Below, in pieces: positions 1 to 64,000 of a stretch of 64,000 nucleotides of DNA; positions within the stretch are counted from its first letter, which is position 1; each line of letters begins with the position of its first letter. The DNA lies in the NCBI RefSeq assembly GCF_019469265.1, contig NZ_CP048268.1, positions 1,939,001 through 2,003,000 on the forward strand. The letters are read 5' to 3'. Origin of the DNA: Lactobacillus panisapium (GTDB lineage Bacteria > Bacillota > Bacilli > Lactobacillales > Lactobacillaceae). The notes under the pieces are model-generated. The model worked only from the letters and a program-made list of their open reading frames with translations. It was not told the origin of the DNA and did no database searches. The translations under genes were made by a program, and so were the position numbers.

Positions 1-1192
1 GCACCACTTTTTCTTTAATCCGGTCTTCAGGCTGCAATTTAAAAATCGCATTGAAGATCACGGGGCAAAAGATGCAGACAATAACCGCTGCCAGAATAAA
101 GACATCAGATTGCAGCGAGGTAATGACCCGCAACTTACGTGCTACTGCCAAGGTAGGCAAAACAATCGTAATTGTCGTTGCACTAAGGACACCGCCAGCT
201 AACCCATTACGATAGCCAAACTTTTTAGCATAAATTAAAACGACCGGTAACTTGGCAATCAACAAGAAGACGACTAAGACGGGCAGTAATGTTAATGACC
301 GGGGATGCGCCAGAAGAGACCGTAAATTGAGCTTAACCCCCGTCATAATAAAGAAAATGGGAATAAAGAAACCATAGCCGATTGATGTTAGCTTATCTTT
401 AGTCTCATGACTTGGCTCTAACAATTTCATCACTATCCCCGCCAAGAAGGCACCCAAAATATTTTCCACGCCCACTTTTTCAGCCACCGTCACAAGCGCA
501 AAAATCAGAAAGAATGCCAGTCGAATATCTAGCTGCGTCGTATTTTTAGTAACGTCATTGAACCAAAGGTATAGCCGTTTCGAACGCCAGAGTAAAACAA
601 TCGCAGCCATGAACAGTAGAATGATCAGCCACAGCTGCTTGGTGTTGCCGCCGTTGACAGCGGCATAAATGGTTAAGAGCATCAAAGGAATTACTTCGCC
701 TAAAACTGCTGTTAGTAAAATTGTCTGCCCGATTGGTCGGCGCAAAATATCTTTTTCCTTTAGTGTAGCAATCACCACGCCTAAAGCAATGGTCATAAAA
801 ATAATTGCCGCCAGTGCAACATCATTAAATAAACCAAACCACTTTAATAACCAACCTAAGAAGACGGCCACCACGCTAATACTTAAAAATGAGCCAACCG
901 CAATCCGCATTGGATTAACTGCTTGCTTATTTTTCTTTTTGCCCTGATGTGGTTTTAATAAGTTAAAATCGATTTCCATGCCGGACAAAAAGATTAACAG
1001 AATCACGCCTAGGTTCGATAAAAAGGATAAATCATGTGTCACTCCGACCACATTGAAGCCACTAGCTCCTAAAAGGATCCCCACGATAATTTCCGCAATT
1101 GCAGTCGGCACCGCGTTAACCCTTAATTTAGCCATTAACAGCGGCACAATTAACGCAAATAAGATAACGAGAAATAAAGATAACTGAGCCAT
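1..1192 (-). CDS. Monovalent cation/proton antiporter (CPA2/Kef-NapA type), C-terminus cut off by window edge
   Basis: The frame opens with ATG at 1192 behind a strong AAGGAGGG ribosome site and stays open to base 1, so the C-terminus lies outside the window. The translation begins MAQLSLFLVILFALIVPLLM and is a string of hydrophobic segments; it contains a LSNLGVILLIFLSGMEID stretch and a later ILGAFLAGIVMKL segment, both typical of the Na_H_Exchanger fold of CPA2 antiporters. Such proteins exchange Na+ or K+ for protons across the membrane. No TrkA nucleotide-binding domain can be judged because the end is missing. The assignment to a family is firm; the transported ion is not visible. Confidence 0.8.
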   Translation of the reverse strand, partial: MAQLSLFLVILFALIVPLLMAKLRVNAVPTAIAEIIVGILLGASGFNVVGVTHDLSFLSNLGVILLIFLSGMEIDFNLLKPHQGKKKNKQAVNPMRIAVGSFLSISVVAVFLGWLLKWFGLFNDVALAAIIFMTIALGVVIATLKEKDILRRPIGQTILLTAVLGEVIPLMLLTIYAAVNGGNTKQLWLIILLFMAAIVLLWRSKRLYLWFNDVTKNTTQLDIRLAFFLIFALVTVAEKVGVENILGAFLAGIVMKLLEPSHETKDKLTSIGYGFFIPIFFIMTGVKLNLRSLLAHPRSLTLLPVLVVFLLIAKLPVVLIYAKKFGYRNGLAGGVLSATTITIVLPTLAVARKLRVITSLQSDVFILAAVIVCIFCPVIFNAIFKLQPEDRIKEKVV

Positions 1193-1296
1193 GCAAAGTT
1201 GCCCTCCTTAAACACTGTGAAGATTATACTCGATAACACCTGTAATTAAAAGCACTGCTTCTACCATTATCTTAGACTGATCATTATTTTTTTGCA

Positions 1297-1330
1297 TAAA
1301 AAAAGTTCATGATCCAAGATCATGAACTTA
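1297..1330 (-). terminator. Rho-independent terminator after the murein hydrolase genes
   Basis: A perfect 12-bp stem (AAGTTCATGATC, arms 1303-1314 and 1318-1329, loop of 3) is followed on the minus strand by a run of T. It ends the 3736-1342 transcript. Confidence 0.85.
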
Positions 1331-1341
1331 ATCTATTTTAA

Positions 1342-2469
1342 TTAGAAATTGGCTACTTTAACAAAGCGGGTAGCACTAATTGGGTAATACATGGAGCCGT
1401 TGATGTTAACCCGGCCACCATAAGTCCGCACTTTTGCACCGCGCAGCAGCTTGGAATTATCCGCCCGAAGACCGGTAGTGTCATAAATATAAGCATTATG
1501 TGACAATACCCGTTCAGTACCCAGAATGTTACTTGCAACGACATATTGATTTTCACCAATCTGCAAGTACTTTCTGCCGTTAATTACCTTTTCTTGCGCA
1601 ACGGTCACGTCCGTTCCAGCAGTCTTTAATTCCGCATTAGTACGATTGCCTTGTTCATCGTAAACATAAGCATCGTGCATCAAAGTCTTCTTCCCTGTTG
1701 GTGCTTGCGAAACATTGTCACCAGCGGTTGAATCGCTAGCTGAAGTATCAGTTGGGGCCTCTGCTGCAGTATCTCCTGCTTGCAAATTATAGTAATACTT
1801 GAGCAAAGCAAAGAAGTCATTCATGGAATAGCCCCACTTAGCGAAGTAACCATCAGGGTCAGTGTGATTGGTTCCGCCTAAAAAGCGTGAAACGGCGTGG
1901 TGTGACCAGATCGTTCCCTGGCCAGTATTGGAGGCATTAACCGGCGTAATGCCATAACGATGAAGCAACTTAGCAGCATAAATAGCATCATTGCTGACAC
2001 TTTTAGCAAAATTTGCCCGCGTATTTTCTTCACATAGTTCAATTTGAATAAAACGGTTGTTGGCAACAGCACCAGCACCCCAGACACCATAATTTGGCGT
2101 CATCATTTGGATAACTTGCTTGCTGTCGACAAAGGCGTGGACATATGAGTACATGTTCATCCATTCACGGTTAAAGTAAATGGCTTCATTGTAAGCAGAA
2201 GCATTCGGTGTTGCGGTCTCATGAATTACGATTCCTTCTGGCTTACCCTTTCTGTACCGAATAATGTTGCCGTTAGCATAAAACTTATTGTACCTAATAT
2301 TGGCTGTTTGCAGCATTTTATACAAGTAAGTTTCGCCAACATAGCTATTTTGCTTGGCAATTGAATTGATTGAAGCCGCCTCAACTGCACGCGGCTGATT
2401 AATATTAACAACAGGAGCAACTAAACCTACTCCGATAGCAATAGTAGTTATTAGTTTCTTGATCTTCAT
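1342..2469 (-). CDS. Secreted N-acetylmuramoyl-L-alanine amidase with SLAP cell-wall anchor
   Basis: I chose ATG 2469 (MKIKKLITT) over an in-frame ATG 21 bases upstream because only 2469 has a GAGGA ribosome site before it and it opens directly into a signal peptide. The middle carries an Amidase_2/PGRP-like domain: an IHETA zinc-ligand motif, a WSHH motif and a TDPDGYF motif, which fit a zinc amidase cutting the MurNAc-L-Ala bond. The C-terminal ~120 residues are two SLAP (S-layer) repeats with the LMHDAYVYDEQG and LSHNAYIYD signatures that hold proteins on the wall by charge. It follows the glucosaminidase gene by 40 bp with no terminator between, so the two are probably co-transcribed. Likely role: autolysis or wall turnover; a bacteriolysin role is also possible. 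Confidence 0.85.
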   Translation of the reverse strand: MKIKKLITTIAIGVGLVAPVVNINQPRAVEAASINSIAKQNSYVGETYLYKMLQTANIRYNKFYANGNIIRYRKGKPEGIVIHETATPNASAYNEAIYFNREWMNMYSYVHAFVDSKQVIQMMTPNYGVWGAGAVANNRFIQIELCEENTRANFAKSVSNDAIYAAKLLHRYGITPVNASNTGQGTIWSHHAVSRFLGGTNHTDPDGYFAKWGYSMNDFFALLKYYYNLQAGDTAAEAPTDTSASDSTAGDNVSQAPTGKKTLMHDAYVYDEQGNRTNAELKTAGTDVTVAQEKVINGRKYLQIGENQYVVASNILGTERVLSHNAYIYDTTGLRADNSKLLRGAKVRTYGGRVNINGSMYYPISATRFVKVANF

Positions 2470-2509
2470 TGCTAAACGTTCATTCCTCATTTCTATTTGT
2501 TAAAAACTA

Positions 2510-3736
2510 TTATTCAACTTTAAAGTTAGCTTTTTTAATGTATTGGTGAATGCCAATGCGGTAATATTTCTTACCATAAATGTTAATCGCAGCACCATAA
2601 GTTGCTACTGATTTATTCTTCTTCATGACCTTCTTATTGTCACGGTTGCCGTAATCATTATAAACAAAGGCATTCTTCTTCAAAGTTCTAAAGGTACCAT
2701 CAATATTGCCACACGCAATATATTGATCTTCGCCAATACGGTAATATTTCTTACCATTGATTGTTTTGGTGCCGTAAGTGGCAATTACCTTTCCTTCGTC
2801 ACCTGACTTAAGAGCCTTCATACCCTTGACGCGCTTGCCTTTATCATTATAGACAAATGAGTTATGCATCAAAGTCTTGTTAACTTTCTCATCGCCCTTA
2901 GGAGCCTGTGAAGCTGGTGGCAATGCACTGCCTGCATCTAGTAAAGTGTCGTTAACCCAGCCCTTACCAGAAATGTACATCCGCTTTCTGCCGTTATAAA
3001 AGGTAATTGTCTTAGTAACAGTGACGGCATCGCCCTTGTTAACAGAGTCAGTCTTCGCAGAAACTGAGTGGTCAGTTGGCCAGGCATAAGTTGCGCCTGA
3101 TTTTTTAACCACATAAGACTTCGAAGCGTTGGAAATCTTCGGGTCATACTGTGTCAAATTGCTGGAGGTTATTCTAGTGTTTAAAATTGTATTGTAATTA
3201 TTAGCTGTTGCGTAGGTACCTGTCAGGGCCTTAGTTGCATCAGTATAGGAAGCGGCATTCTCAAGCCACGCACCTTGATAACGGTCGGGTTGCCAAGAAA
3301 CACCATTACGCAATTTATTACCATTATCATCAAATGACTCCTGGTAATTGTTGTACTTTCTAAATTTAGCAACCACGTAGTAGCTCTTGCCATTCTTATC
3401 TTCTTCACGCGTCTTAGCGGAATAAACAGCACCCGGCCACTTATCATCAGCTTTCATGCCAAAGAGATTATTGGCATTAACCGCTAAGCCTGATTGACCC
3501 CAATTTGATTCAACGATTGCCTGAGCAATCATCACAGATGGGTACAAGCCATACTTCTTAGCGACCTTTTGTGCCTGGCTAACAGCAGTATTTAAAAAAG
3601 TTGTCTCACTCACTGTCGCTGCTGAAACCTTCTCAGCCCGCGCTGGCGAAGCGGCAATTAAGTTGTTGGTAACCGGAATAACAGCCGATGCAGCAAGAAC
3701 TGCAGCTGAAAAACCAGTGATAAGTCTTCTTTTCAT
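2510..3736 (-). CDS. Secreted endo-beta-N-acetylglucosaminidase (GH73) with SLAP anchor
   Basis: The start at 3736 (MKRRLITGFS) has an AAGGAGGAAA site at good spacing and begins a signal peptide; a longer in-frame ATG at 3820 lacks these. After the signal, a GH73/LytG-type domain contains YGLYPSVMIAQAIVESNWGQSG, whose Glu (VES) is the expected catalytic acid, then NNLFGMKA and a YNNYQESF motif, all hallmarks of the family that cleaves the GlcNAc-MurNAc backbone. The C-terminus has two SLAP repeats ending YRIGIHQYIKKANFKVE. It is the first gene of a two-hydrolase operon with the amidase. Function as autolysin/cell-separation enzyme is inferred from the family. Confidence 0.87.
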   Translation of the reverse strand: MKRRLITGFSAAVLAASAVIPVTNNLIAASPARAEKVSAATVSETTFLNTAVSQAQKVAKKYGLYPSVMIAQAIVESNWGQSGLAVNANNLFGMKADDKWPGAVYSAKTREEDKNGKSYYVVAKFRKYNNYQESFDDNGNKLRNGVSWQPDRYQGAWLENAASYTDATKALTGTYATANNYNTILNTRITSSNLTQYDPKISNASKSYVVKKSGATYAWPTDHSVSAKTDSVNKGDAVTVTKTITFYNGRKRMYISGKGWVNDTLLDAGSALPPASQAPKGDEKVNKTLMHNSFVYNDKGKRVKGMKALKSGDEGKVIATYGTKTINGKKYYRIGEDQYIACGNIDGTFRTLKKNAFVYNDYGNRDNKKVMKKNKSVATYGAAINIYGKKYYRIGIHQYIKKANFKVE

Positions 3737-3857
3737 AAAAATAATTTCCTCCTTAATCGACATCTTTATTGTAACGAGCAATTGCCTGATAAACAATAGA
3801 TGCTGTTTATTTGTAGTCAAAAAGTAATATAGACAGACATTTGTTACAAGTAGTAAT

Positions 3858-4349
3858 TTAACGTTCCAAAATTACCCGCAGATTTTGTAAAAGGTTCTTC
3901 TTAACGCGCTGTAATTGAACGCGGCTGACCTTCAGCTCGCTAGCCAACTGGCTAACTGGTTTTTGCAATAGTAAATGCTGCACAAAAATCTGCTGTTCTA
4001 AAGCTGACATTTTGGTAACCTCTTTTTGTAACGTAATTAGGTTATCCCAATGACTGATTTGACTAATTTCTTGTCTAGTTACGAGACTTGTCTGTTGTTC
4101 ATTATGTCGCTTATCTTGGCGCAATAAGTCAACCGTATGCCAGAGAACTTTCCGAAAGCTAAGGCGATCGACCTCTTTACGCGGCAAATTAACCTGTTCG
4201 GTTAATATTTGCGCATAAATTAATAGTCCTTCTTGCAGAAAGTCTTCATAGTTAGTATAGTCCTGTCTGACGTGAGCACACTTAATGGCGCCTCTAACTA
4301 ATTTTTGATTTTCCCATGCTGTAATAAATGCTTGATGATTGATTTTCAT
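3858..4349 (-). CDS. Competence-type alternative sigma factor (ComX/SigX-like)
   Basis: Start ATG 4349 (MKINHQAFITAW) is preferred over an in-frame codon at 4382 because AAAGGAAAAGG sits 8 bases before it. The 163-residue product has the build of short lactobacillar ComX-like sigma-70 proteins: an N-terminal region-2-like part (YTNYEDFLQEGLLIYAQIL, then LSFRKVLWHTVDLLRQDKR) and a C-terminal region-4-like helix-turn-helix (LSALEQQIF-like, then KPVSQLASELKVSRVQLQRVKKNL). Such factors switch on late DNA-uptake genes in streptococci; in lactobacilli activity is rarely shown. No com uptake genes are in view. A 14-bp palindrome lies just upstream. Family call good; role as competence regulator inferred. 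Confidence 0.65.
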   Translation of the reverse strand: MKINHQAFITAWENQKLVRGAIKCAHVRQDYTNYEDFLQEGLLIYAQILTEQVNLPRKEVDRLSFRKVLWHTVDLLRQDKRHNEQQTSLVTRQEISQISHWDNLITLQKEVTKMSALEQQIFVQHLLLQKPVSQLASELKVSRVQLQRVKKNLLQNLRVILER

Positions 4350-4379
4350 TGTTGTGACCTTTTCCTTTATTGTGAGTGT

Positions 4380-4393
4380 CACAAGCGCTTGTG
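4380..4393. promoter_or_regulatory. 14-bp perfect palindrome ahead of the comX-like gene
   Basis: CACAAGCGCTTGTG reads the same on both strands and lies about 30 bases upstream of the chosen start of the sigma-factor gene, where an operator or leader structure could act. No regulator is identified. Confidence 0.35.
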
Positions 4394-4548
4394 CATGTTT
4401 AGATTAGCAATTTAGGCGCAAAATAAAAAAGCTAATAAAAGGGATCATCAGGGTTAGTATAATAGCGAACTTATTAAACTAATATAATTATTTTTATTTT
4501 AATGTAAGCGTATTCTTAAGCTGGGTAATGGCTGAAAAAAGATGAAAA

Positions 4549-4578
4549 AAAAGCCCAAATCAACTTAGATTCGGGTTC
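4549..4578 (-). terminator. Terminator after the ComK-like gene
   Basis: On the minus strand AACCCGAATC pairs imperfectly with GATTTGGGCTT across a 6-base loop and is followed by eight T. It closes the 5418-4582 gene. Confidence 0.7.
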
Positions 4579-4581
4579 TTC

Positions 4582-5418
4582 TTAATAAAGCGTATCTGGT
4601 CTCTGGCTTATTTGCCGAATAATACGGTGAGATTCAACCAGTTCAGGAAACTCATAAAAATTAGCCAAATAATGACCATAACGTTGTTGTTTCTTATCTA
4701 GTAAATTCGCCAAGATATGTTTCAAGGAAAGGTTAGTCAATGGCTCGTGGGGATGAAAGTATTCTGGCTGATCAATTAACGACTTTCCTTTAGTTGCCAT
4801 CACGTGCCAACCCAAAATACGTTCCAAATGAACAGATGCGAGCTGATAAAGAGCATGATTATAAAATAATCCGTTAACAATTTGCTCACGAATATAACGA
4901 CTGCAATTGTCAAAAGCAAAAATGTAATCAGAATCACCATAGGAAACGGTCTTAAAAGCAACAGCCGACAGGTTAAGAGGTTGAAAAGCTACCATCTGAT
5001 GTAAGGCAACCCAATCAATATTGCCTGAATTGTAGCTTCGAGTAGAAAAGTAAGCCAACCGGCCCGTTGCAATCGTATTATGATTTTTTAGGTTAATCTT
5101 ACGGGCAAACTCCCGCTGAAATTCTAACCCAGCTAATAAGCATTCCTTACTAAAGGAAGTGAAAAGTGATCGGGTGCTGTTATAGCTGAGAATAATGCCA
5201 GCCTGATTATCAAAGATGACGCTTTTATACTTTCCAAGCAAAGGCTTTTGCTGAAAGTCATAAAGTGCCAAAGTTTTTTGATTGATCGAATAATGCTCAT
5301 CTTCGACAAGATAATCATTTAAGACCTGATCATGACCGACTTTCTGCCGCAGGATAGCTTTTGACCAGACACGGTATTCTTGACCTTGCGGGAGGTTGTA
5401 ATGCTCACATTCTTTCAT
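4582..5418 (-). CDS. Uncharacterised 278-aa protein, possibly ComK-like competence regulator
   Basis: No signal peptide or membrane segment. I do not recognise it with certainty. A middle stretch (GRLAYFSTRSYNSGNIDWVA) resembles the STRP..GWISH region of Bacillus ComK, and the following segment ending FAFDNCSRYIREQI matches the position of ComK's SFENQVYRTAWLRTKF; the protein is longer than ComK (~190 residues), with an extra C-terminal ~70 residues. Position beside a ComX-like sigma factor, same strand, makes a competence link tempting but each gene has its own terminator or promoter space. Start ATG 5418 has a GGAAA site. If not ComK-like, it is a lineage-specific cytoplasmic protein. Confidence 0.4.
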   Translation of the reverse strand: MKECEHYNLPQGQEYRVWSKAILRQKVGHDQVLNDYLVEDEHYSINQKTLALYDFQQKPLLGKYKSVIFDNQAGIILSYNSTRSLFTSFSKECLLAGLEFQREFARKINLKNHNTIATGRLAYFSTRSYNSGNIDWVALHQMVAFQPLNLSAVAFKTVSYGDSDYIFAFDNCSRYIREQIVNGLFYNHALYQLASVHLERILGWHVMATKGKSLIDQPEYFHPHEPLTNLSLKHILANLLDKKQQRYGHYLANFYEFPELVESHRIIRQISQRPDTLY

Positions 5419-5493
5419 TGCTAGTTTCCTTTTCTATTGGCTTTAATATATATGATTATACCTTAAAAGTTATCGCTTTCATAGAAAAGCAAA

Positions 5494-5526
5494 CAAAAAA
5501 CGGAAGCGACATAGTCGTTTCCGTTT
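5494..5526 (-). terminator. Terminator of the S-layer gene
   Basis: Minus-strand AACGGAAACGAC pairs with GTCGCTTCCGTT (one mismatch, 3-base loop) and runs into six T. It is immediately after the S-layer stop codon. Confidence 0.85.
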
Positions 5527-5547
5527 CCTGTAATTAACTAATGAGAA

Positions 5548-7320
5548 TTAGTTAAAGTTAGCAACCTTAACGTATTGCTTGCTTGGGCCACCGATACGGT
5601 AGTAAGCCTTACCATTCTTGAATGTGTAAGGTGAGCCGTAAGTAGTTACCTTAGCACCCTTGCGTAATACACGGCTGTCAGCACGTTTCTTGCTGGTCTT
5701 GTATACGTAAGCGTTGTGAGATAAAGTACGAACAGTACCATCAATGTTGTCAGCCATTACGTATTGGTTGTCACCAATTTGGTATACCAAGCTACCATCA
5801 GCAAGCTTAGTAGTTGCGCCAAGAACGTCAACCTTAGTGTAAGCTGCTAAAGTCTTAGTACCAACACGCTTGTGGTCCTTGTCGTAGATGTAAGCATTGT
5901 GCATAACAGTCTTAGAAGTCTTTTCAGCAGGCTTGAATGAACCGTCAACATACTTAGTTTCTACGTAAAGGTTTGAGTCAGCACTGTTAATACGAGTGTA
6001 TGACTTGTCGCCAACCTTGATTGCGTCACCAAAGACAGCAATTTGGTCACCGTTCTTAACAGTAGTCTTAGTGTCAGTTACGTTGTTACCTTCAATCTTG
6101 TAAACTGGAACATCACCATCTGATTGAACAGTCTTGTAAGTAGCACCCTTAACACCAACAGTTAATTGGAATGTAACTCTGGTAGTCTTACCATCAGCAT
6201 TAGTTGCACTTACAGTAACTGGGTACTTACCAGCAACCTTAGTGTTAACCTTACTAATATCTACAGATGTAGCAAGAGGAGTTGCATCTAAGCCACTAAC
6301 TTTTGCAGAGAAGTCAGCCTTGATAGCATCAACATTTACTACGCCATTAACTGGAACATAGTTCCAACTAGCATCTCCAACTTCAACAGTTTGATTTGGA
6401 CCAAACTTGCCCGCACCATTCTTGAATGAAATCGTTGGATAAGTAATGTCACCCGTAGTTGATTCTGGGTTAACAGTAATTGCAAAAGTTCCAGTCTTAC
6501 CATTATTTGCAAGTAAGTTTGCAGTAAAAGTAAATGGTGCAGCTGGTTTTGCAAAACTGTCATCAGCATTTACAGTAACACCTGCTGCTTGAAGACCAGC
6601 CTTAATATCACCAGTAAGGTCTTTCCAGTCACCTTTAGCTGAAGTATCAGAATTTCCAGCTGTTGTATTTACACCATATTTTGTAGTAATAGCATCTTTA
6701 ATAGCTGATACAGTGTAAATACCATTAAGGTCTACTGAACCTGAGGTAGCTACTGGATTAGTTGGCTTAGACTTATCTACAACATATGGGGCACCTTGCT
6801 TAGCCGTTTTTGATACTGTAATACCATCATCACTTATTAAAGAATCAAAGTATGCATAACCATTATTAGAAGTTGTGACTTCAGTACCATTAATAGTGTA
6901 CTTAGTATTTGGAGTCAAGCCCTTAATTGAAAAGCCTTTAACTACAACGTAATATGTAACACCATCTGCAAAAGTAGCTGCTGCCGAAGCATTTGATTTC
7001 AATACCTTTTTACCACCAGTAGTATCAAATTGATCTGCAGCGTAGACTTGACTAGTACTATTAGTAAGATCTACTTCACCATTATCTGATTGTACAGTAG
7101 CCTTTAAAGCAGATACACTATTTCCAGCTACAATGGCACCAGGGTTGTTCAAAAGAACTTTTACTCCAAAAGTAGTGCTTGAAGTTGTATTAGTAGTTCC
7201 AGGCTTAATAGTAACATCACCTGTTGCGGCAAATGCAGTTGATACACTAGTTGCAGCAACTGGTGCAACGGCTAATAATGCAGCTGCAGCAGCACTAACA
7301 ATTCTTAAATTTTTCTTCAT
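5548..7320 (-). CDS. S-layer protein with C-terminal SLAP repeats
   Basis: The 590-residue product starts at ATG 7320 behind AAGGAGG. It has a 30-residue Sec signal (MKKNLRIVSAAAAALLAVAP, then STAFA/ATG), an Ala/Thr/Val/Gly-rich exposed region of about 350 residues with no enzyme motif, and at the C-terminus two ~60-residue SLAP repeats (VMHNAYIYDKDHKRVG; LSHNAYVYKTSKKRAD) ending YVKVANFN. Low Cys content, bias to preferred codons, a near-consensus promoter and a ~190-nt structured leader all fit a very highly expressed S-layer or S-layer-associated protein. At 590 residues it is larger than SlpA (~440) of the acidophilus group, so it may be an SlpX-like minor component. Confidence 0.85.
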   Translation of the reverse strand: MKKNLRIVSAAAAALLAVAPVAATSVSTAFAATGDVTIKPGTTNTTSSTTFGVKVLLNNPGAIVAGNSVSALKATVQSDNGEVDLTNSTSQVYAADQFDTTGGKKVLKSNASAAATFADGVTYYVVVKGFSIKGLTPNTKYTINGTEVTTSNNGYAYFDSLISDDGITVSKTAKQGAPYVVDKSKPTNPVATSGSVDLNGIYTVSAIKDAITTKYGVNTTAGNSDTSAKGDWKDLTGDIKAGLQAAGVTVNADDSFAKPAAPFTFTANLLANNGKTGTFAITVNPESTTGDITYPTISFKNGAGKFGPNQTVEVGDASWNYVPVNGVVNVDAIKADFSAKVSGLDATPLATSVDISKVNTKVAGKYPVTVSATNADGKTTRVTFQLTVGVKGATYKTVQSDGDVPVYKIEGNNVTDTKTTVKNGDQIAVFGDAIKVGDKSYTRINSADSNLYVETKYVDGSFKPAEKTSKTVMHNAYIYDKDHKRVGTKTLAAYTKVDVLGATTKLADGSLVYQIGDNQYVMADNIDGTVRTLSHNAYVYKTSKKRADSRVLRKGAKVTTYGSPYTFKNGKAYYRIGGPSKQYVKVANFN

Positions 7321-7509
7321 GTGGTCTTTCCTCCTTGTGTATATACAAAATAGTAATAGGCTATAGGTTCAGTCGGATTGAGCCTACATTGTTACAACAT
7401 CCTTCAAGCCGAATTCATAAGTTTATAACTCTTATGAGGTAGCTTTCAGGCTGAAGAACGCGCATGCGTACAGGCAATCGAACCTGAAGCATAGCTATTA
7501 CTTACCACA
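7321..7509 (-). promoter_or_regulatory. Long structured 5' leader of the S-layer mRNA
   Basis: If transcription starts about 7 bases after the -10 box, the mRNA has a ~190-nt untranslated leader. Inside it GCTTCAGG (minus strand, near 7487) can pair with CCTGAAAGC near 7446, giving a stem-loop. Long stable leaders that lengthen mRNA life are known for lactobacillar slp genes; its function here is inferred. Confidence 0.6.
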
Positions 7510-7515
7510 TTTCAT

Positions 7516-7544
7516 ATTGTACCTACCTTTGTCTCAAATTGCAA
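7516..7544 (-). promoter_or_regulatory. Sigma-70-type promoter of the S-layer gene
   Basis: On the minus strand TTGCAA (7539-7544) is followed after exactly 17 bases by TACAAT (7516-7521). This is a near-consensus vegetative promoter, oriented toward the S-layer gene. Confidence 0.75.
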
Positions 7545-7718
7545 GGCGCGGAGTTATTTTACACACTTTTGTAATAAACGCTTACAGCTTCACGTTAAAA
7601 ATGTAATTTTTTTCATGATTGCTAAACACTAATACATCAATTAATTGGGGGCTTTTGAACTTCAATAAAGTCAAATAACTTGTTTTATACAACAAAAATT
7701 TTACAAAATAATAACAAA

Positions 7719-7746
7719 AAGAAAAAGTCACCTCGCGATGACTTTT
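7719..7746 (-). terminator. Terminator after DUF2922 gene
   Basis: AAAAGTCA (7723-7730) and TGACTTTT (7739-7746) form a stem with a loop of 8; on the minus strand a T run follows. The rest of 7545-7788 shows no gene. Confidence 0.7.
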
Positions 7747-7788
7747 CATTAAACTTGCTTATGCTAATTAAATAGCTGCTTAATTTTA

Positions 7789-8073
7789 CTAATGATTCGC
7801 TCTAATACTTCCGCCAGCTGCAGACTGCTTAGATTCAGCTGCAGAATTATCGAACAAGTTAGTAACAACTCGTTCAACATATGAAGCAGACTGAGGAACC
7901 TGATAGAGATCCACCCCCTCTTTTGCAAAAGCATCTGCTTGCGCAATTGTCGTCATTGCTGTCTTAACTGTCTCTGAATCAAGATCATCTGCCACATTTT
8001 GCACGGTTAAGTTAACCTTTTTAGCTTTGCCGTTTAAAAATACTAATTGTAAGGTCTTTGTTCTGGTTACCAT
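7789..8073 (-). CDS. DUF2922 family small protein
   Basis: A 94-residue soluble protein whose first half, KTLQLVFLNGKAKKVNLTVQNV then DLDSETVKTAMTTIAQADAF, matches the pattern of the DUF2922 family (K-T-L-x-L-x-F, then AM..I...) found in Firmicutes. These genes almost always sit beside a DUF1659 gene, as here (51 bp downstream of it on the same strand). Function is unknown. The Ala/Ser-rich tail of about 20 residues looks flexible. Confidence 0.7.
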   Translation of the reverse strand: MVTRTKTLQLVFLNGKAKKVNLTVQNVADDLDSETVKTAMTTIAQADAFAKEGVDLYQVPQSASYVERVVTNLFDNSAAESKQSAAGGSIRANH

Positions 8074-8124
8074 CTTAACTATTTTCCTCTTCTTTCCTAT
8101 ATATAGATATCTCTTCGACTGACT

Positions 8125-8349
8125 TTAGTTACCTTCTTCAATTAATGGAATTGCTTGTTTCTGAATCAGTGTTGCCGCTATTAGGTCATCCCCTTGCAAG
8201 ATTGCCAGTGCATCCCCCACCTTGGCAAGCCCCGCAGCAGAGGCACCTTTTTTCAGATTACGAAAAATTCGCGACTTGGTTTTTTCTTTACCATATTTAG
8301 GATTGTAAAAACTATATTGGATTGATTGGTCTAGTAATTCGAAACTCAT
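8125..8349 (-). CDS. DUF1659 family small protein
   Basis: A 74-residue protein with the DUF1659 layout: a YSFYNPKYGKEKTKSRIFRNLKKGAS strand-turn segment and a second half with AGLAKVGDALAILQGDDLIAATLIQK, fitting the 'v..al..l....l......' pattern of this family. It is the first gene of a two-gene unit with the DUF2922 gene, the usual pairing. Both are short, charged and without membrane segments. Nothing in the neighbourhood explains their role. Confidence 0.65.
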   Translation of the reverse strand: MSFELLDQSIQYSFYNPKYGKEKTKSRIFRNLKKGASAAGLAKVGDALAILQGDDLIAATLIQKQAIPLIEEGN

Positions 8350-8562
8350 TATCAGTAGCCTTTCTTAGTTAACTCTAAAACTTGCTGTAAGCTATCCGCG
8401 CGCTAGATGTCTTACACTATTACTAACGAATTGAAACGCCAAAGTGTAACAAATTTACTAAAAAAGTTGTTTCTAACGCCTTAAAAACGTGCATCAGTAG
8501 TCAAAATACCCTAAACCATCTATAATTAGTATGAATATTAATAAGGAGGACAAATTCCGATT

Positions 8563-9447
8563 ATGAAAAAATCTACGATTTGGACGATTGTTGCAGTAGT
8601 AATTATTGCTATCGGTGGTGGCGTCTTTTACGCAACCCAAAAATCCAATAGCAATCAAGTTGATGCTTCATATAACAGTGCAATGCAGCAAGGTAAAGAT
8701 GCAGTTGCTGATAAGAATTATTCCAAGGCAAGCAGCGCCTTTGATAAAGCACTTGGCATTAAGAAAACTGCCCAGGCTAAAGCCTATAAGAGCCAAGCAG
8801 ATAATATGCTTTCGGCAATTAGCGCAACTAAAGATGGCAAGTACGATGATGCACTGACTAACGTCAATAATGTAGTTACTGCAAATAATGGCTACGCTAC
8901 CTTAACTAAACAGGGGCGCAAATTAAAAACTACTATTAAAGATGTGCAAGATAACTACGAAAACGAGATCAAGCCGATTTTTGATAATGCCAAGCAAGCT
9001 GAAGATGGTAAGCAATATCTGCAGGCAATTGACCAATACCAAAGGGTGTTAGATTTGCCTTACATCAACGGTCAATACTATGCCAAATACAAGAAGCAGG
9101 CTAAAAAGGGTGTTGATAAGAATAAGAAGCTTGCCGACGAAAATGATAATGGTGCGGGTGCTTTAACGAGAAGTTATCGCTCAAGTTCAAACTCAAACTC
9201 AGCAAAGCAAAATCAAGATACTGGTAATGCCGGCAAGACCGGTGAAGGTGCTGTGGGCGACCATAAAGTTCACGGTAAGACGGTTACTAACAATCAAATT
9301 AGCCAATTGCGTAAAAGAGTAACCAAACTTGGTTATGACGGAATGTCGTTTAGTCCCCAAGATTTGATCGACCTTTACCGCAAATCTGGCCGCAGTAAAC
9401 CATCTAAGATTACTAAATCTGATGTCGCAGATTACCTTAAACCGTAA
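8563..9447 (+). CDS. Membrane-anchored tetratricopeptide-like protein
   Basis: ATG 8563 follows an AAGGAGGACA site. Residues ~5-24 form one hydrophobic helix with a short positive N-terminus and no lipobox, so the protein is probably anchored with the rest outside. Helical repeats follow (AMQQGKDAVADKNYSKASSAFDKAL; AISATKDGKYDDALTNVNNV; AKQAEDGKQYLQAIDQYQRVLDLP), which look like degenerate TPR units. A Ser/Asn-rich linker (SYRSSSNSNSAKQ) leads to a basic C-terminal helical domain of ~60 residues. It is a single-gene unit with its own terminator. A scaffold or wall-sensing role is possible but not shown. Confidence 0.6.
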   Translation: MKKSTIWTIVAVVIIAIGGGVFYATQKSNSNQVDASYNSAMQQGKDAVADKNYSKASSAFDKALGIKKTAQAKAYKSQADNMLSAISATKDGKYDDALTNVNNVVTANNGYATLTKQGRKLKTTIKDVQDNYENEIKPIFDNAKQAEDGKQYLQAIDQYQRVLDLPYINGQYYAKYKKQAKKGVDKNKKLADENDNGAGALTRSYRSSSNSNSAKQNQDTGNAGKTGEGAVGDHKVHGKTVTNNQISQLRKRVTKLGYDGMSFSPQDLIDLYRKSGRSKPSKITKSDVADYLKP

Positions 9448-9519
9448 TCACCAATCATGTAGCTTTCCTCAAAAAATTAATAAGTTGGTGCTTTAACTAG
9501 CACTTACATAGCTTAATTT

Positions 9520-9558
9520 AAAAATCGTCCGTTGCCATAACTGGCTGGACGATTTTTA
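9520..9558 (+). terminator. Terminator after the anchored repeat protein
   Basis: AAAATCGTCC (9521-9530) pairs with GGACGATTTT (9547-9556) and is followed by T-rich sequence. Confidence 0.75.
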
Positions 9559-9740
9559 TTTGAACAAACCGGCCCCACTTTAATTGGTGCTACAAAAGAT
9601 GCTATAATTTTCCTAGCTAAACGAGCAAAAAGATTTACTATTTATGTACAAATCGTTACAATAGTTGCTTTTACAGCCTAAACTCTGTAAAATGACTATT
9701 GACTTTCACGTTTCCTATTTTTATTAAAGGAGTGTCTGCT

Positions 9741-10175
9741 TTGACTGAAAAAGAAAATAATATCAAAGAGCAAGATAATGAACAAGAACAAGAAAATGAA
9801 GACCTCAAGGTTGTCATGCCAGATGCTGAATGGACAACGATGCCCGATGAAGAATTTGACGAACAACCAGACTATTTGAAGGTTTTCACTGACTTCTATA
9901 TTGCTAAATTTAATCAACGCGACTTGGAAATCATGAACATGTATGACGTCAATTCAAACATGGTTGACATTAACCACTACGTGATTGATAACATTAATTT
10001 TGGTCGTAGAGAATTAGTTAAACACGCTCTGCAATACCATGCAAGTAACTTCCAGAGTATTGTTGATGAGATTGTTAAGCAGGACAATGTTGAGCCTGAA
10101 AAGATGACCTCATACAAAGACTGGGATAACTGGTATGAAGATCGGCGTGATAATATTTCTACTTCTTTATCATAA
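9741..10175 (+). CDS. Acidic hypothetical protein, TTG start
   Basis: I place the start at TTG 9741 because AAAGGAGTG lies 6-9 bases before it, while the in-frame ATG at 9699 has no ribosome site. The resulting 144-residue protein is strongly acidic and Gln/Asn/Asp rich at the N-terminus (EKENNIKEQDNEQEQENED) and has a more ordered second half with aromatic residues (YLKVFTDFYIAKF; YKDWDNWYEDRRD). No signal, membrane or enzyme motif is seen. I do not recognise the family. It ends in its own terminator, ahead of kup. Confidence 0.6.
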   Translation: MTEKENNIKEQDNEQEQENEDLKVVMPDAEWTTMPDEEFDEQPDYLKVFTDFYIAKFNQRDLEIMNMYDVNSNMVDINHYVIDNINFGRRELVKHALQYHASNFQSIVDEIVKQDNVEPEKMTSYKDWDNWYEDRRDNISTSLS

Positions 10176-10218
10176 TTTACTTGTACTATTATTAAAAAAA
10201 GAACAAAATAGATACTTA

Positions 10219-10247
10219 AAAGAGAATGCCAATTGACATTCTTTTTT
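10219..10247 (+). terminator. Terminator between the acidic protein gene and kup
   Basis: AGAATG (10223-10228) pairs with CATTCT (10237-10242), the loop itself being near-palindromic CCAATTGA, with six T after. It also falls in the possible kup leader, so attenuation of kup cannot be excluded. Confidence 0.7.
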
Positions 10248-10288
10248 ACTTTAAAATATTAATAAATCTATGGGAGTACGAGATTACT

Positions 10289-12325
10289 ATGAATCAGAAA
10301 AAGAAACGGATTTCGGCAGCTGGTCTGCTAATCACGATCGGAATCGTTTACGGGGATATCGGAACTAGTCCACTCTACGTAATGAAGTCAATCGTGAACG
10401 GTAACGGCGGAATAGCTAACGTTAACCGTGAATTGATTTTGGGTTCAATTTCTTTAATTTTTTGGACAGTCACATTGCTGACGACTGTCAAGTACGTGCT
10501 GATTGCGTTAAGAGCAACCAACCGTGGTGAAGGCGGGATCTTCGCCCTGTATGCTTTAGTTCGTAAACGAGCTAAATGGCTGGTAATGCCGGCATTAATC
10601 GGAGGAGCCGCACTGCTGGCTGACGGAACGCTAACCCCAGCCGTGACGGTTACGACCTCAATCGAGGGGTTGAAAAACATGCGTTTTGGTTCTAGCATCC
10701 CGGTGCCCAACCAAAATTCCGTCATCATTATTACAATCGCAATTTTGCTGGTACTATTTTCGATTCAGATGCTCGGAACTAGCAGCATTGGAAAAGCTTT
10801 TGGACCAATTATGTTTGTCTGGTTCACCTTCTTAGGGATAATCGGCGTCTTGAATATGGCCAATGACTGGTCAATTCTTGAAGCCCTTAACCCAGTTTGG
10901 GCAATCAAGATTTTATTTAGCCCAGCTAACAAGGCTGGTATTTTTATCCTCGGTTCTATTTTCCTGGCAACAACTGGTGCCGAAGCCCTATATTCCGATG
11001 TTGGTCATGTCGGCAAGGGCAATATTCGTGGCTCATGGCCATATGTTTTTCTTTGCCTGTCATTAAACTATCTTGGCCAAGGCGTCTGGATTTTACAAAA
11101 TCCGCACTACCAAGCTCACGGCACTGAACTCAATCCGTTCTTTGAAGCTGTTCCAAGTAGTCTGCGGTTATTCGCGATTATTTTGGCAACAATTGCGGCG
11201 ATCATAGCATCGCAAGCCTTAATCACTGGTTCATTCACGCTTGTTTCCGAAGCCAGTGGACTGAAGTTTTTGCCACGGATGAAAATTAATTATCCAACAA
11301 CCGAGCACGGTCAGATTTATATTCCATCTGTTAACAAGATGATCTGTGTGGCAACAATTGCTATTGTTATCTTCTTCAGAACCTCAGAACATATGGAAGC
11401 GGCCTATGGTCTTTCCATCACGGTCACAATGCTGATGACTACTTTGCTCTTATTCGAGTATCTGGGTTCTAAAAACAGACCGCTATTATTACGCCTGTGC
11501 TTTTTAGTAGTTTTCGGCTTTATTGAAGGCATGTTCCTTGTCTCCAGCTTAACCAAGTTCATGCACGGCGGTTATGTTACCGTCTTAATTGCAGGCTTTA
11601 TCGGTGTTATTATGTTTATCTGGTACTTTGGTAACCGGGTTCGCGATAAGCATGAAGGAGCAAGCACTTATGTCCGGTTAGATGAATATACTGACATGCT
11701 GACAGACTTAAGTCACGATGATGATTACCCGACTTATGCAACTAACTTAGTCTACATGGCGAAAGTTAAGTACAATAAGTTCATTAAGCGCGAAATTCTT
11801 TATTCAATTTTGGATAAACGACCCAAACGTGCTGCTGCTTACTGGTTCGTTTCCGTCAACATTACGAATGAGCCATTTACGGCCAAATATGCGGTTAACA
11901 CTTATGGCACTAAAAACGTCATCAACGTTCAACTTTTCTTAGGTTTTAAAAAGCAAACCAGTGTTAACGTCTACTTAAGGCAGATTGTGCAGGATCTGAT
12001 TAAAGACGGCACAATCGAGGCGCAGCCACAAGAATACACAACCACTCCTGGACGCAAAGTGGGCGATTTCTCATTTGTCATCGTTAATGAGGTTGTTAGT
12101 CCGCTCACTAAACTCAAGGGCTTTGAAAAATGGATTTTGAAGGCACGCATTTGGCTGCAAAATCTTTCATCCAACCCTGCCTCATGGTTTGGCCTTGAAT
12201 TCACCGATACGGTAGTCGAACAAGTACCGTTAATCCTAGGTCGACCAAAGAAAAACCTACATATTAGACGAGTTGCCCCACGCGACTACTCTCATTTAAA
12301 AGACCAAGAAATTGATAATAGCTAA
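10289..12325 (+). CDS. kup: KUP-family potassium:proton symporter
   Basis: Start ATG 10289 (MNQKKKRISAAG) is chosen over an in-frame ATG at 10226 because it begins the family's conserved N-terminus: TIGIVYGDIGTSPLYVMKSI is the KUP signature in the first membrane helix. Further family marks are ATNRGEGGIFALYALVR, the ADGTLTPAVTVTTSIEGL segment and ATTGAEALYSDVGHVGKGNIR. About 12 membrane helices fill the first ~460 residues and a soluble C-terminal domain of ~200 residues follows. At 679 residues the length is normal. Kup takes up K+ with protons. A weak GGGAG ribosome site precedes it and a terminator follows; it is monocistronic. Confidence 0.93.
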   Translation: MNQKKKRISAAGLLITIGIVYGDIGTSPLYVMKSIVNGNGGIANVNRELILGSISLIFWTVTLLTTVKYVLIALRATNRGEGGIFALYALVRKRAKWLVMPALIGGAALLADGTLTPAVTVTTSIEGLKNMRFGSSIPVPNQNSVIIITIAILLVLFSIQMLGTSSIGKAFGPIMFVWFTFLGIIGVLNMANDWSILEALNPVWAIKILFSPANKAGIFILGSIFLATTGAEALYSDVGHVGKGNIRGSWPYVFLCLSLNYLGQGVWILQNPHYQAHGTELNPFFEAVPSSLRLFAIILATIAAIIASQALITGSFTLVSEASGLKFLPRMKINYPTTEHGQIYIPSVNKMICVATIAIVIFFRTSEHMEAAYGLSITVTMLMTTLLLFEYLGSKNRPLLLRLCFLVVFGFIEGMFLVSSLTKFMHGGYVTVLIAGFIGVIMFIWYFGNRVRDKHEGASTYVRLDEYTDMLTDLSHDDDYPTYATNLVYMAKVKYNKFIKREILYSILDKRPKRAAAYWFVSVNITNEPFTAKYAVNTYGTKNVINVQLFLGFKKQTSVNVYLRQIVQDLIKDGTIEAQPQEYTTTPGRKVGDFSFVIVNEVVSPLTKLKGFEKWILKARIWLQNLSSNPASWFGLEFTDTVVEQVPLILGRPKKNLHIRRVAPRDYSHLKDQEIDNS

Positions 12326-12329
12326 ATTG

Positions 12330-12364
12330 AAAAGGACTAGAGATTAACTTCTCCAGTCCTTTTT
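12330..12364 (+). terminator. Terminator of kup
   Basis: AAAGGACTAGAGA pairs with TCTCCAGTCCTTT with one mismatch, then T residues. Confidence 0.85.
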
Positions 12365-12443
12365 ATGTATCTTCGATAATTTAGGCGTTAATGTCTGAAC
12401 TTACAAATGCAAGTTTTATTAGTTTAGATATAAAACAACTAGT

Positions 12444-14375
12444 CTATATCTCCAAAGAACCATTTTCAATAACAGAGCGACAGCGCTTATAAACATGTTT
12501 ATAATATTCCTTGCCCTTATACATAAAGTTTAATTTTTCAAATTGAGATAAATCACCAATTTTTACCTGTGAAGCAAATTCAATAGGATGCTCCAAATAT
12601 ATTCCCCAAAAGCATGCATAGTTCACGTCATTTAAATTTTCAATTATTTTTACCTTTGAACTTATCGATGGAAAGACTTGCTGGTAAACCTTATAATAAA
12701 CTATATGTTTATAATTGAAACCTAACTCGTAAATCAGTGCTTCATAGTCAAATTTATTCTGACCAAAGTTTTGCTCTTCTTCTGTATTTCTTACTAAATC
12801 TTTAAAATAAGTTTGAGCATAAGAGTCATAGGTAAATTTCTCAAAATTAGATCTTTCAATTAATGTCCTAAATATATGTAGTTTGTTACCCGAAGATATT
12901 TTTTGCTTTTGCTTTACTTGTATTTCATTAAAAACTTTTTCGAACTGCAAAATGATATATTTGTATTCATCTTCATCAGAATTGCTTTTTTCATCGTAAA
13001 GCTGTGCTACTCTTCTTTGTAGCACCTCTCTCAATAAATTATTCGGTCCTCTGTAGGATGAAGAGGCAGTTGATTCAATAGCCGCTTTTGCCATAATCGA
13101 ATAGTCTTGTAAATAAGGCTCATTTTTATTATCCTCAAGGAAGTATCCAAATTCTCGAGAAGACTCACTATTTTCATAATTGAAAAGCTTGACCAATTTA
13201 CTTTCATCCTTTGAAAATTCTTTCAATTCTGCAATAGAATGATTAGTTGCTATATCATCAATAAAATAAATGGTTGGAATTTTCTCAAATGACATTCCAG
13301 AAAATTCAGGTAATTGAGGAGTTATTAAAATTCTCTTTATTAATTCATCGATTCTATTGTTTTGAGAGCCTTTTTTAGGGTTGGCAATGATTTCTTTATA
13401 ATTGCCTAACAACATATCATATTTTTCACTTTCAAATAAATAAAGATAAATAATATATAATTCTTGATTAATTATAATCTTATCAAGCTTTTTTCTGGAA
13501 ATTAATTGATTTTCCACATAACTTAAGTACTTATTTGCATCCCTTGGTGTCCTTTTTTCTTTTTCAAACAACTCAGCTATATCTGTAAAATCAAAGTCCC
13601 TAGTATATTTATCACTGGCAGACTTGATATTTGGTTTATCTAGATACTCAACTTTTTCTTTTATTTTATCATTTACCATTTTTGCAATATTTTCAGATTG
13701 TAGCTGTATAGGAAGCCCTATTTTCATATCAATTATCTTACTTAGATATCCACTATTATTCTTAGCAATTTTATTCCAATCTCCAACGAAGATTATTCTA
13801 ATTTTGCCTTTAATCTGATTAAAAAACAGATAAAGCTCTTCTTGTGTTTCTATATCTAGTCTATCGAAATCATCAACTATCAAAACACTTGGACGTTTTT
13901 TACGTTTTAAAACAGCTTTATCTATCCATAAGAGGAATCTATTTATATCAAAAAATTTATTTTGATAAAATGTGATCAACGTTGTAATAAGCGTGGAAAG
14001 AACCAATATTACTGTTATTTTTCTAGAGCTTGCTATTGATGGAGCAATCGTATATGTCGATACAGTAGTTGCTGCTACAACAGCTATGATTATTAAAAAA
14101 GCATACACAGCAGTTTTTACCCAATATGAATTAGGAAAAATTGATTCATATAATTTTTGTCCAAAAGAAGCTTTATTTTTTGGTTCCCACAATTTAAAAT
14201 ATACAAATTTCAAGTTTTTTCCTGTTGCTTTTTCCACTTCTTTCAAATACTCCGTTTTACCGCTACCCCATTTTCCTTGAAGAAAATACGTTTTGGGCTC
14301 TTCTTTAAGTTCTTTAGCAAAAGCTCTTGCAACATCACTGGTATCTATTTTATCTATTTTCCATTTTTCACCCAT
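12444..14375 (-). CDS. KAP-family P-loop NTPase with inserted membrane helices
   Basis: The 643-residue protein has a Walker A motif GKWGSGKT at ~34-41, a Walker B motif SVLIVDDFDRL at ~163-173, and two membrane helices at ~85-137 inserted between them. That insertion of membrane spans inside a P-loop domain is the hallmark of the KAP family (Kidins220/ARMS and PifA). PifA blocks phage T7 growth, so bacterial KAP proteins are often considered anti-phage proteins; here this is inference only. The C-terminal ~350 residues are helical with no recognised motif. The gene is AT-rich relative to neighbours, stands alone between kup and pepO, and has an AGAGGA site before ATG 14375, suggesting acquisition by transfer. 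Confidence 0.75.
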   Translation of the reverse strand: MGEKWKIDKIDTSDVARAFAKELKEEPKTYFLQGKWGSGKTEYLKEVEKATGKNLKFVYFKLWEPKNKASFGQKLYESIFPNSYWVKTAVYAFLIIIAVVAATTVSTYTIAPSIASSRKITVILVLSTLITTLITFYQNKFFDINRFLLWIDKAVLKRKKRPSVLIVDDFDRLDIETQEELYLFFNQIKGKIRIIFVGDWNKIAKNNSGYLSKIIDMKIGLPIQLQSENIAKMVNDKIKEKVEYLDKPNIKSASDKYTRDFDFTDIAELFEKEKRTPRDANKYLSYVENQLISRKKLDKIIINQELYIIYLYLFESEKYDMLLGNYKEIIANPKKGSQNNRIDELIKRILITPQLPEFSGMSFEKIPTIYFIDDIATNHSIAELKEFSKDESKLVKLFNYENSESSREFGYFLEDNKNEPYLQDYSIMAKAAIESTASSSYRGPNNLLREVLQRRVAQLYDEKSNSDEDEYKYIILQFEKVFNEIQVKQKQKISSGNKLHIFRTLIERSNFEKFTYDSYAQTYFKDLVRNTEEEQNFGQNKFDYEALIYELGFNYKHIVYYKVYQQVFPSISSKVKIIENLNDVNYACFWGIYLEHPIEFASQVKIGDLSQFEKLNFMYKGKEYYKHVYKRCRSVIENGSLEI

Positions 14376-14472
14376 ATTATCCTCTTTAGTTAACCAAACA
14401 TATTTTTATATTATGTTTAATTCTACTACATTAGATTTGAATATCTGATTCACATTCTGTAAAAGCTATAAG

Positions 14473-14510
14473 CAAAAAGCACCTCCCCTTGTCAGAGAAG
14501 TGCTTCTTTT
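14473..14510 (-). terminator. Terminator of pepO
   Basis: AAGCAC and flanking bases pair across a ~20-base imperfect hairpin (minus strand AAAGAAGCACTTCTC ... GGGGAGGTGCTTTTT) with T on both sides, so it may act in both directions. Confidence 0.75.
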
Positions 14511-14518
14511 TATATTAA

Positions 14519-16468
14519 TTACCAAATATGAACACGTTTATCAGGATCAAGCCACATACCGTCTTCAGGCTTAACGTCAAAGACTTTGTAAAATTCATCC
14601 TGACATTGTGATTGTACATTAGCACGTAATGGACCCGGCGCATGCACATCAACGGCAGTTTGACTCTTAATTGCCTCAATCATTTGCTTGTTGGCCCAAA
14701 TCCGGGCAAAGTTTTCAAACAACTTCTTAAGATCATCATTTTCATTCTTAGCTGCTTCAACTGCGGCGGTTAAGCCACCTTGATCGGCGATATTTTCCGA
14801 AACGACTTGCTTACCATTAATGGTAACAGGTCCATATTGAATGCCATCGAACAAATCGATCTCAGCTTGAGTACGCTTCTTGAATTCAGCGTAATCCTCA
14901 TCAGTCCACCAATTCTTCATGTTGCCGATCTCATCAAATTTTGCACCATTGTTGTCAAAGGCGTGAGAAACTTCGTGAGCAATCACAGTACCAATACCAC
15001 CAAAGTTAGTAGCACGGTCTTGCTTCAGGTCATAAAATGGTGCTTGTAAGATAGCTGCAGGGAAAGTTAGGTCGTTTCTAGTAGGATCATAACAAGCATT
15101 AACCAAGTTGCCCGGCATTGCCCAGATTGAACGATCAACTTCTTTATGTAGCTGTTCAATATTGTACTTTTGCTCTTCCAAGGCAAATGCACGTTCGTTT
15201 GAGTAAAGACTGCCACCCTTGCTTGCTGGAATAACCTTCAAGCGGTTGTAAATTTCTTCAACCTTATCTGGATAACCAATCTTTAGTTCCAAAGCTTCAA
15301 CTTTAGTAACGGCTTGTTTCCTAGTTGCTTCAGATAACCAATCATTATTACGTAGACGATCCTTATAAACCGTTAGCATCCGGTCAATCATGTCTTCTAC
15401 GTCTTTTTTGGCATCCTCACCAAAGTAAGTCTTACCATAGTAAACGCCAACCACTTCACTGAAAGTATCATTAGCAATATGGTATGCCTGCTTTTCACCA
15501 TTAGTCAGCTTTGGTTGACCTGATAATGCTTGACTAAATGGAAATGCAGCTTCACGGAATTCTTGCGATAATGTTGACGCAACATCGTTAATAAAGTTGA
15601 CAATCATCCAGCCTTTAATTTCGGCGAAATTATCTTCATTTACTAATTCAGCAAAGTGATCCAAGTAACGAGGCTCTTGAACAATGATTTGTTCAGGCTC
15701 TTCACCAATAATTTCTTTTAGATAATAAGAAATCTGGAATTTACCAAATTTAGCCTTAAAGTCGGCAATACTCATTGGGTTGTAGCAAGCTGGGTAATCT
15801 GCCCATTCTTCTGAGGACTTAACTACCTTTGCAAGTTTAGCGTCGTATTTAATCGCATTTTCTGCGTATTTCTCTGCCTTCTTGGTAGACATTCCCGCCA
15901 TTTCCAGCAACTTAACTGATTGTTTTTGCAAAATAGCAAGCAAACTTGCGGCATCATCAGTTTGGTAAGTTGTAGTGTCAGGTAGGAAAGTACCAGGACC
16001 AGAAAAGTTTAAGCCGTTAATTTTCGCATTTTTTAAATCTGGTTCAACATCAAAAACAAATGGCAATGATGCAAAAGTTGAAAGATCCGGTGCATTGAGG
16101 TTGAAATCAGAGAAATCCTTGATACTATCAAGCAAGGCTAAGTCAGACTCAATTGGTTCAGCACCATCACTGTTACGCTTATCAAAATCACATGCAAGTT
16201 GATAAAGTTTGACTGCTTCATCCAAGTTAGGTACATCTGGTACCTCTTTTTTACCAGAAGCAAAATCAGCAAAATCTTTCATCAAGAGCTTTTCAACGTT
16301 CACCTCAATACCGTCAAAAGCTGCCATTCGTGAGCGATCTTCAGGAATTTTAGTTTTTTCAATCCATTCTGAGTTAACGGCTAAATAAAGGTTGTCTTGT
16401 GGTCTTGTGCCAACCTTAGGTTCAATGATGTTGCCGCCACCGCCGCGAACTGCAAAAAATTTATTCAT
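14519..16468 (-). CDS. pepO: M13-family zinc endopeptidase PepO (neprilysin-like)
   Basis: The 649-residue product shows the M13 active site GTVIAHEVSHAFDNNGAKFD, where HEVSH carries two zinc-binding His and the catalytic Glu, and ENIADQGGL, which supplies the third zinc ligand Glu and the conserved Asp. The tail ends VHIW rather than the CxxW of secreted mammalian forms. There is no signal peptide, so it is cytosolic and degrades oligopeptides taken up after casein or host protein breakdown. ATG 16468 with GGAAGGAC upstream is preferred; the codon before it (TTG) is less likely. It is monocistronic. Confidence 0.93.
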   Translation of the reverse strand: MNKFFAVRGGGGNIIEPKVGTRPQDNLYLAVNSEWIEKTKIPEDRSRMAAFDGIEVNVEKLLMKDFADFASGKKEVPDVPNLDEAVKLYQLACDFDKRNSDGAEPIESDLALLDSIKDFSDFNLNAPDLSTFASLPFVFDVEPDLKNAKINGLNFSGPGTFLPDTTTYQTDDAASLLAILQKQSVKLLEMAGMSTKKAEKYAENAIKYDAKLAKVVKSSEEWADYPACYNPMSIADFKAKFGKFQISYYLKEIIGEEPEQIIVQEPRYLDHFAELVNEDNFAEIKGWMIVNFINDVASTLSQEFREAAFPFSQALSGQPKLTNGEKQAYHIANDTFSEVVGVYYGKTYFGEDAKKDVEDMIDRMLTVYKDRLRNNDWLSEATRKQAVTKVEALELKIGYPDKVEEIYNRLKVIPASKGGSLYSNERAFALEEQKYNIEQLHKEVDRSIWAMPGNLVNACYDPTRNDLTFPAAILQAPFYDLKQDRATNFGGIGTVIAHEVSHAFDNNGAKFDEIGNMKNWWTDEDYAEFKKRTQAEIDLFDGIQYGPVTINGKQVVSENIADQGGLTAAVEAAKNENDDLKKLFENFARIWANKQMIEAIKSQTAVDVHAPGPLRANVQSQCQDEFYKVFDVKPEDGMWLDPDKRVHIW

Positions 16469-16562
16469 CAAAAGAGTCCTTCCTTTTTTTCAAAATTAAA
16501 ATTAGACTAAATTAATATTATCATTTTAAGCAAGCAGCAGATATTAAAAAGCCTTTACAAAA

Positions 16563-17783
16563 TTACTTAAAAAGTTTGATATATTTACGTAGTTTTGCAT
16601 GAAGTGGGATTAATAACAGAACCATTAAGAAGATCCCCGTAGCAGCAATGATAAAGAATGGGATATATCCAGCTCGATCAATAACCATTCCGCCAAATAG
16701 CGGACCAAAGGCCTGACCAATGCCACGAGCGACATTGATTTCTCCTTGATACTTACCCTTACTGCTCATTGGTGACAAATCATTAATGTATGCTGGAACA
16801 GCTGGAAAAGCAGTTGCTTCGCCTAATGTTAGAATCACCATCGACAATGCAAAATGGGCAAAATCACGGGCAAAAATAAGCGTTGCAAATGAGATTGCAA
16901 ACATTGTTGTGCCAAAAATAATTTGTTGGAATAAATTTTTAAACAGATGAGGGAATCTAGCCAGAATAACCTGCACTGTGACAATGATTGCGCCGTTTAG
17001 CGTCCATAACAAACTGTATAAATGGAACGGGATCCCTAATGACACCATATAAACAGAAAGGTTGGATTCCCAGTTCATATACATCAGCCACGTTACCGCT
17101 AAGGAAATAAGAAAACCAATCATTAGCATCATATTATGCTTAGGCATTGGCTCCGCTTTAGGCTTCTCACCAGTGTTTTTGCTCTTAGCTACACGCTCTT
17201 TATGAAAATTAATAACTGGGCGGTAGTGAATCGCCGCGTTAATGCAGGCAATTGCAAATAATGATGCGGCTAGTAAGAATAAGAACTCAATTGAAAAGTC
17301 ATAAAGATAGCCAACAAGTAAGGTTCCTGTTACTGTACCCACATTTTGGGCAAAGTAAATTAAGTTAAAGACATAGCGACCAGGATAATTGCGCAAACTT
17401 GTTGCAATTGAGTTAATCATTGTGCCGTTCCAGCCGCTGACAAAACCCGTGATAATTAGCCAAATCCAATATGCTGGCCAGCCGTGGAAAAAGGCCATAA
17501 AAAATAAGACTAGTGCATCAGTTCCCAGACCAGCAACAATTAGTGGATATGGATTACAGCGATCATATAAACGTCCAGCTGTAAAAGAGCCTAGTACGTT
17601 ACTTGCACAATTGCAAAATAATACCAGTCCAATTACTGATAGACTGATGTGCAATTGCTTATTTAGATAGACCGAAGTGAGAGGCCAAACAAAGCTCGAC
17701 CCAATCCATGTTGCTAGCTCTCCTACTAGCAGCCAGCGTAACTTAACTTCTGTTTCATTATTTGATCCATGTTTAAGTTTCAT
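16563..17783 (-). CDS. MFS transporter, 12-helix
   Basis: The 406-residue protein has about 12 membrane helices with a charged loop in the middle (YRPVINFHKERVAKSKNTGEKPKAE) and an MFS-type loop AGRLYDRCNPYP between helices 2 and 3. The second half has the SPMSSKGKYQGE and GIGQAFGPLFGGMVIDRAG signature of MDR-type MFS exporters like YfmO/MdtH. It probably exports drugs or another small molecule by proton antiport; the substrate is not visible. AAAGGACTG precedes ATG 17783. No clear terminator follows. Confidence 0.8.
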   Translation of the reverse strand: MKLKHGSNNETEVKLRWLLVGELATWIGSSFVWPLTSVYLNKQLHISLSVIGLVLFCNCASNVLGSFTAGRLYDRCNPYPLIVAGLGTDALVLFFMAFFHGWPAYWIWLIITGFVSGWNGTMINSIATSLRNYPGRYVFNLIYFAQNVGTVTGTLLVGYLYDFSIEFLFLLAASLFAIACINAAIHYRPVINFHKERVAKSKNTGEKPKAEPMPKHNMMLMIGFLISLAVTWLMYMNWESNLSVYMVSLGIPFHLYSLLWTLNGAIIVTVQVILARFPHLFKNLFQQIIFGTTMFAISFATLIFARDFAHFALSMVILTLGEATAFPAVPAYINDLSPMSSKGKYQGEINVARGIGQAFGPLFGGMVIDRAGYIPFFIIAATGIFLMVLLLIPLHAKLRKYIKLFK

Positions 17784-17903
17784 TTATTCAGTCCTTTCTA
17801 TAGTTGAATTCCATTAACCAGTTTAACAAGTTGCGCGCCAAAAGAACACCCCGAGTTTACTTTAATACTAACGCGAAAAGCTTAACGACTTTTTTAAGCG
17901 CAC

Positions 17904-17944
17904 AAAAAAAGATGATACTCAGTTCAGAGCCAAGATCATCTTTT
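17904..17944 (-). terminator. Terminator of the LanFEG-like ABC operon
   Basis: AAAAGATGATC pairs with the minus-strand arm GTATCATCTTTTTTT across a ~14-base loop. It lies 74 bp after the last permease gene. Confidence 0.8.
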
Positions 17945-18017
17945 GGGGTCTGCTTTTAATAAAAATTAACTTTTTCAAGATATGCTTCTAAAACAAGCAG
18001 CTTCAAACAATTAAATG

Positions 18018-18782
18018 CTAGAAGCGCTTTTTCCGGAAAATTAGATAGCCAATGATAAAAAAGATCATGATGTAAATTATTGATCCAAGCAAAATTTGCG
18101 GGTTATTCAAATGCGTTGTTAATACATACATACTGTAATTGGCATATTGTCTAGTCAAGTCAATCATGTTAAAGGGATTCCACTTCATCACTTGAATTAG
18201 CATATGTCTGTTCATTAAACTGGCAGAAATGCTCTGTCCCATAAATGTAACTAACAAGCTGACTGTAATGACAATCGCATTGTTATTAATTATGCAAGAC
18301 AGCAGGAAGACAATCGTAATAATTAACATTGTTGAGATTAGGTCAATTGCAGAAGTCGCAAGCATGTTAATCCAAACCGGTTGATGATAGAGATAAATCG
18401 TATTCCAATCTACATTGTATCTAAAGATTGTGTAACGCAAAACAATGGTATAAAAAATAGCTAGAACATGAAGAAAAATATCGTAAATAAATATTGCAAG
18501 ATATTTTGATAAATAAACTTCAATCTTATTCGCTGATTTGTACAAAAGCGTCAAGATAGCATTATTTTGAAATTCCATCGAAAAGCTAGTTGCACCAACA
18601 ATGACCAAGATAAACATGATAAAGTCAGAGGAGTCAAAGGTTAGTGTTAATAACAACTTTTTAACTTCATCACTTAAAGAAAAGCCTGTAAAAATCATCA
18701 GAAACAATAACAAGATGGCCGAAATCCAGGTGATTTTACGATGAGTCAATTTATATAGTTCTTGTTTAATACTATAAGCCAT
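18018..18782 (-). CDS. ABC-2 type permease (LanG/E-like), second permease of the operon
   Basis: A 254-residue protein with six predicted membrane helices. It starts MAYSIKQELYKLTHRKITWI, the same N-terminal pattern (ELYKL/EVYKF..H.KI) as its neighbour at 18798-19556, so the two are diverged duplicates that would pair as a heterodimer. One ATPase followed by two ~250-residue permeases is the layout of LanFEG-type ABC exporters that protect against lantibiotics, and of some uncharacterised ABC-2 exporters. No lanthipeptide genes are adjacent; the lanthipeptide cluster is 34 kb away. Confidence 0.7.
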   Translation of the reverse strand: MAYSIKQELYKLTHRKITWISAILLLFLMIFTGFSLSDEVKKLLLTLTFDSSDFIMFILVIVGATSFSMEFQNNAILTLLYKSANKIEVYLSKYLAIFIYDIFLHVLAIFYTIVLRYTIFRYNVDWNTIYLYHQPVWINMLATSAIDLISTMLIITIVFLLSCIINNNAIVITVSLLVTFMGQSISASLMNRHMLIQVMKWNPFNMIDLTRQYANYSMYVLTTHLNNPQILLGSIIYIMIFFIIGYLIFRKKRF

Positions 18783-18797
18783 TTTAAAACCTCTTTC

Positions 18798-19556
18798 CTA
18801 AACGCGCCGGTTTTTAAATAAATAATAACCAAGTACTGCAAAGATCAACCCATAAGCGATATTGGCAATAATTAGTTCACTATCTAGCAAGTGCGAAGTT
18901 GACATCAAGGACGTCCTTGTCAGTTGCTGTGATATAAAAATCATGCTCAGGGGATTCCATTTGATAATTCTTACTGCACTGGGAAAAGCCTGCATCAGTG
19001 CACTTGAAAAATCTGCGCCAAAAAATGCTAAAACGATCCCGATGCAGACTACTACCGCGTTATTTCTGGTTAACATGCACAGCATAAAAGATAAACCGGT
19101 AATAAAAAAGGAGTAAATGACTGCCCCCAGCATATTAGTCAAAAGGTCAATAATTAATGAATGCCCGTCAACAGTGGTAATCCAGTCATATTTATGGCCA
19201 ATAAAAAGAAAACTAAACAAAAAAGTAAGAAGAATTGCCGCTAAAGCAAGAACAATACTGTAAAAGAAAATGACCAAAAACTTAGCTAAGTAAATCTTTA
19301 ATTTACTTGAGCTTTTATACATCATCATCATAATCATTCTGTTCTTATATTCCATCGCAAAAAAGGCCGAACCAACTGTAATTATAATTAGCGGGATCCA
19401 TTCAATTGCATCAAAGCCATAGATTAAGAACCTGCGATCTAAAGCCTTACTGGTCAAAATGTTATATAGCATGGCACATAGCAGCACTAACAAACCATAA
19501 AGGGAAATTTTTTCATGATTAAACTTATAAACTTCTTCTTTCAAACTTTTACCCAT
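18798..19556 (-). CDS. ABC-2 type permease (LanE-like), first permease of the operon
   Basis: A 252-residue, six-helix membrane protein beginning MGKSLKEEVYKFNHEKISLYG. It contains SAFFAMEYKNRMIMMMMYKSSSKLKIYLAKFL, which closely parallels the SFSMEFQNNAILTLLYKSANKIEVYLSKYL stretch of the next gene, showing common descent. It lies 5 bp after the ATPase gene and 15 bp before the second permease, so the three are one transcript. Function: export or membrane clearance of a hydrophobic peptide or similar substrate, inferred from architecture only. Confidence 0.7.
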   Translation of the reverse strand: MGKSLKEEVYKFNHEKISLYGLLVLLCAMLYNILTSKALDRRFLIYGFDAIEWIPLIIITVGSAFFAMEYKNRMIMMMMYKSSSKLKIYLAKFLVIFFYSIVLALAAILLTFLFSFLFIGHKYDWITTVDGHSLIIDLLTNMLGAVIYSFFITGLSFMLCMLTRNNAVVVCIGIVLAFFGADFSSALMQAFPSAVRIIKWNPLSMIFISQQLTRTSLMSTSHLLDSELIIANIAYGLIFAVLGYYLFKNRRV

Positions 19557-19561
19557 GATGT

Positions 19562-20461
19562 TTAGCCCCTTTCTTTGTCCAAGATGTTAACAACAATTTG
19601 TTCAAAGTTAGCTTCGATTGGGGCCATTTCTTCTAAGTGAATCCGGTGTTCAAACAGCTCATCTTGAATTTGGAAAATATCTTGGCTGTTAACAGTTAAG
19701 TAGTCATCTTGCGGAGAATAGGCAATACTATTATTTTGCAGGATGCGCATTGCTGCCTCATTATTTTCGGTAATTACCTTATACTTTCTCCGGCTAATTT
19801 CATTAAACTTTTCAATTTCTTGGTTAACAATAATTTTGCCAGAACTAATTAAAATGACTTTAGTCATTACCTTTTGCAGCTCACTTAAAACGTGACTAGA
19901 AATCAAAAATGCTGTGCCTTGATCCGCATACTGCTTGATAAGTTTACGCACGCCAATTGTGGCTTCAATATCTAGGCCATTCATTGGTTCATCTAAAATA
20001 ACTAGTTTAGGATGATTGAGCAATGCGATTGCAATGCCCAGTTTCTGTTTCATACCCAAAGAATAGCCTTTTGACTTGTTATTAATGTATGAGTTCATTC
20101 CTAGAACAGATACGATGCTGTCCAAGTCTTCTTTTTCTCTGGCATATAATTCGAGATTTTGGTGACCTGTCAAAAAAGGATAAATTGCTGGGTGTTCAAT
20201 CAAAGCCCCTACACTACTTAGCGCCTGATGGTTATTTTCAGTTACGCTTTTTTCGTCCATTATGATCGCACCGGTAAACTTCATTAGCCCTAAAATGGTT
20301 TTCATGAGCGTAGTTTTACCTGCTCCATTAGGACCAATTAGTCCTACAATTTCGCCAGCCCTGATACTAAAGGACGCATCGTGAACGATCTTGGTCTTTC
20401 CGATATAAGTATTGACATTTTCAAGATTGAGGATTGTCTTAGATTCTATTTTCATAATCAT
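19562..20461 (-). CDS. ABC transporter ATPase (LanF/BcrA-like)
   Basis: A ~299-residue ATPase with Walker A GPNGAGKTT, signature YSLGMKQKLGIAIAL, Walker B LVILDEPMNGLD, and H-loop ISSHVLSEL. The YSLGMKQ signature and ~80-residue C-terminal extension are typical of the BcrA/LanF branch of ABC-2 exporters. Three possible starts (GTG 20467, ATG 20461, ATG 20455) lie together; I use 20461 because of a weak AGAAAG site. Ahead of it is a perfect inverted repeat at 20508-20537 in the promoter region, so the operon is probably controlled by a repressor. Confidence 0.8.
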   Translation of the reverse strand: MIMKIESKTILNLENVNTYIGKTKIVHDASFSIRAGEIVGLIGPNGAGKTTLMKTILGLMKFTGAIIMDEKSVTENNHQALSSVGALIEHPAIYPFLTGHQNLELYAREKEDLDSIVSVLGMNSYINNKSKGYSLGMKQKLGIAIALLNHPKLVILDEPMNGLDIEATIGVRKLIKQYADQGTAFLISSHVLSELQKVMTKVILISSGKIIVNQEIEKFNEISRRKYKVITENNEAAMRILQNNSIAYSPQDDYLTVNSQDIFQIQDELFEHRIHLEEMAPIEANFEQIVVNILDKERG

Positions 20462-20507
20462 GGTCACTTTCTAAAAAGAAACTCCAGCTTTTAAATATTA
20501 AGTATCA

Positions 20508-20537
20508 AATAGTGTAATATTTATGTATTACACTATT
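20508..20537. promoter_or_regulatory. Inverted-repeat operator of the LanFEG-like operon
   Basis: AATAGTGTAATA and its exact complement TATTACACTATT are separated by 6 bases. The TAGTGTA half-site resembles operators of YtrA-subfamily GntR repressors, which commonly govern such ABC operons. No GntR gene is present in this window. Confidence 0.6.
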
Positions 20538-20599
20538 ACATTACCACAAAACAGACTACTGCTGCAAGTACTCTTTTAGTGGCAAAAAGACGTTAAATA

Positions 20600-20652
20600 A
20601 AAAAAAGCCATCTGACTTCATTAACACAATTGAAGCCAGATAGCCTATTTTT
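20600..20652 (-). terminator. Terminator after the membrane protein gene at 20904
   Basis: TGGCTTCA/TGAAGTCA arms give a ~15-bp stem with one or two mismatches around a 10-base loop, with A/T runs on both sides. The remainder of 20538-20903 shows no ORF or other clear element. Confidence 0.8.
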
Positions 20653-20903
20653 AAGTTAAACCATAGTTACTAAGTCCTGTAAAAACTTATCTTTTTACAT
20701 ACTTACTTGTTTTTTCACCAGCAATTCGTCCTATCTAGAGAAAAATGGTTAAAGAGATTTCTTTCTTTTTTACCTAGAGGGGAAATTTACGTCTAAAACA
20801 CTGATATTACTACGCAATATATTGTTATTTAAGTTTTCCTACTTTCCAATAAAAATCAGTTATTCTTAATGACAGATTAATACATGATAGCCTTTAATAC
20901 GAT

Positions 20904-21731
20904 TTATTTCTTTTGACTTTTAACTATAATTATATATTTATAAATCAACAGAAAGCCAAAAACTAAAAGTAAAATAAAATCTATCCAGCAAGTACTGCTC
21001 CATATATCGTTAGCAATCTTTTGTTGCCTAATTTTTTTCTTTGCAAGTTTATTATGTGCTTTAATTTTAGAAATATTTGAAGATGAGTTTGGGATCATGT
21101 TATAAATAATACTGTTAAGCGCATTAAAAAAGTTATTTGAAAACTTATCAGAATTATTCATCCAATATAAATTAGCTTCTTTAAGTGCTTTGACTTCATT
21201 CCATTTTAAATTTAATGATGGCCTATAAATACTAAATCTTTGATTATAAGTATTGAAGCAGATTATTTTATCCACTGGAACAGCCAATTTTTCATTTATT
21301 TTGTCGTATCCATGTTTCATCTCAAACATTAATTCATCACTATTGTCAGCATAAAATTCATATAGATATAAAGCATCAGGACTATTTGTTTGAAAAGTAT
21401 ACGGCCTAAACTTTTTCAACTTTCCTTTAGTCTTAACCGGTTTATTGGGATCAAGATACTCGTAATTATAGTCAGATAACAGTAATTTTGTATTTACACA
21501 GGCATCTACAGCATTATAATCCTTATTTTTAATCTTTTCATTAAAATCTTCGTCCAAAAAATAATCAACTGAGTTTGAGTCTTTATCAATTATTACAGTT
21601 TCGATAGGTTTTGTTTCTAATTTTATCGCTGTCATAAATCCTGTAACAAAAATTATTACTAAACAAAGTATTCCAATTAAAGCTATTTTCCAAAAGCTCC
21701 AACGTTCTATTTCTCTCTTAAGATTTTTCAT
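20904..21731 (-). CDS. Two-helix membrane protein of unknown function, partner of SLAP gene
   Basis: The 275-residue protein has one membrane helix near the N-terminus (~15-36, WKIALIGILCLVIIFVTGF) and one near the C-terminus (~248-268), with ~200 mostly extracytoplasmic residues between that are Lys/Asp/Asn/Tyr rich. No enzyme motif is visible and I do not recognise the family. It follows the SLAP protein gene by 19 bp on the same strand and shares its terminator, so the two are likely co-expressed and may work together at the envelope. Base composition is AT-rich, as in lineage-specific genes. Confidence 0.55.
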   Translation of the reverse strand: MKNLKREIERWSFWKIALIGILCLVIIFVTGFMTAIKLETKPIETVIIDKDSNSVDYFLDEDFNEKIKNKDYNAVDACVNTKLLLSDYNYEYLDPNKPVKTKGKLKKFRPYTFQTNSPDALYLYEFYADNSDELMFEMKHGYDKINEKLAVPVDKIICFNTYNQRFSIYRPSLNLKWNEVKALKEANLYWMNNSDKFSNNFFNALNSIIYNMIPNSSSNISKIKAHNKLAKKKIRQQKIANDIWSSTCWIDFILLLVFGFLLIYKYIIIVKSQKK

Positions 21732-21750
21732 TTATCAAGTTCTCAAAAAA

Positions 21751-22686
21751 TTAATTTATAAAAGCTGATTTTTTAACATAGTGACCGCCTTTAACAGTAT
21801 AGTATATTTTTTCCTTTAAGCCTACAAAAGGAATACCATAAGTTGTTAGCCATTTATTCTTTTTAACTTTTTTAAATTTCGAGCCATCCATACCCATTAT
21901 ATAAGTATTCCGTTTAAGTTTCCTTGATTTTCCCTTGACATTTACAGAGGGAATATATTTATTTTTTGCAATTTCAATAAAGCCTCTCCCATTAGAAACA
22001 GTAGAATAAAACATATGTACTGTTGATCCCTTTTTTAACAATTTTTTTGAAGGAAAAAAAGCTGCATATTTATCGTTAGGAATATAAACATATGAATTTT
22101 TTCGAAGAGTTATTGTGTCATCACCATATTCTGCGATTTCATTCAATTCATAAATCAGTATATCAATTGAATCATCGGCAGATTTAAATGAAGTTAGAAC
22201 TTGCTCAAAATTTTTAACTATATCGCGATTTTCATTTAGATTACTCATTAGATAGTTATTTACTTCGTTAAATTTTTCAAGATATATCTCTTGATTGTTT
22301 TGATTAAGTATACCATCTAATGTATTGACATCAGAGCAATAATTATCAATTGCTGCTAGTAACTTGCTGCCTTTTATATATGCTTTATTTGAAGCATCAA
22401 GTCCATTAACACTCAATTGACTAGCCATTCGGTTATAATAAATATCACTAACTTCACTTATATATGGTACGTAATCTTTTACAAGCCCCTGGGCGTTTTC
22501 AGTAGCTTGTGATGCCTTATCACGCAAGTTTTTAAAATTCTCTTGGCTTGATTTTGGTAGTTTATTAACATAATCAATAGTTTCCTGCGATACTTCAGAT
22601 GCATATACTGTATGCACAATACTCGTTAAGCTGACAATAAAAGTTATACCAGTCAATAGTTTGATTAACGTTTTTCTTTTATCCAT
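21751..22686 (-). CDS. Secreted SLAP-domain protein with helical N-terminal domain
   Basis: The 311-residue product has a Sec signal (MDKRKTLIKLLTGITFIVSL ... VYA/SE), then ~170 residues of predicted helix (KSSQENFKNLRDKASQATENAQGLV; NQEIYLEKFNEVNNYLMSNLNENRD) without enzyme motifs, and a C-terminal SLAP pair (LRKNSYVYIPNDKYAAF; LKRNTYIMGMDGSKFKK) ending YVKKSAFIN. It should sit on the wall by SLAP binding. It is first in a two-gene unit with the two-helix membrane protein. Function unknown; the helical part could contact that partner. Confidence 0.7.
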   Translation of the reverse strand: MDKRKTLIKLLTGITFIVSLTSIVHTVYASEVSQETIDYVNKLPKSSQENFKNLRDKASQATENAQGLVKDYVPYISEVSDIYYNRMASQLSVNGLDASNKAYIKGSKLLAAIDNYCSDVNTLDGILNQNNQEIYLEKFNEVNNYLMSNLNENRDIVKNFEQVLTSFKSADDSIDILIYELNEIAEYGDDTITLRKNSYVYIPNDKYAAFFPSKKLLKKGSTVHMFYSTVSNGRGFIEIAKNKYIPSVNVKGKSRKLKRNTYIMGMDGSKFKKVKKNKWLTTYGIPFVGLKEKIYYTVKGGHYVKKSAFIN

Positions 22687-22875
22687 TTATATTCTCCAAA
22701 GTCATTAACTCTCTATATATTAAAGTATTTACTCTTAATAAGATTGATTATATCGGCTAAAACTATTATTGACAAGCTTCTTTCTTTATCACTTTTTGTT
22801 AACTAGTCGGATATCTTCTACATTTTGTTGTCAAAAATGGCTTTACTTAATTGTATTTAAAAGTATTAATAGAAA

Positions 22876-22918
22876 CTAAAAGAACTGACTCTGCAAAATA
22901 ACAGAAATCAGTTCTTGG
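22876..22918 (-). terminator. Terminator after the D-Asp ligase-like gene
   Basis: AAGAACTGA pairs with TCAGTTCTT around a ~20-base loop, with TTTT next on the minus strand. Confidence 0.75.
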
Positions 22919-22947
22919 TATTAAATAAATATTAGTCAAGTTCCAAC

Positions 22948-24210
22948 TTATTTATCAAAAAATTGCCCTTTATTAACTTGGTAGTATTTCTTGTAACGAC
23001 CATAGTAATTATGAAACATGTATTTCATCAACAGCCAACGCTTAAAGTTGCGGTCTTTGTCATAAAAGACAGTCGTTCCGCATCGACCCTCATGAATCAA
23101 TTCTTCCGCTAAATTCTTGGCTTCGTTGTCGCGCGCGTATTCCTTAAAGACTTTAACCGGAATTCCTAGCCAAAGGACATGCTTTGACTTTAACTTATTG
23201 CCATAGACCGTTTCCTTGTTTTTCAAGTTGTCATAGACATAGTCATCAACATACCACTTAGCTAAATTGTAGCCATTTAGGGTAACGTAGAAACTTGATC
23301 GTCCTTGACGCAAGTTGATTTCAAAGAACTTGTATTTACCATCCCGCGTATCGTACTTAATATCAAAGTTAGCCATTCCAGTATAATTCAATTTTTCCAA
23401 AAAGGCTTCGACTTGCTCGTAAAGCTTTTCATTGTATTCTGGCAAAATCGCCATGTAGTTCCCGATGGATTGCGGCGTTGGGTCTTCTAAAAGCGGGTGA
23501 CCCATGCACATCATTTTCACGTGATGATCTTTATCAACATAAGCGTTTAAAACGCGCATATTGGAGTCATCACCTGGAATAAAGTCTTGCGCAATTAAAT
23601 CGGCTTGATAGCCGTTGCCGTAGATTTTACCAACAATATCACTCATCTCAGTTTCATTGTGAATGGTAAAGGCCTTTTTCCGGCCTTCAAAATGAACATC
23701 TAGCCAAGATACAGGATCTTCCGGTTTTAATTCGATTGGATAATCAAAGGGGAATTCCAAGTAATTACCAGCCTTAAAGTCAGCCATCGTAATGATCTTT
23801 GTTTTTGGATATGGCAAGCCATATTCTTCCGCAATCTTGTAAAAACCTTCTTTTGAAATCAGTTTTTGCAAAAGATCGTACTTAATATATGGAACAACGA
23901 AAACTTGTTTTAGTTCATCTTGGTGCTTTGATAGTAGTTCGGCATAGCCATCCCCACAAGCAATCAAAATTACCGGTTCATCGTGATCTTGGTAAATTTT
24001 CATTTGCTCCCGCATTACTTCAATGAAGGTCGGGTCTTCGCTAAAGCCGTGGTGCAATTCAACGTTAACGATCTTGGAATAACGCGTAGGCGCTAATTGT
24101 GTATCAGCCAGTGCCTTAACACTAATGCCGTATGCTTCGTTAAAAGACCTGGCCATGCCATAAACATTGATATCACTGCCAAGTAAGATAGGTGTAAAAT
24201 CTTGTTTCAT
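22948..24210 (-). CDS. ATP-grasp ligase, probable D-aspartate ligase for the peptidoglycan bridge
   Basis: The 420-residue protein has an ATP-grasp build: KEGFYKIAEEYGLPYPKT, a substrate-binding FDYPIELKPEDPVSW, QDFIPGDDSNMRV and the metal-binding FEINLRQGRSSFYVT. This resembles the D-aspartate ligase (Aslfm/AslA) group that links D-Asp to the Lys side chain of peptidoglycan precursors in lactobacilli, enterococci and lactococci. It lies 19 bp after an asparagine-synthase gene on the same strand; in lactococci AsnH amidates the bridge D-Asp, so the pair makes sense as D-Asx bridge synthesis. Another amino-acid ligase role is the main alternative. A GGGAG site precedes ATG 24210. Confidence 0.65.
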   Translation of the reverse strand: MKQDFTPILLGSDINVYGMARSFNEAYGISVKALADTQLAPTRYSKIVNVELHHGFSEDPTFIEVMREQMKIYQDHDEPVILIACGDGYAELLSKHQDELKQVFVVPYIKYDLLQKLISKEGFYKIAEEYGLPYPKTKIITMADFKAGNYLEFPFDYPIELKPEDPVSWLDVHFEGRKKAFTIHNETEMSDIVGKIYGNGYQADLIAQDFIPGDDSNMRVLNAYVDKDHHVKMMCMGHPLLEDPTPQSIGNYMAILPEYNEKLYEQVEAFLEKLNYTGMANFDIKYDTRDGKYKFFEINLRQGRSSFYVTLNGYNLAKWYVDDYVYDNLKNKETVYGNKLKSKHVLWLGIPVKVFKEYARDNEAKNLAEELIHEGRCGTTVFYDKDRNFKRWLLMKYMFHNYYGRYKKYYQVNKGQFFDK

Positions 24211-24229
24211 TTGAAAAATCTACTCCCAA

Positions 24230-26179
24230 TTAAACTAATTTTCCTTGTTCAATTAAGCTGGCTACTTCCGGCTGAACGTGTTGGTATTTCTTGACCGTTT
24301 CTTCGTAATCAACAAAGAATAATTTATACCAAACAAGGAATGTATAAATGGTCCAAATCTGACGGCGGTGTGAACCATCACCTTGATAGTTATCATCTAG
24401 CAACTGCAAAATCTTATCTTGCTCGAAAATGTCCTTAACAAATTCTTCGCTGAATAATTCCCGCACTTGCTTGTAAAAACGTGGTTCTTGCAGCCATTCT
24501 TTAATTGGTGTTGGGAAACCAAGTTTTGGCCTTTTAGCCCATTCATCTGGCAAAACTTTTTCTGAAGCTTTACGTAAAGCATATTTAGTATCATGCTTAT
24601 TAACTAAATAATCCGTTGGAATCGAATTAGCCCGTTCCGCAATCTTCTTATCAAGATACGGGACACGTAATTCCAAAGAATGTGCCATTGAAATCTTGTC
24701 GGCCTTTTGCTCAATGTCATTAAGCATAAAGTGATGCAAGTCGATGTACTGCATTTGCCGCACATTATCAAGGTCTTTAACTTTCTTAAAGTCACTTTGG
24801 TAAATGCCATTTACCGTTAGCTTATTGCGATATGATGGCTTCAAAATGCTATTGGCATCTTCTGAAGTAAAAATCGTCGGGTAATCCATATCATAAATCA
24901 CGGATTGACCCACATAGAATTCACTCGGTTCCGCCAAATTAGTGTAGAGGTGAACCTTGCCAGGGAAGTTAGGCATCTTCTTAATCTTGTGCGCTAATTT
25001 AACCCGACTCTTCTTCGGCAACTTCTTACACTGCGAAGTAAAAGCCTTAATAACGCTGTTATGCGTGTGCATGCCGTAGTTGACATAGCCGGCAAACAAT
25101 TCATCCGCACCTTCCCCAGAAAGTGCAACCGTGACATGCTTACGGGCCATTTTACACAGATACCACAGTGGAATAATTGACGGATTGGCATCAGGCTCAT
25201 CCATGTGATACTGCATTTCCGCAAAATCATGCATGGCTTCATCGGCTTTTACCTTATCCGAGAAAAATTTCCACCCCTTCATGTCAGCCAGTGCCTTAGC
25301 CTTAGAGGCCTCATCGTAGGTGGCATCATCAAAAGAAATTGAAAAAACGTCGTCTGGATTCAAGATACTTGTAATGTAACTTGAATCAACCCCTTCAGAT
25401 AAGAAAGCACCAACAGGAACGTCAGCATTATGATAGAGCTTAACTGTTTCTTGCAAGTCCTCATTGATCTTATTGACGGTTTCTTCAAAGCTAAGCGTGT
25501 TAGCCTTATATTCCGCATCCCAATACTGGTGCGTCTTCATTTCACCATCTTTATATTCAAACCAATGACCAGCAGGGAAACGGTAAATTCCCTTAAAGAA
25601 AGTTTCTGTTAAATCATTATATTGGTTCATTAAGTATGGCTTAACAGCTTCAATGTTAAGGCGTCTCTTAAAGCCTGGAAAAGCGAGAAAGCTCTTGATT
25701 TCTGAACCAATCATTAAATGGCCGTTTTCATTGCTATAGTATAGCGGCTTGATTCCAAAGAAATCGCGCGCACCATACAATGTCTGGGTATTATCATCCC
25801 AGATGGCAAAAGCAAACATGCCACGAACCCGTTTGAGCAAGCCATCCATGCCCCACTCTTCAAAGCCATGAAGAAGTACTTCTGTATCAGATTTAGTGGT
25901 AAAAGTATGACCGGCCGCAATCAATTCTTTTCTTAACGGCTTAAAGTTATAGATTTCACCATTAAAAATAATTGCCCGCGTTTTGTCTTCATTATAAATC
26001 GGTTGACTACCGCCACGTAAGTCAATAATTGACAGACGCCGAAAGCCTAAAGCGACTTTATCATTGGTATAGAAACCATCTGAATCAGGACCACGATGCT
26101 TAATTGCCGCCATCATCTTGCCGATAGCAGCTTGTTTATCATTTATTTCTGGATTATAAAATGCGACAATTCCGCACAT
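24230..26179 (-). CDS. asnB: Glutamine-hydrolysing asparagine synthase (AsnB/AsnH type)
   Basis: The 649-residue enzyme begins MCGIVAFYNP, so Cys2 becomes the glutaminase nucleophile. The N-terminal class II amidotransferase domain contains HRGPDSDGFY and FNGEIYNF. The synthetase domain has the PP-loop LSEGVDSSY (Gly at the usual second Gly is Glu-shifted, SEGVDS rather than SGGLDS) and ALSGEGADELFAGY. It either makes asparagine or, as AsnH in lactococci, amidates bridge D-Asp or diaminopimelate-like residues of wall precursors; the downstream ATP-grasp ligase favours the latter. AAGGAAAG precedes the start. Confidence 0.85.
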   Translation of the reverse strand: MCGIVAFYNPEINDKQAAIGKMMAAIKHRGPDSDGFYTNDKVALGFRRLSIIDLRGGSQPIYNEDKTRAIIFNGEIYNFKPLRKELIAAGHTFTTKSDTEVLLHGFEEWGMDGLLKRVRGMFAFAIWDDNTQTLYGARDFFGIKPLYYSNENGHLMIGSEIKSFLAFPGFKRRLNIEAVKPYLMNQYNDLTETFFKGIYRFPAGHWFEYKDGEMKTHQYWDAEYKANTLSFEETVNKINEDLQETVKLYHNADVPVGAFLSEGVDSSYITSILNPDDVFSISFDDATYDEASKAKALADMKGWKFFSDKVKADEAMHDFAEMQYHMDEPDANPSIIPLWYLCKMARKHVTVALSGEGADELFAGYVNYGMHTHNSVIKAFTSQCKKLPKKSRVKLAHKIKKMPNFPGKVHLYTNLAEPSEFYVGQSVIYDMDYPTIFTSEDANSILKPSYRNKLTVNGIYQSDFKKVKDLDNVRQMQYIDLHHFMLNDIEQKADKISMAHSLELRVPYLDKKIAERANSIPTDYLVNKHDTKYALRKASEKVLPDEWAKRPKLGFPTPIKEWLQEPRFYKQVRELFSEEFVKDIFEQDKILQLLDDNYQGDGSHRRQIWTIYTFLVWYKLFFVDYEETVKKYQHVQPEVASLIEQGKLV

Positions 26180-26248
26180 AGCTTATCTTTCCTTAATATT
26201 TGTTTATTCGTTTAATTTATGTTTTTAGTTTAACTTTCTTATTATAGG

Positions 26249-26284
26249 CTAAAAGCCGGGCAAAAACCAAATTGCCCGTCTTTT
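26249..26284 (-). terminator. Terminator after the metallophosphoesterase gene
   Basis: GCCGGGCAA and TTGCCCGTC form a 7-bp GC-rich stem with T runs on both sides (bidirectional). It isolates asnB from the upstream phosphoesterase gene. Confidence 0.75.
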
Positions 26285-26288
26285 TTAA

Positions 26289-27689
26289 TTAAATATAAAA
26301 AATTCTTCTCTTGCTGGCAGCGCCGTAACCAAAGACCTGAATAAAATGCCGATCAGAGTCAATATTGACAATATAACCTGCGAATTCGGTTTGATGATCA
26401 ATTTGCCGCTTCCAGTTCTTATTGTACTTAGTCGTTAAAACATGGTTAGGGCCCATTAACGCCGAGCAATTAAACAAAATATATTGAATACCATTAATCC
26501 TAAACTGGTCTTCAACATGCCGATGACCGCAAAAGTAAGCAATAATGCGGGCATTTTTGACATTTGTAAAGTCAAAATCGTTTGCCAAGCGAAATTCTGG
26601 CGGAATACCACGGCTTGAATGCATTTGCCCTTTTTCGCCCTGATTAAAGGCAACAAGCAATTCATGAAGTGAACGCCCATTATACTTCAAAGCATTCGAG
26701 CCCTTGCGGTTGATTGGATTACCATGACTCATGAAGACAATGTTTTTGTTGGAAGATTGCTGCAGAATCTCAATGATTTCCTCAATCTGATCTTCCCTAA
26801 TTGCTAACGTAATCTTTGCATCGTAGCGCTTTTGACCTTGTGCATTTAAAATATACGGCAAATCCGAAGTATTGACGGAAATAAAGCGAACATTATCTAC
26901 ATCAAAGTAACAGACACCGTGCTGGCGTGAAATATAATGCACGCCCTTTTGACCGTACATTGCTGGCCACATGATTTTTTCAAATTCATTTTCGGGAAAA
27001 GACGCCTTTAAATCATGACGCTCATCGTACTTATCGTTTTCATCATGATTGCCCTTAATCATCAAGTAAGGGACCTTATCCGACTTAAATGAGTTGCGCA
27101 GCTTGATTAATTCACTTTCACCTAAAAAACCGGTGTCGGAACCATCAATCCAGTCACCAAGATGGACTTTTAAATCTAACAGGCCTGAATCGTCCAAGTA
27201 AGAAAATTCATTAACGTGCGTTAAACCATTCCAGCCATAAAAGTCCGTACTATTGCGGTCTTTATAATGCGTATCGGTGATCACACTAACGTTAACCGAA
27301 TTTTTTCCGGCCCGAATATGGCCTTTGACACGCTTAAGAAATTCGTCTAGGTATTCTTCAACGATAAACCGGCGACCGGTCTTACGGCTAACAAAAGCGC
27401 GGTAACGCTCAAGTTCAGGGCTGAATTCACGAACATATTCCGGTGCCAAGTTAGCAGTCTTTTCTAAACTGAGCGCTTGGTGCAAAACTTCGTCTTCATC
27501 CTTATAGACAGTCAGGTTATACGGTTGATTATTAGGCGTATGCTGCTCGCCATCAACGTGATATTCCCCTACCGTCAAGTAATCCTGCATCGGATCAAGC
27601 GGAACATTTTTTTCACTAAATAAGTGGTGCAGCTTAGCCCCACTAGCACGATCAAATAAACCTATTGCATACTTAAAAACACTCATCAT
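26289..27689 (-). CDS. Calcineurin-like metallophosphoesterase
   Basis: The 466-residue cytosolic protein carries the full metallophosphoesterase motif set: ITDTHYKD (D-x-H), HLGDWIDGSD (GD), IKGNHDEND (GNHD), MSHGNP and FCGHRHVEDQ (GHxH). The first ~130 residues are a separate N-terminal domain of unknown fold. These enzymes use two metal ions to hydrolyse phosphodiesters; the substrate cannot be inferred. A TGAGGC site lies before the ATG pair at 27689/27686. It is flanked by its own terminator and one belonging to the gene before it. Confidence 0.82.
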   Translation of the reverse strand: MMSVFKYAIGLFDRASGAKLHHLFSEKNVPLDPMQDYLTVGEYHVDGEQHTPNNQPYNLTVYKDEDEVLHQALSLEKTANLAPEYVREFSPELERYRAFVSRKTGRRFIVEEYLDEFLKRVKGHIRAGKNSVNVSVITDTHYKDRNSTDFYGWNGLTHVNEFSYLDDSGLLDLKVHLGDWIDGSDTGFLGESELIKLRNSFKSDKVPYLMIKGNHDENDKYDERHDLKASFPENEFEKIMWPAMYGQKGVHYISRQHGVCYFDVDNVRFISVNTSDLPYILNAQGQKRYDAKITLAIREDQIEEIIEILQQSSNKNIVFMSHGNPINRKGSNALKYNGRSLHELLVAFNQGEKGQMHSSRGIPPEFRLANDFDFTNVKNARIIAYFCGHRHVEDQFRINGIQYILFNCSALMGPNHVLTTKYNKNWKRQIDHQTEFAGYIVNIDSDRHFIQVFGYGAASKRRIFYI

Positions 27690-27702
27690 CTTGCCTCAAC
27701 CC

Positions 27703-27734
27703 AAAGAAAAAAGCTGGGCACCTGCCGCAGCTCC
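27703..27734 (-). terminator. Terminator after the 161-aa hypothetical gene
   Basis: Minus-strand AGCTGCGG and CCCAGCT pair around CAGGTG, followed by six T. It lies directly ahead of the phosphoesterase ribosome site. Confidence 0.7.
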
Positions 27735-27739
27735 AAAAA

Positions 27740-28225
27740 TTATGCGTTGCTTGCCAATGCGTGGGCTGCTAAACCGATTGACAAAACTGCATCTTTAGAC
27801 AATACTTCTTGTAACACTTTAGGTGCAATTGCTTGAACCGCACCAATTACCTTTAAACTATAAATTACTACATGTAAATCAACTGACTCATTATAAAAAT
27901 CGTCTTCGTAAGGATCCTCATGATTATATGTCAGATTGATTTGATCCTTATTAGCATAACCATCCACATGATTAGTTAAAATCCGATCGTGTAAGTCAGT
28001 CAACTTATCTGACAAGTCAATCAAAGTTAGTTTATGATCACTCTCAGCTTCATAGTACTGATCTTCCGTCATTTCAAAGTAATCTTTAATCGGATTATGC
28101 AATACATGCAGGTTATCAATTGCTTGATAAACAGCCTCTGCGTCAAAATCTGTTTCTTTATTTAAAATACTTTCTTGATTTTCGGCCAAGTTATCGGCCA
28201 GAGTCACTGTATCTAACTTTTCCAT
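27740..28225 (-). CDS. Acidic hypothetical protein, 161 aa
   Basis: Soluble, acidic (many Asp/Glu, e.g. MTEDQYYEAESDHKLTLIDLSDKL) with a more hydrophobic last ~45 residues (VVIYSLKVIGAVQAIAPKVLQEVL, then VLSIGLAAHALASNA) that may form helices on or near the membrane but lack a clear span. No known family recognised. AGGAGGATACC precedes ATG 28225, a strong start. It is its own transcription unit. Confidence 0.6.
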   Translation of the reverse strand: MEKLDTVTLADNLAENQESILNKETDFDAEAVYQAIDNLHVLHNPIKDYFEMTEDQYYEAESDHKLTLIDLSDKLTDLHDRILTNHVDGYANKDQINLTYNHEDPYEDDFYNESVDLHVVIYSLKVIGAVQAIAPKVLQEVLSKDAVLSIGLAAHALASNA

Positions 28226-28444
28226 GGTATCCTCCTAAAGTTTAGTCTATATTATACCAAAAAAACTAGTATTGCACTTTTCAGGAACAAAATTTTTATT
28301 CTTTTACAGCCGAATTCAGCAACAAACAAAGAAAATTGTCAGCTAAGCAAATATTGCACCATTTTTTAACTAAAAAAAGGAAAAGGTCAATTTTTGCGTA
28401 ATTAGTCATAACAAGAAAATTTTTTAATTAAAGGAGAAACTAAC

Positions 28445-29011
28445 ATGCAAGAAAAAGAACGTTGTCCTTGGAGCAGTTCCACCGATTCCTTAATGGAGCA
28501 ATATCATGACCATGAATGGGGTAAACTCAATTTAGATGAGTCCTACTTATACGAAATGCTGACATTAGAATTATTTCAATCTGGACTTAATTGGTCAGTC
28601 ATCCTACATAAACGGGAAAACTTTCGCCGTGATTTTCACAATTTTATCCCAGCGGAAGTCGCTCAAATGGATGAAAACGACATTAATGATTTAATGCAGG
28701 ATAGTTCCATTGTCCGTAATAGACAAAAGATTACGGCAGCAATTAAGAATGCCCGGGCGATCTTGATTATCGATGCCACGTACGGTAATTTTGCCCATTA
28801 TCTGCAGACTTTTTGTAAAACACCGATTGTGCACCATCCGCTAACACAAGAAGATGTCCCTAGCACAAATAAAATTGCGCAAAAAATGGCCAAGCAAATG
28901 AAAAAAGATGGTTTTTCTTTTGTCGGACCCGTAATTTTATACTCATTCTTACAAGCAGTTGGTCTGATCAATGACCATCTGGAAAATTGCCCGTTTAAAT
29001 ATCACGGATAA
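28445..29011 (+). CDS. tag: DNA-3-methyladenine glycosylase I
   Basis: The 188-residue protein has the Tag hallmarks: RCPWSSSTDSLMEQYHDHEWG at the N-terminus (zinc Cys and the conserved YHDxEWG), FELLTLE-like LYEMLTLELFQSGLNWSVIL with the base-pocket Glu and Trp, IVRNRQKITAAIKNAR, and a C-terminal GPVILYSFLQAVGLINDHLENCPF with the second Cys of the zinc snap. It removes 3-methyladenine from alkylated DNA to start base excision repair. AAAGGAG lies before ATG 28445. Single gene. Confidence 0.93.
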   Translation: MQEKERCPWSSSTDSLMEQYHDHEWGKLNLDESYLYEMLTLELFQSGLNWSVILHKRENFRRDFHNFIPAEVAQMDENDINDLMQDSSIVRNRQKITAAIKNARAILIIDATYGNFAHYLQTFCKTPIVHHPLTQEDVPSTNKIAQKMAKQMKKDGFSFVGPVILYSFLQAVGLINDHLENCPFKYHG

Positions 29012-29064
29012 TTAGCTCAAACTAGCATTTTTTGGAAATTTCAGCCAAATTCAAAAAGTTTCTT

Positions 29065-29850
29065 TTATAAACTTACCAGCCGTTTTTTATCAATTTGAAA
29101 CATTACTAAGCAGTACAGTATGAGTAACAAAGTTACAATACCAGTGACTAATAAGCTAACATTTGCAGTTGGAGCAGTTTCATGTAAAAAATCTGCGGGT
29201 GCATAGCTAACAAGATTAGGTAATTTAATAAAGGCATTTAGTAATAACAGGACAATTTGTAAAATTAAGCTTGAACACATTGCCAAAAACCTATTTTTTA
29301 TCCATAAAGAAGTGACTACACCAAAAATAGCAAACAGACCGCCCCAAAAGCTGGCAAAGATAATTGATAACAAAGCGTGCAATAACGGATGAGAATAATA
29401 AAGTGCGACAAACATCGTATTGATATTAATTACCAAAATATTTTTATTAAGCAAGTTGTCAGGCCTTATGTTAGGTAAAACCATGAACCATGAGCATAAA
29501 TTAATTAGTAACGGAATAGCAGTAACAATAAAACCCGTGATAAATGCAATACTGACATATTGGCGTAATACCCGATTGAGCGGTTCATTGAGCTTAAACT
29601 TGGATAGCAAACCGCTTTGATAATCGTCTTTTAATAAAGTACTTGCAGGTATGCTGGCCAATAGCGGCAACAAAATAAAAAAGGCAATTGGTGCAAAACT
29701 AAAGGAATCAATTCCTAACCAGCGTGTGTATGGCGAATCTTCAGGTGGAATTGTTTTAAGCGGAAAAAATTGTAATCCACTAATAATTACTGCCAGCACT
29801 AAAGCAAAAAAGAACCAGCGCTTTTCAAGACGTGACCATAAGAATTTCAT
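29065..29850 (-). CDS. ABC-2 type membrane protein, last gene of five-gene ABC operon
   Basis: The 261-residue protein has six likely membrane helices and an N-terminus of the kind KFLWSRLEKRWFFFALVLAVI, as in ABC-2 permeases that start with a short amphipathic helix. A soluble loop with KDDYQSGLLSKFKLNEPLNRVLRQYVS resembles the conserved cytosolic stretch of such permeases. It lies 9 bp after the lipoprotein-like gene. Along with 31027 and 31728 it gives three permease-like subunits for one ATPase. Confidence 0.65.
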   Translation of the reverse strand: MKFLWSRLEKRWFFFALVLAVIISGLQFFPLKTIPPEDSPYTRWLGIDSFSFAPIAFFILLPLLASIPASTLLKDDYQSGLLSKFKLNEPLNRVLRQYVSIAFITGFIVTAIPLLINLCSWFMVLPNIRPDNLLNKNILVININTMFVALYYSHPLLHALLSIIFASFWGGLFAIFGVVTSLWIKNRFLAMCSSLILQIVLLLLNAFIKLPNLVSYAPADFLHETAPTANVSLLVTGIVTLLLILYCLVMFQIDKKRLVSL

Positions 29851-29859
29851 AGTTTCTCC

Positions 29860-30390
29860 TTATTCTAAAAGTAATGAATATTTTACAAAGTGATTTTTAA
29901 CAGGAACTAAAAAGCTGAAACGCAGTTTTTGTTCCCGCAACTCATAAGAACTGCGAGGAATTGTGAAATATATTGTGTAAGGCTGCTTATAAAGTTTCTT
30001 AGTAAGAGCCTTACTTGGATCAACTCGGCGCTGATTATGATCATAAATATTATTACTTTGGTTACTAATCCCATAAGGATTATTCAAGAACATATTTGTT
30101 AGAAAATCTTGATTATTTTTCTTCATCCCATAATTAGGCTGGCCATTTTGTTTAATTGAAAGTTGAATTGTTGCCTTGACTTCCCGCCCAGTTTTCTGGA
30201 CCTCAGCTTTGTGAATAATAAAACTAGTGTGATATGCATGCACCCATTCTTTTTTGTGAAAGACGACTTCCTGCGTGACACCGTTCTGTCTTAGACGGGC
30301 GTTAACCCGCTGATAACGGTAAAAGCCAGCGCAGCCAACTAATACTGCAACAAGTATTGCCAAACACCATAATAACTTTTTATTTTTCAT
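29860..30390 (-). CDS. Small anchored protein, possible lipoprotein, of the ABC operon
   Basis: I start at ATG 30390 (MKNKKLLWCLAILVAVLVGC): AAGGAACC precedes it, whereas the longer in-frame start at 30483 lies wholly inside the ATPase gene. The N-terminus is a signal with a LVGC box at Cys20 that could be lipidated, though the next residue context (AGFYRYQR) also allows a simple anchor. The ~155 outside residues have a beta-rich look and no motif. It overlaps the ATPase gene end by 11 bp, so translation is coupled. It may be the accessory factor of this ABC system. Confidence 0.6.
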   Translation of the reverse strand: MKNKKLLWCLAILVAVLVGCAGFYRYQRVNARLRQNGVTQEVVFHKKEWVHAYHTSFIIHKAEVQKTGREVKATIQLSIKQNGQPNYGMKKNNQDFLTNMFLNNPYGISNQSNNIYDHNQRRVDPSKALTKKLYKQPYTIYFTIPRSSYELREQKLRFSFLVPVKNHFVKYSLLLE

Positions 30391-31015
30391 CGTTAATGGT
30401 TCCTTCTTTAACGTAGAGCTGATGGGTTGCAACTTGACTGATAAAATCGCGGTCGTGTGAAGCGATAACAAAGGTGGAGCCATTTTCGCGATACTGCTTA
30501 ATTAGCTTGCTCAATTTCGCAATACTTTCAGTATCAAGCGCATTGGTAGGCTCGTCTAAAACTATCAGCGGATAACTACCCAAAAACGCTTGGGCTATTC
30601 CCAGTTTCTGTTTCATACCTAGCGAAAATTTCTTAACTTTTTGTTTGGGAAATCTTGCCAGGTCAAAGTAGTCCAACAAATCTTCGATTTGTTTATTTGA
30701 AATATTGGGGTCTAGCTTTGCAAGTAATTCTAAATTTTTAGTTGCAGTAAAGTCCTCAATTAAACTAGGATTTTCAATTAAAATGCCTGCTTTAACGGGG
30801 TAAGGGTCCTCTGTTCTTACTGGTTGATTATCGACAGTAACTGTTCCTGAGACCTTGATTAAACCTAAAATGGTTTTCAGTACTAAAGTTTTACCAGAAC
30901 CATTGATTCCTTCTAGGGTGGTAATACTCTTTTGCTCAATATTAGCATTGACATCATGTAAAAGCGGCCGTTTTTTAACAGTTTTGCTTACTTGTTTTAG
31001 CTCAATAAAACTCAT
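30380..31015 (-). CDS. ABC transporter ATPase, compact 211 aa
   Basis: Walker A GINGSGKTL (note Gly-Ser in place of the usual Gly-Ala), signature FSLGMKQKLGIAQAF, Walker B PLIVLDEPTNALD and H-loop IASHDRDF show an ABC-2 exporter ATPase of the BcrA kind. It lacks the C-terminal extension of the paralogue at 19562. The gene order permease, permease, ATPase, lipoprotein, permease on one strand with gaps or overlaps under 12 bp makes a single operon. Confidence 0.8.
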   Translation of the reverse strand: MSFIELKQVSKTVKKRPLLHDVNANIEQKSITTLEGINGSGKTLVLKTILGLIKVSGTVTVDNQPVRTEDPYPVKAGILIENPSLIEDFTATKNLELLAKLDPNISNKQIEDLLDYFDLARFPKQKVKKFSLGMKQKLGIAQAFLGSYPLIVLDEPTNALDTESIAKLSKLIKQYRENGSTFVIASHDRDFISQVATHQLYVKEGTINDEK

Positions 31016-31026
31016 TTGTTTTCTCC

Positions 31027-31731
31027 TTAATCTAAATTGATCCAGTGGTTAGAAAATAAATACAAAATAGTAACTACAATAATGGTACATAGCATTGATA
31101 TTATGTTCGCGTTACCTACTCGCAAAATCATGAGACTGTTCAGTGGATTCAGCGGCCATGATGTATAAGCAGTAATAATTAACAAAACTAGTGGAATAAC
31201 AATGCCAAGTGGTGCGTTATAGCGGCTGATAACTGCCTGAAGCACTAATAATAAAAATGTTCCCCAAAAATTGACGATAAATAATAGAAGCAGAGCTTGC
31301 AGCCCGTGAAAAGCACCAATGCTTAGTTCCTGTAAATTAAATATCTTAGTACATAGGATCATTAATAGTTCTGCCGATGCCGTGAAAACGACAGCTATTA
31401 CCCCAATTAATTCAAGATTGACAGTTAGAAAATTAATTAATGAGTACTGTTGCCCACGTAATTGGACTCCTCTTACGTGCCAAAGCTCCTGAAAGCTATT
31501 TAACACAATTAAAAGTGGCGTAATGAAATAAATAAGCCAAGAAACAGGCAAAGATTTAATTAAATAGTCGGTTCCACGAAACCAAGCTAAATAAAGTGAA
31601 AAATGTGGGTTAGCCCTAAATAATGCAGATTGAACAATAATCAAAAGACCAATTAGTACTCCCCAAAACAGAAAGCGATACCGAATTATCTGCCATAAAT
31701 ACAAAAGTTGATCCCAAAATAAATGTTTCAT
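31027..31731 (-). CDS. ABC-2 type permease subunit
   Basis: A 234-residue protein of about six membrane helices (FLFWGVLIGLLIIVQSAL; LIYFITPLLIVLNSF; LIGVIAVVFTASAELLMILC). It contains the cytosolic EQLWHVRG-like FQELWHVRGVQLRGQQYSL patch before the third helix, matching the position of a similar patch in the last gene. It overlaps the upstream permease gene by 4 bp. Substrate unknown. Confidence 0.6.
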   Translation of the reverse strand: MKHLFWDQLLYLWQIIRYRFLFWGVLIGLLIIVQSALFRANPHFSLYLAWFRGTDYLIKSLPVSWLIYFITPLLIVLNSFQELWHVRGVQLRGQQYSLINFLTVNLELIGVIAVVFTASAELLMILCTKIFNLQELSIGAFHGLQALLLLFIVNFWGTFLLLVLQAVISRYNAPLGIVIPLVLLIITAYTSWPLNPLNSLMILRVGNANIISMLCTIIVVTILYLFSNHWINLD

Positions 31732-32411
31732 AAAATATCCTTTTTAGCTATGACCAAATTTAATACGGCACCTAGTAGCAAGATTAGTCCCACTAAAACG
31801 ATTGAAGATAAAAAGATCATAATCCCTAAGTCTGGTTTAACAAAATCATAGAATAGCGATGGCTTACCATTAACGTTTAACAGGAAAGTCAGACTATTAA
31901 TACCAAAAATCACAACAAAAGTTATTAATTTTTTGTTTGAAAGCAAATAAGTTGTGGCTGTTAAGTAGCCAAAAGATAGTAAAACCAAACACAAGTAAAT
32001 CATGCGCATTAAGATTCCGGGCCAAGACTTAGCAAAAACGGCTAAATAACCACTGGCGATCATCATCGGAATAATGGCGATTAGCCAAATGAATACCATA
32101 ATTACAATGGGAATTAAAATACGATAAATAGTTTGCAGGATAAAAACTTTTCGTGTTTGGCAGCATAATGCATCAGCTATGCGATACTTTAACGTACTTA
32201 AAAGCACAATTGTAAAAGTCGGAATTATTCCTAAAAAAATATTATATCTTTGAAAAACGGACTGGATTAATCCGGCTTCAGACGGAACAGTAGATTTTAA
32301 AAATGAAAATGCGGCTAGTACAAGGCCAACAACTACTAAGGCAAAAAGAGAATAGTTTTTTAAAAAAGCACGGTTGAGAATTGTTTGTTGCCTAATGACA
32401 TTACGCTGCAA
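31728..32411 (-). CDS. ABC-2 type permease subunit, first gene of the operon, TTG start
   Basis: The start is TTG 32411, placed 8 bases after AAAAAAGGAG; no in-frame ATG is near. The 227-residue product is a six-helix membrane protein with SLFALVVVGLVLAAFSFL at its N-terminus and a basic loop SLKYRIADALCCQTRKVF. It heads the five-gene ABC operon. The large AT-rich upstream region has the space for regulation but no operator is obvious. Confidence 0.58.
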   Translation of the reverse strand: MQRNVIRQQTILNRAFLKNYSLFALVVVGLVLAAFSFLKSTVPSEAGLIQSVFQRYNIFLGIIPTFTIVLLSTLKYRIADALCCQTRKVFILQTIYRILIPIVIMVFIWLIAIIPMMIASGYLAVFAKSWPGILMRMIYLCLVLLSFGYLTATTYLLSNKKLITFVVIFGINSLTFLLNVNGKPSLFYDFVKPDLGIMIFLSSIVLVGLILLLGAVLNLVIAKKDIL

Positions 32412-32747
32412 TTATTTGTCTCCTTTTTTAATAAGATTATGAGTCATTGTGAGTATAATTAAACAAAATTAATAATTCTTACTATTTCCTCTTATAATAC
32501 TCCACATTTGCTTTATTACATATGTAAAAATTAAATTTTTAGCTTTTAATGACTAATTATTTTATATATTCAATATAGCTTATATATTATTTCTAACTAT
32601 ATAAAAGAAGATAGCTTGCAGATAAAAACAGACTAGCTTAGTTATTAGGCTGATCTGTTTACCTTGCTTTGCTAATTTGGCCAAAATAAAAACCCCGAAG
32701 TTAGCACAACTTCAGGGTTTACATTATTTTATTTACTTATTTATTTT
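32412..32747. other. Intergenic region with the terminator of the phn operon
   Basis: At 32686-32720 AACCCCGAAGTT pairs with AACTTCAGGGTT (one mismatch, 5-base loop) with T on the minus side: the terminator of the phosphonate-type operon ending at 32748. The remaining part is AT-rich, with the likely promoter of the ABC operon; no gene seen. Confidence 0.7.
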
Positions 32748-33560
32748 TTAGACCAATTTCTTCCGGATCCAACCTGAAATCCAGTCAATAACGATTACCA
32801 TGATAATGATTCCCAATAGGATAATTCCTACACGATTCCATTGACGATACTGCAAAGCAATAATCAATGGGTACCCAATACCACCAGCACCAACTAAACC
32901 AAGGATTGAAGCCGAACGAATTGAGACGTCAAAACGATATAAGGTGTTAGAAATTAGGGCAGGCAGCAAGTTAGGCAATGTGGCAAACATGACAATATTA
33001 GTCTTTGAGCCTCCAGCTGCAGTTACGGCTTCATTAGGTCCATCGTCGAGATTTTCGATTGCTTCAGAAAAGAGCTTGGCCAGCATCCCCACTGAGTGGA
33101 AACCTAAAGCCAGCACTCCGGCCGCAGATCCTGGGCCGACAGCCTTAATAAACATTAAAGCCAAAACAATTTCTGGAAATGACCGAATAATTGCCAAGAC
33201 AATCTTGCCAGTCCGCGACACGTACCACTTTTTATGCTTGGTATGTGCTGCCCAAAAGGCAAACGGTAAAGAAATGATGGCTGAAATGAATGTTCCTAAA
33301 AAGGCAATACAGACTGTTTCCCACAGCTGTGAAACAAGGTCCTCGCCTGTCCCGTTATAAACATAAGACCAATCGGGGTGAAAAATACCGGCAAAAATAG
33401 CACCGGCTATCTGCCCAGCTGTTTCTTTAATTCCGCCAAAGTCAATTCCCGTACATGACCAGATGATTAACACAACGGTAATGATTGCCACGCCCCAGTG
33501 CAGCAAACGTTTTTTCATATCAACTGGTTTAGGAGGTAATTTTTTCATTGAAGTATCCAT
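32748..33560 (-). CDS. phnE: Phosphonate-type ABC importer permease (second PhnE)
   Basis: A 270-residue permease with six membrane helices and the family's EAA loop (GPNEAVTAAGGSKTNIVMFATLPNLLPALISNTLY) followed by RSASILGLVGAGGIGYPL, which is the characteristic end of PhnE. It begins at the base where the first phnE ends, so the two are coupled and probably form a heterodimeric channel. Its substrate could be phosphonate, phosphite or a related oxyanion; no C-P lyase or phosphonatase genes are in the window. Confidence 0.85.
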   Translation of the reverse strand: MDTSMKKLPPKPVDMKKRLLHWGVAIITVVLIIWSCTGIDFGGIKETAGQIAGAIFAGIFHPDWSYVYNGTGEDLVSQLWETVCIAFLGTFISAIISLPFAFWAAHTKHKKWYVSRTGKIVLAIIRSFPEIVLALMFIKAVGPGSAAGVLALGFHSVGMLAKLFSEAIENLDDGPNEAVTAAGGSKTNIVMFATLPNLLPALISNTLYRFDVSIRSASILGLVGAGGIGYPLIIALQYRQWNRVGIILLGIIIMVIVIDWISGWIRKKLV

Positions 33561-34363
33561 TATTTCATCAACGCCTCCCGCGATTTAGACGAAACGTAAT
33601 CAATTAAGACAACTACCAAAATAATTACGATAATAATTGTTCCTGTCTTCGGGTAGTCGAAAACCTGCAGAGTTTCTTGCAAGTATAGTCCGATACCGCC
33701 GGCACCAATATAACCTAAAACAGTCGAAGCACGAACGTTAATTTCAAAGGCATATAAGCAATATGAAATAAAGTACGTCATTACTTGGGGTAAAACCGCA
33801 AAGAAAATAATTTGCAGCTTGTTGGCACCCACAGCCGTCAGCGCTTCAATTGGACCAGGATCAATTGTTTCAATTGCTTCGTAAAAAAGCTTGACCACAA
33901 TCCCAAAAGTACAAATTGCTAAGGCTAAAATACCGGCAACCGGCCCGATTCCGACAATGGCAACAAAGATTGCACCTAATAACAGATCTGGTACGGTTCT
34001 GATAATATTCATGATTATCCGCAAAATACCGGTAACTGCCTTGTTTTTCACGATATTCCGTGCAATAAGCAAAGAATAGATAAAAGCAATGGCAGAGCCA
34101 ATAACTGTTCCCAAGATAGCCATTTTAATGGTTTCTAATAACAGTGGAATAACTGCGCCTAAGTACGACCAATTCGGATGCAGCATTTGCAGAAAAATAT
34201 CTGCGAACTGACTAAAATTGCTAAACAGCGCACCTAAACTGGTTTTAGTAACCTTAGTTGAGACAATCAGACCAACAATAAAGAGCAGCAGCCAAAATAA
34301 GTTTAAAATTTTGAATTTTTTCTTTGGCAAAGCCATTAAATTATCTTGATCTGCCTTACTCAT
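33560..34363 (-). CDS. phnE: Phosphonate-type ABC importer permease (first PhnE)
   Basis: Start ATG 34363 ([10 protein letters not shown]) overlaps the phnC stop by 8 bases in ATGAGTAA, a classic coupling, and has GGTGG upstream; a longer start at 34414 lies inside phnC. The 267-residue permease has six helices with the EAA loop [28 protein letters not shown] and [18 protein letters not shown]. It pairs with the second PhnE. Confidence 0.85.
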
Positions 34364-35129
34364 CTTGATCACCACCGCTGTAAATTTGATCAAACGTTGC
34401 TTCAGACGTCTCACTCATCTTGCCATCATAAATGATCTCACCCGCACGTACGCCAATTACCCGCTTACCAAATTCACGTGCTAATTGAACGCTGTGCAAG
34501 TTAATTACAACTGTCATGCCGTGTTTTTCGTTTAGCATCTTAAGATCTTGCATTACGCGGCGTGAAGTTTGCGGATCAAGTGAAGCCGTAGGCTCATCGG
34601 CTAAGATAATATCTGGGTCCTGAGTCAACACCCGGGCAATTGCAACTCTTTGTTGCTGCCCACCGGATAATTCATCAGCCCGCGAATATACCTTGTCAGC
34701 CAAGTCGACCTGTTTAAGTGCATCATAGGCACGCTCTTTATCTTCTTGCGTGAATAGATTCAAGGTACTCTTCCAAGTTGGATAATACCCCACACGACCA
34801 GTCAGGACGTTCCGCAAGACACTCGAACGCTTAACCAGATTAAAGCTCTGAAAGATCATTCCAATATTGCGGCGGAGCATCCGCAATTCTTTACCTTTGG
34901 CTTGGGTAATTGATTCACCGTTAATTAAAATATCACCTGCAGTAATATCAATTAACCGGTTAATTGAGCGCAAAAGTGTTGATTTACCAGCACCTGATAG
35001 CCCAACAATAACGACAAATTCACCTTTATTGATAGTTAAATTGACGTCTTTTAAACCAACAACATCTTTGCCATAGACTTTTTTAACGTTTTTTAATTCA
35101 ATTATTGGCTTAACTGCAGAATCTGCCAT
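34356..35129 (-). CDS. phnC: Phosphonate-type ABC importer ATPase
   Basis: The 257-residue ATPase shows Walker [11 protein letters not shown]-loop [23 protein letters not shown] (a PhnC-specific stretch), signature [15 protein letters not shown] and Walker [15 protein letters not shown]. It powers uptake through the two PhnE permeases with substrate delivered by the PhnD lipoproteins. It lies 18 bp after phnD. Confidence 0.9.
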
Positions 35130-35147
35130 TATAAACTTCCTTTACCT

Positions 35148-36080
35148 TTATTTTTTAGTTGATTCGATAATCTTTTCGTATTTACGAACAACATTAAAGT
35201 CGCTGTCCTTGCTGGTAACGTAGCCTTCGTGAGTATAAATACTTTCGATAATCTTTCTACCTTTTTTCGACTTACCTATATCAATAAATGCATTGGCTAA
35301 CTTCTTACGGAAAGACTTAGACATGCTTGGCACAACAGAAATTGTGTCATTTGGAATTGGCTTAGTGAAGTAAATTGGCACAACTTGGCTCATGATCTTT
35401 GGGTTGTCCTTCTTAACAATTGTCCGTGCATCTTCGAAAACAAAGGCAGCATCAGTATCACCATTAAGAACGTTTAACACAGACTGATCTTGACCAGTAA
35501 CAGTTACTAACTTGCAGCTCTTCTTAACATCAAGACCCTTTTCCTTCAATTCAGCGATTGGGTAAACATAACCAGCTGAAGAAGTTGGGCTTTGGATGGA
35601 GATTGATTTACCCTTTAAGTCTTTCCATGACTTGATGTTAGAGCCTTTTTTAACTAGAATTTCTGCACGATAAGTGTTAACTAAATTCTTAGTTGGACGA
35701 CCACCTGGCTGCTTAACACCATATCTTTGTGCTTGAAGCAAGACATCGGCAGCACCTTGTTTATGAGCTAAAACATAGCCATTTGGTGGCAGAAAACCAA
35801 CATCAACTTTCTTTGACTTCATTGCTTCTACAACCGTATTGTAATCAGTTGACATTGAAACATGAACTGGAATACCTAAACGATCGGATAACATCTTTTC
35901 AAGTGGCTTAGCACGAGATTCCAGCTCAGTTGCAGCTTGACTAGGCACAAATTGAACATTTAATTCTTTTGGCGTGCCACTGCTATTTTCGCTTTTGCTT
36001 TTACCTGAACAAGCAGTCGCCATAACTGCTACTAATAAAACAGCAGCGCCAGCTAACAATTTTCTAAATTTTTTCATCAT
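35148..36080 (-). CDS. phnD: Phosphonate-type substrate-binding lipoprotein PhnD (operon copy)
   Basis: A 310-residue lipoprotein: signal peptide with lipobox ATAC, then a PhnD/TauT-like periplasmic-binding fold with the conserved KPLEKMLSDRLGIPVHVSMSTDYNTVVEAMKSKKVDVGFLPPNGYVLAHKQGAA and DTDAAFVFEDARTIV. It is ~70% alike to the second copy at 36393-37328, from which it arose by tandem duplication. Two ATG codons (36080, 36077) follow GGGAGGGC. Transcription must pass an attenuator-like hairpin (36098-36146) just before the start. Confidence 0.88.
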   Translation of the reverse strand: MMKKFRKLLAGAAVLLVAVMATACSGKSKSENSSGTPKELNVQFVPSQAATELESRAKPLEKMLSDRLGIPVHVSMSTDYNTVVEAMKSKKVDVGFLPPNGYVLAHKQGAADVLLQAQRYGVKQPGGRPTKNLVNTYRAEILVKKGSNIKSWKDLKGKSISIQSPTSSAGYVYPIAELKEKGLDVKKSCKLVTVTGQDQSVLNVLNGDTDAAFVFEDARTIVKKDNPKIMSQVVPIYFTKPIPNDTISVVPSMSKSFRKKLANAFIDIGKSKKGRKIIESIYTHEGYVTSKDSDFNVVRKYEKIIESTKK

Positions 36081-36093
36081 GCCCTCCCAGACA

Positions 36094-36148
36094 TAAAAAA
36101 AGACTTAATCTAATAACACTAACGTGAAATTATCTTTAAGTCTTTTAA
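36094..36148 (-). terminator. Attenuator-like terminator just before phnD
   Basis: Minus-strand AAAAGACTTAA (36136-36146) pairs with TTAAGTCTTTT (36098-36108), with inner pairs AAT-CAC/GTG-ATT in the loop, then seven T and, 11 bases on, the phnD ribosome site. It lies in the phnD leader, not after a separate gene apart from the mini-ORF. Confidence 0.7.
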
Positions 36149-36253
36149 TACATTATTAATTAAGAAACGAACAATACCCTCTTTTGCAAGGGAACGAAAA
36201 GAGTAACTAACAAAAATACCAATGCACGCTGCGCGCAATTCATACTTTTGCAT
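36119..36253 (-). CDS. Leader mini-ORF (44 aa) upstream of phnD
   Basis: ATG 36253 has an AAGGGAGAG site 6-8 bases upstream. The frame runs 44 codons (MQKYELRAACIGIFVSYSFR...) and stops at TAG 36119, inside the hairpin that ends in a T run before phnD. Translating it would put the ribosome on the 5' arm and stop the terminator forming. This is what a translated attenuator leader looks like; the amino-acid content shows no single repeated residue that would name a signal. Alternatively a real small protein. Confidence 0.45.
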   Translation of the reverse strand: MQKYELRAACIGIFVSYSFRSLAKEGIVRFLINNVLKDLKIISR

Positions 36254-36392
36254 GTTTTCTCACTCTCCCTTCGCCAGTCCGTAATTATTCTTACAAATAA
36301 TATCAGAAATGTTTTGTTTAGAAAAGTAATTTGTTGGAAAACTTTCTTTTTTACAAAAAAGAATGACTATTTCTTAACAATTACCGACCAGA

Positions 36393-37328
36393 TTATTTTT
36401 TGGTTGATGCAACAATCTTATTGTATTGCCGGATAATATCATAGTCGCTGTCCTTAGCGTAGGTATAGCCTTCCTGATTGTAGACACTCTCAATAATCTT
36501 TTTACCTTCTTTAGATTTAGCAATTGAAATAAATGCCTTAGCAAGTTTCTTTTGGAAAGCCTTTGGCAGACTAGGAATTACTGAAATAGTATCATTCGGG
36601 ATTTTTTGTGAGAAGTAAATTGGCACGACTTGACTCATAATCTTAGGTTCATCGCTTTTGACGTTGTTACGGGCATCTTCAAAGACAAAAGCAGCATCAG
36701 TATCACCGTTTAACACGTTCAAGACGCCTTGATCAGCTCCTTTAACGGAGACAATCTTACAACTCTTGGTGACATCAAGCCCCTTCTTCTTCAATTCAGC
36801 AACTGGGAACACGTAACCGGAATCTGAAGTAATGTCTTGAACGGAAATCGATTTACCTTTCAAATCTTTCCAACTCTTAATTGATGAGCCCTTTTTAACG
36901 ACAATTTCACTGCGATAATAATTTACCAGTTTTTTAGTGGCTACACCACCTGGCTGCTTAATGCCATAACGAACAGATTGCAATAATAAGTCAGCTGCAC
37001 CCTGCTTATGGGCCATAATATAAGCATCTGATGGTAAGAAACCAACATCGACTTTCTTAGATTTCATCGCTTCAACTAAACCATTGTAGTCGGTCGACAT
37101 TGAAACATGAACCGGAATACCGAGGCGTTTTGACAATAATTTTTCCATTGGCTTAGCCCGTGCTTCAAGCTTGTTAGCAGCAACACTGGGCACAAATTGA
37201 ACATTCAATGACTTGGGCGTGGCATCGGTTTTCGAACTTGTTTTATTACTCGAACAAGCCGTTATACCAAAGGTTAATAATAGCAAGCAAGTTGCTAACA
37301 GAAACTTCTTGATTTTGGATATTTTCAT
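36393..37328 (-). CDS. phnD: Second phosphonate-type substrate-binding lipoprotein (PhnD paralogue)
   Basis: A 311-residue lipoprotein with lipobox GITAC and the same domain as its neighbour (KPMEKLLSKRLGIPVHVSMSTDYNGLVEAMKSKKVDVGFLPSDAYIMAHKQ; DTDAAFVFEDARNNVK). It differs in the ligand-proximal loop (LPSDAY versus LPPNGY) and around TSDSGYVF versus TSSAGYVY, which could give a second substrate for the one transporter. It has its own promoter and leader, separated from the phnD-C-E-E genes by the attenuator region. Confidence 0.85.
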   Translation of the reverse strand: MKISKIKKFLLATCLLLLTFGITACSSNKTSSKTDATPKSLNVQFVPSVAANKLEARAKPMEKLLSKRLGIPVHVSMSTDYNGLVEAMKSKKVDVGFLPSDAYIMAHKQGAADLLLQSVRYGIKQPGGVATKKLVNYYRSEIVVKKGSSIKSWKDLKGKSISVQDITSDSGYVFPVAELKKKGLDVTKSCKIVSVKGADQGVLNVLNGDTDAAFVFEDARNNVKSDEPKIMSQVVPIYFSQKIPNDTISVIPSLPKAFQKKLAKAFISIAKSKEGKKIIESVYNQEGYTYAKDSDYDIIRQYNKIVASTKK

Positions 37329-37371
37329 TTTTTGACTCCTAAAAAATTTGACCTATTTTTTTGCTACTAAA

Positions 37372-37485
37372 TGTCGCAGATTAGTCCCAAGGTCTTTTAC
37401 TGGGCAATTAACCTGAACACTGAATAATTGACAGCCACTTATATGTAGTAACTTTAAGATCTCATCTTCTTTCTTAACTGCGACA
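37372..37485 (-). promoter_or_regulatory. Possible structured RNA in the leader of the second phnD
   Basis: TGTCGCAG (37372-37379) and CTGCGACA (37478-37485) are exact complements enclosing about 98 bases, with smaller complementary segments inside. It lies between the leader terminator and phnD. A minus-strand open frame (no ATG, GTG or TTG start) also runs through it to TAG 37353, so coding cannot be ruled out. No known riboswitch class recognised. Confidence 0.35.
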
Positions 37486-37496
37486 AAAACTAACTA

Positions 37497-37536
37497 AAAT
37501 AAAAGGACAAAATGTAACCAAAATTACATTTTGTCC
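37497..37536 (-). terminator. Attenuator-like terminator in the leader of the second phnD
   Basis: A perfect 13-bp stem GGACAAAATGTAA / TTACATTTTGTCC (37505-37517, 37524-37536) with a 6-base loop and TTTTATTTT after it. Its 5' arm is the last codons and stop of the mini-ORF. Confidence 0.85.
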
Positions 37537-37637
37537 CAATTAAAATAATTATGAGCAAAACAAACAACTAAAATTCTGCTTACGGACAAAGATGGCTGTA
37601 AAAAGTTCCTAGCTATTACTTTTTTAAAGTTCATCAT
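37524..37637 (-). CDS. Leader mini-ORF (37 aa) upstream of the second phnD
   Basis: Two ATG codons at 37637/37634 follow AAAGGAAGG. The 37-codon frame (MMNFKKVIARNFLQPSLSVS...) ends YFNWDKM-stop, and GGGACAAAATGTAA of these last codons is the 5' arm of the 13-bp terminator. The arrangement repeats that before the first phnD, though the peptides are unrelated in sequence. Best explained as a translated attenuator; a genuine small protein is possible. Confidence 0.5.
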   Translation of the reverse strand: MMNFKKVIARNFLQPSLSVSRILVVCFAHNYFNWDKM

Positions 37638-37679
37638 CTTCAACCTTCCTTTAGCAAAATTTACGTTCATTTCATGAAA

Positions 37680-37709
37680 ATAATAGCATAAATATTCGCA
37701 ATAGTGTAA
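37680..37709 (-). promoter_or_regulatory. Putative promoter of the second phnD leader
   Basis: Minus strand TTACAC, 18 bases, TATTAT, about 36 bases upstream of the mini-ORF start after an assumed start site near 37673. Confidence 0.45.
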
Positions 37710-37785
37710 TAAAATACCGGTAATCTTTTCATCAAGCCTTTATTATAATGCTAATAACGAACATAATTAGCAATGATTTGTAACA

Positions 37786-37820
37786 GACAAAAAAGGCATC
37801 TGGCTTAACCCAGATGCCTC
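37786..37820 (-). terminator. Terminator of the universal stress protein gene
   Basis: AGGCATCTGG and CCAGATGCCT form a stem of 10 around a 6-base loop with seven T following on the minus strand. Confidence 0.88.
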
Positions 37821-37825
37821 TAATT

Positions 37826-38293
37826 TTATTTTATTGGTTTATTATCAATATCAGTTCTAACGATTAAAACATCAGCTAAAGCATGTTGGTTTACATACTC
37901 AGTTACCGATCCCATTAGCATACGTTCAACGGCATTTAAGCCTGTTGCTCCCATAATAATTAGATTATCGTGGTGATCCTTAACAAAATCATAGGAGATA
38001 ATCGCTTTTGGACTACCATAGCGAATGTGATAGTCGATATCGTCAAAGTTTAAATTATCATGAGCCCAATCTTTGAGACTCTTTAAATATTTTTCTGCAT
38101 CTTGGGTCATTTGATAAACAGTGTCACCTGTAATCAGTGTGTCCTGCATTTCACCCAAGAATTGCCTCGTATCAATTACATTTAACACATCAACATGAGC
38201 ATTTTCTGTTATGGCAATTTTAACCGCTTTATCAAAGGATCTTTCAGCTGACTCTGAACCATCAACTGGAACTAAAATCTTGTCTTGTTTCAT
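37826..38293 (-). CDS. Universal stress protein (UspA family)
   Basis: ATG 38293 (MKQDKILVPVDGSESAERSF) follows GAGGACA; a longer frame to 38335 has no ribosome site. The 155-residue protein has the UspA start ILVPVDGSESAERSFDKAVKIA and the ATP-binding tail IIMGATGLNAVERMLMGSVTEYV (G-x2-G-x9-GS), so it is an ATP-binding type. These proteins accumulate under stress; precise function unknown. Single gene. Confidence 0.9.
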   Translation of the reverse strand: MKQDKILVPVDGSESAERSFDKAVKIAITENAHVDVLNVIDTRQFLGEMQDTLITGDTVYQMTQDAEKYLKSLKDWAHDNLNFDDIDYHIRYGSPKAIISYDFVKDHHDNLIIMGATGLNAVERMLMGSVTEYVNQHALADVLIVRTDIDNKPIK

Positions 38294-38443
38294 ACTTATG
38301 TCCTCACCCTTTAGAAAATACAATTTTCTTCTCAATCCATTTTAACATAATTTTGCAAACAGCTACTTTTTTTCTAATTGTTTGCGCCAGCGTTTATTGC
38401 TAAAATGGTATTTAAATGTCACAAGATAAGGGTGGATAATTCA

Positions 38444-39244
38444 ATGACCATAAATTTAGCAAATCAGCTACTTGATATTAAGAACGGCCGCAATTTTCGT
38501 GAATTAGGCGGCTACCAAACTAAGGATGGCAAAACCATCAAAAAGCACAAACTGCTTAGAACTGCCAATCTAGCAACACTTAGCGAACAAGACTTGAAGT
38601 TTTTACAAGATTACGGTGTCAAGTATATCGTCGACTTCAGGAGTAAAGAAGAAGTAGAAAAAGAACCTGATCGTGTTCCGACCGGTGCTACTTATGACTT
38701 CGATCCTGTCTTTAGTGAAGATTTAACCGATTCATCCAAGGGTATCAACGAGATTTTAAGCGAAAAAGAAGAAGATCCTAAAGCAGGCTACAACCACATG
38801 TTTCTTGCATATGATGACATGATTAAGAGCGAGTCGGCGCAAAAAGCTTACCGCAATTTCTTTGATATTTTATTGGCAAATGACGAGGAAGGCAAAAGCG
38901 TAATTTTCCACTGTACTGCCGGCAAAGACCGAACTGGATTCGCTGCACTACTTGCTTTATCTGCTTTAGGTGTCCCACTGGAAACAATTAAGCAAGACTA
39001 CATGTTTACTAATGAAGCTACGAAAGACTTTGTGCAAGACTTTTTACAAAAAGCCAAGGCAGAAGGCGCTAATGAAACTAGCTTGAGCATTTTACACGAT
39101 TTACAAACTGTTTATCCACAATACATCGATCACGTTATTGATACATTAAATAAAAATTATGGTGGCGTAGAAAACTACTTAAGTGATATGATGAAATTGA
39201 CTGATGACGAGATCAGTAAATTACGTAAAATTTATCTTAGTTAA
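38444..39244 (+). CDS. Tyrosine-protein phosphatase (dual-specificity-like, PTP loop HCTAGKDRTG)
   Basis: The start ATG 38444 (MTINLANQLLDIKNGRNFRELGG) has GGGTGG before it; the ATG at 38378 does not. The 266-residue enzyme has NGRNFRELGGYQTKDGK at its N-terminus and the catalytic P-loop IFHCTAGKDRTGFAA with nucleophile Cys and Arg, the pattern of the Y_phosphatase3 family (as in LipA/PtpB-type phosphatases of Listeria and mycobacteria). It may act on phosphotyrosine or phosphoinositides. It is 21 bp upstream of ntd on the same strand, so likely co-transcribed. Confidence 0.85.
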   Translation: MTINLANQLLDIKNGRNFRELGGYQTKDGKTIKKHKLLRTANLATLSEQDLKFLQDYGVKYIVDFRSKEEVEKEPDRVPTGATYDFDPVFSEDLTDSSKGINEILSEKEEDPKAGYNHMFLAYDDMIKSESAQKAYRNFFDILLANDEEGKSVIFHCTAGKDRTGFAALLALSALGVPLETIKQDYMFTNEATKDFVQDFLQKAKAEGANETSLSILHDLQTVYPQYIDHVIDTLNKNYGGVENYLSDMMKLTDDEISKLRKIYLS

Positions 39245-39265
39245 TTAAAGACAAAGGAGAAAATG

Positions 39266-39742
39266 ATGGGAAAAGCGAAAACCGTTTACTTTGGTGCTGG
39301 CTGGTTCAACGATAAGCAAAACAAGGCTTACAATGATGCAATGAAAGCATTAGAAGCTAATCCAACCATCGACCTTGAAAACAGTTATGTTCCTTTGGAT
39401 AATCAATACAAGGGAATTGATGTCGGCAAACATCCAGAATACTTACACGATCGCGAATGGGCAACTGCTACTTACCGGGGCGATTTAACTGGAATCAAGG
39501 CTAGCGACATCATGATTGGCGTTTACTTACCAGATGAAGAAGATGTTGGCTTAGGGATGGAATTAGGCTATGCCATGTCACAAGGCAAGTACGTTGTTTT
39601 AGTCATCCCTGACGAGGATTACGGTAAGCCAATCAACTTAATGAGCTGGGGCGTTTGCGATAACGCTGTTAAGATGAGTGAATTAAAAGACTTTGACTTC
39701 GATAAGGCACGATTCAACTTCTACGATGGTGCTGTTTACTAA
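39266..39742 (+). CDS. ntd: Nucleoside 2-deoxyribosyltransferase
   Basis: The 158-residue protein begins KTVYFGAGWFNDKQNKAYNDAM and contains ENSYVPLDNQYKG, IMIGVYLPDEEDVGLGMELGYAMSQGKYVVLVIPDEDYGKPINLMSWGVCDNAVKMS, and ends NFYDGAVY, matching Lactobacillus Ntd closely. The Glu of GLGMELGYA is the catalytic nucleophile that holds deoxyribose while bases are exchanged in the purine/pyrimidine salvage pathway. Two ATGs at 39263/39266 follow AAAGGAG; the second has better spacing. The enzyme is a known hexamer. Confidence 0.95.
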   Translation: MGKAKTVYFGAGWFNDKQNKAYNDAMKALEANPTIDLENSYVPLDNQYKGIDVGKHPEYLHDREWATATYRGDLTGIKASDIMIGVYLPDEEDVGLGMELGYAMSQGKYVVLVIPDEDYGKPINLMSWGVCDNAVKMSELKDFDFDKARFNFYDGAVY

Positions 39743-39752
39743 ATTTAATAAT

Positions 39753-39790
39753 TAAAAAAAGTTCTGCTAATAGTTGCAGAGCTTTTTTTG
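39753..39790 (+). terminator. Terminator of the phosphatase-ntd unit
   Basis: AAAGTTCTGC pairs with GCAGAGCTTT around an 8-base loop and ends in seven T; the A run on the other side makes it bidirectional for the MFS gene. Confidence 0.85.
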
Positions 39791-39814
39791 TCCAATTTTT
39801 TGTAATCTCAAATA

Positions 39815-41191
39815 TTAGTCTTTAGCTACCCGCTTTAAAAATGCTTCCGCTAATATGCAGCACAAGATTATTAAACCAATAACCAATAAGACGACTAAAT
39901 TTAGTTTTAACCCATTTAGAGTGCCAAGTTCTTGGCTGGGTACCCTAGCTTGCGCCCATCCAAGCAATGATGCTGCCAATGCTGTTCCAATCGCACCAGA
40001 ATATGACTGTGCCGTCATATAAAGAACATTGCCATCATTAGTTGAAGCAGAACTTAATTGTTCCAAGCTAAGTGTCATTATATTACTGTAGCTTAGCCCT
40101 AGCCCCAGCATAAAAATAATATAAATGGCTACTAAGCTTATCACGCTTGGCCTAACCACTTGTGCAACTAAAAAAGTAGCGGCGATAATGCCTACGCCAA
40201 TTATGATTGGTAAACGCGGATTGGCCTTGTCGTAGATAACACCGGCAATTGCTGAAACAAGGGCATCGACAATTGCAGCTGGCAAAATCAATAACCCCGC
40301 AGTTGCAGTTGACTGTTTAAAGGCCATCTGTAAAACATTAGGAATTAAAAATGACATGCTTAACGACATCAATTGCAATAAGAAAAAGGCCGTTAAAAAT
40401 AAGTCAAAATGTTTTCTCTTAAATAGCGTCATGTCTAAAAGCGCATGAGGCTTTTTTCTTTCAAGATAAACAAACAGACCGCCGCTGCTAAGTGCCAAAA
40501 GTGTCAAGATCAGCTGAAGTAAAATTTTATTATGACTGGTAAAACCTAAAATTAAAAATAAGGTAGAAACCAAAAAGATTGCTAAAGTTGCCGCCCCCTG
40601 ATAATCAAAGGGAATCTTTTGCGGCTTAACAGTCTGGCTGATGCTAGTTTCACCCAGCAACCATGTAGCAATAATTACCGGAATAATAAAGGCAAACAGC
40701 GCTTGCCACGGCAAATAGTTGACTACAATCCCACCGTAAACTGGACCAACGGCTGGCGCAAAAGCAATTACCAATGTTCCGATACCCATGAAAGTACCGA
40801 CTTTTTTCTTGGAGGCTTGTTCCAAAATAATTGAAAACATTAGGGGCAAACTAATCCCATTAGCTACACCTTGCAATAGTCGGCCACACAAAAGCAGTGT
40901 GAAGTTATTAGCTACTGCAGCACAAATTGTTCCTAGAAGAAAGCTGAATACTGCAGCACGAAAAAGACCGACAGCACGGAATCTTTTTCGTAAATATGAG
41001 CCAAAAGGAACAATCACCGTTGAAACAAGCATATACCCTGTCGTTAACCACTGAATTGTTGCTGGTCCCAGATGAAATTCCATCATTAGCTGGGGAAATG
41101 CAATGTTTAGTGCTGTTTCAATGACAATTCCCAAGAAGCTAAGAATGCCAATCGCAAAGATTGATCTAATAAGTCTGTGATTTTGATTCAT
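39815..41191 (-). CDS. MFS drug exporter, DHA2 (14-helix) type
   Basis: The 458-residue membrane protein has about 14 helices. Characteristic DHA2 motifs: QWLTTGYMLVSTVIVPFGSYLRKRF (motif A/D1), LLQGVANGISLPLMFSIILEQASKKKVGTFMGIG and GPVYGGIVVNY (antiporter motif C, GPxxGG). It likely exports drugs or amphipathic compounds by proton antiport; the closest named group is the EmrB/QacA branch. AAGGAG precedes ATG 41191. A promoter pair with the divergent SLAP gene at 41405 lies in between. Confidence 0.83.
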   Translation of the reverse strand: MNQNHRLIRSIFAIGILSFLGIVIETALNIAFPQLMMEFHLGPATIQWLTTGYMLVSTVIVPFGSYLRKRFRAVGLFRAAVFSFLLGTICAAVANNFTLLLCGRLLQGVANGISLPLMFSIILEQASKKKVGTFMGIGTLVIAFAPAVGPVYGGIVVNYLPWQALFAFIIPVIIATWLLGETSISQTVKPQKIPFDYQGAATLAIFLVSTLFLILGFTSHNKILLQLILTLLALSSGGLFVYLERKKPHALLDMTLFKRKHFDLFLTAFFLLQLMSLSMSFLIPNVLQMAFKQSTATAGLLILPAAIVDALVSAIAGVIYDKANPRLPIIIGVGIIAATFLVAQVVRPSVISLVAIYIIFMLGLGLSYSNIMTLSLEQLSSASTNDGNVLYMTAQSYSGAIGTALAASLLGWAQARVPSQELGTLNGLKLNLVVLLVIGLIILCCILAEAFLKRVAKD

Positions 41192-41404
41192 TGAATTCTC
41201 CTTCAGCTATTGCAATAATATGGACCATTTTTTAGTATCATAGCATAAAGCGTCCAATTAATTTATCAATCAAGAACGCACCATCTGATTCAAATTGCTC
41301 AATAAGCTGGCTTTCTTATTAGATTTTAATCGCAAGATAAGTGATTTTTTGAGAAATTAACGAGCTATAATTAAGACAAAGGGATGAGAGGGATGAGTTG
41401 CATA

Positions 41405-41965
41405 ATGAATAAAAAAATAATTAGTCATTTATTAATTGCTGCTTTCGTGATTGGCGCAACCACTATTTTCAATGGGCAGATTAATACAGATTATGCTGCT
41501 AGCAATCATTTCGTTACTAAAACAATTATGCATACAGCACAAATTTATACAAAAACCGGCCAAAAAACGACGCAAAAATATTATCCTTATAGCAAAGTTA
41601 AGGTCAGTAAAATACCAGTAAAACTCAGTCCCCAAAACCGCACTCCATATTATAAAGTCAAAAACAAGAATCAATATCTTAAGGCAAGTAACATTGATGG
41701 TGTCATCCGCCAAGTTTGCAAGAATACATTTGTCTATGCCACTAGCTCAAAAAAGGTAAAAACTAGGCCAATTAAAAAAGGCACAGAAGTGCTCACTTAT
41801 GGCAATCCATTCAAGTTCAAAAATGGTCAATTATATTACCGCATCGGTGGCCCTGCTAAACAGTACATTAAAGCTAGTGCTTTAGGCCAAACAACTGGTT
41901 CTAGTTCAGCCGCAGCAATCGCTAGCGAAAGAAAAGGTTCTAAAAAGGTTCTAAAAAGGTTCTAA
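41405..41965 (+). CDS. Secreted SLAP-domain protein with repeat-encoded C-terminus
   Basis: ATG 41405 (MNKKIISHLLIAAFVIGATT) opens a signal peptide; two upstream in-frame ATGs (41384, 41393) lack one. After the signal there is a SLAP pair (IMHTAQIYTKTGQKTT; VCKNTFVYATSSKKVK) ending YRIGGPAKQYIKASAL, so the protein is almost only an anchor of ~160 residues. The tail ASERKGSKKVLKRF comes from a 4 x 11-bp repeat read through in all three phases, where a stop is met in the third copy. The gene is 47 bp upstream of the frameshifted SLAP gene. Confidence 0.7.
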   Translation: MNKKIISHLLIAAFVIGATTIFNGQINTDYAASNHFVTKTIMHTAQIYTKTGQKTTQKYYPYSKVKVSKIPVKLSPQNRTPYYKVKNKNQYLKASNIDGVIRQVCKNTFVYATSSKKVKTRPIKKGTEVLTYGNPFKFKNGQLYYRIGGPAKQYIKASALGQTTGSSSAAAIASERKGSKKVLKRF

Positions 41966-41974
41966 AAAGGTTCT
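41931..41974 (+). repeat. Four tandem 11-bp repeats at the 3' end of the SLAP gene
   Basis: Four copies in a row of (A/G)AAAAGGTTCT. Because 11 is not a multiple of 3, each copy is read in a different frame and gain or loss of one copy alters the C-terminus and stop codon. Confidence 0.9.
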
Positions 41975-42012
41975 AAATGTGAAAATCTTATTTCTATTTC
42001 TGAGGTGATTAT

Positions 42013-43442
42013 ATGAATTTAAATAAAAAAATTATTTTTGGTTCAATTGCAAGTTTTCTTGCCCTTAGTCCAATTGTGCCTGCGGTACTAACCCCTAGCC
42101 CTACTGTACAGGCAGCCAAAGCTACTACTTTTAAGCTTAATCATAATTCTTATGTATATAATGCACATGGCAAACGCACATATTACCAAGGCAAGAAAAC
42201 TTTAAAAATGGGTGCAACCGTTAACGGGACAAATAAAATTTCTACTATTAAAGGCAGTAATTATTATCCTTTGACTGGTGGTACTTATATTAAAGCGGCT
42301 AATGTAGGCGCCATTAATAACCAAATACAGCCAGGTAACTTAGAATTAAACTATAATTCTTATGTTTACGATAAAGATGGCAAACGCTTGACTAAGTTTC
42401 GTGGCCGTAAAAGCAACACTCACCTGCTGAAAGGAACGCCAGTCAAATATTCTGGAACAGTTGAAAAGACCGATCGCGACAGCAAGCAGTACTTTTTACT
42501 AGACGATGATAACTATAATCAGTCTTGGCTGCCATATGAGAAGATTGGTACTAAGTACTATTATAATATCGGCGATGGCGGCTACATTAATGCGGCCAAT
42601 GTCGAAAGAATTGATAATAAGCCGCTCTATACTGCCGAGGCAACTGTAACAATTGATGCACCTGATAAGTTTATAGTCGGTTATGGAAAAGAAAAAGTGA
42701 TGGTAAAGCCGGGCCAAAAAGTTAAAGTAGACCCGTTTCCTTGATACAGTATGATCCCTCGACAGTTGTTTGTTTTCGCCTGAGTGGAACTAAAACTGGC
42801 TTTTTTGCTAAAAAAATCGCAAAAAAGCAGCCGCGGCAAAAACTACTAACCTATACATTTTATGATTATATTTTAAATACTGATAATATAGACGTTTATG
42901 ATATTAATGGTCAAGTGCGAACTAATTTAGGTGAAACTTTTGACACGGGCGATAAAATCCCAGTCGATGAGGAACTTTATATTTGGCAACCAAAGGAAAA
43001 TAAGGCTGAACTATTCTATCATATAGCAAGAAATGGTGATACGTTTGATTCAGTTCAGTATGGCAAAATAACGGAGGATTATCGAAGCTATATCAAAGTA
43101 ACAGGAACTAGCCATATTTCTGGTCCCCAACTGACTCCAATTAATACAGCAGAAGAAGCCAAAGCAGACGCTAAAGTGGCTACAAAGGCTGATAAGACAG
43201 ATTTACAGAAACTAATTGATCAGGATAAAGTTGTTAAGGCTAATGAAAATTACCAAAAAAACGGGTCTAAGTTCTATGATAGGGCAATAAAAAATGCTAA
43301 CGAAATTAATGATTCAGATACTGCCAGCATTGCGGAAGTAAAACAAGCCGCCAGATTGTTAAAGCAACAACTGGAAGAGGTATTTTTACCAATTGATCAG
43401 TTAGGTTTTAATTGGACATTTGAAGATGCAATGCCAATATAA
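42013..43442 (+). pseudogene. Frameshifted large SLAP-domain surface protein gene
   Basis: ATG 42013 follows GAGGTGAT and starts a signal peptide; the first frame (243 residues) has two paired SLAP-type repeats (LNHNSYVYNAHGKRTYYQ; LNYNSYVYDKDGKRLTKF; then WLPYEKIGTKYYYNIGDGGYI). It ends at 42744, and a frame from 42741 continues for 233 residues. Alignment with the intact-looking paralogue at 63173, where VDRITGVTADPSS runs on, shows the two belong together: one base is missing near 42732-42735 (KVDP|VSLIQYDPSTV). The second part has a FIVAR-like helical segment (KADKTDLQKLIDQDKVVKAN). It could be a true pseudogene or a sequencing error. Confidence 0.7.
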
Positions 43443-43525
43443 AAATTTGCTTAATCAAATAATCTAAGAAAGAATATTGACAAAGAAGTTGGCCTTATAG
43501 TCAACTTTTGTGGTCACAAAAAAGT

Positions 43526-43568
43526 AAGAAGCAGACAAAACTATTTTTTCAATGTTTTGCCTGCTTCT
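43526..43568. terminator. Bidirectional terminator between SLAP pseudogene and amidotransferase gene
   Basis: AGAAGCAGACAAAAC pairs with GTTTTGCCTGCTTCT (one mismatch, 12-base loop), with T runs on either side. Confidence 0.85.
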
Positions 43569-43695
43569 ATTTTGTTTAAGCAAGTAAATTTATGTGATCC
43601 ATGTCAAAAATGTAATTATCAATCTTTGGTAATTTAACAGTTGGGGGAAACTAACAGAACAGTTATATATCCGGGTCGCCATTAAAGCCTATGCT

Positions 43696-44358
43696 TTAAG
43701 CTAAATAGTCCAAGATACTGAACATTGCTGCTTCATTTGCTGGCGGGATCGGCGCCGAGATAATCTGCTCTGCTGTTTGCTGAAAGACCGAACCTGAAAG
43801 GTATTGGGCATCATTGACCACAATTTCTTTCAAGTTATCTTCTTCGGGCTCTAAGTGAAATTGCAGGCCCACTGCCTGCTTACCAAGAACAAAACCCTGA
43901 TTTTGTAAATTATCATTAGAAAACAAAATCTTGGCTTCCTGCGGAATTTCAAACATTTCTTCATGCCAGTGTAAAACCGTCAATTCATGTGGCAAGCCTT
44001 TAATCATATCAGTTTGCACCGTAACTGGCCCCCAGCCCACTTCTTTAACTGGGGCCTTTTTAACTTGATAACCTAAAGTTTTGACAATTTGCTGCGCTCC
44101 ATAACAGATACCCAAAATGGGAACGTTTTTGGCCAACAACTTTTTAATTAATTGCCGCTCTTGCTTAATCCAAGGCAAGTCATCATTAGGGCTCATTGGT
44201 CCGCCTAAAATTACCAGAAAATCTGTTTCTTCTGCCGTGGGCAAAATTCCAAACTGGTAGGGATGATAAACATAAAATTCATGGTGATGCAAATGAGCCC
44301 ACTTTTGAATCGATCCCGGGCCTTCATTTGGTGTGTGCTGCAAAACATTAACAATCAT
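43696..44358 (-). CDS. Class I glutamine amidotransferase-like protein
   Basis: The 220-residue protein has the GATase type I triad: Cys in ILGICYGAQQIV and His-x-Glu in QFHLEPEE, plus VILGGPMSPND at the oxyanion position. Such stand-alone proteins are related to GuaA-type glutaminase domains and to gamma-glutamyl hydrolase-like enzymes; the acceptor is not known. No partner synthetase is adjacent. GGGGAGG lies before ATG 44358. It is a single gene. Confidence 0.83.
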   Translation of the reverse strand: MIVNVLQHTPNEGPGSIQKWAHLHHHEFYVYHPYQFGILPTAEETDFLVILGGPMSPNDDLPWIKQERQLIKKLLAKNVPILGICYGAQQIVKTLGYQVKKAPVKEVGWGPVTVQTDMIKGLPHELTVLHWHEEMFEIPQEAKILFSNDNLQNQGFVLGKQAVGLQFHLEPEEDNLKEIVVNDAQYLSGSVFQQTAEQIISAPIPPANEAAMFSILDYLA

Positions 44359-44487
44359 TGTAACCTCCCCATAATTTTCAAAAGATTACTTTATACTTTA
44401 CCGCTATTTACAACTTTTTGCATGAATTGCTTAATCTCAATAGATAAAGTTGCTTAGACTTTATTCGTAGCAATTATATTATTACTA

Positions 44488-44527
44488 AAAACCCCATAAC
44501 TAGCGCTTCTAACTAATTATGGGGTTT
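44488..44527 (-). terminator. Terminator of the DUF4097 pair
   Basis: AACCCCATAA pairs with TTATGGGGTT across a long loop, with TTT beyond on both strands. Confidence 0.85.
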
Positions 44528-44549
44528 ATTATTACCTTAGTCTCTAAAA

Positions 44550-45431
44550 CTATTTAATCTTAATATAACCATTTTTATTAGTGACTTTAAGTAGAGGCTT
44601 ATTCTTCAAAATCTTGGAGTAATGCTTCGAATATGACCGATTATTTACTTTGATTTTCCTCTTTAATTTTGTTGACAACTTATAACTCATCTTATGCGCA
44701 TTGGTCATACTAAAATCGCCATTAATCAGACTAAATGAGCTGTCACCAGTCATTACTGAGTTGCTAATCTTGACATCACCATATTTACAATTTCCTTTTT
44801 TACCTAATGCCGCATTAATCATAAATTGACTATTAGTTATAATAACATCACCAACATCCAAGCTAACCGTACCATTTTCTACTAAAGAATTATTTATTTT
44901 TAAATCACCATATTTTTGGTTTAAATGAACATTCTTAGAATCCACGCGGTTCATAACAACATCACCGTATTGTGCCTTGAGATCAATATATGGGATGGCT
45001 AAGTCATTAAAACTAAGGTCGCTCAAGTTACATGTTCCTGAAATCTTTTCGATAGTATTCCTATCAGGTACAGTTACTGTAACTAAGTAGCCACCATAAT
45101 TATGATGCTTAACTGGCTTATCATAAATAGTTAGTTGATTATTATCAACTGTAACTTTCGTATCCGTAATACGAGATTTAAGCTTCCCACTAACTGTGAC
45201 ATGAAAATCTTCGCCTACAATAAATTTTAGACTTGAGCGATCAGTATCAAGTTTAACTTGGTCGAATGCTGCCGTTTTAAAGGTTTTACTAACTTCTTGG
45301 TTAGTAGGTGCCTTTTGAGAATCTACCTTAGCATTAGTATTTTGAAAATTCAAGGCTCTTGTAACTGGAATGCCACTAATTAATATTAAAATAATTCCTA
45401 TTAAAGATATTATTTGAGATCTTTTCTTCAT
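44550..45431 (-). CDS. DUF4097-type beta-helix envelope protein, second of pair
   Basis: The 293-residue protein has an N-terminal membrane helix (MKKRSQIISLIGIILILISGIP) and then repeating short beta segments with a G-D/x pattern (LKAQYGDVVMNRV; LNQKYGDLKINNS; LDVGDVIITNS; CKYGDVKISNS), the look of DUF4097 beta-solenoids. In lactic acid bacteria such proteins rise under cell-envelope antimicrobial stress (LiaFSR-type response), where they are regarded as membrane-associated guards. It lies 51 bp downstream of its diverged twin; AGGAGGAATAA is a strong start. Role inferred from the family. Confidence 0.7.
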   Translation of the reverse strand: MKKRSQIISLIGIILILISGIPVTRALNFQNTNAKVDSQKAPTNQEVSKTFKTAAFDQVKLDTDRSSLKFIVGEDFHVTVSGKLKSRITDTKVTVDNNQLTIYDKPVKHHNYGGYLVTVTVPDRNTIEKISGTCNLSDLSFNDLAIPYIDLKAQYGDVVMNRVDSKNVHLNQKYGDLKINNSLVENGTVSLDVGDVIITNSQFMINAALGKKGNCKYGDVKISNSVMTGDSSFSLINGDFSMTNAHKMSYKLSTKLKRKIKVNNRSYSKHYSKILKNKPLLKVTNKNGYIKIK

Positions 45432-45482
45432 AATTATTCCTCCTATCTATTCACATTAACTATTTTGTTGAAAGTCTGCTAT

Positions 45483-46355
45483 CTAATCGAAAATATGGAT
45501 GTCGCCTTTATTAGTTTTAACAGTAAACATTGGTTTGTTACTGATAGTTCGCTCAAAGTGATTCGAGTGTAATTTACCAAAAAATTTAATTTTATTTTTC
45601 TTATTACAAGATAGATTGTAGCCAATCTTTGGTGAATCGTACATAGTAAGGTCTCCCTCGTGCAGAGCGAATGAACTATTCCCCAGCACCTTCGATCCTT
45701 CAATATCAACATCATATACATCAGAATACTTTGCATTCATTTGAAACTTGCAAGTATCAATTACCGTATTACCAGTATCTGAAGTTAAAGTTGAGTTATT
45801 AATAGTTGAATCAGTAGCAGAAAAATTTCCCGACACTTGACGTAGTTTAAGCTGGTTAGTTTTAATTTTATACAGTCTAACGTCACCATAAATAGCTGCT
45901 AGCTGAATATTATTAAGGTTTAATTTATGAAGTTTAATATCACTGCCATAGCTGTAGCCTGTGACGCTTTGCAAGGCATCACTATTGGGCACAGTCACGC
46001 TGACATTGTATCTGCCTTTACTGATTGAGTGTGAGCTAGAAATAGTAAGACTTTTATTATTAACGGTAGCTTTTATTTTTTTTGCATCTGGCCCGGTAGC
46101 CTTAACCTGAAAACTTTTTCCCGTTGAAACTTTAAGGTTGATAAATCTTTTATTTAGACGAGCTTTATTAATATTAACGTTAATTTTTTCAAAAGCAGGA
46201 ACATTAAAGACTTTAGTAGTCCTACCCTTCTTTTTTACGTAGGTAATTTTAGTTTGATCTGCTTTAGCATTTTGCTTATTACTTACTTTTATACCAATAA
46301 ATATTAAAGCAATTATGACGAATAGCGAAATACACAATTTACTGATTTTTTTCAT
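45483..46355 (-). CDS. DUF4097-type beta-helix envelope protein, first of pair
   Basis: A 290-residue protein with an N-terminal helix (KISKLCISLFVIIALIFIGI) and the same repeating motif set (LAAIYGDVRLYKI; LRQVSGNFSATDS; LTSDTGNTVIDTC; MYDSPKIGYNLSC). It and the next gene are tandem paralogues with ~35% alike residues and the same layout around PNSDALQSVTGYS versus PDRNTIEKISGTC. The promoter region contains one copy of the 18-bp motif shared with the dlt and lanthipeptide operons. Confidence 0.7.
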   Translation of the reverse strand: MKKISKLCISLFVIIALIFIGIKVSNKQNAKADQTKITYVKKKGRTTKVFNVPAFEKINVNINKARLNKRFINLKVSTGKSFQVKATGPDAKKIKATVNNKSLTISSSHSISKGRYNVSVTVPNSDALQSVTGYSYGSDIKLHKLNLNNIQLAAIYGDVRLYKIKTNQLKLRQVSGNFSATDSTINNSTLTSDTGNTVIDTCKFQMNAKYSDVYDVDIEGSKVLGNSSFALHEGDLTMYDSPKIGYNLSCNKKNKIKFFGKLHSNHFERTISNKPMFTVKTNKGDIHIFD

Positions 46356-46427
46356 CTTTATCTCCCTACTTTCAACATTCCTCTTATTATGAATAATAAA
46401 TAAAATAATAATTGAAAAAATAAGAAG

Positions 46428-46445
46428 TTCTGTATACTGAACAAA
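46428..46445. promoter_or_regulatory. Shared 18-bp motif, copy A (ahead of the DUF4097 pair)
   Basis: TTCTGTATACTGAACAAA on the plus strand, i.e. TTTGTTCAGTATACAGAA in the direction of the genes. It is nearly palindromic at its core and includes a -10-like TATACA. Similar sites occur upstream of dltX and the lanthipeptide operon. Confidence 0.6.
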
Positions 46446-46486
46446 TTTCCTATTATTTTTTAACTTAATGAATCAGTTATTCACAT

Positions 46487-47449
46487 TTAAAAGCTAGATA
46501 TTTTTTTAGCAAATAATTCAACTATTAATTTATCAATTCGATCTTTCAAAACCGCAAATTCGCCCTTCCGCGTCTTATTGGCCTGAATAATAATCATGGT
46601 CTTCGCCGTCTTCGTGCTGCGCATGAAGGTGTAGTAGCCTTCTCCTGCCCCATTAGCCGTCTTTAGCCCTAAACTGGCGTCGTTATAAAAACCACCATTA
46701 TAATAAGCTGGCGGACGCGCCCGGTAGAGCTCTCGCCGGCTCTTTTTACTGAGCAGGCTGCCGGCCAGGATATAATTCATTACCTTGGCTAAATCATGAT
46801 TTGACATCACGACTGACCCGGCACCTAATTCATCATGCGCGGCTTGCAGCGCCTTTTTGTGCTTGACCACATCATAGCGGCCGCCGCGGTAAATCATGCC
46901 CGGTACCAAGCGGCTGGCAATAATCTTGCCCGGCTTGGACCATAAAAACTCCGTCTGTTTTAACTGCAGCGGCTCAACGTATGTTGCCCGGAAAAGCTGC
47001 TCATAGCTTTGACCGGTTACCTGCGTCATTATGCCGCACAAGTATACATAATTAAGCGAGCTGTAATACCATTTGCCCAACATCTTCGGCTTAAACACCG
47101 TCTTTTTCACATCGCAGGCCAGATTATCCCGGTCAGAGACAAAGTGCCGCCGGCCTAACCGCGCTCCTGGTTTTAACTGCAGCCCAGCCGTCATTGCCAA
47201 TAAATTTTCAATCGTAATCTTTTTCGCACCCGGTATTGCCGGATAGAACCGCGCTAAGCGCTCATGCAAGCTCAGCTTGCCCTCCTGCACTAGCTTCATG
47301 ACCATGGCGGCGGTCATTGACTTTTGGACGGAATTAATTAAATAACTAGTGTCAGTAGTATTATTGCTAGCATAATCAAGCAAAACTTTGCCTTTGCTAA
47401 TAACTAAAACTGAACCCTTGATCCCTAAGGCATCAATTCGCTGGCGCAC
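46487..47449 (-). CDS. dltE: Beta-lactamase-fold serine hydrolase, DltE-like (teichoic acid D-alanine esterase)
   Basis: The 320-residue protein has the SxxK catalytic motif in LINSVQKSMTAAMVMKL and a YxN-like SSLNYVY motif of the serine-hydrolase/class C beta-lactamase fold. It is the last gene of the dlt operon, its GTG overlapping the dltD stop by one base (TAGTG). In L. plantarum the gene at this place, DltE, removes D-Ala from lipoteichoic acid. Odd: DltE is membrane-bound, but this protein starts directly with MRQRIDALGIKGSVLVI and shows no signal or anchor. Confidence 0.7.
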   Translation of the reverse strand: MRQRIDALGIKGSVLVISKGKVLLDYASNNTTDTSYLINSVQKSMTAAMVMKLVQEGKLSLHERLARFYPAIPGAKKITIENLLAMTAGLQLKPGARLGRRHFVSDRDNLACDVKKTVFKPKMLGKWYYSSLNYVYLCGIMTQVTGQSYEQLFRATYVEPLQLKQTEFLWSKPGKIIASRLVPGMIYRGGRYDVVKHKKALQAAHDELGAGSVVMSNHDLAKVMNYILAGSLLSKKSRRELYRARPPAYYNGGFYNDASLGLKTANGAGEGYYTFMRSTKTAKTMIIIQANKTRKGEFAVLKDRIDKLIVELFAKKISSF

Positions 47450-48741
47450 TATTTTACTTTTAAACGATTGTTTTGCGGCTTTTGCTTAGCTGCGACTTCA
47501 TAGCGGGCTTTTTGCCACTTCTTGGTATAGAAGTAGTTATGGATGTTGTAGTTGTAGCGGTTATCGGGCTGCGCCATGAACGGCTTAACCGCCTGGTCGA
47601 CTGCCACCCAGCCGCGCCAGCCCAAGTGAATCGTATCTTCCATGAAGTACTGCTCGCCGCCCCGCTTTGACAAGTCGGTAACCTGGTCAAAACCTTGGCT
47701 GCGCAGCTGGTACTTAATTTTAGCGACTGCCTGCTGGTACATCGTCTGCGATAAGCCGGTATAGTCCGCCCACTTTTGGTTAATTGGCGGAATGATGAAC
47801 AAGACATTGGTGTGCTGCTTGGCAAACTGGTGCAACATCAGCTCAAAATCGCTGTATTCGACCGACTTGGTATAATCAAAGTTTTTCTGACTGTCCTTTA
47901 ATTTAGCCAGATTGCGCTTATTCAGCCGCATCTTAAAGAAGCGGTTGTTAATCCCAAACTCATTGGAATTAGTATGAATTGCCGCTTGCTGGCTGGCAAC
48001 TCGGTCCAGTGCCTTGGCCGAGTCAGTTGCTGGCAGCAGCTTGGCCTGACCATTTATTTTGGGCAGGCGGTCGCGCAATTGGAAGGTACTGAAAAACTTG
48101 TCCTCATTGTTAAGCATGCGCCGCTGATTTTCGAGGTAGAAACGCTGCACGCTTGACAAGGGCTGGCCGCTGGCTGCTTTTTTCATGCCGGCTTTGACCA
48201 CGCCCTTGACTTCCGGCATTGCCAAGAAGCGCTGGGCGGCGTAGCGGCTGGCGCGGCTGCTTTTCTTGAGGTCTAACAAGAAGTTGCAGGCCTGCAGCGG
48301 TGAATAATACAGTGCAAACGCATCCGGGTTTTGCCCCATTTTCGTAAACCATTGCGGTGACACAATCACGACGGCTTTTTTATTTTTTAGCTGCTTGGCC
48401 GTTCCCTGCATGCCCAAAAATTGGGCTAGCGACTGGCTGCCCGGCCCGCCTAGTAAAAACGGCCGGTAATTGCGGTGATATTTTTGGGCCAACACGCTGG
48501 GGTGCAGCGGATCAAGCCGGGACAACTCGCTAGAGCCGTAAAAGGGCACGTAGTCGTCCTTAAAGGCATCCTGCTTCATCAAGGAACCCTTAAAAACCGT
48601 GGTCGTCTGCGAATTGGCCGCCTGATAAATAGCGTCCTGCGAAAAGGTCCGCTCCCAAGGCAACAAAAAAATTACCAGCAATAAGATAAAAGCGCAAAGA
48701 ACTGGGCCAAAGATTTGCCACAGCCGGCGTTTGTTACTCAT
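47449..48741 (-). CDS. dltD: D-alanyl-lipoteichoic acid biosynthesis protein DltD
   Basis: A 430-residue protein with one N-terminal membrane helix (IFGPVLCAFILLLVIFLLPW) and the DltD acyl-transfer motifs: catalytic Ser in YVPFYGSSELSRLDPLHPS, GGPGSQSLAQFLGM, and the Asp-His dyad in MEDTIHLGWRGWVAVD. It hands D-Ala from the DltC/DltB route to lipoteichoic acid on the outer face. It overlaps dltC by 8 bp and dltE by 1 bp. Higher GC than neighbours outside the operon. Confidence 0.93.
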   Translation of the reverse strand: MSNKRRLWQIFGPVLCAFILLLVIFLLPWERTFSQDAIYQAANSQTTTVFKGSLMKQDAFKDDYVPFYGSSELSRLDPLHPSVLAQKYHRNYRPFLLGGPGSQSLAQFLGMQGTAKQLKNKKAVVIVSPQWFTKMGQNPDAFALYYSPLQACNFLLDLKKSSRASRYAAQRFLAMPEVKGVVKAGMKKAASGQPLSSVQRFYLENQRRMLNNEDKFFSTFQLRDRLPKINGQAKLLPATDSAKALDRVASQQAAIHTNSNEFGINNRFFKMRLNKRNLAKLKDSQKNFDYTKSVEYSDFELMLHQFAKQHTNVLFIIPPINQKWADYTGLSQTMYQQAVAKIKYQLRSQGFDQVTDLSKRGGEQYFMEDTIHLGWRGWVAVDQAVKPFMAQPDNRYNYNIHNYFYTKKWQKARYEVAAKQKPQNNRLKVK

Positions 48742-48973
48742 TTTTTAAACTTTCCACCTTTGCCACAATCTTGCTGGGCGTATTCCATTCGTTCCGGTCA
48801 AATTCGGAAACCGGCACATCGATCGCAAATTTTTCCTGCAGGTTCAATAACATCTGCACGCTGGCCATGGAGTCCATTAGCCCGTTGGCAAAAATATCTT
48901 CATCCATCTTGCCGGCTAAGTCTTCTCCGGTTAAATCTTGTAAAATTGCTAAAACTTCTTCTTTAATATCCAT
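48734..48973 (-). CDS. dltC: D-alanine carrier protein DltC
   Basis: A 79-residue acyl-carrier-type protein with the phosphopantetheine Ser in FANGLMDSMASVQMLLNLQEKF and helical ends; typical DltC length. It bears D-Ala as thioester, loaded by DltA. The dltC-dltB gap of 37 bp is the only real gap in this operon. AGAGGTTTAATC precedes ATG 48973. Confidence 0.95.
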   Translation of the reverse strand: MDIKEEVLAILQDLTGEDLAGKMDEDIFANGLMDSMASVQMLLNLQEKFAIDVPVSEFDRNEWNTPSKIVAKVESLKNE

Positions 48974-49010
48974 GATTAAACCTCTTAAATAATTCTATTG
49001 CCTGTTTAAG

Positions 49011-50249
49011 CTACTTCCAGCCAAACCAGAGCTGGCTGAGAAAACCTGAAAAAATCAGGAAACTGAAACAAACGACGTTAAAGGTGACGAAAATTGCCAG
49101 CCACTTGGTGTACTTGTTAGCCGGCAGCTTGTCCTTATGCTTCTTTTTAAACCTGAGCCAGCAGTCATTAATAATGATGGCGCAAGCATGGAACAAGCCG
49201 TAAACAATGTAATACCAGCTTAGCCCGTGCCAAAAGCCCATCACTAAAAACAAGAGCAGGTAGGCCGCCTGCGACAGGCGCACCGGGTTTTTAAACAGCT
49301 TTTTCTTCATTGCGAAGAAGGTAAACCGCATGTAGATGTAATCCCTAAACCAAAACGACAGCGTCATGTGCCACCGGTTCCAGAATTCCTTGATATTCTG
49401 CGAAATAAACGGCTTGTTAAAGTTCATTGGCGTGTGAATGCCCATGAAGTAGGAAATTGCCACGGCAAACAATGAATAGCCCGCAAAATCAAAGAACAGG
49501 TACATGCTGTAACAGTACATGTAAGCCAGCAGCCACCACGATAATTTCAGGCCGCCGTTAGCGGTACCGGCAATTAAAGCTGCCCGCTCAATTTTAGGCA
49601 GCCAGTAAGTGCCAAAGAACCAGCCCAAGATAAATTTATACAAAAAACCTTGGAACAAGTAACGCGTAGCTAAGCCTAAATCCGTCAGATAAGCTGCCCG
49701 TTTAGGGGCAGCATCGCATTCTTTGGCAAAGCGCCGGTAACGGTCGATGGGCCCCGAAGAAATCGTCGGGAAAAACAGCAAAAAGCGCAAGTAAGTGACC
49801 AAGTCAATTTCCTTAATCGCCCCGTCGCGGACTTCCATGATGACCTGCACGGTTTTGAAAGTGATGTACGAAATCCCCAGAAAGGCCAAGACCCCCGGTA
49901 TTTTAGCCTGGGGAAAGGCCGTTTGGACTTTTACCAAAATCAGGGGCACAATCGCTAGGAAAACCGCTAGGTAAAAGACCCACGTTTTGTTAGCCCAGTT
50001 TTTACGATAATACAGGTAACAATAAGTCAGCAGCAGCTCAAGCAATAAGTATATTAGCAGGCTGACGCCCTGCTGCCACTTATCCCCGTCAAAAATTAGG
50101 AAGAGAAAGACCAGCGAAAAAGCTATTTCATATAACTTAAAGCGGTGGCCATAATACAGACCCAAAATAATTGGTATTAAGCCAATCATTAGGAAAACAA
50201 AGTAGTGTGGATTCCCATAAGGCTGCATATTAATCAAATTAAAATGCAC
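49011..50249 (-). CDS. dltB: D-alanine transfer membrane protein DltB (MBOAT)
   Basis: The 412-residue protein has ~11 membrane segments and the MBOAT core: RFLLFFPTISSGPIDRYRRF, KEFWNRWHMTLSFWFRDYIYMRF, and the catalytic His in LLFLVMGFWHGLSWYYIVYGLFHA. It moves D-Ala from DltC across the membrane. Its GTG start overlaps the dltA stop (TAGTG); a second possible start, ATG 50228 (MQPYGNP), exists. Confidence 0.94.
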   Translation of the reverse strand: MHFNLINMQPYGNPHYFVFLMIGLIPIILGLYYGHRFKLYEIAFSLVFLFLIFDGDKWQQGVSLLIYLLLELLLTYCYLYYRKNWANKTWVFYLAVFLAIVPLILVKVQTAFPQAKIPGVLAFLGISYITFKTVQVIMEVRDGAIKEIDLVTYLRFLLFFPTISSGPIDRYRRFAKECDAAPKRAAYLTDLGLATRYLFQGFLYKFILGWFFGTYWLPKIERAALIAGTANGGLKLSWWLLAYMYCYSMYLFFDFAGYSLFAVAISYFMGIHTPMNFNKPFISQNIKEFWNRWHMTLSFWFRDYIYMRFTFFAMKKKLFKNPVRLSQAAYLLLFLVMGFWHGLSWYYIVYGLFHACAIIINDCWLRFKKKHKDKLPANKYTKWLAIFVTFNVVCFSFLIFSGFLSQLWFGWK

Positions 50250-51763
50250 TACTCGTTAACCTCCTTAATAACGGCCTTGATGTCAACCTTGCCGTTTTGC
50301 GAAATCGGTAATTGGTCCCGGTAGACAAATCGCTGCGGAATCATGTACGGCATCAGGTTCTGGGCCAGATCAGCCCGAATCAGCTGCGTAATTTCGTCTT
50401 CGCTATAGCGCTTTTTGACGCCGTCTTTTAGTTCGATTTCCGCCACAATTTGCTTGACCGTGTGGTCGCTGCCATATTTAGGCGCAGCCACGCCGTGGGC
50501 AACAAACTTATTTTTACCTAAATAATAGTTGATTTCTTCTAATTCGATCCGGTAGCCGTTGAATTTGATTTGGAAATCAATCCGGCCCCGGTAAAAGAGC
50601 AAGTCGCCATCAAAGAACCCTTCATCGCCGGAGCGATGGCTCGGGTACTGCTCGGACGGCGCTTGGAAGAAAGCCTTCGCCGTTTTTTCCGGGTTATTAA
50701 GGTAACCCTTGGAAGTGCTCGGCCCGGTAATGATAATCTCGCCTTGCCCCGGCTGATCGCCCTTAGTTTTGTCAATCGTGATTTGGGTATCTTCTTTTAC
50801 CCGCCCGATTGGCAGGCGGTCATAGTTAGCTAAGACTTCCGGCGTAATTTCCACCTGTGTCACCGCCACCGTGGTTTCGGTGGGGCCATAGGTGTTGAAA
50901 ATCTTGGCCTGCGGGAACTTCTTTTGGAGCAGCTCCGCCTCATTATGCGGCAATTCCTCGCCGCAAAAGAGAAAGTGCGTCAAATCCGGATGATGTTCGC
51001 CCGTAAAGGTCTTGTCCAAAAAGCACATCTGGGCAAATGACGGCGTCGACACCCAAACGTTAAACTGCAATTGCGGCAGCGTTTGGAAAAGCTGCGCAAA
51101 GTTTTCCGTCACGTCGTGTGGCAGAACGACCAGCTTGCCTGCTCCCACTAAAGCGGGGTACAAGCTCATGACCGACAGGTCAAACGAATACGGCGCTTGG
51201 GCCAGAAAACTAGGGTGGGCTGGCAAAGCAAAGTCGCTCATCTCCCAGTTGACAAAACTCAAGAGGTTGTTGTGACTGATCTGCACGCCCTTGGGCTTGC
51301 CGCTGGTGCCCGAAGTAAAGATAATGTAGAAATTATCATCGCCCTGAACAAAATTGGCCGGATCAACTGCGCTGGTCTCATTACCCACCTCTTCGGGGCG
51401 GATAACCTGCAAGTCAGGTAAAGCAATTGCCGGCAGCTCTTCAATCGCAATGATTGCTTCGGCTGCAGCTACTTCTTGAATCAGCACAATTCTTTCGGCA
51501 TTCGAATAACTGGCAATCGGGATATAGGCGTGACCGGCTTTAACACAGCCAAGAAAGCTGGCAATCATGTCAAAAGTTTGCCCGCCCCAGATCATAATCG
51601 GGCTGCCCGGACTGAGATTAAGGCCCATAATGTAGCCAGCCCAAGCATCGGAACGCTTTTTCAAGTCGCCGTAAGTGTTAGTTTGGCCCAGAAAGTCATA
51701 GGCAATCCGGTCTGGCTCAGCCAGCGCAATCTGATCAATTTTCTTGATAATATTTTTAATCAT
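50249..51763 (-). CDS. dltA: D-alanine--DltC ligase DltA
   Basis: The 504-residue adenylating enzyme has the A-domain motifs IFTSGTSGKPKGVQISHNNLLSF (P-loop), FNTYGPTETTVAVTQV, YRGRIDFQIKFNGYRIELEEI and the C-terminal Lys in ISQNGKVDIKAVI. It activates D-Ala with ATP and loads DltC. It is the second gene after the small DltX protein, 12 bp downstream of it. Confidence 0.96.
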   Translation of the reverse strand: MIKNIIKKIDQIALAEPDRIAYDFLGQTNTYGDLKKRSDAWAGYIMGLNLSPGSPIMIWGGQTFDMIASFLGCVKAGHAYIPIASYSNAERIVLIQEVAAAEAIIAIEELPAIALPDLQVIRPEEVGNETSAVDPANFVQGDDNFYIIFTSGTSGKPKGVQISHNNLLSFVNWEMSDFALPAHPSFLAQAPYSFDLSVMSLYPALVGAGKLVVLPHDVTENFAQLFQTLPQLQFNVWVSTPSFAQMCFLDKTFTGEHHPDLTHFLFCGEELPHNEAELLQKKFPQAKIFNTYGPTETTVAVTQVEITPEVLANYDRLPIGRVKEDTQITIDKTKGDQPGQGEIIITGPSTSKGYLNNPEKTAKAFFQAPSEQYPSHRSGDEGFFDGDLLFYRGRIDFQIKFNGYRIELEEINYYLGKNKFVAHGVAAPKYGSDHTVKQIVAEIELKDGVKKRYSEDEITQLIRADLAQNLMPYMIPQRFVYRDQLPISQNGKVDIKAVIKEVNE

Positions 51764-51775
51764 TGTTGTACCACC

Positions 51776-51937
51776 TTAAAATTCATTGTAAATAAAGTGA
51801 ACCGAGGTTAGGCCGCTATATTGATACAAATAGATTAATGCTATTAAAATAGCGCAATAAATAATTGTCGTGAGAATAAACTTGCCAACACGTTTAGCAC
51901 GTGAAGGAGTTTGATCTTTTTTAACCATATTCTTCAT
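51776..51937 (-). CDS. dltX: Teichoic acid D-Ala incorporation-associated protein DltX
   Basis: The start MKNMVKKDQTPSRAKRVGKF at ATG 51937 has GAAAGAGA upstream; the longer frame (51961) does not begin better. The ~53-residue protein has one membrane helix (FILTTIIYCAILIALIYLYQY) and ends with the characteristic VHFIYNEF tail of DltX, which is needed for transferring D-Ala onto teichoic acid. It is the operon's first gene; a copy of the shared 18-bp motif lies ~170 bp upstream. Confidence 0.88.
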   Translation of the reverse strand: MKNMVKKDQTPSRAKRVGKFILTTIIYCAILIALIYLYQYSGLTSVHFIYNEF

Positions 51938-52108
51938 ATCTCTTTCAACTATACTATACATTAAGCAATATATATAAGGAACTATACTATTTACTATATA
52001 ATATACTACAGCAAAGAGTAAAAATTCAAATTATTTCTTGATGCTTGATCCCATTAAAGGTCATTATCCTTTGTAGCTTAGCACTTTCACAGAAAAAGCC
52101 CACATTTA

Positions 52109-52126
52109 TTCAGTATAATGAACAAG
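52109..52126. promoter_or_regulatory. Shared 18-bp motif, copy B (ahead of the dlt operon)
   Basis: TTCAGTATAATGAACAAG on the plus strand; toward dltX it reads CTTGTTCATTATACTGAA and includes the -10-like TATACT. It matches copies A and C at the outer TTGTTCA and GAA positions. Confidence 0.6.
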
Positions 52127-52266
52127 TCATAAGTTGATATATATAATTTCCTACAGAATACCCAATCAAATAAGATAGATGTAACAATACTTTTGGAACC
52201 TACTAAATTTAGTAAAAGGTAACTAGGGATTTTTAATTTTAATTTTGTAACATTGATATATAATAT

Positions 52267-52352
52267 AGAAAAATGCTAAGAAAAAAATTCTTAGCATTTT
52301 CTAGCATTTTTTAATTATTAGAGCTCTTTTTTATTAAAAAGAGCTTTTTTAT
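52267..52352 (-). terminator. Double terminator after the lanthipeptide precursor genes
   Basis: Minus-strand AATGCTAAGAA pairs with TTCTTAGCATT around five A/T and is followed by TTTTT (52267-52300). A second hairpin, AGCTCTTTTT/AAAAAGAGCT (52322-52346), sits nearer the precursor gene. The stretch 51938-52266 otherwise holds the dlt promoter region with the copy-B motif at 52109; no gene. Confidence 0.8.
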
Positions 52353-52483
52353 TATCTACACTTTGTGCTCTTGTGGCTCTTGTGGATACTTGAGCAGTAA
52401 TTGCTTTGACCACTCTTACGAATTAACATTGAACTGTCAAATGAAGGATCTTGTTTTTGTAAGTCTAAAATTGGATTTTCCAT
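52352..52483 (-). CDS. lanA2: Class III lanthipeptide precursor 2
   Basis: A 43-codon gene behind a GGGGGTG site. Leader MENPILDLQKQDPSFDSSM has the ILDLQ motif that class III LanKC enzymes bind (usually IL-x-LQ). The following core region has two Ser-x-x-Ser-x-x-Cys motifs, SGQSNYC (24-30) and SHKSTKC (36-42), joined by SSIHK and ended by Arg. Such motifs form labionin or (methyl)lanthionine rings. It differs from the first precursor only at residue 21 (Ile for Met). The core is cationic and His-containing, unlike most class III peptides. Confidence 0.85.
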   Translation of the reverse strand: MENPILDLQKQDPSFDSSMLIRKSGQSNYCSSIHKSHKSTKCR

Positions 52484-52523
52484 ATTTTTCACCCCCTTTC
52501 CCTATAAAAACTTTTAACATATG

Positions 52524-52655
52524 TTATCTACATTTTGTACTCTTGTGGCTCTTATGAATACTTGAGCAGTAATTACTTTGACCACTCTTACGCATTAACA
52601 TTGAACTGTCAAATGAAGGATCTTGTTTTTGCAAGTCTAAAATTGGATTTTCCAT
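52524..52655 (-). CDS. lanA1: Class III lanthipeptide precursor 1
   Basis: A 43-codon gene with a perfect AAAGGAGGTGA site. Same leader (ILDLQ at 5-9), same core with Sx2Sx2C twice, Met at 21. The two precursors differ by silent third-base changes and one residue, so they are a recent duplication. It follows lanKC by 29 bp on the same strand and must be on the same transcript or have a local promoter. No LanP protease gene is present, so leader removal relies on another protease. Confidence 0.87.
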   Translation of the reverse strand: MENPILDLQKQDPSFDSSMLMRKSGQSNYCSSIHKSHKSTKCR

Positions 52656-52684
52656 GTTTTTTCACCTCCTTTCTGTGAATGTAG

Positions 52685-55315
52685 CTAGAATATATTGGCA
52701 TCGACTGGTAATGGTAAAAATGCATAGCTTTGCTTTTTTATAACTCCTAAAAGAGCTAAAATTATTCCGCTTGCACCAGTAGATACATCCATTGAGCACT
52801 TAAGTCCTGTAGCGCCAGGTATATAAACTTCACTAGTGCCATTTGAAAATAAATACATATTTAATCCATCCAATATATAATTCATTAAATCAGATGATGA
52901 AAAAATATTATTAACAAGAGTACCTAATACTAAAAATCCGGCATATCCTTCTAAAAGGCCTGCTTCCACTGTAGATATACAGAAAGTAGTAGATATTAAA
53001 TCTTGCAAAATTTTTTTCCTTTTATTATTTAGAAAAGATTTTTTATCTTGATATATAGATATCATCACAACTGCTACCCCAGCCGCTCCATCATTTAGAT
53101 ATGGTATAGCTCTGTTTACTTTTCTACTAGTATCTATAATATACAAGCTACCTTCTTCATCATATTTAAGTTGGTATTTAATCACATAGTCAATAATTTC
53201 TATACCTATGCTTTTGTACTTGGTCTGCCCTGTCTTTTGTCCAACTTTATACAAAAATAAAGCTTCACCAGCTAATCCGTTGAGTAAGCCAGCATTTACA
53301 TTTTTTACCGGCTTACTAGTTCTATTTAAAAAATCTTTTTCTACAATATCAGCAGCTTCATAGCATTTCTTTAGTAATTGATTGTCCTGGGTTAAGAGAT
53401 AACCTGCTAAAAATGCCATACCAATTCCTGAAACTCCTGAATAAATTGAGACTCCTTGAACATTAGATAAGCTAATTTTTTTAAGTAAACTAGTGGCTTT
53501 TTCTTTTTCACCTAAATCATAAAGAACTGAACAAATTCCAGCTAAGCCATCAAATAATCCATATGAATTTTCTTTACTAAAATCCATCGAAGAGATTATC
53601 GCACAATTTTCACTAAGCCAATTGTCAAAATCATTCACAATTTCATCTGGTATACCGCCTGAGCGAATTAACGTCATTATTCCACCAAAAGCACCATAAC
53701 TTATAGCATACCTAGACACATTGTCCCGATATTGCTTAATGTCACCTTTGATTAGTCCTTTGCTTTGAAAATCAAGGTTATTAACTATACCTTGTCTTAA
53801 ATGATTAACAAAAGCTTGAGCTGTTTTTTTAGATAATTTCTCATTAGGAATCTTTAAAAACTCTTTTATAAATAACGGTGAACCATCAACATTTGTATAT
53901 TTAGAAATCTCAAGTTTAATGTTTTCTAAAAATTCAACAATCTCATCTCCAAAAATAGTTTTTATTCTTTCATAATAAATTTCTTCAATTTTCGGGGACA
54001 AACTACTATTAGCAGTTTCAATAGGCATTAGTAAATATAAAGCTATTTTACCAACAGCATACCAATCTGCTTCACCATAAGTATCTGCGTTATTAGAAAC
54101 AAAACCCAGAGTCATTATACCCGGTTCATATTTTGTATTAGGATTTTGAGCTGCTTCAAAATCAATTAATGTTATTTTTTGTTCCTTCTCTGAGAAAATA
54201 ACATTAGAAGGTTGTAAATCTCCGATTGCAACCCCCTCTGCATGAATTGACTTAATTGCCTTTAAAAGCTCACTTATTATAAACTTTATATTAGTTATAT
54301 ATTTTTGAAGCTCTTTTTTACTAGTCTTTGCTATATTAAATGGAAACTTTATCGCAATAAAATCATCTAAATTCATTCCCTTAATAAAGTTTTCTTCCAA
54401 GTAATTATGCTTCCAGGCAGTAAAGTAATTATTTACATTAACAACAAAGGGATTGTCTTTTAAACTATCTAAGACTCTATATTCATGTAATACTCTATAA
54501 AATCCATCAGTTTCTTTAGAATCTAGCCCAGCTTCAGGACGACCCTCTTTTAATATACAGGTTCTGTTATTAATTGATGCTTTATATACCCCACCAGCAT
54601 CGCTAAAAGAAATTGCATTGACAATTTTATATTTCTTTAATTCCTTATATTCAGAAATCGGAACCGCTTTATTGTTTTCTTGAATCTTCATTGGTTCTTT
54701 CACAAATTCAGGCAGGTAATAATAAGGAACCCTTTTGTCAGGAATTAGCTTTCCACTAGGATCTTTAATAGCATCAACTTTTTTCCCATCTTTAATCATG
54801 GTCATTTCTTTAAAACCACCATATCTGAAGAAAACGTTGCCGTTTTTCCACTGTTTATCGTTCAAAATATACGGTCCATTATTATAGAACTTAGTCAGCT
54901 CATGCAAATCATCCAATAATTTAATAAATATTTTTGTATCATGCGGATAAACAGTTATAAATTTTCCAGATGATGCTCTGTTCGCATTCTTGGAATTCCT
55001 ATCAATTAATTTATCTATAGTAGGGATAAATTTGAATGAGATATTATTATTAATAAGATATTTCGAAACAGCATAGAGTTCTTCTTGAGCTTCCATTGGA
55101 ACTGCAGTTATATGTATTTTCCATCCCTGATCAGGTGAATTTTGTTCATTTTTATTTAACATATATATCCAATCAGCATCAATTGTATATATCCAATCAT
55201 CGGATGAAAAACTAGCAATTGATAATCTATCTTCCGGCTTATCAATTCTATTAGGTTCAGAATAAAACAATTCTTTATTATTAACACTATAATCCAGGTA
55301 ACGATCGTCCAACAT
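52685..55315 (-). CDS. lanKC: Class III lanthipeptide synthetase LanKC
   Basis: The 876-residue enzyme has three parts. Residues ~1-230 fit the lyase-like domain with an RYGGFKEM patch. Residues ~231-490 are a Ser/Thr kinase: nucleotide Lys256 in CILKEG, catalytic loop GDLQPSN (365-371), and DFE (385-387). Residues ~520-876 are a LanC-like cyclase of repeated Gly-rich helices (GLFDGLAGICSVLY; GLLNGLAGEALFLY; NDGAAGVAVVMI; GLLEGYAGFLVLG), with no Cys-Cys-His zinc ligands at the usual sites, which sets it in class III rather than class IV. It phosphorylates, eliminates and cyclises the precursors. It overlaps the transporter gene by 29 bp. Confidence 0.9.
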   Translation of the reverse strand: MLDDRYLDYSVNNKELFYSEPNRIDKPEDRLSIASFSSDDWIYTIDADWIYMLNKNEQNSPDQGWKIHITAVPMEAQEELYAVSKYLINNNISFKFIPTIDKLIDRNSKNANRASSGKFITVYPHDTKIFIKLLDDLHELTKFYNNGPYILNDKQWKNGNVFFRYGGFKEMTMIKDGKKVDAIKDPSGKLIPDKRVPYYYLPEFVKEPMKIQENNKAVPISEYKELKKYKIVNAISFSDAGGVYKASINNRTCILKEGRPEAGLDSKETDGFYRVLHEYRVLDSLKDNPFVVNVNNYFTAWKHNYLEENFIKGMNLDDFIAIKFPFNIAKTSKKELQKYITNIKFIISELLKAIKSIHAEGVAIGDLQPSNVIFSEKEQKITLIDFEAAQNPNTKYEPGIMTLGFVSNNADTYGEADWYAVGKIALYLLMPIETANSSLSPKIEEIYYERIKTIFGDEIVEFLENIKLEISKYTNVDGSPLFIKEFLKIPNEKLSKKTAQAFVNHLRQGIVNNLDFQSKGLIKGDIKQYRDNVSRYAISYGAFGGIMTLIRSGGIPDEIVNDFDNWLSENCAIISSMDFSKENSYGLFDGLAGICSVLYDLGEKEKATSLLKKISLSNVQGVSIYSGVSGIGMAFLAGYLLTQDNQLLKKCYEAADIVEKDFLNRTSKPVKNVNAGLLNGLAGEALFLYKVGQKTGQTKYKSIGIEIIDYVIKYQLKYDEEGSLYIIDTSRKVNRAIPYLNDGAAGVAVVMISIYQDKKSFLNNKRKKILQDLISTTFCISTVEAGLLEGYAGFLVLGTLVNNIFSSSDLMNYILDGLNMYLFSNGTSEVYIPGATGLKCSMDVSTGASGIILALLGVIKKQSYAFLPLPVDANIF

Positions 55316-57044
55316 TTTTACTTTCCTTTCCAGAAATATTAGTTTTTAAAAACTGCTCTTTCACAAAATTCCTATATTTCGGTACACTTCGCAATAATTG
55401 TTCATGCGTTCCTGAAGCTGCAATTGTTTTATTATCTAAAAAATATATCTTGTCAGAATCAATGATAGTCGACAATCTATGAGCTATTGCGATAATTGTT
55501 TTACCTTTCATAACTTCTTTTAAAGCCAAGGAAACTTTTTTTTCTGAATCTGCATCAAGATTTGAAGTGGCTTCATCTAAAATTAAGAAATCAGGATCTT
55601 TTAAGTAGGCCCTTGCTATCTGTAACCTTTGTCTCTGACCACCTGATAGCTTTAACCCTTGCTCTCCAACTATTTCATGAACTCCTCTCCTTAAACTAGA
55701 TAAAAATGTTGATAAGTTAGCTATCTTTATAGCATTATTAATTTCATCATTTGAAGGCAGATTTTTAAGTCCAAATACTAGATTGTCATAAATAGTACCA
55801 GAAATAATATAATTTTCTTGTGAAACCACACCGAACATTGAACGCCATTGACTTAAATCAATTTTCTTACTATCAATACCATTCAACATAATTGAACCAG
55901 CATTAGGATTATATAATCTGGTTATTAGATTAACCAAAGTAGTTTTACCAGCACCAGAAGAGCCAACTATTGCAATTTTCTTCTTTGCTGGGAAGTCAAC
56001 ATTAACCTTCTCTAAAACCATTTTTTTGTCATATGAAAAGCATAGATTTCTAACTGATAAACTGTATGGTTTACTTATTTTAAGCTTAGAAGAGCCAACA
56101 ATATATTTCTCTGGTTTTTCATGCAGAATCTCAATTATTTTTGCTACTGCACCTTTAGTTTGCTTATAATTAGTATAAAAATCGGCTATTGTATTTATTG
56201 GACCGATTACTTGATAAAAATAAATTAAAAAAGAGGTTAGTGATCCAATAGTTAAGGTGCTTTGCTGTACTCGATATCCTCCATAAAGTAAGACAGAAAC
56301 TATTAAGACAAAAGAAACCAAGCTCTGAATGGGTGAAATAACTGCATAAACTGCCTCATTTTTAACTGATAGTTTATAAAGAAGCCGTAGTTTCTTACCA
56401 AACTTCACAAGAACATTTTCTTCCGCCTCACTCAATTTCACAGCTCTGATGTTTCTTAAGCTTTCTGTCACTATTCCAGTCAAGTCACTCAAACTTTTTT
56501 GAGATTTAACAGTTAATTTTTCCTCATAGTTACCAAGGGGAATGGTAATTAAGGCATCCAATGGGAATATTAAGAAAATAAGTAATGATAATTTCCAATC
56601 TAATAAAAACAGCACAATAAATGTTCCGATCGTAGTTATTAGACTTGTAATAAATTCTGGGACAACCCCGGTAATAAAATTTTTAACTAAGACTGAATCA
56701 TTAATTACTCTACTAGAAAGTTGCCCACTTTCTTGATTATCAAAGAAAGGAATCGGTAAATGTATTAAATGTGTTTGCAATAAGTTCCTTATATCAGCTA
56801 TTTGTCTTTCTCCTTCTCTGCTAATCAAAAAGTTACCCATTGCACTTATAACTGTTTGTAAAACTAAAATTGTAACTAATTTAGATAAAAAAGATAAAGA
56901 TAATGTTGATTTAAAAATATTCTTCAAATCAATAATATTCTTAATATAAAGGGGAACTATTACTCCTAAAACACTGCTGATAATTGATAAAAATAATCCA
57001 ACCCAAAAAAATTTTTTAAGTCTTATCAGTCTGATAACTTTCAA
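55287..57044 (-). CDS. lanT: ABC exporter (half-transporter, fused permease-ATPase) of the lanthipeptide cluster, LanT
   Basis: A 585-residue protein: six membrane helices (~10-300) and an ATPase with Walker A GSSGAGKTT, signature LKLSGGQRQRLQIARAYL and Walker B FLILDEATSNLD. There is no C39 peptidase domain, so it exports without cutting the leader. The start is unclear: the annotated TTG 57044 lacks a ribosome site, while AAAGGGGG lies 6-9 bases before in-frame ATC/ATT codons at 57062/57059. It is the first gene of the cluster. It is ~24-base overlapping with lanKC start, so translation is coupled. Confidence 0.88.
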   Translation of the reverse strand: MKVIRLIRLKKFFWVGLFLSIISSVLGVIVPLYIKNIIDLKNIFKSTLSLSFLSKLVTILVLQTVISAMGNFLISREGERQIADIRNLLQTHLIHLPIPFFDNQESGQLSSRVINDSVLVKNFITGVVPEFITSLITTIGTFIVLFLLDWKLSLLIFLIFPLDALITIPLGNYEEKLTVKSQKSLSDLTGIVTESLRNIRAVKLSEAEENVLVKFGKKLRLLYKLSVKNEAVYAVISPIQSLVSFVLIVSVLLYGGYRVQQSTLTIGSLTSFLIYFYQVIGPINTIADFYTNYKQTKGAVAKIIEILHEKPEKYIVGSSKLKISKPYSLSVRNLCFSYDKKMVLEKVNVDFPAKKKIAIVGSSGAGKTTLVNLITRLYNPNAGSIMLNGIDSKKIDLSQWRSMFGVVSQENYIISGTIYDNLVFGLKNLPSNDEINNAIKIANLSTFLSSLRRGVHEIVGEQGLKLSGGQRQRLQIARAYLKDPDFLILDEATSNLDADSEKKVSLALKEVMKGKTIIAIAHRLSTIIDSDKIYFLDNKTIAASGTHEQLLRSVPKYRNFVKEQFLKTNISGKESKNVGRSLPGL

Positions 57045-57169
57045 ATTGCTTTTAAAAATGATATTCTACCCCCTTTTATATAAAAAATCGTATTAGTAAA
57101 AGTTGATTCATTAACGATATTTTTACTATATTGAAGAATATCATTATCATAAAAAAGACTTTGAACTTA

Positions 57170-57187
57170 TTCAGAATAGTGAACAAA
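57170..57187. promoter_or_regulatory. Shared 18-bp motif, copy C (ahead of the lanthipeptide operon)
   Basis: TTCAGAATAGTGAACAAA on the plus strand; toward lanT it reads TTTGTTCACTATTCTGAA. It sits ~110-125 bp before the lanT start, where the promoter is expected. Confidence 0.6.
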
Positions 57188-57233
57188 TTCAAAATCTTTT
57201 TTGACCATTATTTATATAAAAAAACAAAATTAT

Positions 57234-57251
57234 TTTGTTCAGTAGAGCGAA
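57234..57251. promoter_or_regulatory. Shared 18-bp motif, weaker copy D, opposite orientation
   Basis: TTTGTTCAGTAGAGCGAA on the plus strand, matching the minus-strand form of copies A-C at the outer bases but diverged in the right half. It lies 47 bp from copy C, between lanT and the rgg gene. Confidence 0.4.
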
Positions 57252-57307
57252 TTAATTTATTTTTTTAAAGCTTTCAATTGTAATATGACCGTAGTTTAGC
57301 ATACTAG

Positions 57308-58159
57308 CTAGCGATTATAGGATTGTTTCAATTGAGAAAAAGTATTTTGTAGGGATAGCTTAAGTTGATGGAAATTTAAATAGTCTAACATCGGGAAAAA
57401 AGCTTCATTAATTCTTGAATCATCTTTAGTTTTTATAAATAAAATTAATTCATCAAGGAATTTTAGTCGAATTTTTTCATAGGCGAAATTATCACTCAGT
57501 TTTAAAGCTTTTAACTCTGAATATAGTTCTTGTGCATAGTGGAAATCAGTATAGAGTAATAAAGAATTAGCATTAATTAAAGTCGCTATCGCAGCATGTT
57601 GCCACTGATAATCATTGTCATTTTCCTGATATTTGACTAAAAGTGAATGTGCAAATCCAAAAACGCGCTTTCCCGGTAAAAGGAAAAGAGTATTGCCAAA
57701 GTTAAACAAATCTTCGTAATACCAGTCTTCAATTTCCGAAAGTAATTCTTCTAACCTACTCAAGTCCTTAGGAGTAAACAAATTAATTTCTGTATCGGCC
57801 TTTAATAAATTACAAGCAATTGCTGCTCTTAATAGTAGTGCTCGATCATAAGGATTTTGTTGACTGCTTTTTAAATATACAGTCGCCAGTTCTTTAAGTC
57901 GTTGATCATTACCATGATAATATGTAGTAGCTATTTCTTTAAAATCAAGGTTGTCGCTTAAACTGTCCGTGACAAATTCAGATGGCTTAATTCGCATGCG
58001 TTCAAGCATTGCAATCACTTTTTCAAAAGACATATTGGCCTGCCCTTTTTCCCAATAATATAAAGAAGACTTAGAAGTAATATCACGAGAAGCTGTATCT
58101 AAACTTATCCCTTTTTGTTTTCTTATTTGTTTAAATTTTTTACCAAATTTATTATTCAC
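57308..58159 (-). CDS. Rgg/GadR/MutR-type transcriptional regulator
   Basis: The 283-residue protein has an N-terminal HTH (MNNKFGKKFKQIRKQKGISLDTASRDITSKSSLYYWEKGQANMSFEKVIAMLERM) and a helical C-terminal domain (TPR-like; e.g. ELATVYLKSSQQNPYDRALLLRAAIA), the layout of Rgg-family pheromone receptors. Start is GTG 58159 after GAGGTACC. It is upstream of the lanthipeptide operon in the same direction and divergent from a hydrophobic mini-ORF, so pheromone control of lanthipeptide production is likely by analogy to MutR and Rgg/SHP. Confidence 0.8.
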   Translation of the reverse strand: MNNKFGKKFKQIRKQKGISLDTASRDITSKSSLYYWEKGQANMSFEKVIAMLERMRIKPSEFVTDSLSDNLDFKEIATTYYHGNDQRLKELATVYLKSSQQNPYDRALLLRAAIACNLLKADTEINLFTPKDLSRLEELLSEIEDWYYEDLFNFGNTLFLLPGKRVFGFAHSLLVKYQENDNDYQWQHAAIATLINANSLLLYTDFHYAQELYSELKALKLSDNFAYEKIRLKFLDELILFIKTKDDSRINEAFFPMLDYLNFHQLKLSLQNTFSQLKQSYNR

Positions 58160-58170
58160 GGAGGTACCTC
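58160..58170. promoter_or_regulatory. Shared palindromic ribosome-site, GAGGTACCTC
   Basis: GGAGGTACCTC holds GGAGG for the plus-strand mini-ORF (ATG 58173, 8 bases on) and, on the other strand, GAGGT for rgg (GTG 58159). The 10-bp palindrome 58161-58170 gives both genes an SD. The starts are only 13 bases apart, so the two mRNAs overlap. Confidence 0.6.
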
Positions 58171-58172
58171 AG

Positions 58173-58289
58173 ATGAAAAAGCACAAATTAATGAATTTTA
58201 TTTTGCCATTTGTTTTTGGAAGTATAGTGGAATTAATTCCATTAAGTTTTATCGAACTAATTAATGCTATGCTTAAATATATTAATTAA
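58173..58289 (+). CDS. 38-aa hydrophobic mini-ORF divergent from rgg, possible pheromone precursor
   Basis: ATG 58173 with GGAGG at 8 bases. The product, MKKHKLMNFILPFVFGSIVE then LIPLSFIELINAMLKYIN, has a Lys-rich N-terminus and a hydrophobic remainder, the general look of a short hydrophobic peptide (SHP) precursor that pairs with Rgg. A plus-strand -35 TTGTTT, 17 bases, TATTAT (58127-58155) lies inside rgg, but its start site would fall in the ribosome site. At 38 residues it is longer than most streptococcal SHPs (21-30). A random open frame is possible. Confidence 0.45.
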   Translation: MKKHKLMNFILPFVFGSIVELIPLSFIELINAMLKYIN

Positions 58290-58528
58290 TTATATTTTAT
58301 CACTAATATTTTTTATATATACAAGTGAAATGATATAATGGTAAGTCAACTAAATAGAAAAAGGACGGTAGATAAAATTAGTAATATCTGTAACGTACCA
58401 AAAAACATGAGATCATCAACTAATCTATCGATTTACGAGCATATTATAAAAGTTGTAAAAGAAAAAAATCTGGAAAATTGAAGTTAACCCCCGGAATTGG
58501 ACAAAGATTCCAATTCGGGGGTTTTCTT

Positions 58529-59053
58529 ATGTCTAAATATTTACTAAAAACAAAATTAGAAGCAGTAGATTTGTATCAAAGAGGATTTAGTACAAAAGAA
58601 ATTCAAGAGAAATTACATATCACATCACGTAAATCTATTGATGGTTGGATCAATAATTATCAACAGTATGGTAACAGAGGCCTGGAAAAAAGCTTTTCTA
58701 AGACAAGATATAGTGGTCAATTTAAATTAGAAGTCTTAAACTGGAGAAAAGAACATAGTGCCAGCTATCAAATTACTGCCAATCATTTTAATATTAAACA
58801 ACATTCCACTATTGCGAATTGGCAAAGAAAATTAAATGAAGGCGGTGTTGATGCTTTATTTATTAAGCAAGGACGACCATTAATGCATAAAAAGAAAATT
58901 AAAGCAAAGAAGCATAAATATACTTCTCAAGAGTTAACTGAACTTGAACGTCTACGTTTAGAGAATCGTGCATTACATGTAGAAAATGAATATCTAAAAA
59001 AACTAGATGCCTTAGTTCAGAAACGCGGACATCGGACGAAGAAAGATCTATAG
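58529..59053 (+). CDS. IS150-type transposase OrfA (DNA-binding part)
   Basis: The start ATG 58529 (MSKYLLKTKLEAVDLYQRGFS) is preferred over an ATG at 58478 that spans the element's left end. The 174-residue protein carries two HTH motifs (KLHITSRKSIDGWINNYQQYG; HFNIKQHSTIANWQRKLNEGG) and a C-terminal leucine-rich coiled coil (LTELERLRLENRALHVENEYLKKL) for dimer formation. Frame minus 1 continues into OrfB. Confidence 0.92.
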   Translation: MSKYLLKTKLEAVDLYQRGFSTKEIQEKLHITSRKSIDGWINNYQQYGNRGLEKSFSKTRYSGQFKLEVLNWRKEHSASYQITANHFNIKQHSTIANWQRKLNEGGVDALFIKQGRPLMHKKKIKAKKHKYTSQELTELERLRLENRALHVENEYLKKLDALVQKRGHRTKKDL

Positions 59054-59112
59054 TTAATGAACTAAGGCAAGAATTTGGCTTTAAATTAAAAGAAATATTA
59101 CCCTACACAAGT

Positions 59113-59931
59113 TTGTCTAAAAGTACATTCGAGTACCATCCTCATCCAAAAAAGAAGCTGATCAGTGATAAAGCACTTGTTTCAATTATCAAAATGATAA
59201 AGAAGCATCATGCTAGTTATGGATACTGGCCTGTAACTGATACTCTGAGGATGACTTATCACTTAATGGTTAATCATAAACGTGTTCAACGCTTAATGCG
59301 TGAGAACAATTTAGGAGCTAATAAATATAATCTGAGAGCCGGTAAATATGATTCTTCAAAGGGTCCACAAAATAAGAAAGCTAAGAATCGGTTCCATCAA
59401 AAGTTTAAGACTGATAGACCATATCAAAAGGTCGTAACTGATATTAGTGAATTTAGATATGGGAAAATGACTATCCGTGATCGTGTATATTTATCGCCAT
59501 TTAAGGACTTATTCAGCGGTGAAATTATCAGTTATACAATCACCGATCGTCCATTAACAAGATATGTTCTAGAAGGATTAGAGGGAGTGTTTACTGCAAG
59601 ACCAAAGCTATTAAATTATCGAATGACAATCCATAGTGATCAAGGAATTCAATATCAATCTAATCCATATCGACATGCTTTACGAAAACATAAAGTATTT
59701 CAAAGCATGTCACGAAGAGCTACATGTCATGATAATGCAGCTATGGAAAGTTTCTTTCACATTATGAAAGTTGAAATGAATTATTTTACACATCACTTTG
59801 ATACTAAGAAACAATTGGTTAAGGCGATGAAAGAATGGATAAGTTATTACAATGAAGATAGAATTCGGCACAAACTAAAAGGCTTAACTCCGATTCAATA
59901 TCGGAATCAAGCCTTAAGTAAAATGATATAA
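59113..59931 (+). CDS. IS150-type transposase OrfB (integrase core)
   Basis: The product has the DDE motifs: VVTDISEFRYG, IHSDQGIQYQS and DNAAMESFFHIMKVE, spaced as in IS3 elements. As an independent frame it begins at TTG 59113, but the frame is open upstream through GDEERSIVNELRQEFGFK-like codons into OrfA, so it is made mainly as an OrfAB fusion after a -1 slip at AAAAAAA. Both frames look intact; the copy could be active. Confidence 0.92.
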   Translation: MSKSTFEYHPHPKKKLISDKALVSIIKMIKKHHASYGYWPVTDTLRMTYHLMVNHKRVQRLMRENNLGANKYNLRAGKYDSSKGPQNKKAKNRFHQKFKTDRPYQKVVTDISEFRYGKMTIRDRVYLSPFKDLFSGEIISYTITDRPLTRYVLEGLEGVFTARPKLLNYRMTIHSDQGIQYQSNPYRHALRKHKVFQSMSRRATCHDNAAMESFFHIMKVEMNYFTHHFDTKKQLVKAMKEWISYYNEDRIRHKLKGLTPIQYRNQALSKMI

Positions 59932-60344
59932 AACTAACGTCCAGTTTTAGGGGTTAGCTTCAAAATATTTTTCCAGATTTTTTCTATAATTAATTAACTA
60001 AGTCTCTTCAGTCAAAGATGTCGATAGATTATTTATCAGATAAATATGCTGCCGTTAAAGTGGTAATTAAGCCTAACTTATACCAAGAAAGCAATAAGAC
60101 TCACTACTCATGTAAAAGCTAACCGAAACAGCTCAACCAATTCTATACTTGAACTAAGACTTTAAGTTCTGCCACTACAACAATCAAGCTAAACCAATAC
60201 AATTAAACATTAGTTAAAGTATTACGCACAATAACAATTACCATAATAATCCTCAGAAAGAAACTATCTTCAAACGAATTGAAATTAATTCTCTGAAAAA
60301 CGCGGAAAATACAGAAAGTTTGCACTCATTAGTTTAACATCAAA

Positions 60345-60366
60345 CAAGTTAGTGGCCACTAACTTG
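60345..60366. promoter_or_regulatory. Perfect 22-bp palindrome
   Basis: CAAGTTAGTGG followed directly by its exact reverse complement CCACTAACTTG, no spacer. It lies in gene-poor DNA with no start codon nearby on either strand. Confidence 0.5.
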
Positions 60367-60694
60367 ATTAAACATCAGAATAGTGCAATAGGTCTATTTA
60401 ATAATAAAGTATCCAGATTCTATAATTACATTTCCATTCTAAAGAGGTTAAGTTCAAGAATTAGGCTACTTATTTTAAACGATTTCATAAAAAATTTACA
60501 TTAATTTTGAATTATCCACATGGAAACTTTTTTCCAATATTCAGCCAAAACTAATTTTTTGTTTTATTACAAATTACAAACTTAGTCCTCATATGCCTAT
60601 TCTTCAATCTTAGTAATTTTCGAATTTTTTAGAACATTAAATTTTTACAGCTTGAAATTAAAAATATTTTATGTCGGCAATATATTTATAACAT

Positions 60695-60728
60695 AAAAAA
60701 GAAGGACTAAATTTATCAGTCCTTCTTC
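60695..60728 (-). terminator. Hairpin terminator in the gene-poor region
   Basis: AAGAAGGACT and AGTCCTTCTT form a 10-bp stem around a 9-base loop; the minus strand then has six T. No gene is visible whose end it serves; a small transcript from the right is possible. Confidence 0.65.
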
Positions 60729-61213
60729 TAAAGCACAAAGCTATATTATAAAGTAACAACATCTTTATTTAACAGTTAGTTTTTCCAGTGAACTTCTTAA
60801 ATTAATATAATTAGTCATATAACCTTTATTTACATGCATGGTAAGCTAGTTTTTTAAACTTCATTTTCAGGAAATAGTTCTAGTCCAACTTTTTATATTA
60901 AGATGAAACTAATTTATTATAGAAGTTATCCGGATAAACCACTTATAGTTTCATAAGCATTTCCCCTTCTTACAATTATAAAAATAGTATTTGGAACAAG
61001 TTAATTCGACTTCGAAGTCATCTTTAATATACCATATATTCCAGTTTTTGCAAACTTATGTTCGGCAATTATGGAAATTATTTAATTAGCCACTTGTGTA
61101 ATAAACAAAAATTAAATTATCATCAAGTATAACAACCAAATATAGACCAAAAATGCCTAATTCAAGCAAAGCACCTCAAGATGACCTTTAATGAAACTTT
61201 AGTCGATATAATA

Positions 61214-61528
61214 TTAATTTGTTTTTTTATTTTCATTATAAGCATGTTGAATTAAACCGGAAGCTAAACTTTTATCCAAAGGTGCATTTAGTCTATCTGC
61301 CTGCCTAACAAGTTTATTAACTGCGGTAGTTTTCTTTTCTATTCCATTTTTTTCTGTCTTAGTTTCTTCTTGTTCAACTATTACTTGTGCAATTTTGTAC
61401 CAAACATCAAGTTTTTCGGCTAAAGAACTATTATGGATTTGGATATATGGGTATATACCCACAAATGCAAAGGCTAAAATAACAACTAGTATCCCTAACA
61501 TCATTATGAAATTCTTTATACTAATCAT
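61214..61528 (-). CDS. Holin-like small membrane protein (LLH family-like)
   Basis: ATG 61528 (MISIKNFIMMLGILVVILAF) has AAAGGAG upstream; the longer frame to 61552 overlaps the previous gene. The 104-residue protein has one membrane helix near the N-terminus and a charged helical rest (EKLDVWYKIAQVIVEQEETKTEKNGIEKKTTAVNKLVRQADRL) that fits the phage holin LLH family pattern (...EKK..AV..L). No phage or endolysin genes are adjacent. Relict of a prophage or a chromosomal lysis/membrane factor. Confidence 0.55.
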   Translation of the reverse strand: MISIKNFIMMLGILVVILAFAFVGIYPYIQIHNSSLAEKLDVWYKIAQVIVEQEETKTEKNGIEKKTTAVNKLVRQADRLNAPLDKSLASGLIQHAYNENKKTN

Positions 61529-61784
61529 TTTTATTAATCTCCTTTCTTTCAATATCAGTATTCATAAGTTTTAATTTTCTAATTTCCTCCTTTAACATAT
61601 CTATCTCGTCTTCATCTTCACGGTACTTTTCATGATAGTACTTTATATCGTTATATAGCCTTTTCCTCTCAGTTTCATCAGCTTCAAATTTTGACATTAT
61701 TCGCCAGTAATAAAGACCAATTACTATTGAAATGAGACCACCAAATGCGGTAAAAGTTAGTAGCAATAATATATCTCTATTCAT
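61521..61784 (-). CDS. Small membrane protein with coiled coil
   Basis: An 87-residue protein: one helix (LLLLTFTAFGGLISIVIGLYYW) and then a long charged coiled coil (KFEADETERKRLYNDIKYYHEKYREDEDEIDMLKEEIRKLKLMN). Its end overlaps the holin-like start by 8 bases, so the two are coupled. No known family seen. Such pairs occur in phage lysis modules (e.g. accessory of holin), but this is inference. Confidence 0.5.
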   Translation of the reverse strand: MNRDILLLLTFTAFGGLISIVIGLYYWRIMSKFEADETERKRLYNDIKYYHEKYREDEDEIDMLKEEIRKLKLMNTDIERKEINKND

Positions 61785-61992
61785 TTTATAAAACTCTTTT
61801 TATATTTTAAGCATAATAAAAACATTCTAAATGTAATCAATTATATATTTAAAATCTTTTTATTTTTAAATCTTTTTATTTTTTAAGTTACTTCTTTATA
61901 AGCTTTGTACTTATTACTAATATAGCATTATTTTGCGGTTTTTACCAAACATACGTTCTTAAATATTTTTATAATATTTTTTGAACATCTGT

Positions 61993-62041
61993 TTGCATAC
62001 GTGACAAGGATGTGTTATATTAACCTTGATATCGATATCAA
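61993..62041 (+). promoter_or_regulatory. Promoter and palindromic operator ahead of the 62086 gene
   Basis: TTGCAT (61993-61998), 17 bases, TATATT (62016-62021) followed immediately by TTGATATCGATATCAA (62026-62041), a perfect 16-bp palindrome covering the expected transcript start. The rest of 61785-61992 shows nothing definite. Confidence 0.6.
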
Positions 62042-62085
62042 TATATTAACTTGTTTTTAATTGACTTCTGAAAGGGAGAAATATC

Positions 62086-62811
62086 ATGAGTAATGCATTA
62101 ATTATTCCGAAATATAGCATAAGCAAATCCTTATATAGTAAATCTTTTACTAAAGGGCTTAATGCTACCAACTTTAATGAATACGATTCACAAATTATTT
62201 TAAGTGAACTAATAAATTTAAATTATGCAGGAGATTTCAAATTATCTGAAACCAATATAACTGAGTCTCGAATAACAATTGCACCTGATTACGGAACTTT
62301 TTTATTATTAATCATAGATAGTAGAGGTAACGCTTACTTTATTTTATATGATCTAAATGAATTTAATGATTTGTTGGATCAAAGTAGCAATAACTTTCTT
62401 AGTCTTAAAGAAATAGACTATTTAAGTGAATTTAAGATAACTGACTTTAAAAATATTGTTGGCTCTTTTCAAGGATTTGGTATTGATAATGATCTAAATA
62501 TATATATTTCTAGCGAATATCCACCTACAGTAAAAAGTTATTTTTCTCATGATAGAAAGATAATAAAAATATCCTGGAATCGAAATGAACCAAGTGACTG
62601 GAGAATTCTAGACTTATCTAGCGATAATGCTTTGGATCATGAACATTGCACTACTGAATTTAAAAATATTCAGGTCATACATGAAAATGATCTTTTTCTA
62701 ACAGTTGCCTATTATAAACTTAAAATTGATGAAAAATTGAATAGATTTGTTGAACAAATTTGTAACGGGGTGTTTGAAATTAAATGGTATACAAATGCAG
62801 ACATTTTTTAA
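62086..62811 (+). CDS. Hypothetical protein, possibly helveticin J-like
   Basis: Start ATG 62086 after AAAGGGAG. The 241-residue protein lacks a signal peptide. Parts such as QGFGIDNDLNIYISSEYPPTVKSYFSHDRKIIKISW and the tail NGVFEIKWYTN are built like the beta-propeller-type repeats of helveticin J family class III bacteriocins (ISS-x-P ... S..R.I.KI.W; IYEI.W). It is shorter than helveticin (~330). Own promoter with operator and a terminator after it: an autonomous regulated unit. Alternatively an unknown beta-rich protein. Confidence 0.45.
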   Translation: MSNALIIPKYSISKSLYSKSFTKGLNATNFNEYDSQIILSELINLNYAGDFKLSETNITESRITIAPDYGTFLLLIIDSRGNAYFILYDLNEFNDLLDQSSNNFLSLKEIDYLSEFKITDFKNIVGSFQGFGIDNDLNIYISSEYPPTVKSYFSHDRKIIKISWNRNEPSDWRILDLSSDNALDHEHCTTEFKNIQVIHENDLFLTVAYYKLKIDEKLNRFVEQICNGVFEIKWYTNADIF

Positions 62812-62872
62812 CTTACTTATTTAATTAAATATAATGACTAAAAAGTAATTCATAAAATATTTTTTATTTCCT

Positions 62873-62914
62873 TAGGACTAATTTTCAAAATTCAATTGGC
62901 ATTAGTCCTTTTTT
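62873..62914 (+). terminator. Terminator of the helveticin-like gene
   Basis: AGGACTAAT pairs with ATTAGTCCT around an 18-base loop, then six T. The rest of 62915-63172 shows only the ribosome site of the next gene. Confidence 0.8.
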
Positions 62915-63172
62915 ATACATTAATCTTAAAATTTAAGCTAATTTATATTTTCTTATTCCGTTATCTACTTAATTATCCGGCTAACTACTATTTATTCTTA
63001 TAATACAAGTTATGTTAATAAAAATCCCTGATTTTAACTTGGCGTTTGCAGATTTTATTGCTCAAAAGATCCATACAAAATATGTTTTAATTCTATTTAT
63101 CATTTTTAATAATCTTATTTCTTGCATTGGTGTATAATGTTCCCAAGTAAACGATTATATTGAGGTGATTTT

Positions 63173-64000
63173 ATGAATCTAAATAAAAAAATAGTGTTCG
63201 GTTCAGTCGCAAGTATTTTAGCGCTGGGCTCAGTAGTACCGATAATTCAAAGTTCAAATCTATCAACTGTATCTGCTAAATCAGCAACTATTACTTTAAA
63301 TCATAATTCCTACATTTACAGCTCTAATGGCAAGCGTACTTATTTTAATGGTAAAAAGACCTTAAAAACAGGTACGGTTGTAAATTCAAACGGAAAGATT
63401 TCAACTATTAATGGTAAGAATTATTATTCCATTACTAACAATGCTTATATTAAAGCTAGCAATGTAGGGATGATTGATGATCAAGTCCAAAAAGGCAATT
63501 TGCAGTTAAATTATAATTCATTTGTCTACGACAAAAACGGCAAGCGTTTATCTACATACCGTGGGAGTAAATCTAATACCCATATCAAAAAAGGCACTCC
63601 TTTAAAATATGCCACTTCTATTGAGCCTGTTGATCGAAATAGTAAACATTTTTATCTTTTAAATGACGATGGTTACAATCAATCTTGGCTACCATATGAA
63701 AAAATCGGTAATAAATATTACTACAATATTGGTGCTGGAGGCTATATCAATGCTTCGAATGTAGATAAAATTGACAATAAGCCCCTATACACTACTGAAA
63801 CTTCTGTTACAATTGAAAACTCAAATATTAAGCAGCCATTTACGATTGGTACTGGCAAAGACAAAACAGAAATACAGAATGGTAAGACTTACAACGTTGA
63901 CAGGATTACAGGTGTAACCGCTGATCCATCTAGTCTTACAGAATATCGTATCAGCGGTACTACCGATGCCTTTATTAGTTCTAACCTTGTCAAAACTAGG
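63173..64000 (+). CDS. SLAP-domain surface protein, cut by window end; paralogue of the 42013 pseudogene
   Basis: ATG 63173 follows GAGGTGAT, the same site as the 42013 gene. 276 codons are in view: signal peptide (NLNKKIVFGSVASILAL), four SLAP-type units (LNHNSYIYSSNGKRTYFN; LNYNSFVYDKNGKRLSTYR; WLPYEKIGNKYYYNIGAGGYI) and the start of the next region, GVTADPSSLTEYRISGTTDAF, which supports joining the two frames of the 42013 copy. About 65% alike to that copy over 240 residues. The end lies beyond the window. Confidence 0.85.
   Translation, partial: MNLNKKIVFGSVASILALGSVVPIIQSSNLSTVSAKSATITLNHNSYIYSSNGKRTYFNGKKTLKTGTVVNSNGKISTINGKNYYSITNNAYIKASNVGMIDDQVQKGNLQLNYNSFVYDKNGKRLSTYRGSKSNTHIKKGTPLKYATSIEPVDRNSKHFYLLNDDGYNQSWLPYEKIGNKYYYNIGAGGYINASNVDKIDNKPLYTTETSVTIENSNIKQPFTIGTGKDKTEIQNGKTYNVDRITGVTADPSSLTEYRISGTTDAFISSNLVKTR

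Follow-up and report, generated by a model that had tools for sequence, protein, structure and literature searches.

A class III lanthipeptide gene cluster with doubled ring motifs beside an extra dlt operon in Lactobacillus panisapium

We analysed a stretch of 64,000 nucleotides (the window) from Lactobacillus panisapium, whose genome is a single 2.19-Mb contig. On the minus strand, open reading frames at 52352-57059 encode an exporter, a lanthionine synthetase and two 43-codon precursors, as the original prediction had it, and these genes follow a regulatory gene in the order Rgg-type regulator, lanT, lanKC, lanA1, lanA2 (Table 1). The Rgg-type protein, which has two paralogues elsewhere in the genome (50-52% identical), is a candidate controller of the lan operon. 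Adjoining its gene is a two-ORF transposase pair, IS3-type by eye, and farther off in the window a direct repeat occupies 35148-37209, its two stretches each about 0.8 kb long and 73% identical. LanT has no match to a peptidase family in Pfam. The probable start of its gene is ATT: in three related loci, namely the window, plasmid pIBH003-1 of Lactobacillus helsingborgensis IBH003 (L032) and an ESL0791-like genome (G053, locus L034), this codon stands behind a Shine-Dalgarno sequence, the annotated lanT CDS of L032 begins at it (4783), and the counterpart in L034 lies at 8552. At all three starts, ATT TTT AAA comes 7-8 bases after a Shine-Dalgarno-like stretch. The sequences upstream of the precursor genes are AAAGGAGGTGA (lanA1) and AAAGGGGGTGA (lanA2); for lanA2 we took the ATG behind a Shine-Dalgarno sequence in place of the upstream GTG used by the ORF program. 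Two terminator-like hairpins 3' of lanA2, from a consensus scan that found 14 in the region when 12.2 were expected in shuffles, likely end the lan operon, and the dlt operon beyond them would therefore be a separate transcription unit.

Table 1. Positions of the lan, dlt and DUF4097 genes and of associated elements in the window.
Feature	Position	Strand	Basis or remark
Rgg/GadR/MutR-family regulator	57308-58159	-	Pfam Rgg_C 1e-15 and HTH_3; TIGR01716 52.8 bits, cut-off 36.9
17-bp palindrome before lanT, TTGTTCACTATTCTGAA	57170-57186	-	Operator or terminator hairpin; part of a terminator-like hairpin
lanT, ABC exporter	55287-57044 from TTG (585 aa), or to 57059 from ATT	-	ABC_membrane and ABC_tran by Pfam, with weak matches to SMC_N/AAA_22
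lanKC, class III lanthionine synthetase, 876 aa	52685-55315	-	NF038151; Pfam RamC_N, Pkinase, LANC_like
lanA1, 43-aa precursor	52524-52655	-	ORF list; motifs
lanA2, 43-aa precursor, one residue off lanA1	52352-52483	-	ORF list; motifs
Two terminator-like hairpins 3' of lanA2	52269-52347	- (52301-52269) and + (52320-52347)	Consensus scan
17-bp palindrome before extra dltX, TTGTTCATTATACTGAA	52109-52125	-	Pattern comparison
Extra dltX	51776-51961	-	Pfam DltX 2e-17; homology to native copy starts inside gene near 51950
Extra dltA	50249-51763	-	79% to RefSeq dltA of pIBH003-1; 17 synonymous and 1 nonsynonymous codons vs native
Extra dltB	49011-50249	-	88% to dltB as annotated on pIBH003-1; same nt sequence as native
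Extra dltC	48734-48973	-	86% to dltC as annotated on pIBH003-1; same nt sequence as native
Extra dltD	47449-48741	-	Pfam DltD 2e-127; 8 synonymous and 2 nonsynonymous codons vs native
Beta-lactamase-fold serine hydrolase accompanying dlt	46487-47449	-	Pfam Beta-lactamase 7e-36
17-bp palindrome before DUF4097 pair, TTGTTCAGTATACAGAA	46428-46444	-	Pattern comparison
DUF4097 (Toastrack) protein a	45483-46355	-	Pfam 2e-15
DUF4097 (Toastrack) protein b	44550-45431	-	Pfam 3e-13

The lanKC product scored 683.6 bits against the class III model of NCBIfam (NF038151, cut-off 575) and stayed below the cut-offs of the class IV model (293.7 vs 650) and the LanM model (34.5 vs 304). Its RamC_N (37-216), Pkinase (241-436) and LANC_like (668-863) domains were found by Pfam in one chain. 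We aligned the window protein with 23 of at least 120 relatives; the lyase residues K65, H67, K94, K108, K117, D152 and R163 and the kinase residues K255, E277, D365, N370 and D384 (numbered without the first Met) are invariant in all 24 sequences. Eight lyase residues of ThurKC are named in the available extract of PMC10604976; seven of the eight agree with LanKC in letter and number, and the eighth (Arg191) was equated by eye with the invariant R194, the comparison being one of published letters and numbers. In the cyclase part, the positions expected for zinc ligands, which we located by eye, are occupied by N-D-G and L787-E788-G (F-D-G in PDB 9wop). The sole histidine after residue 500 is H504, and no cysteine stands at the ligand places in the alignment as read by eye. 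LanKC also matches PDB 8sao at 1e-128. On these sequence grounds it is nearly certain that LanKC is a class III lanthipeptide synthetase, and the absence of zinc ligands, which the original prediction had noted, is borne out. The NF038151 score and the order lanT-lanKC-two small ORFs on pIBH003-1 show the arrangement to be more than chance.

LanA1 and LanA2 differ by a single residue (M21I), and six of their seven differing codons are synonymous. Each peptide has an ILDLQ leader, of the I/L-x-LQ type, and ends in two SxxSxxC units (SGQSNYC and SHKSTKC), as had been predicted; leader and core thus have the I/L-x-LQ and SxxSx(2-5)C patterns of class III precursors. A protein search for the precursors, one of the checks originally proposed, returned the same sequence alone (1/1 candidate), such a search needing shared five-residue words and being weak for 43 residues. 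Related precursors were found beside related synthetases: pIBH003-1 encodes two peptides of 41 and 40 residues with VLALQ leaders and two SxxSxxC units each, and the ESL0791-like genome (LanKC 61% identical) encodes one peptide with doubled SxxSxxC. A description of LanA1 or LanA2 did not turn up among the literature matches listed, and the Lactobacillus group Pre_181 (PMC8960859) and Firmicutes subfamily B (PMC11251773) lie outside that comparison. The view that such small precursors are easily missed in annotation is supported, except that the L. helsingborgensis relatives are annotated, as hypothetical proteins.

We surveyed 18 LanKC loci, made up of all 16 above-cut-off loci from 75 genomes of the genus and two plasmids. 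The survey gave 34 candidate precursors, with cores cut at residue 14 throughout and two peptides of locus L038 recurring in L039; the filter required [ST]-x2-C, so that this spacing in 34/34 candidates is a product of selection. At least one such candidate was present at each of the 18 loci, and 32 of the 34 are net positive after residue 14. The class III rule given in the extract of PMC11251773 is SxxSx(2-5)C, and the same extract includes one Firmicutes subfamily whose peptides have an LQ leader and two Cys. Taken together, these observations make the two-residue spacing before Cys and the positive charge ordinary for the host group, so the original description of the first as uncommon and of the second as unusual does not hold. 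Doubled SxxSxxC cores occur in three of the 18 loci (the window, the L. helsingborgensis plasmid and the ESL0791-like genome), and the doubled motif together with the LanA sequence marks what we take to be a branch within a known class.

In a rival reading, the peptides lack labionin, carry lanthionine rings or are linear dehydrated chains, and serve as signals or surface peptides instead of antimicrobials. Class III cyclases can give lanthionine from the same motif (extract of PMC11251773), and class III and IV peptides often have no antibacterial activity (extract of PMC10673953). However, andalusicin, a class III product of Bacillus, has labionin and a narrow antibacterial activity according to the extract of PMC10604976, and the cationic cores together with the linked dlt genes suggest a wall-active peptide. 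We regard a product of this kind as unlikely.

To call the cluster complete, as the original prediction did, is too strong, because it contains no leader protease and the 2.19-Mb genome has no match to PF05193 (M16) or PF00082 (S8), models that were found in 9 and 7, respectively, of 14 control genomes. Several Firmicutes class III peptides are matured by M16B peptidases (extract of PMC8960859), and another group is reported to use S8 proteases, going by the title of a reference cited in PMC10673953. The cluster might accordingly be decaying or silent, its precursors translated and left unprocessed for want of a protease, and an insertion sequence does split lanT on the sister plasmid. This seems very improbable to us: all four lan genes are intact in the window, the precursors differ mostly by silent changes, and other proteases may serve.

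Adjoining the lan cluster is an additional dlt operon, which was absent from the original prediction. Its five genes are open and collinear (X-A-B-C-D; X and D were named by Pfam, and A, B and C by likeness to annotated genes), and over 5,442 bp the segment at 46512-51952 matches a second copy in the same genome (G000:C1:2145451-2150890) at 99.1% identity. The latter is flanked by two ORFs that are seen next to dlt in 18 of the 18 other genomes taken, and the window copy is without them; we therefore take the former as native and the window copy as extra. The two are homologous from a point inside dltX as far as into the gene for the serine hydrolase, and their upstream regions are unrelated. 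From dltA to dltD and across 310 hydrolase codons there are 33 synonymous and 8 nonsynonymous differences, five of the eight in the hydrolase. DltA was found in 67 of the 75 genus genomes (E 1e-100 or better), and two close copies are present only in the host; second dltA matches in G040 and G056 are 43% and 42% identical. The two copies of dltB and dltC are identical at every base (48734-50249) and dltA differs at 18 sites, a pattern that suggests patchwise gene conversion between the operons.

A 17-bp palindrome of the pattern TTGTTCAnTATnC(T/A)GAA lies upstream of lanT, extra dltX and the gene for DUF4097 protein a, on the sense strand in each case. Fourteen of its 17 positions are common to the three intergenic regions, an agreement reached by none of 300 dinucleotide shuffles (six reached 13), although this test came after the palindrome had been noticed. 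The exact pattern occurs at these three sites only in the 2.19-Mb genome, but because it was drawn from them its own match there proves nothing; with up to two mismatches there are 49 genome matches, as against 16 for a reversed control. The element may be an operator or a hairpin, with the Rgg protein as a candidate partner. One further genomic site differs at two positions from a 16-bp palindrome; an htrA-like gene, so named by eye, lies 25 bp downstream of it. A near-match at 919124 was taken as chance; it lies inside a single ORF of 3,995 aa (L158:3479-15466, G000:C1) with a repetitive C-terminal part, a large surface protein by eye. The idea of an envelope-stress box was dropped, as the best site in the same region has at least four mismatches in 29/29 other genus genomes. 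At the pIBH003-1 locus there is no site with fewer than three mismatches. We also rejected another shared operator on this plasmid: the lanT and dlt upstream regions have no common same-strand word of 10 to 12 bases, and we disregarded a pair of 12-base matches, both AT-rich, that lie on opposite strands.

A DUF4097 pair is found near all three related lan loci, its members merely 22-32% alike between loci. At the ESL0791-like locus (L034:13349-16169), an ORF resembling an MFS transporter by eye lies after the precursor gene, between two DUF4097-type ORFs. The family is present in 62 of the 75 genus genomes, so that presence alone means little, and it was discarded as a specific marker. According to the extract of PMC11237479, DUF4097 belongs to Toastrack, a domain of envelope-stress systems (lia is one) that have been investigated in connection with lantibiotic resistance; because the family is common in the genus, this counts as weak evidence.

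The lan-dlt linkage recurs on pIBH003-1, where two DUF4097/DUF2807 genes come next after lanA2 and dltABCD comes after them, 2.2 kb beyond the second precursor gene. These dlt genes, seen in the plasmid record and possibly an extra copy in IBH003, are 87-88% identical in nucleotide sequence to those of G030, G017 and G025 and 74% identical to the copies in the host of the window, and thus differ in descent from the extra operon. On the plasmid (L032:16279-18537), dltD and the beta-lactamase-fold hydrolase form one annotated CDS of 752 codons; they are two genes in the window. The two linked operons may stem from two separate captures or, given that dltB and dltC are identical between native and extra copies and dltA is not, from one old link followed by gene conversion in the host of the window.

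Within the stretches taken, dlt was present at two of the 16 above-cut-off LanKC loci of the genus, namely the window and G020, where a more distant LanKC (35%) lies 2 kb from a native and single dlt operon. About 0.15 dlt-linked loci would be expected among the 16 by a rough estimate that assumes a dlt density of one per 2 Mb and a view of about 9 kb to either side. Among 72,556 plasmid records, at a coverage of at least 80%, LanKC was found in 17, DltB in 12 and both in one, pIBH003-1, and about 0.003 would be expected if the two were independent. We saw no dlt at any of the remaining 14 above-cut-off loci (three cut by contig ends), including the ESL0791-like locus, whose LanKC is of the same group as that of the window, nor at five below-cut-off loci or on a Jeotgalibaca plasmid. 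A scan of a contig collection found no relative from the single LanKC protein and 571 from the 24-sequence alignment; none of the best 80 of these 571 (41 Actinobacteria by title, seven repeating genus loci) had dlt at its locus. No LanKC was found in phages. Among the literature matches listed, none concerned a class III cluster with linked dlt. We looked at five further contexts among the 12 plasmid DltB records, for which the gene tables of the collection are incomplete: one has bactofencin and dltB (Lactobacillus murinus pLmYK1), three show several dlt genes and no bacteriocin that we could recognise (the Lactobacillus crispatus one lists no dltD), and one has a lone dltB.

This distribution bears on whether the extra operon belongs functionally to the cluster. 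It could be a hitchhiker in an accessory region that gathered lan and dlt independently, with a copy that serves general envelope charge. The absence of dlt at most LanKC loci examined, the plasmid dlt genes without recognisable bacteriocins and the transposase pair at 58478-59931 speak for it, as do the GC contents (30-31% for the lan operon, 45-50% for the dlt genes), which imply different histories. It is harder to reconcile with the differing descent of two dlt copies linked to related lan clusters, with a shared palindrome not matched exactly elsewhere in the genome, and with the mostly silent differences between extra and native dlt. Hitchhiking is a real possibility that we hold to be rather less than even; of the two, we consider self-protection by the extra dlt operon somewhat more likely.

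Teichoic acid D-alanylation lowers the negative charge of the wall and protects against cationic peptides; extra dlt copies raise the resistance of Staphylococcus aureus to such peptides (citing Peschel 1999), and a DltB homologue is believed to confer immunity to bactofencin A (all from the extract of PMC11851555). Our best explanation, which we give an even chance, is that the locus is a class III lanthipeptide cluster in which extra D-alanylation protects the producer. LanKC would bind the ILDLQ leader, phosphorylate and eliminate the core Ser residues, and close a labionin or lanthionine ring at each of the two SxxSxxC units. LanT would export a cationic, probably two-ring product, with the leader removed by an unclustered protease. 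The extra dltXABCD, copied from the native operon but with a different upstream region, would raise teichoic acid D-alanylation when needed and so shield the wall of the producer from its own cationic peptide, in the way supposed for the DltB homologue and bactofencin A. The sequence itself shows the identity of the genes, the catalytic residues, the motifs, the duplication, the different descent of the two linked dlt copies and the common palindrome; the enzyme products, export, activity against cells, co-regulation and self-protection are inferred. Against this explanation stands the finding that Melissococcus plutonius was not inhibited by supernatants of bee Lactobacillus Firm5 strains carrying lanthipeptide clusters (extract of PMC10673953). 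A more specific proposal is tentative: that this is a dedicated and complete dlt self-protection operon, co-switched with the peptide genes and the DUF4097 pair via the palindrome and assembled at least twice by separate capture in Lactobacillus. To our knowledge, the self-protection of class III producers is largely an open question. If the explanation holds, a linked second dlt operon would be a concrete answer to it, the idea derived from DltB and bactofencin would widen to a whole operon and to lanthipeptides, and extra dlt copies could serve in genome mining as a flag for clusters that make cationic, wall-seeking peptides.

Several known systems resemble the locus in part. Class III clusters in bee-gut Lactobacillus Firm5 have already been described (PMC10673953); like the window they have a class III LanKC without zinc ligands, whereas neither these precursors nor a linked dlt operon are described in the extract of that paper. 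ThurKC of the andalusicin system (PDB 8sao) and PDB 9wop/9wj0 share with LanKC the lyase-kinase-cyclase build, the same catalytic residues and the lack of zinc ligands. Andalusicin differs in having seven near-identical precursors, with 11 dehydrations and labionin in ThurA1 (extract of PMC10604976), while the window peptides have two ring motifs and a cationic core. Bactofencin A, as it appears in the extract of PMC11851555, is likewise a cationic peptide of a lactobacillus-type host encoded next to a Dlt gene. It is a class IId bacteriocin with a disulphide beside dltB alone, in contrast to the lanthipeptide and full dltXABCD of the window, and the likeness is one of mechanism only. The closest system is that of pIBH003-1 (NZ_CP084385.1). 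It is plasmid-borne, its lanT is interrupted by an ISL3 element, and its precursor lengths, dlt descent and lack of a close palindrome set it apart from the window; it nevertheless has the lanT-lanKC-lanA-lanA order, a LanKC 64% identical, two precursors with two SxxSxxC units, and an adjacent DUF4097/DUF2807 pair and dltABCD.
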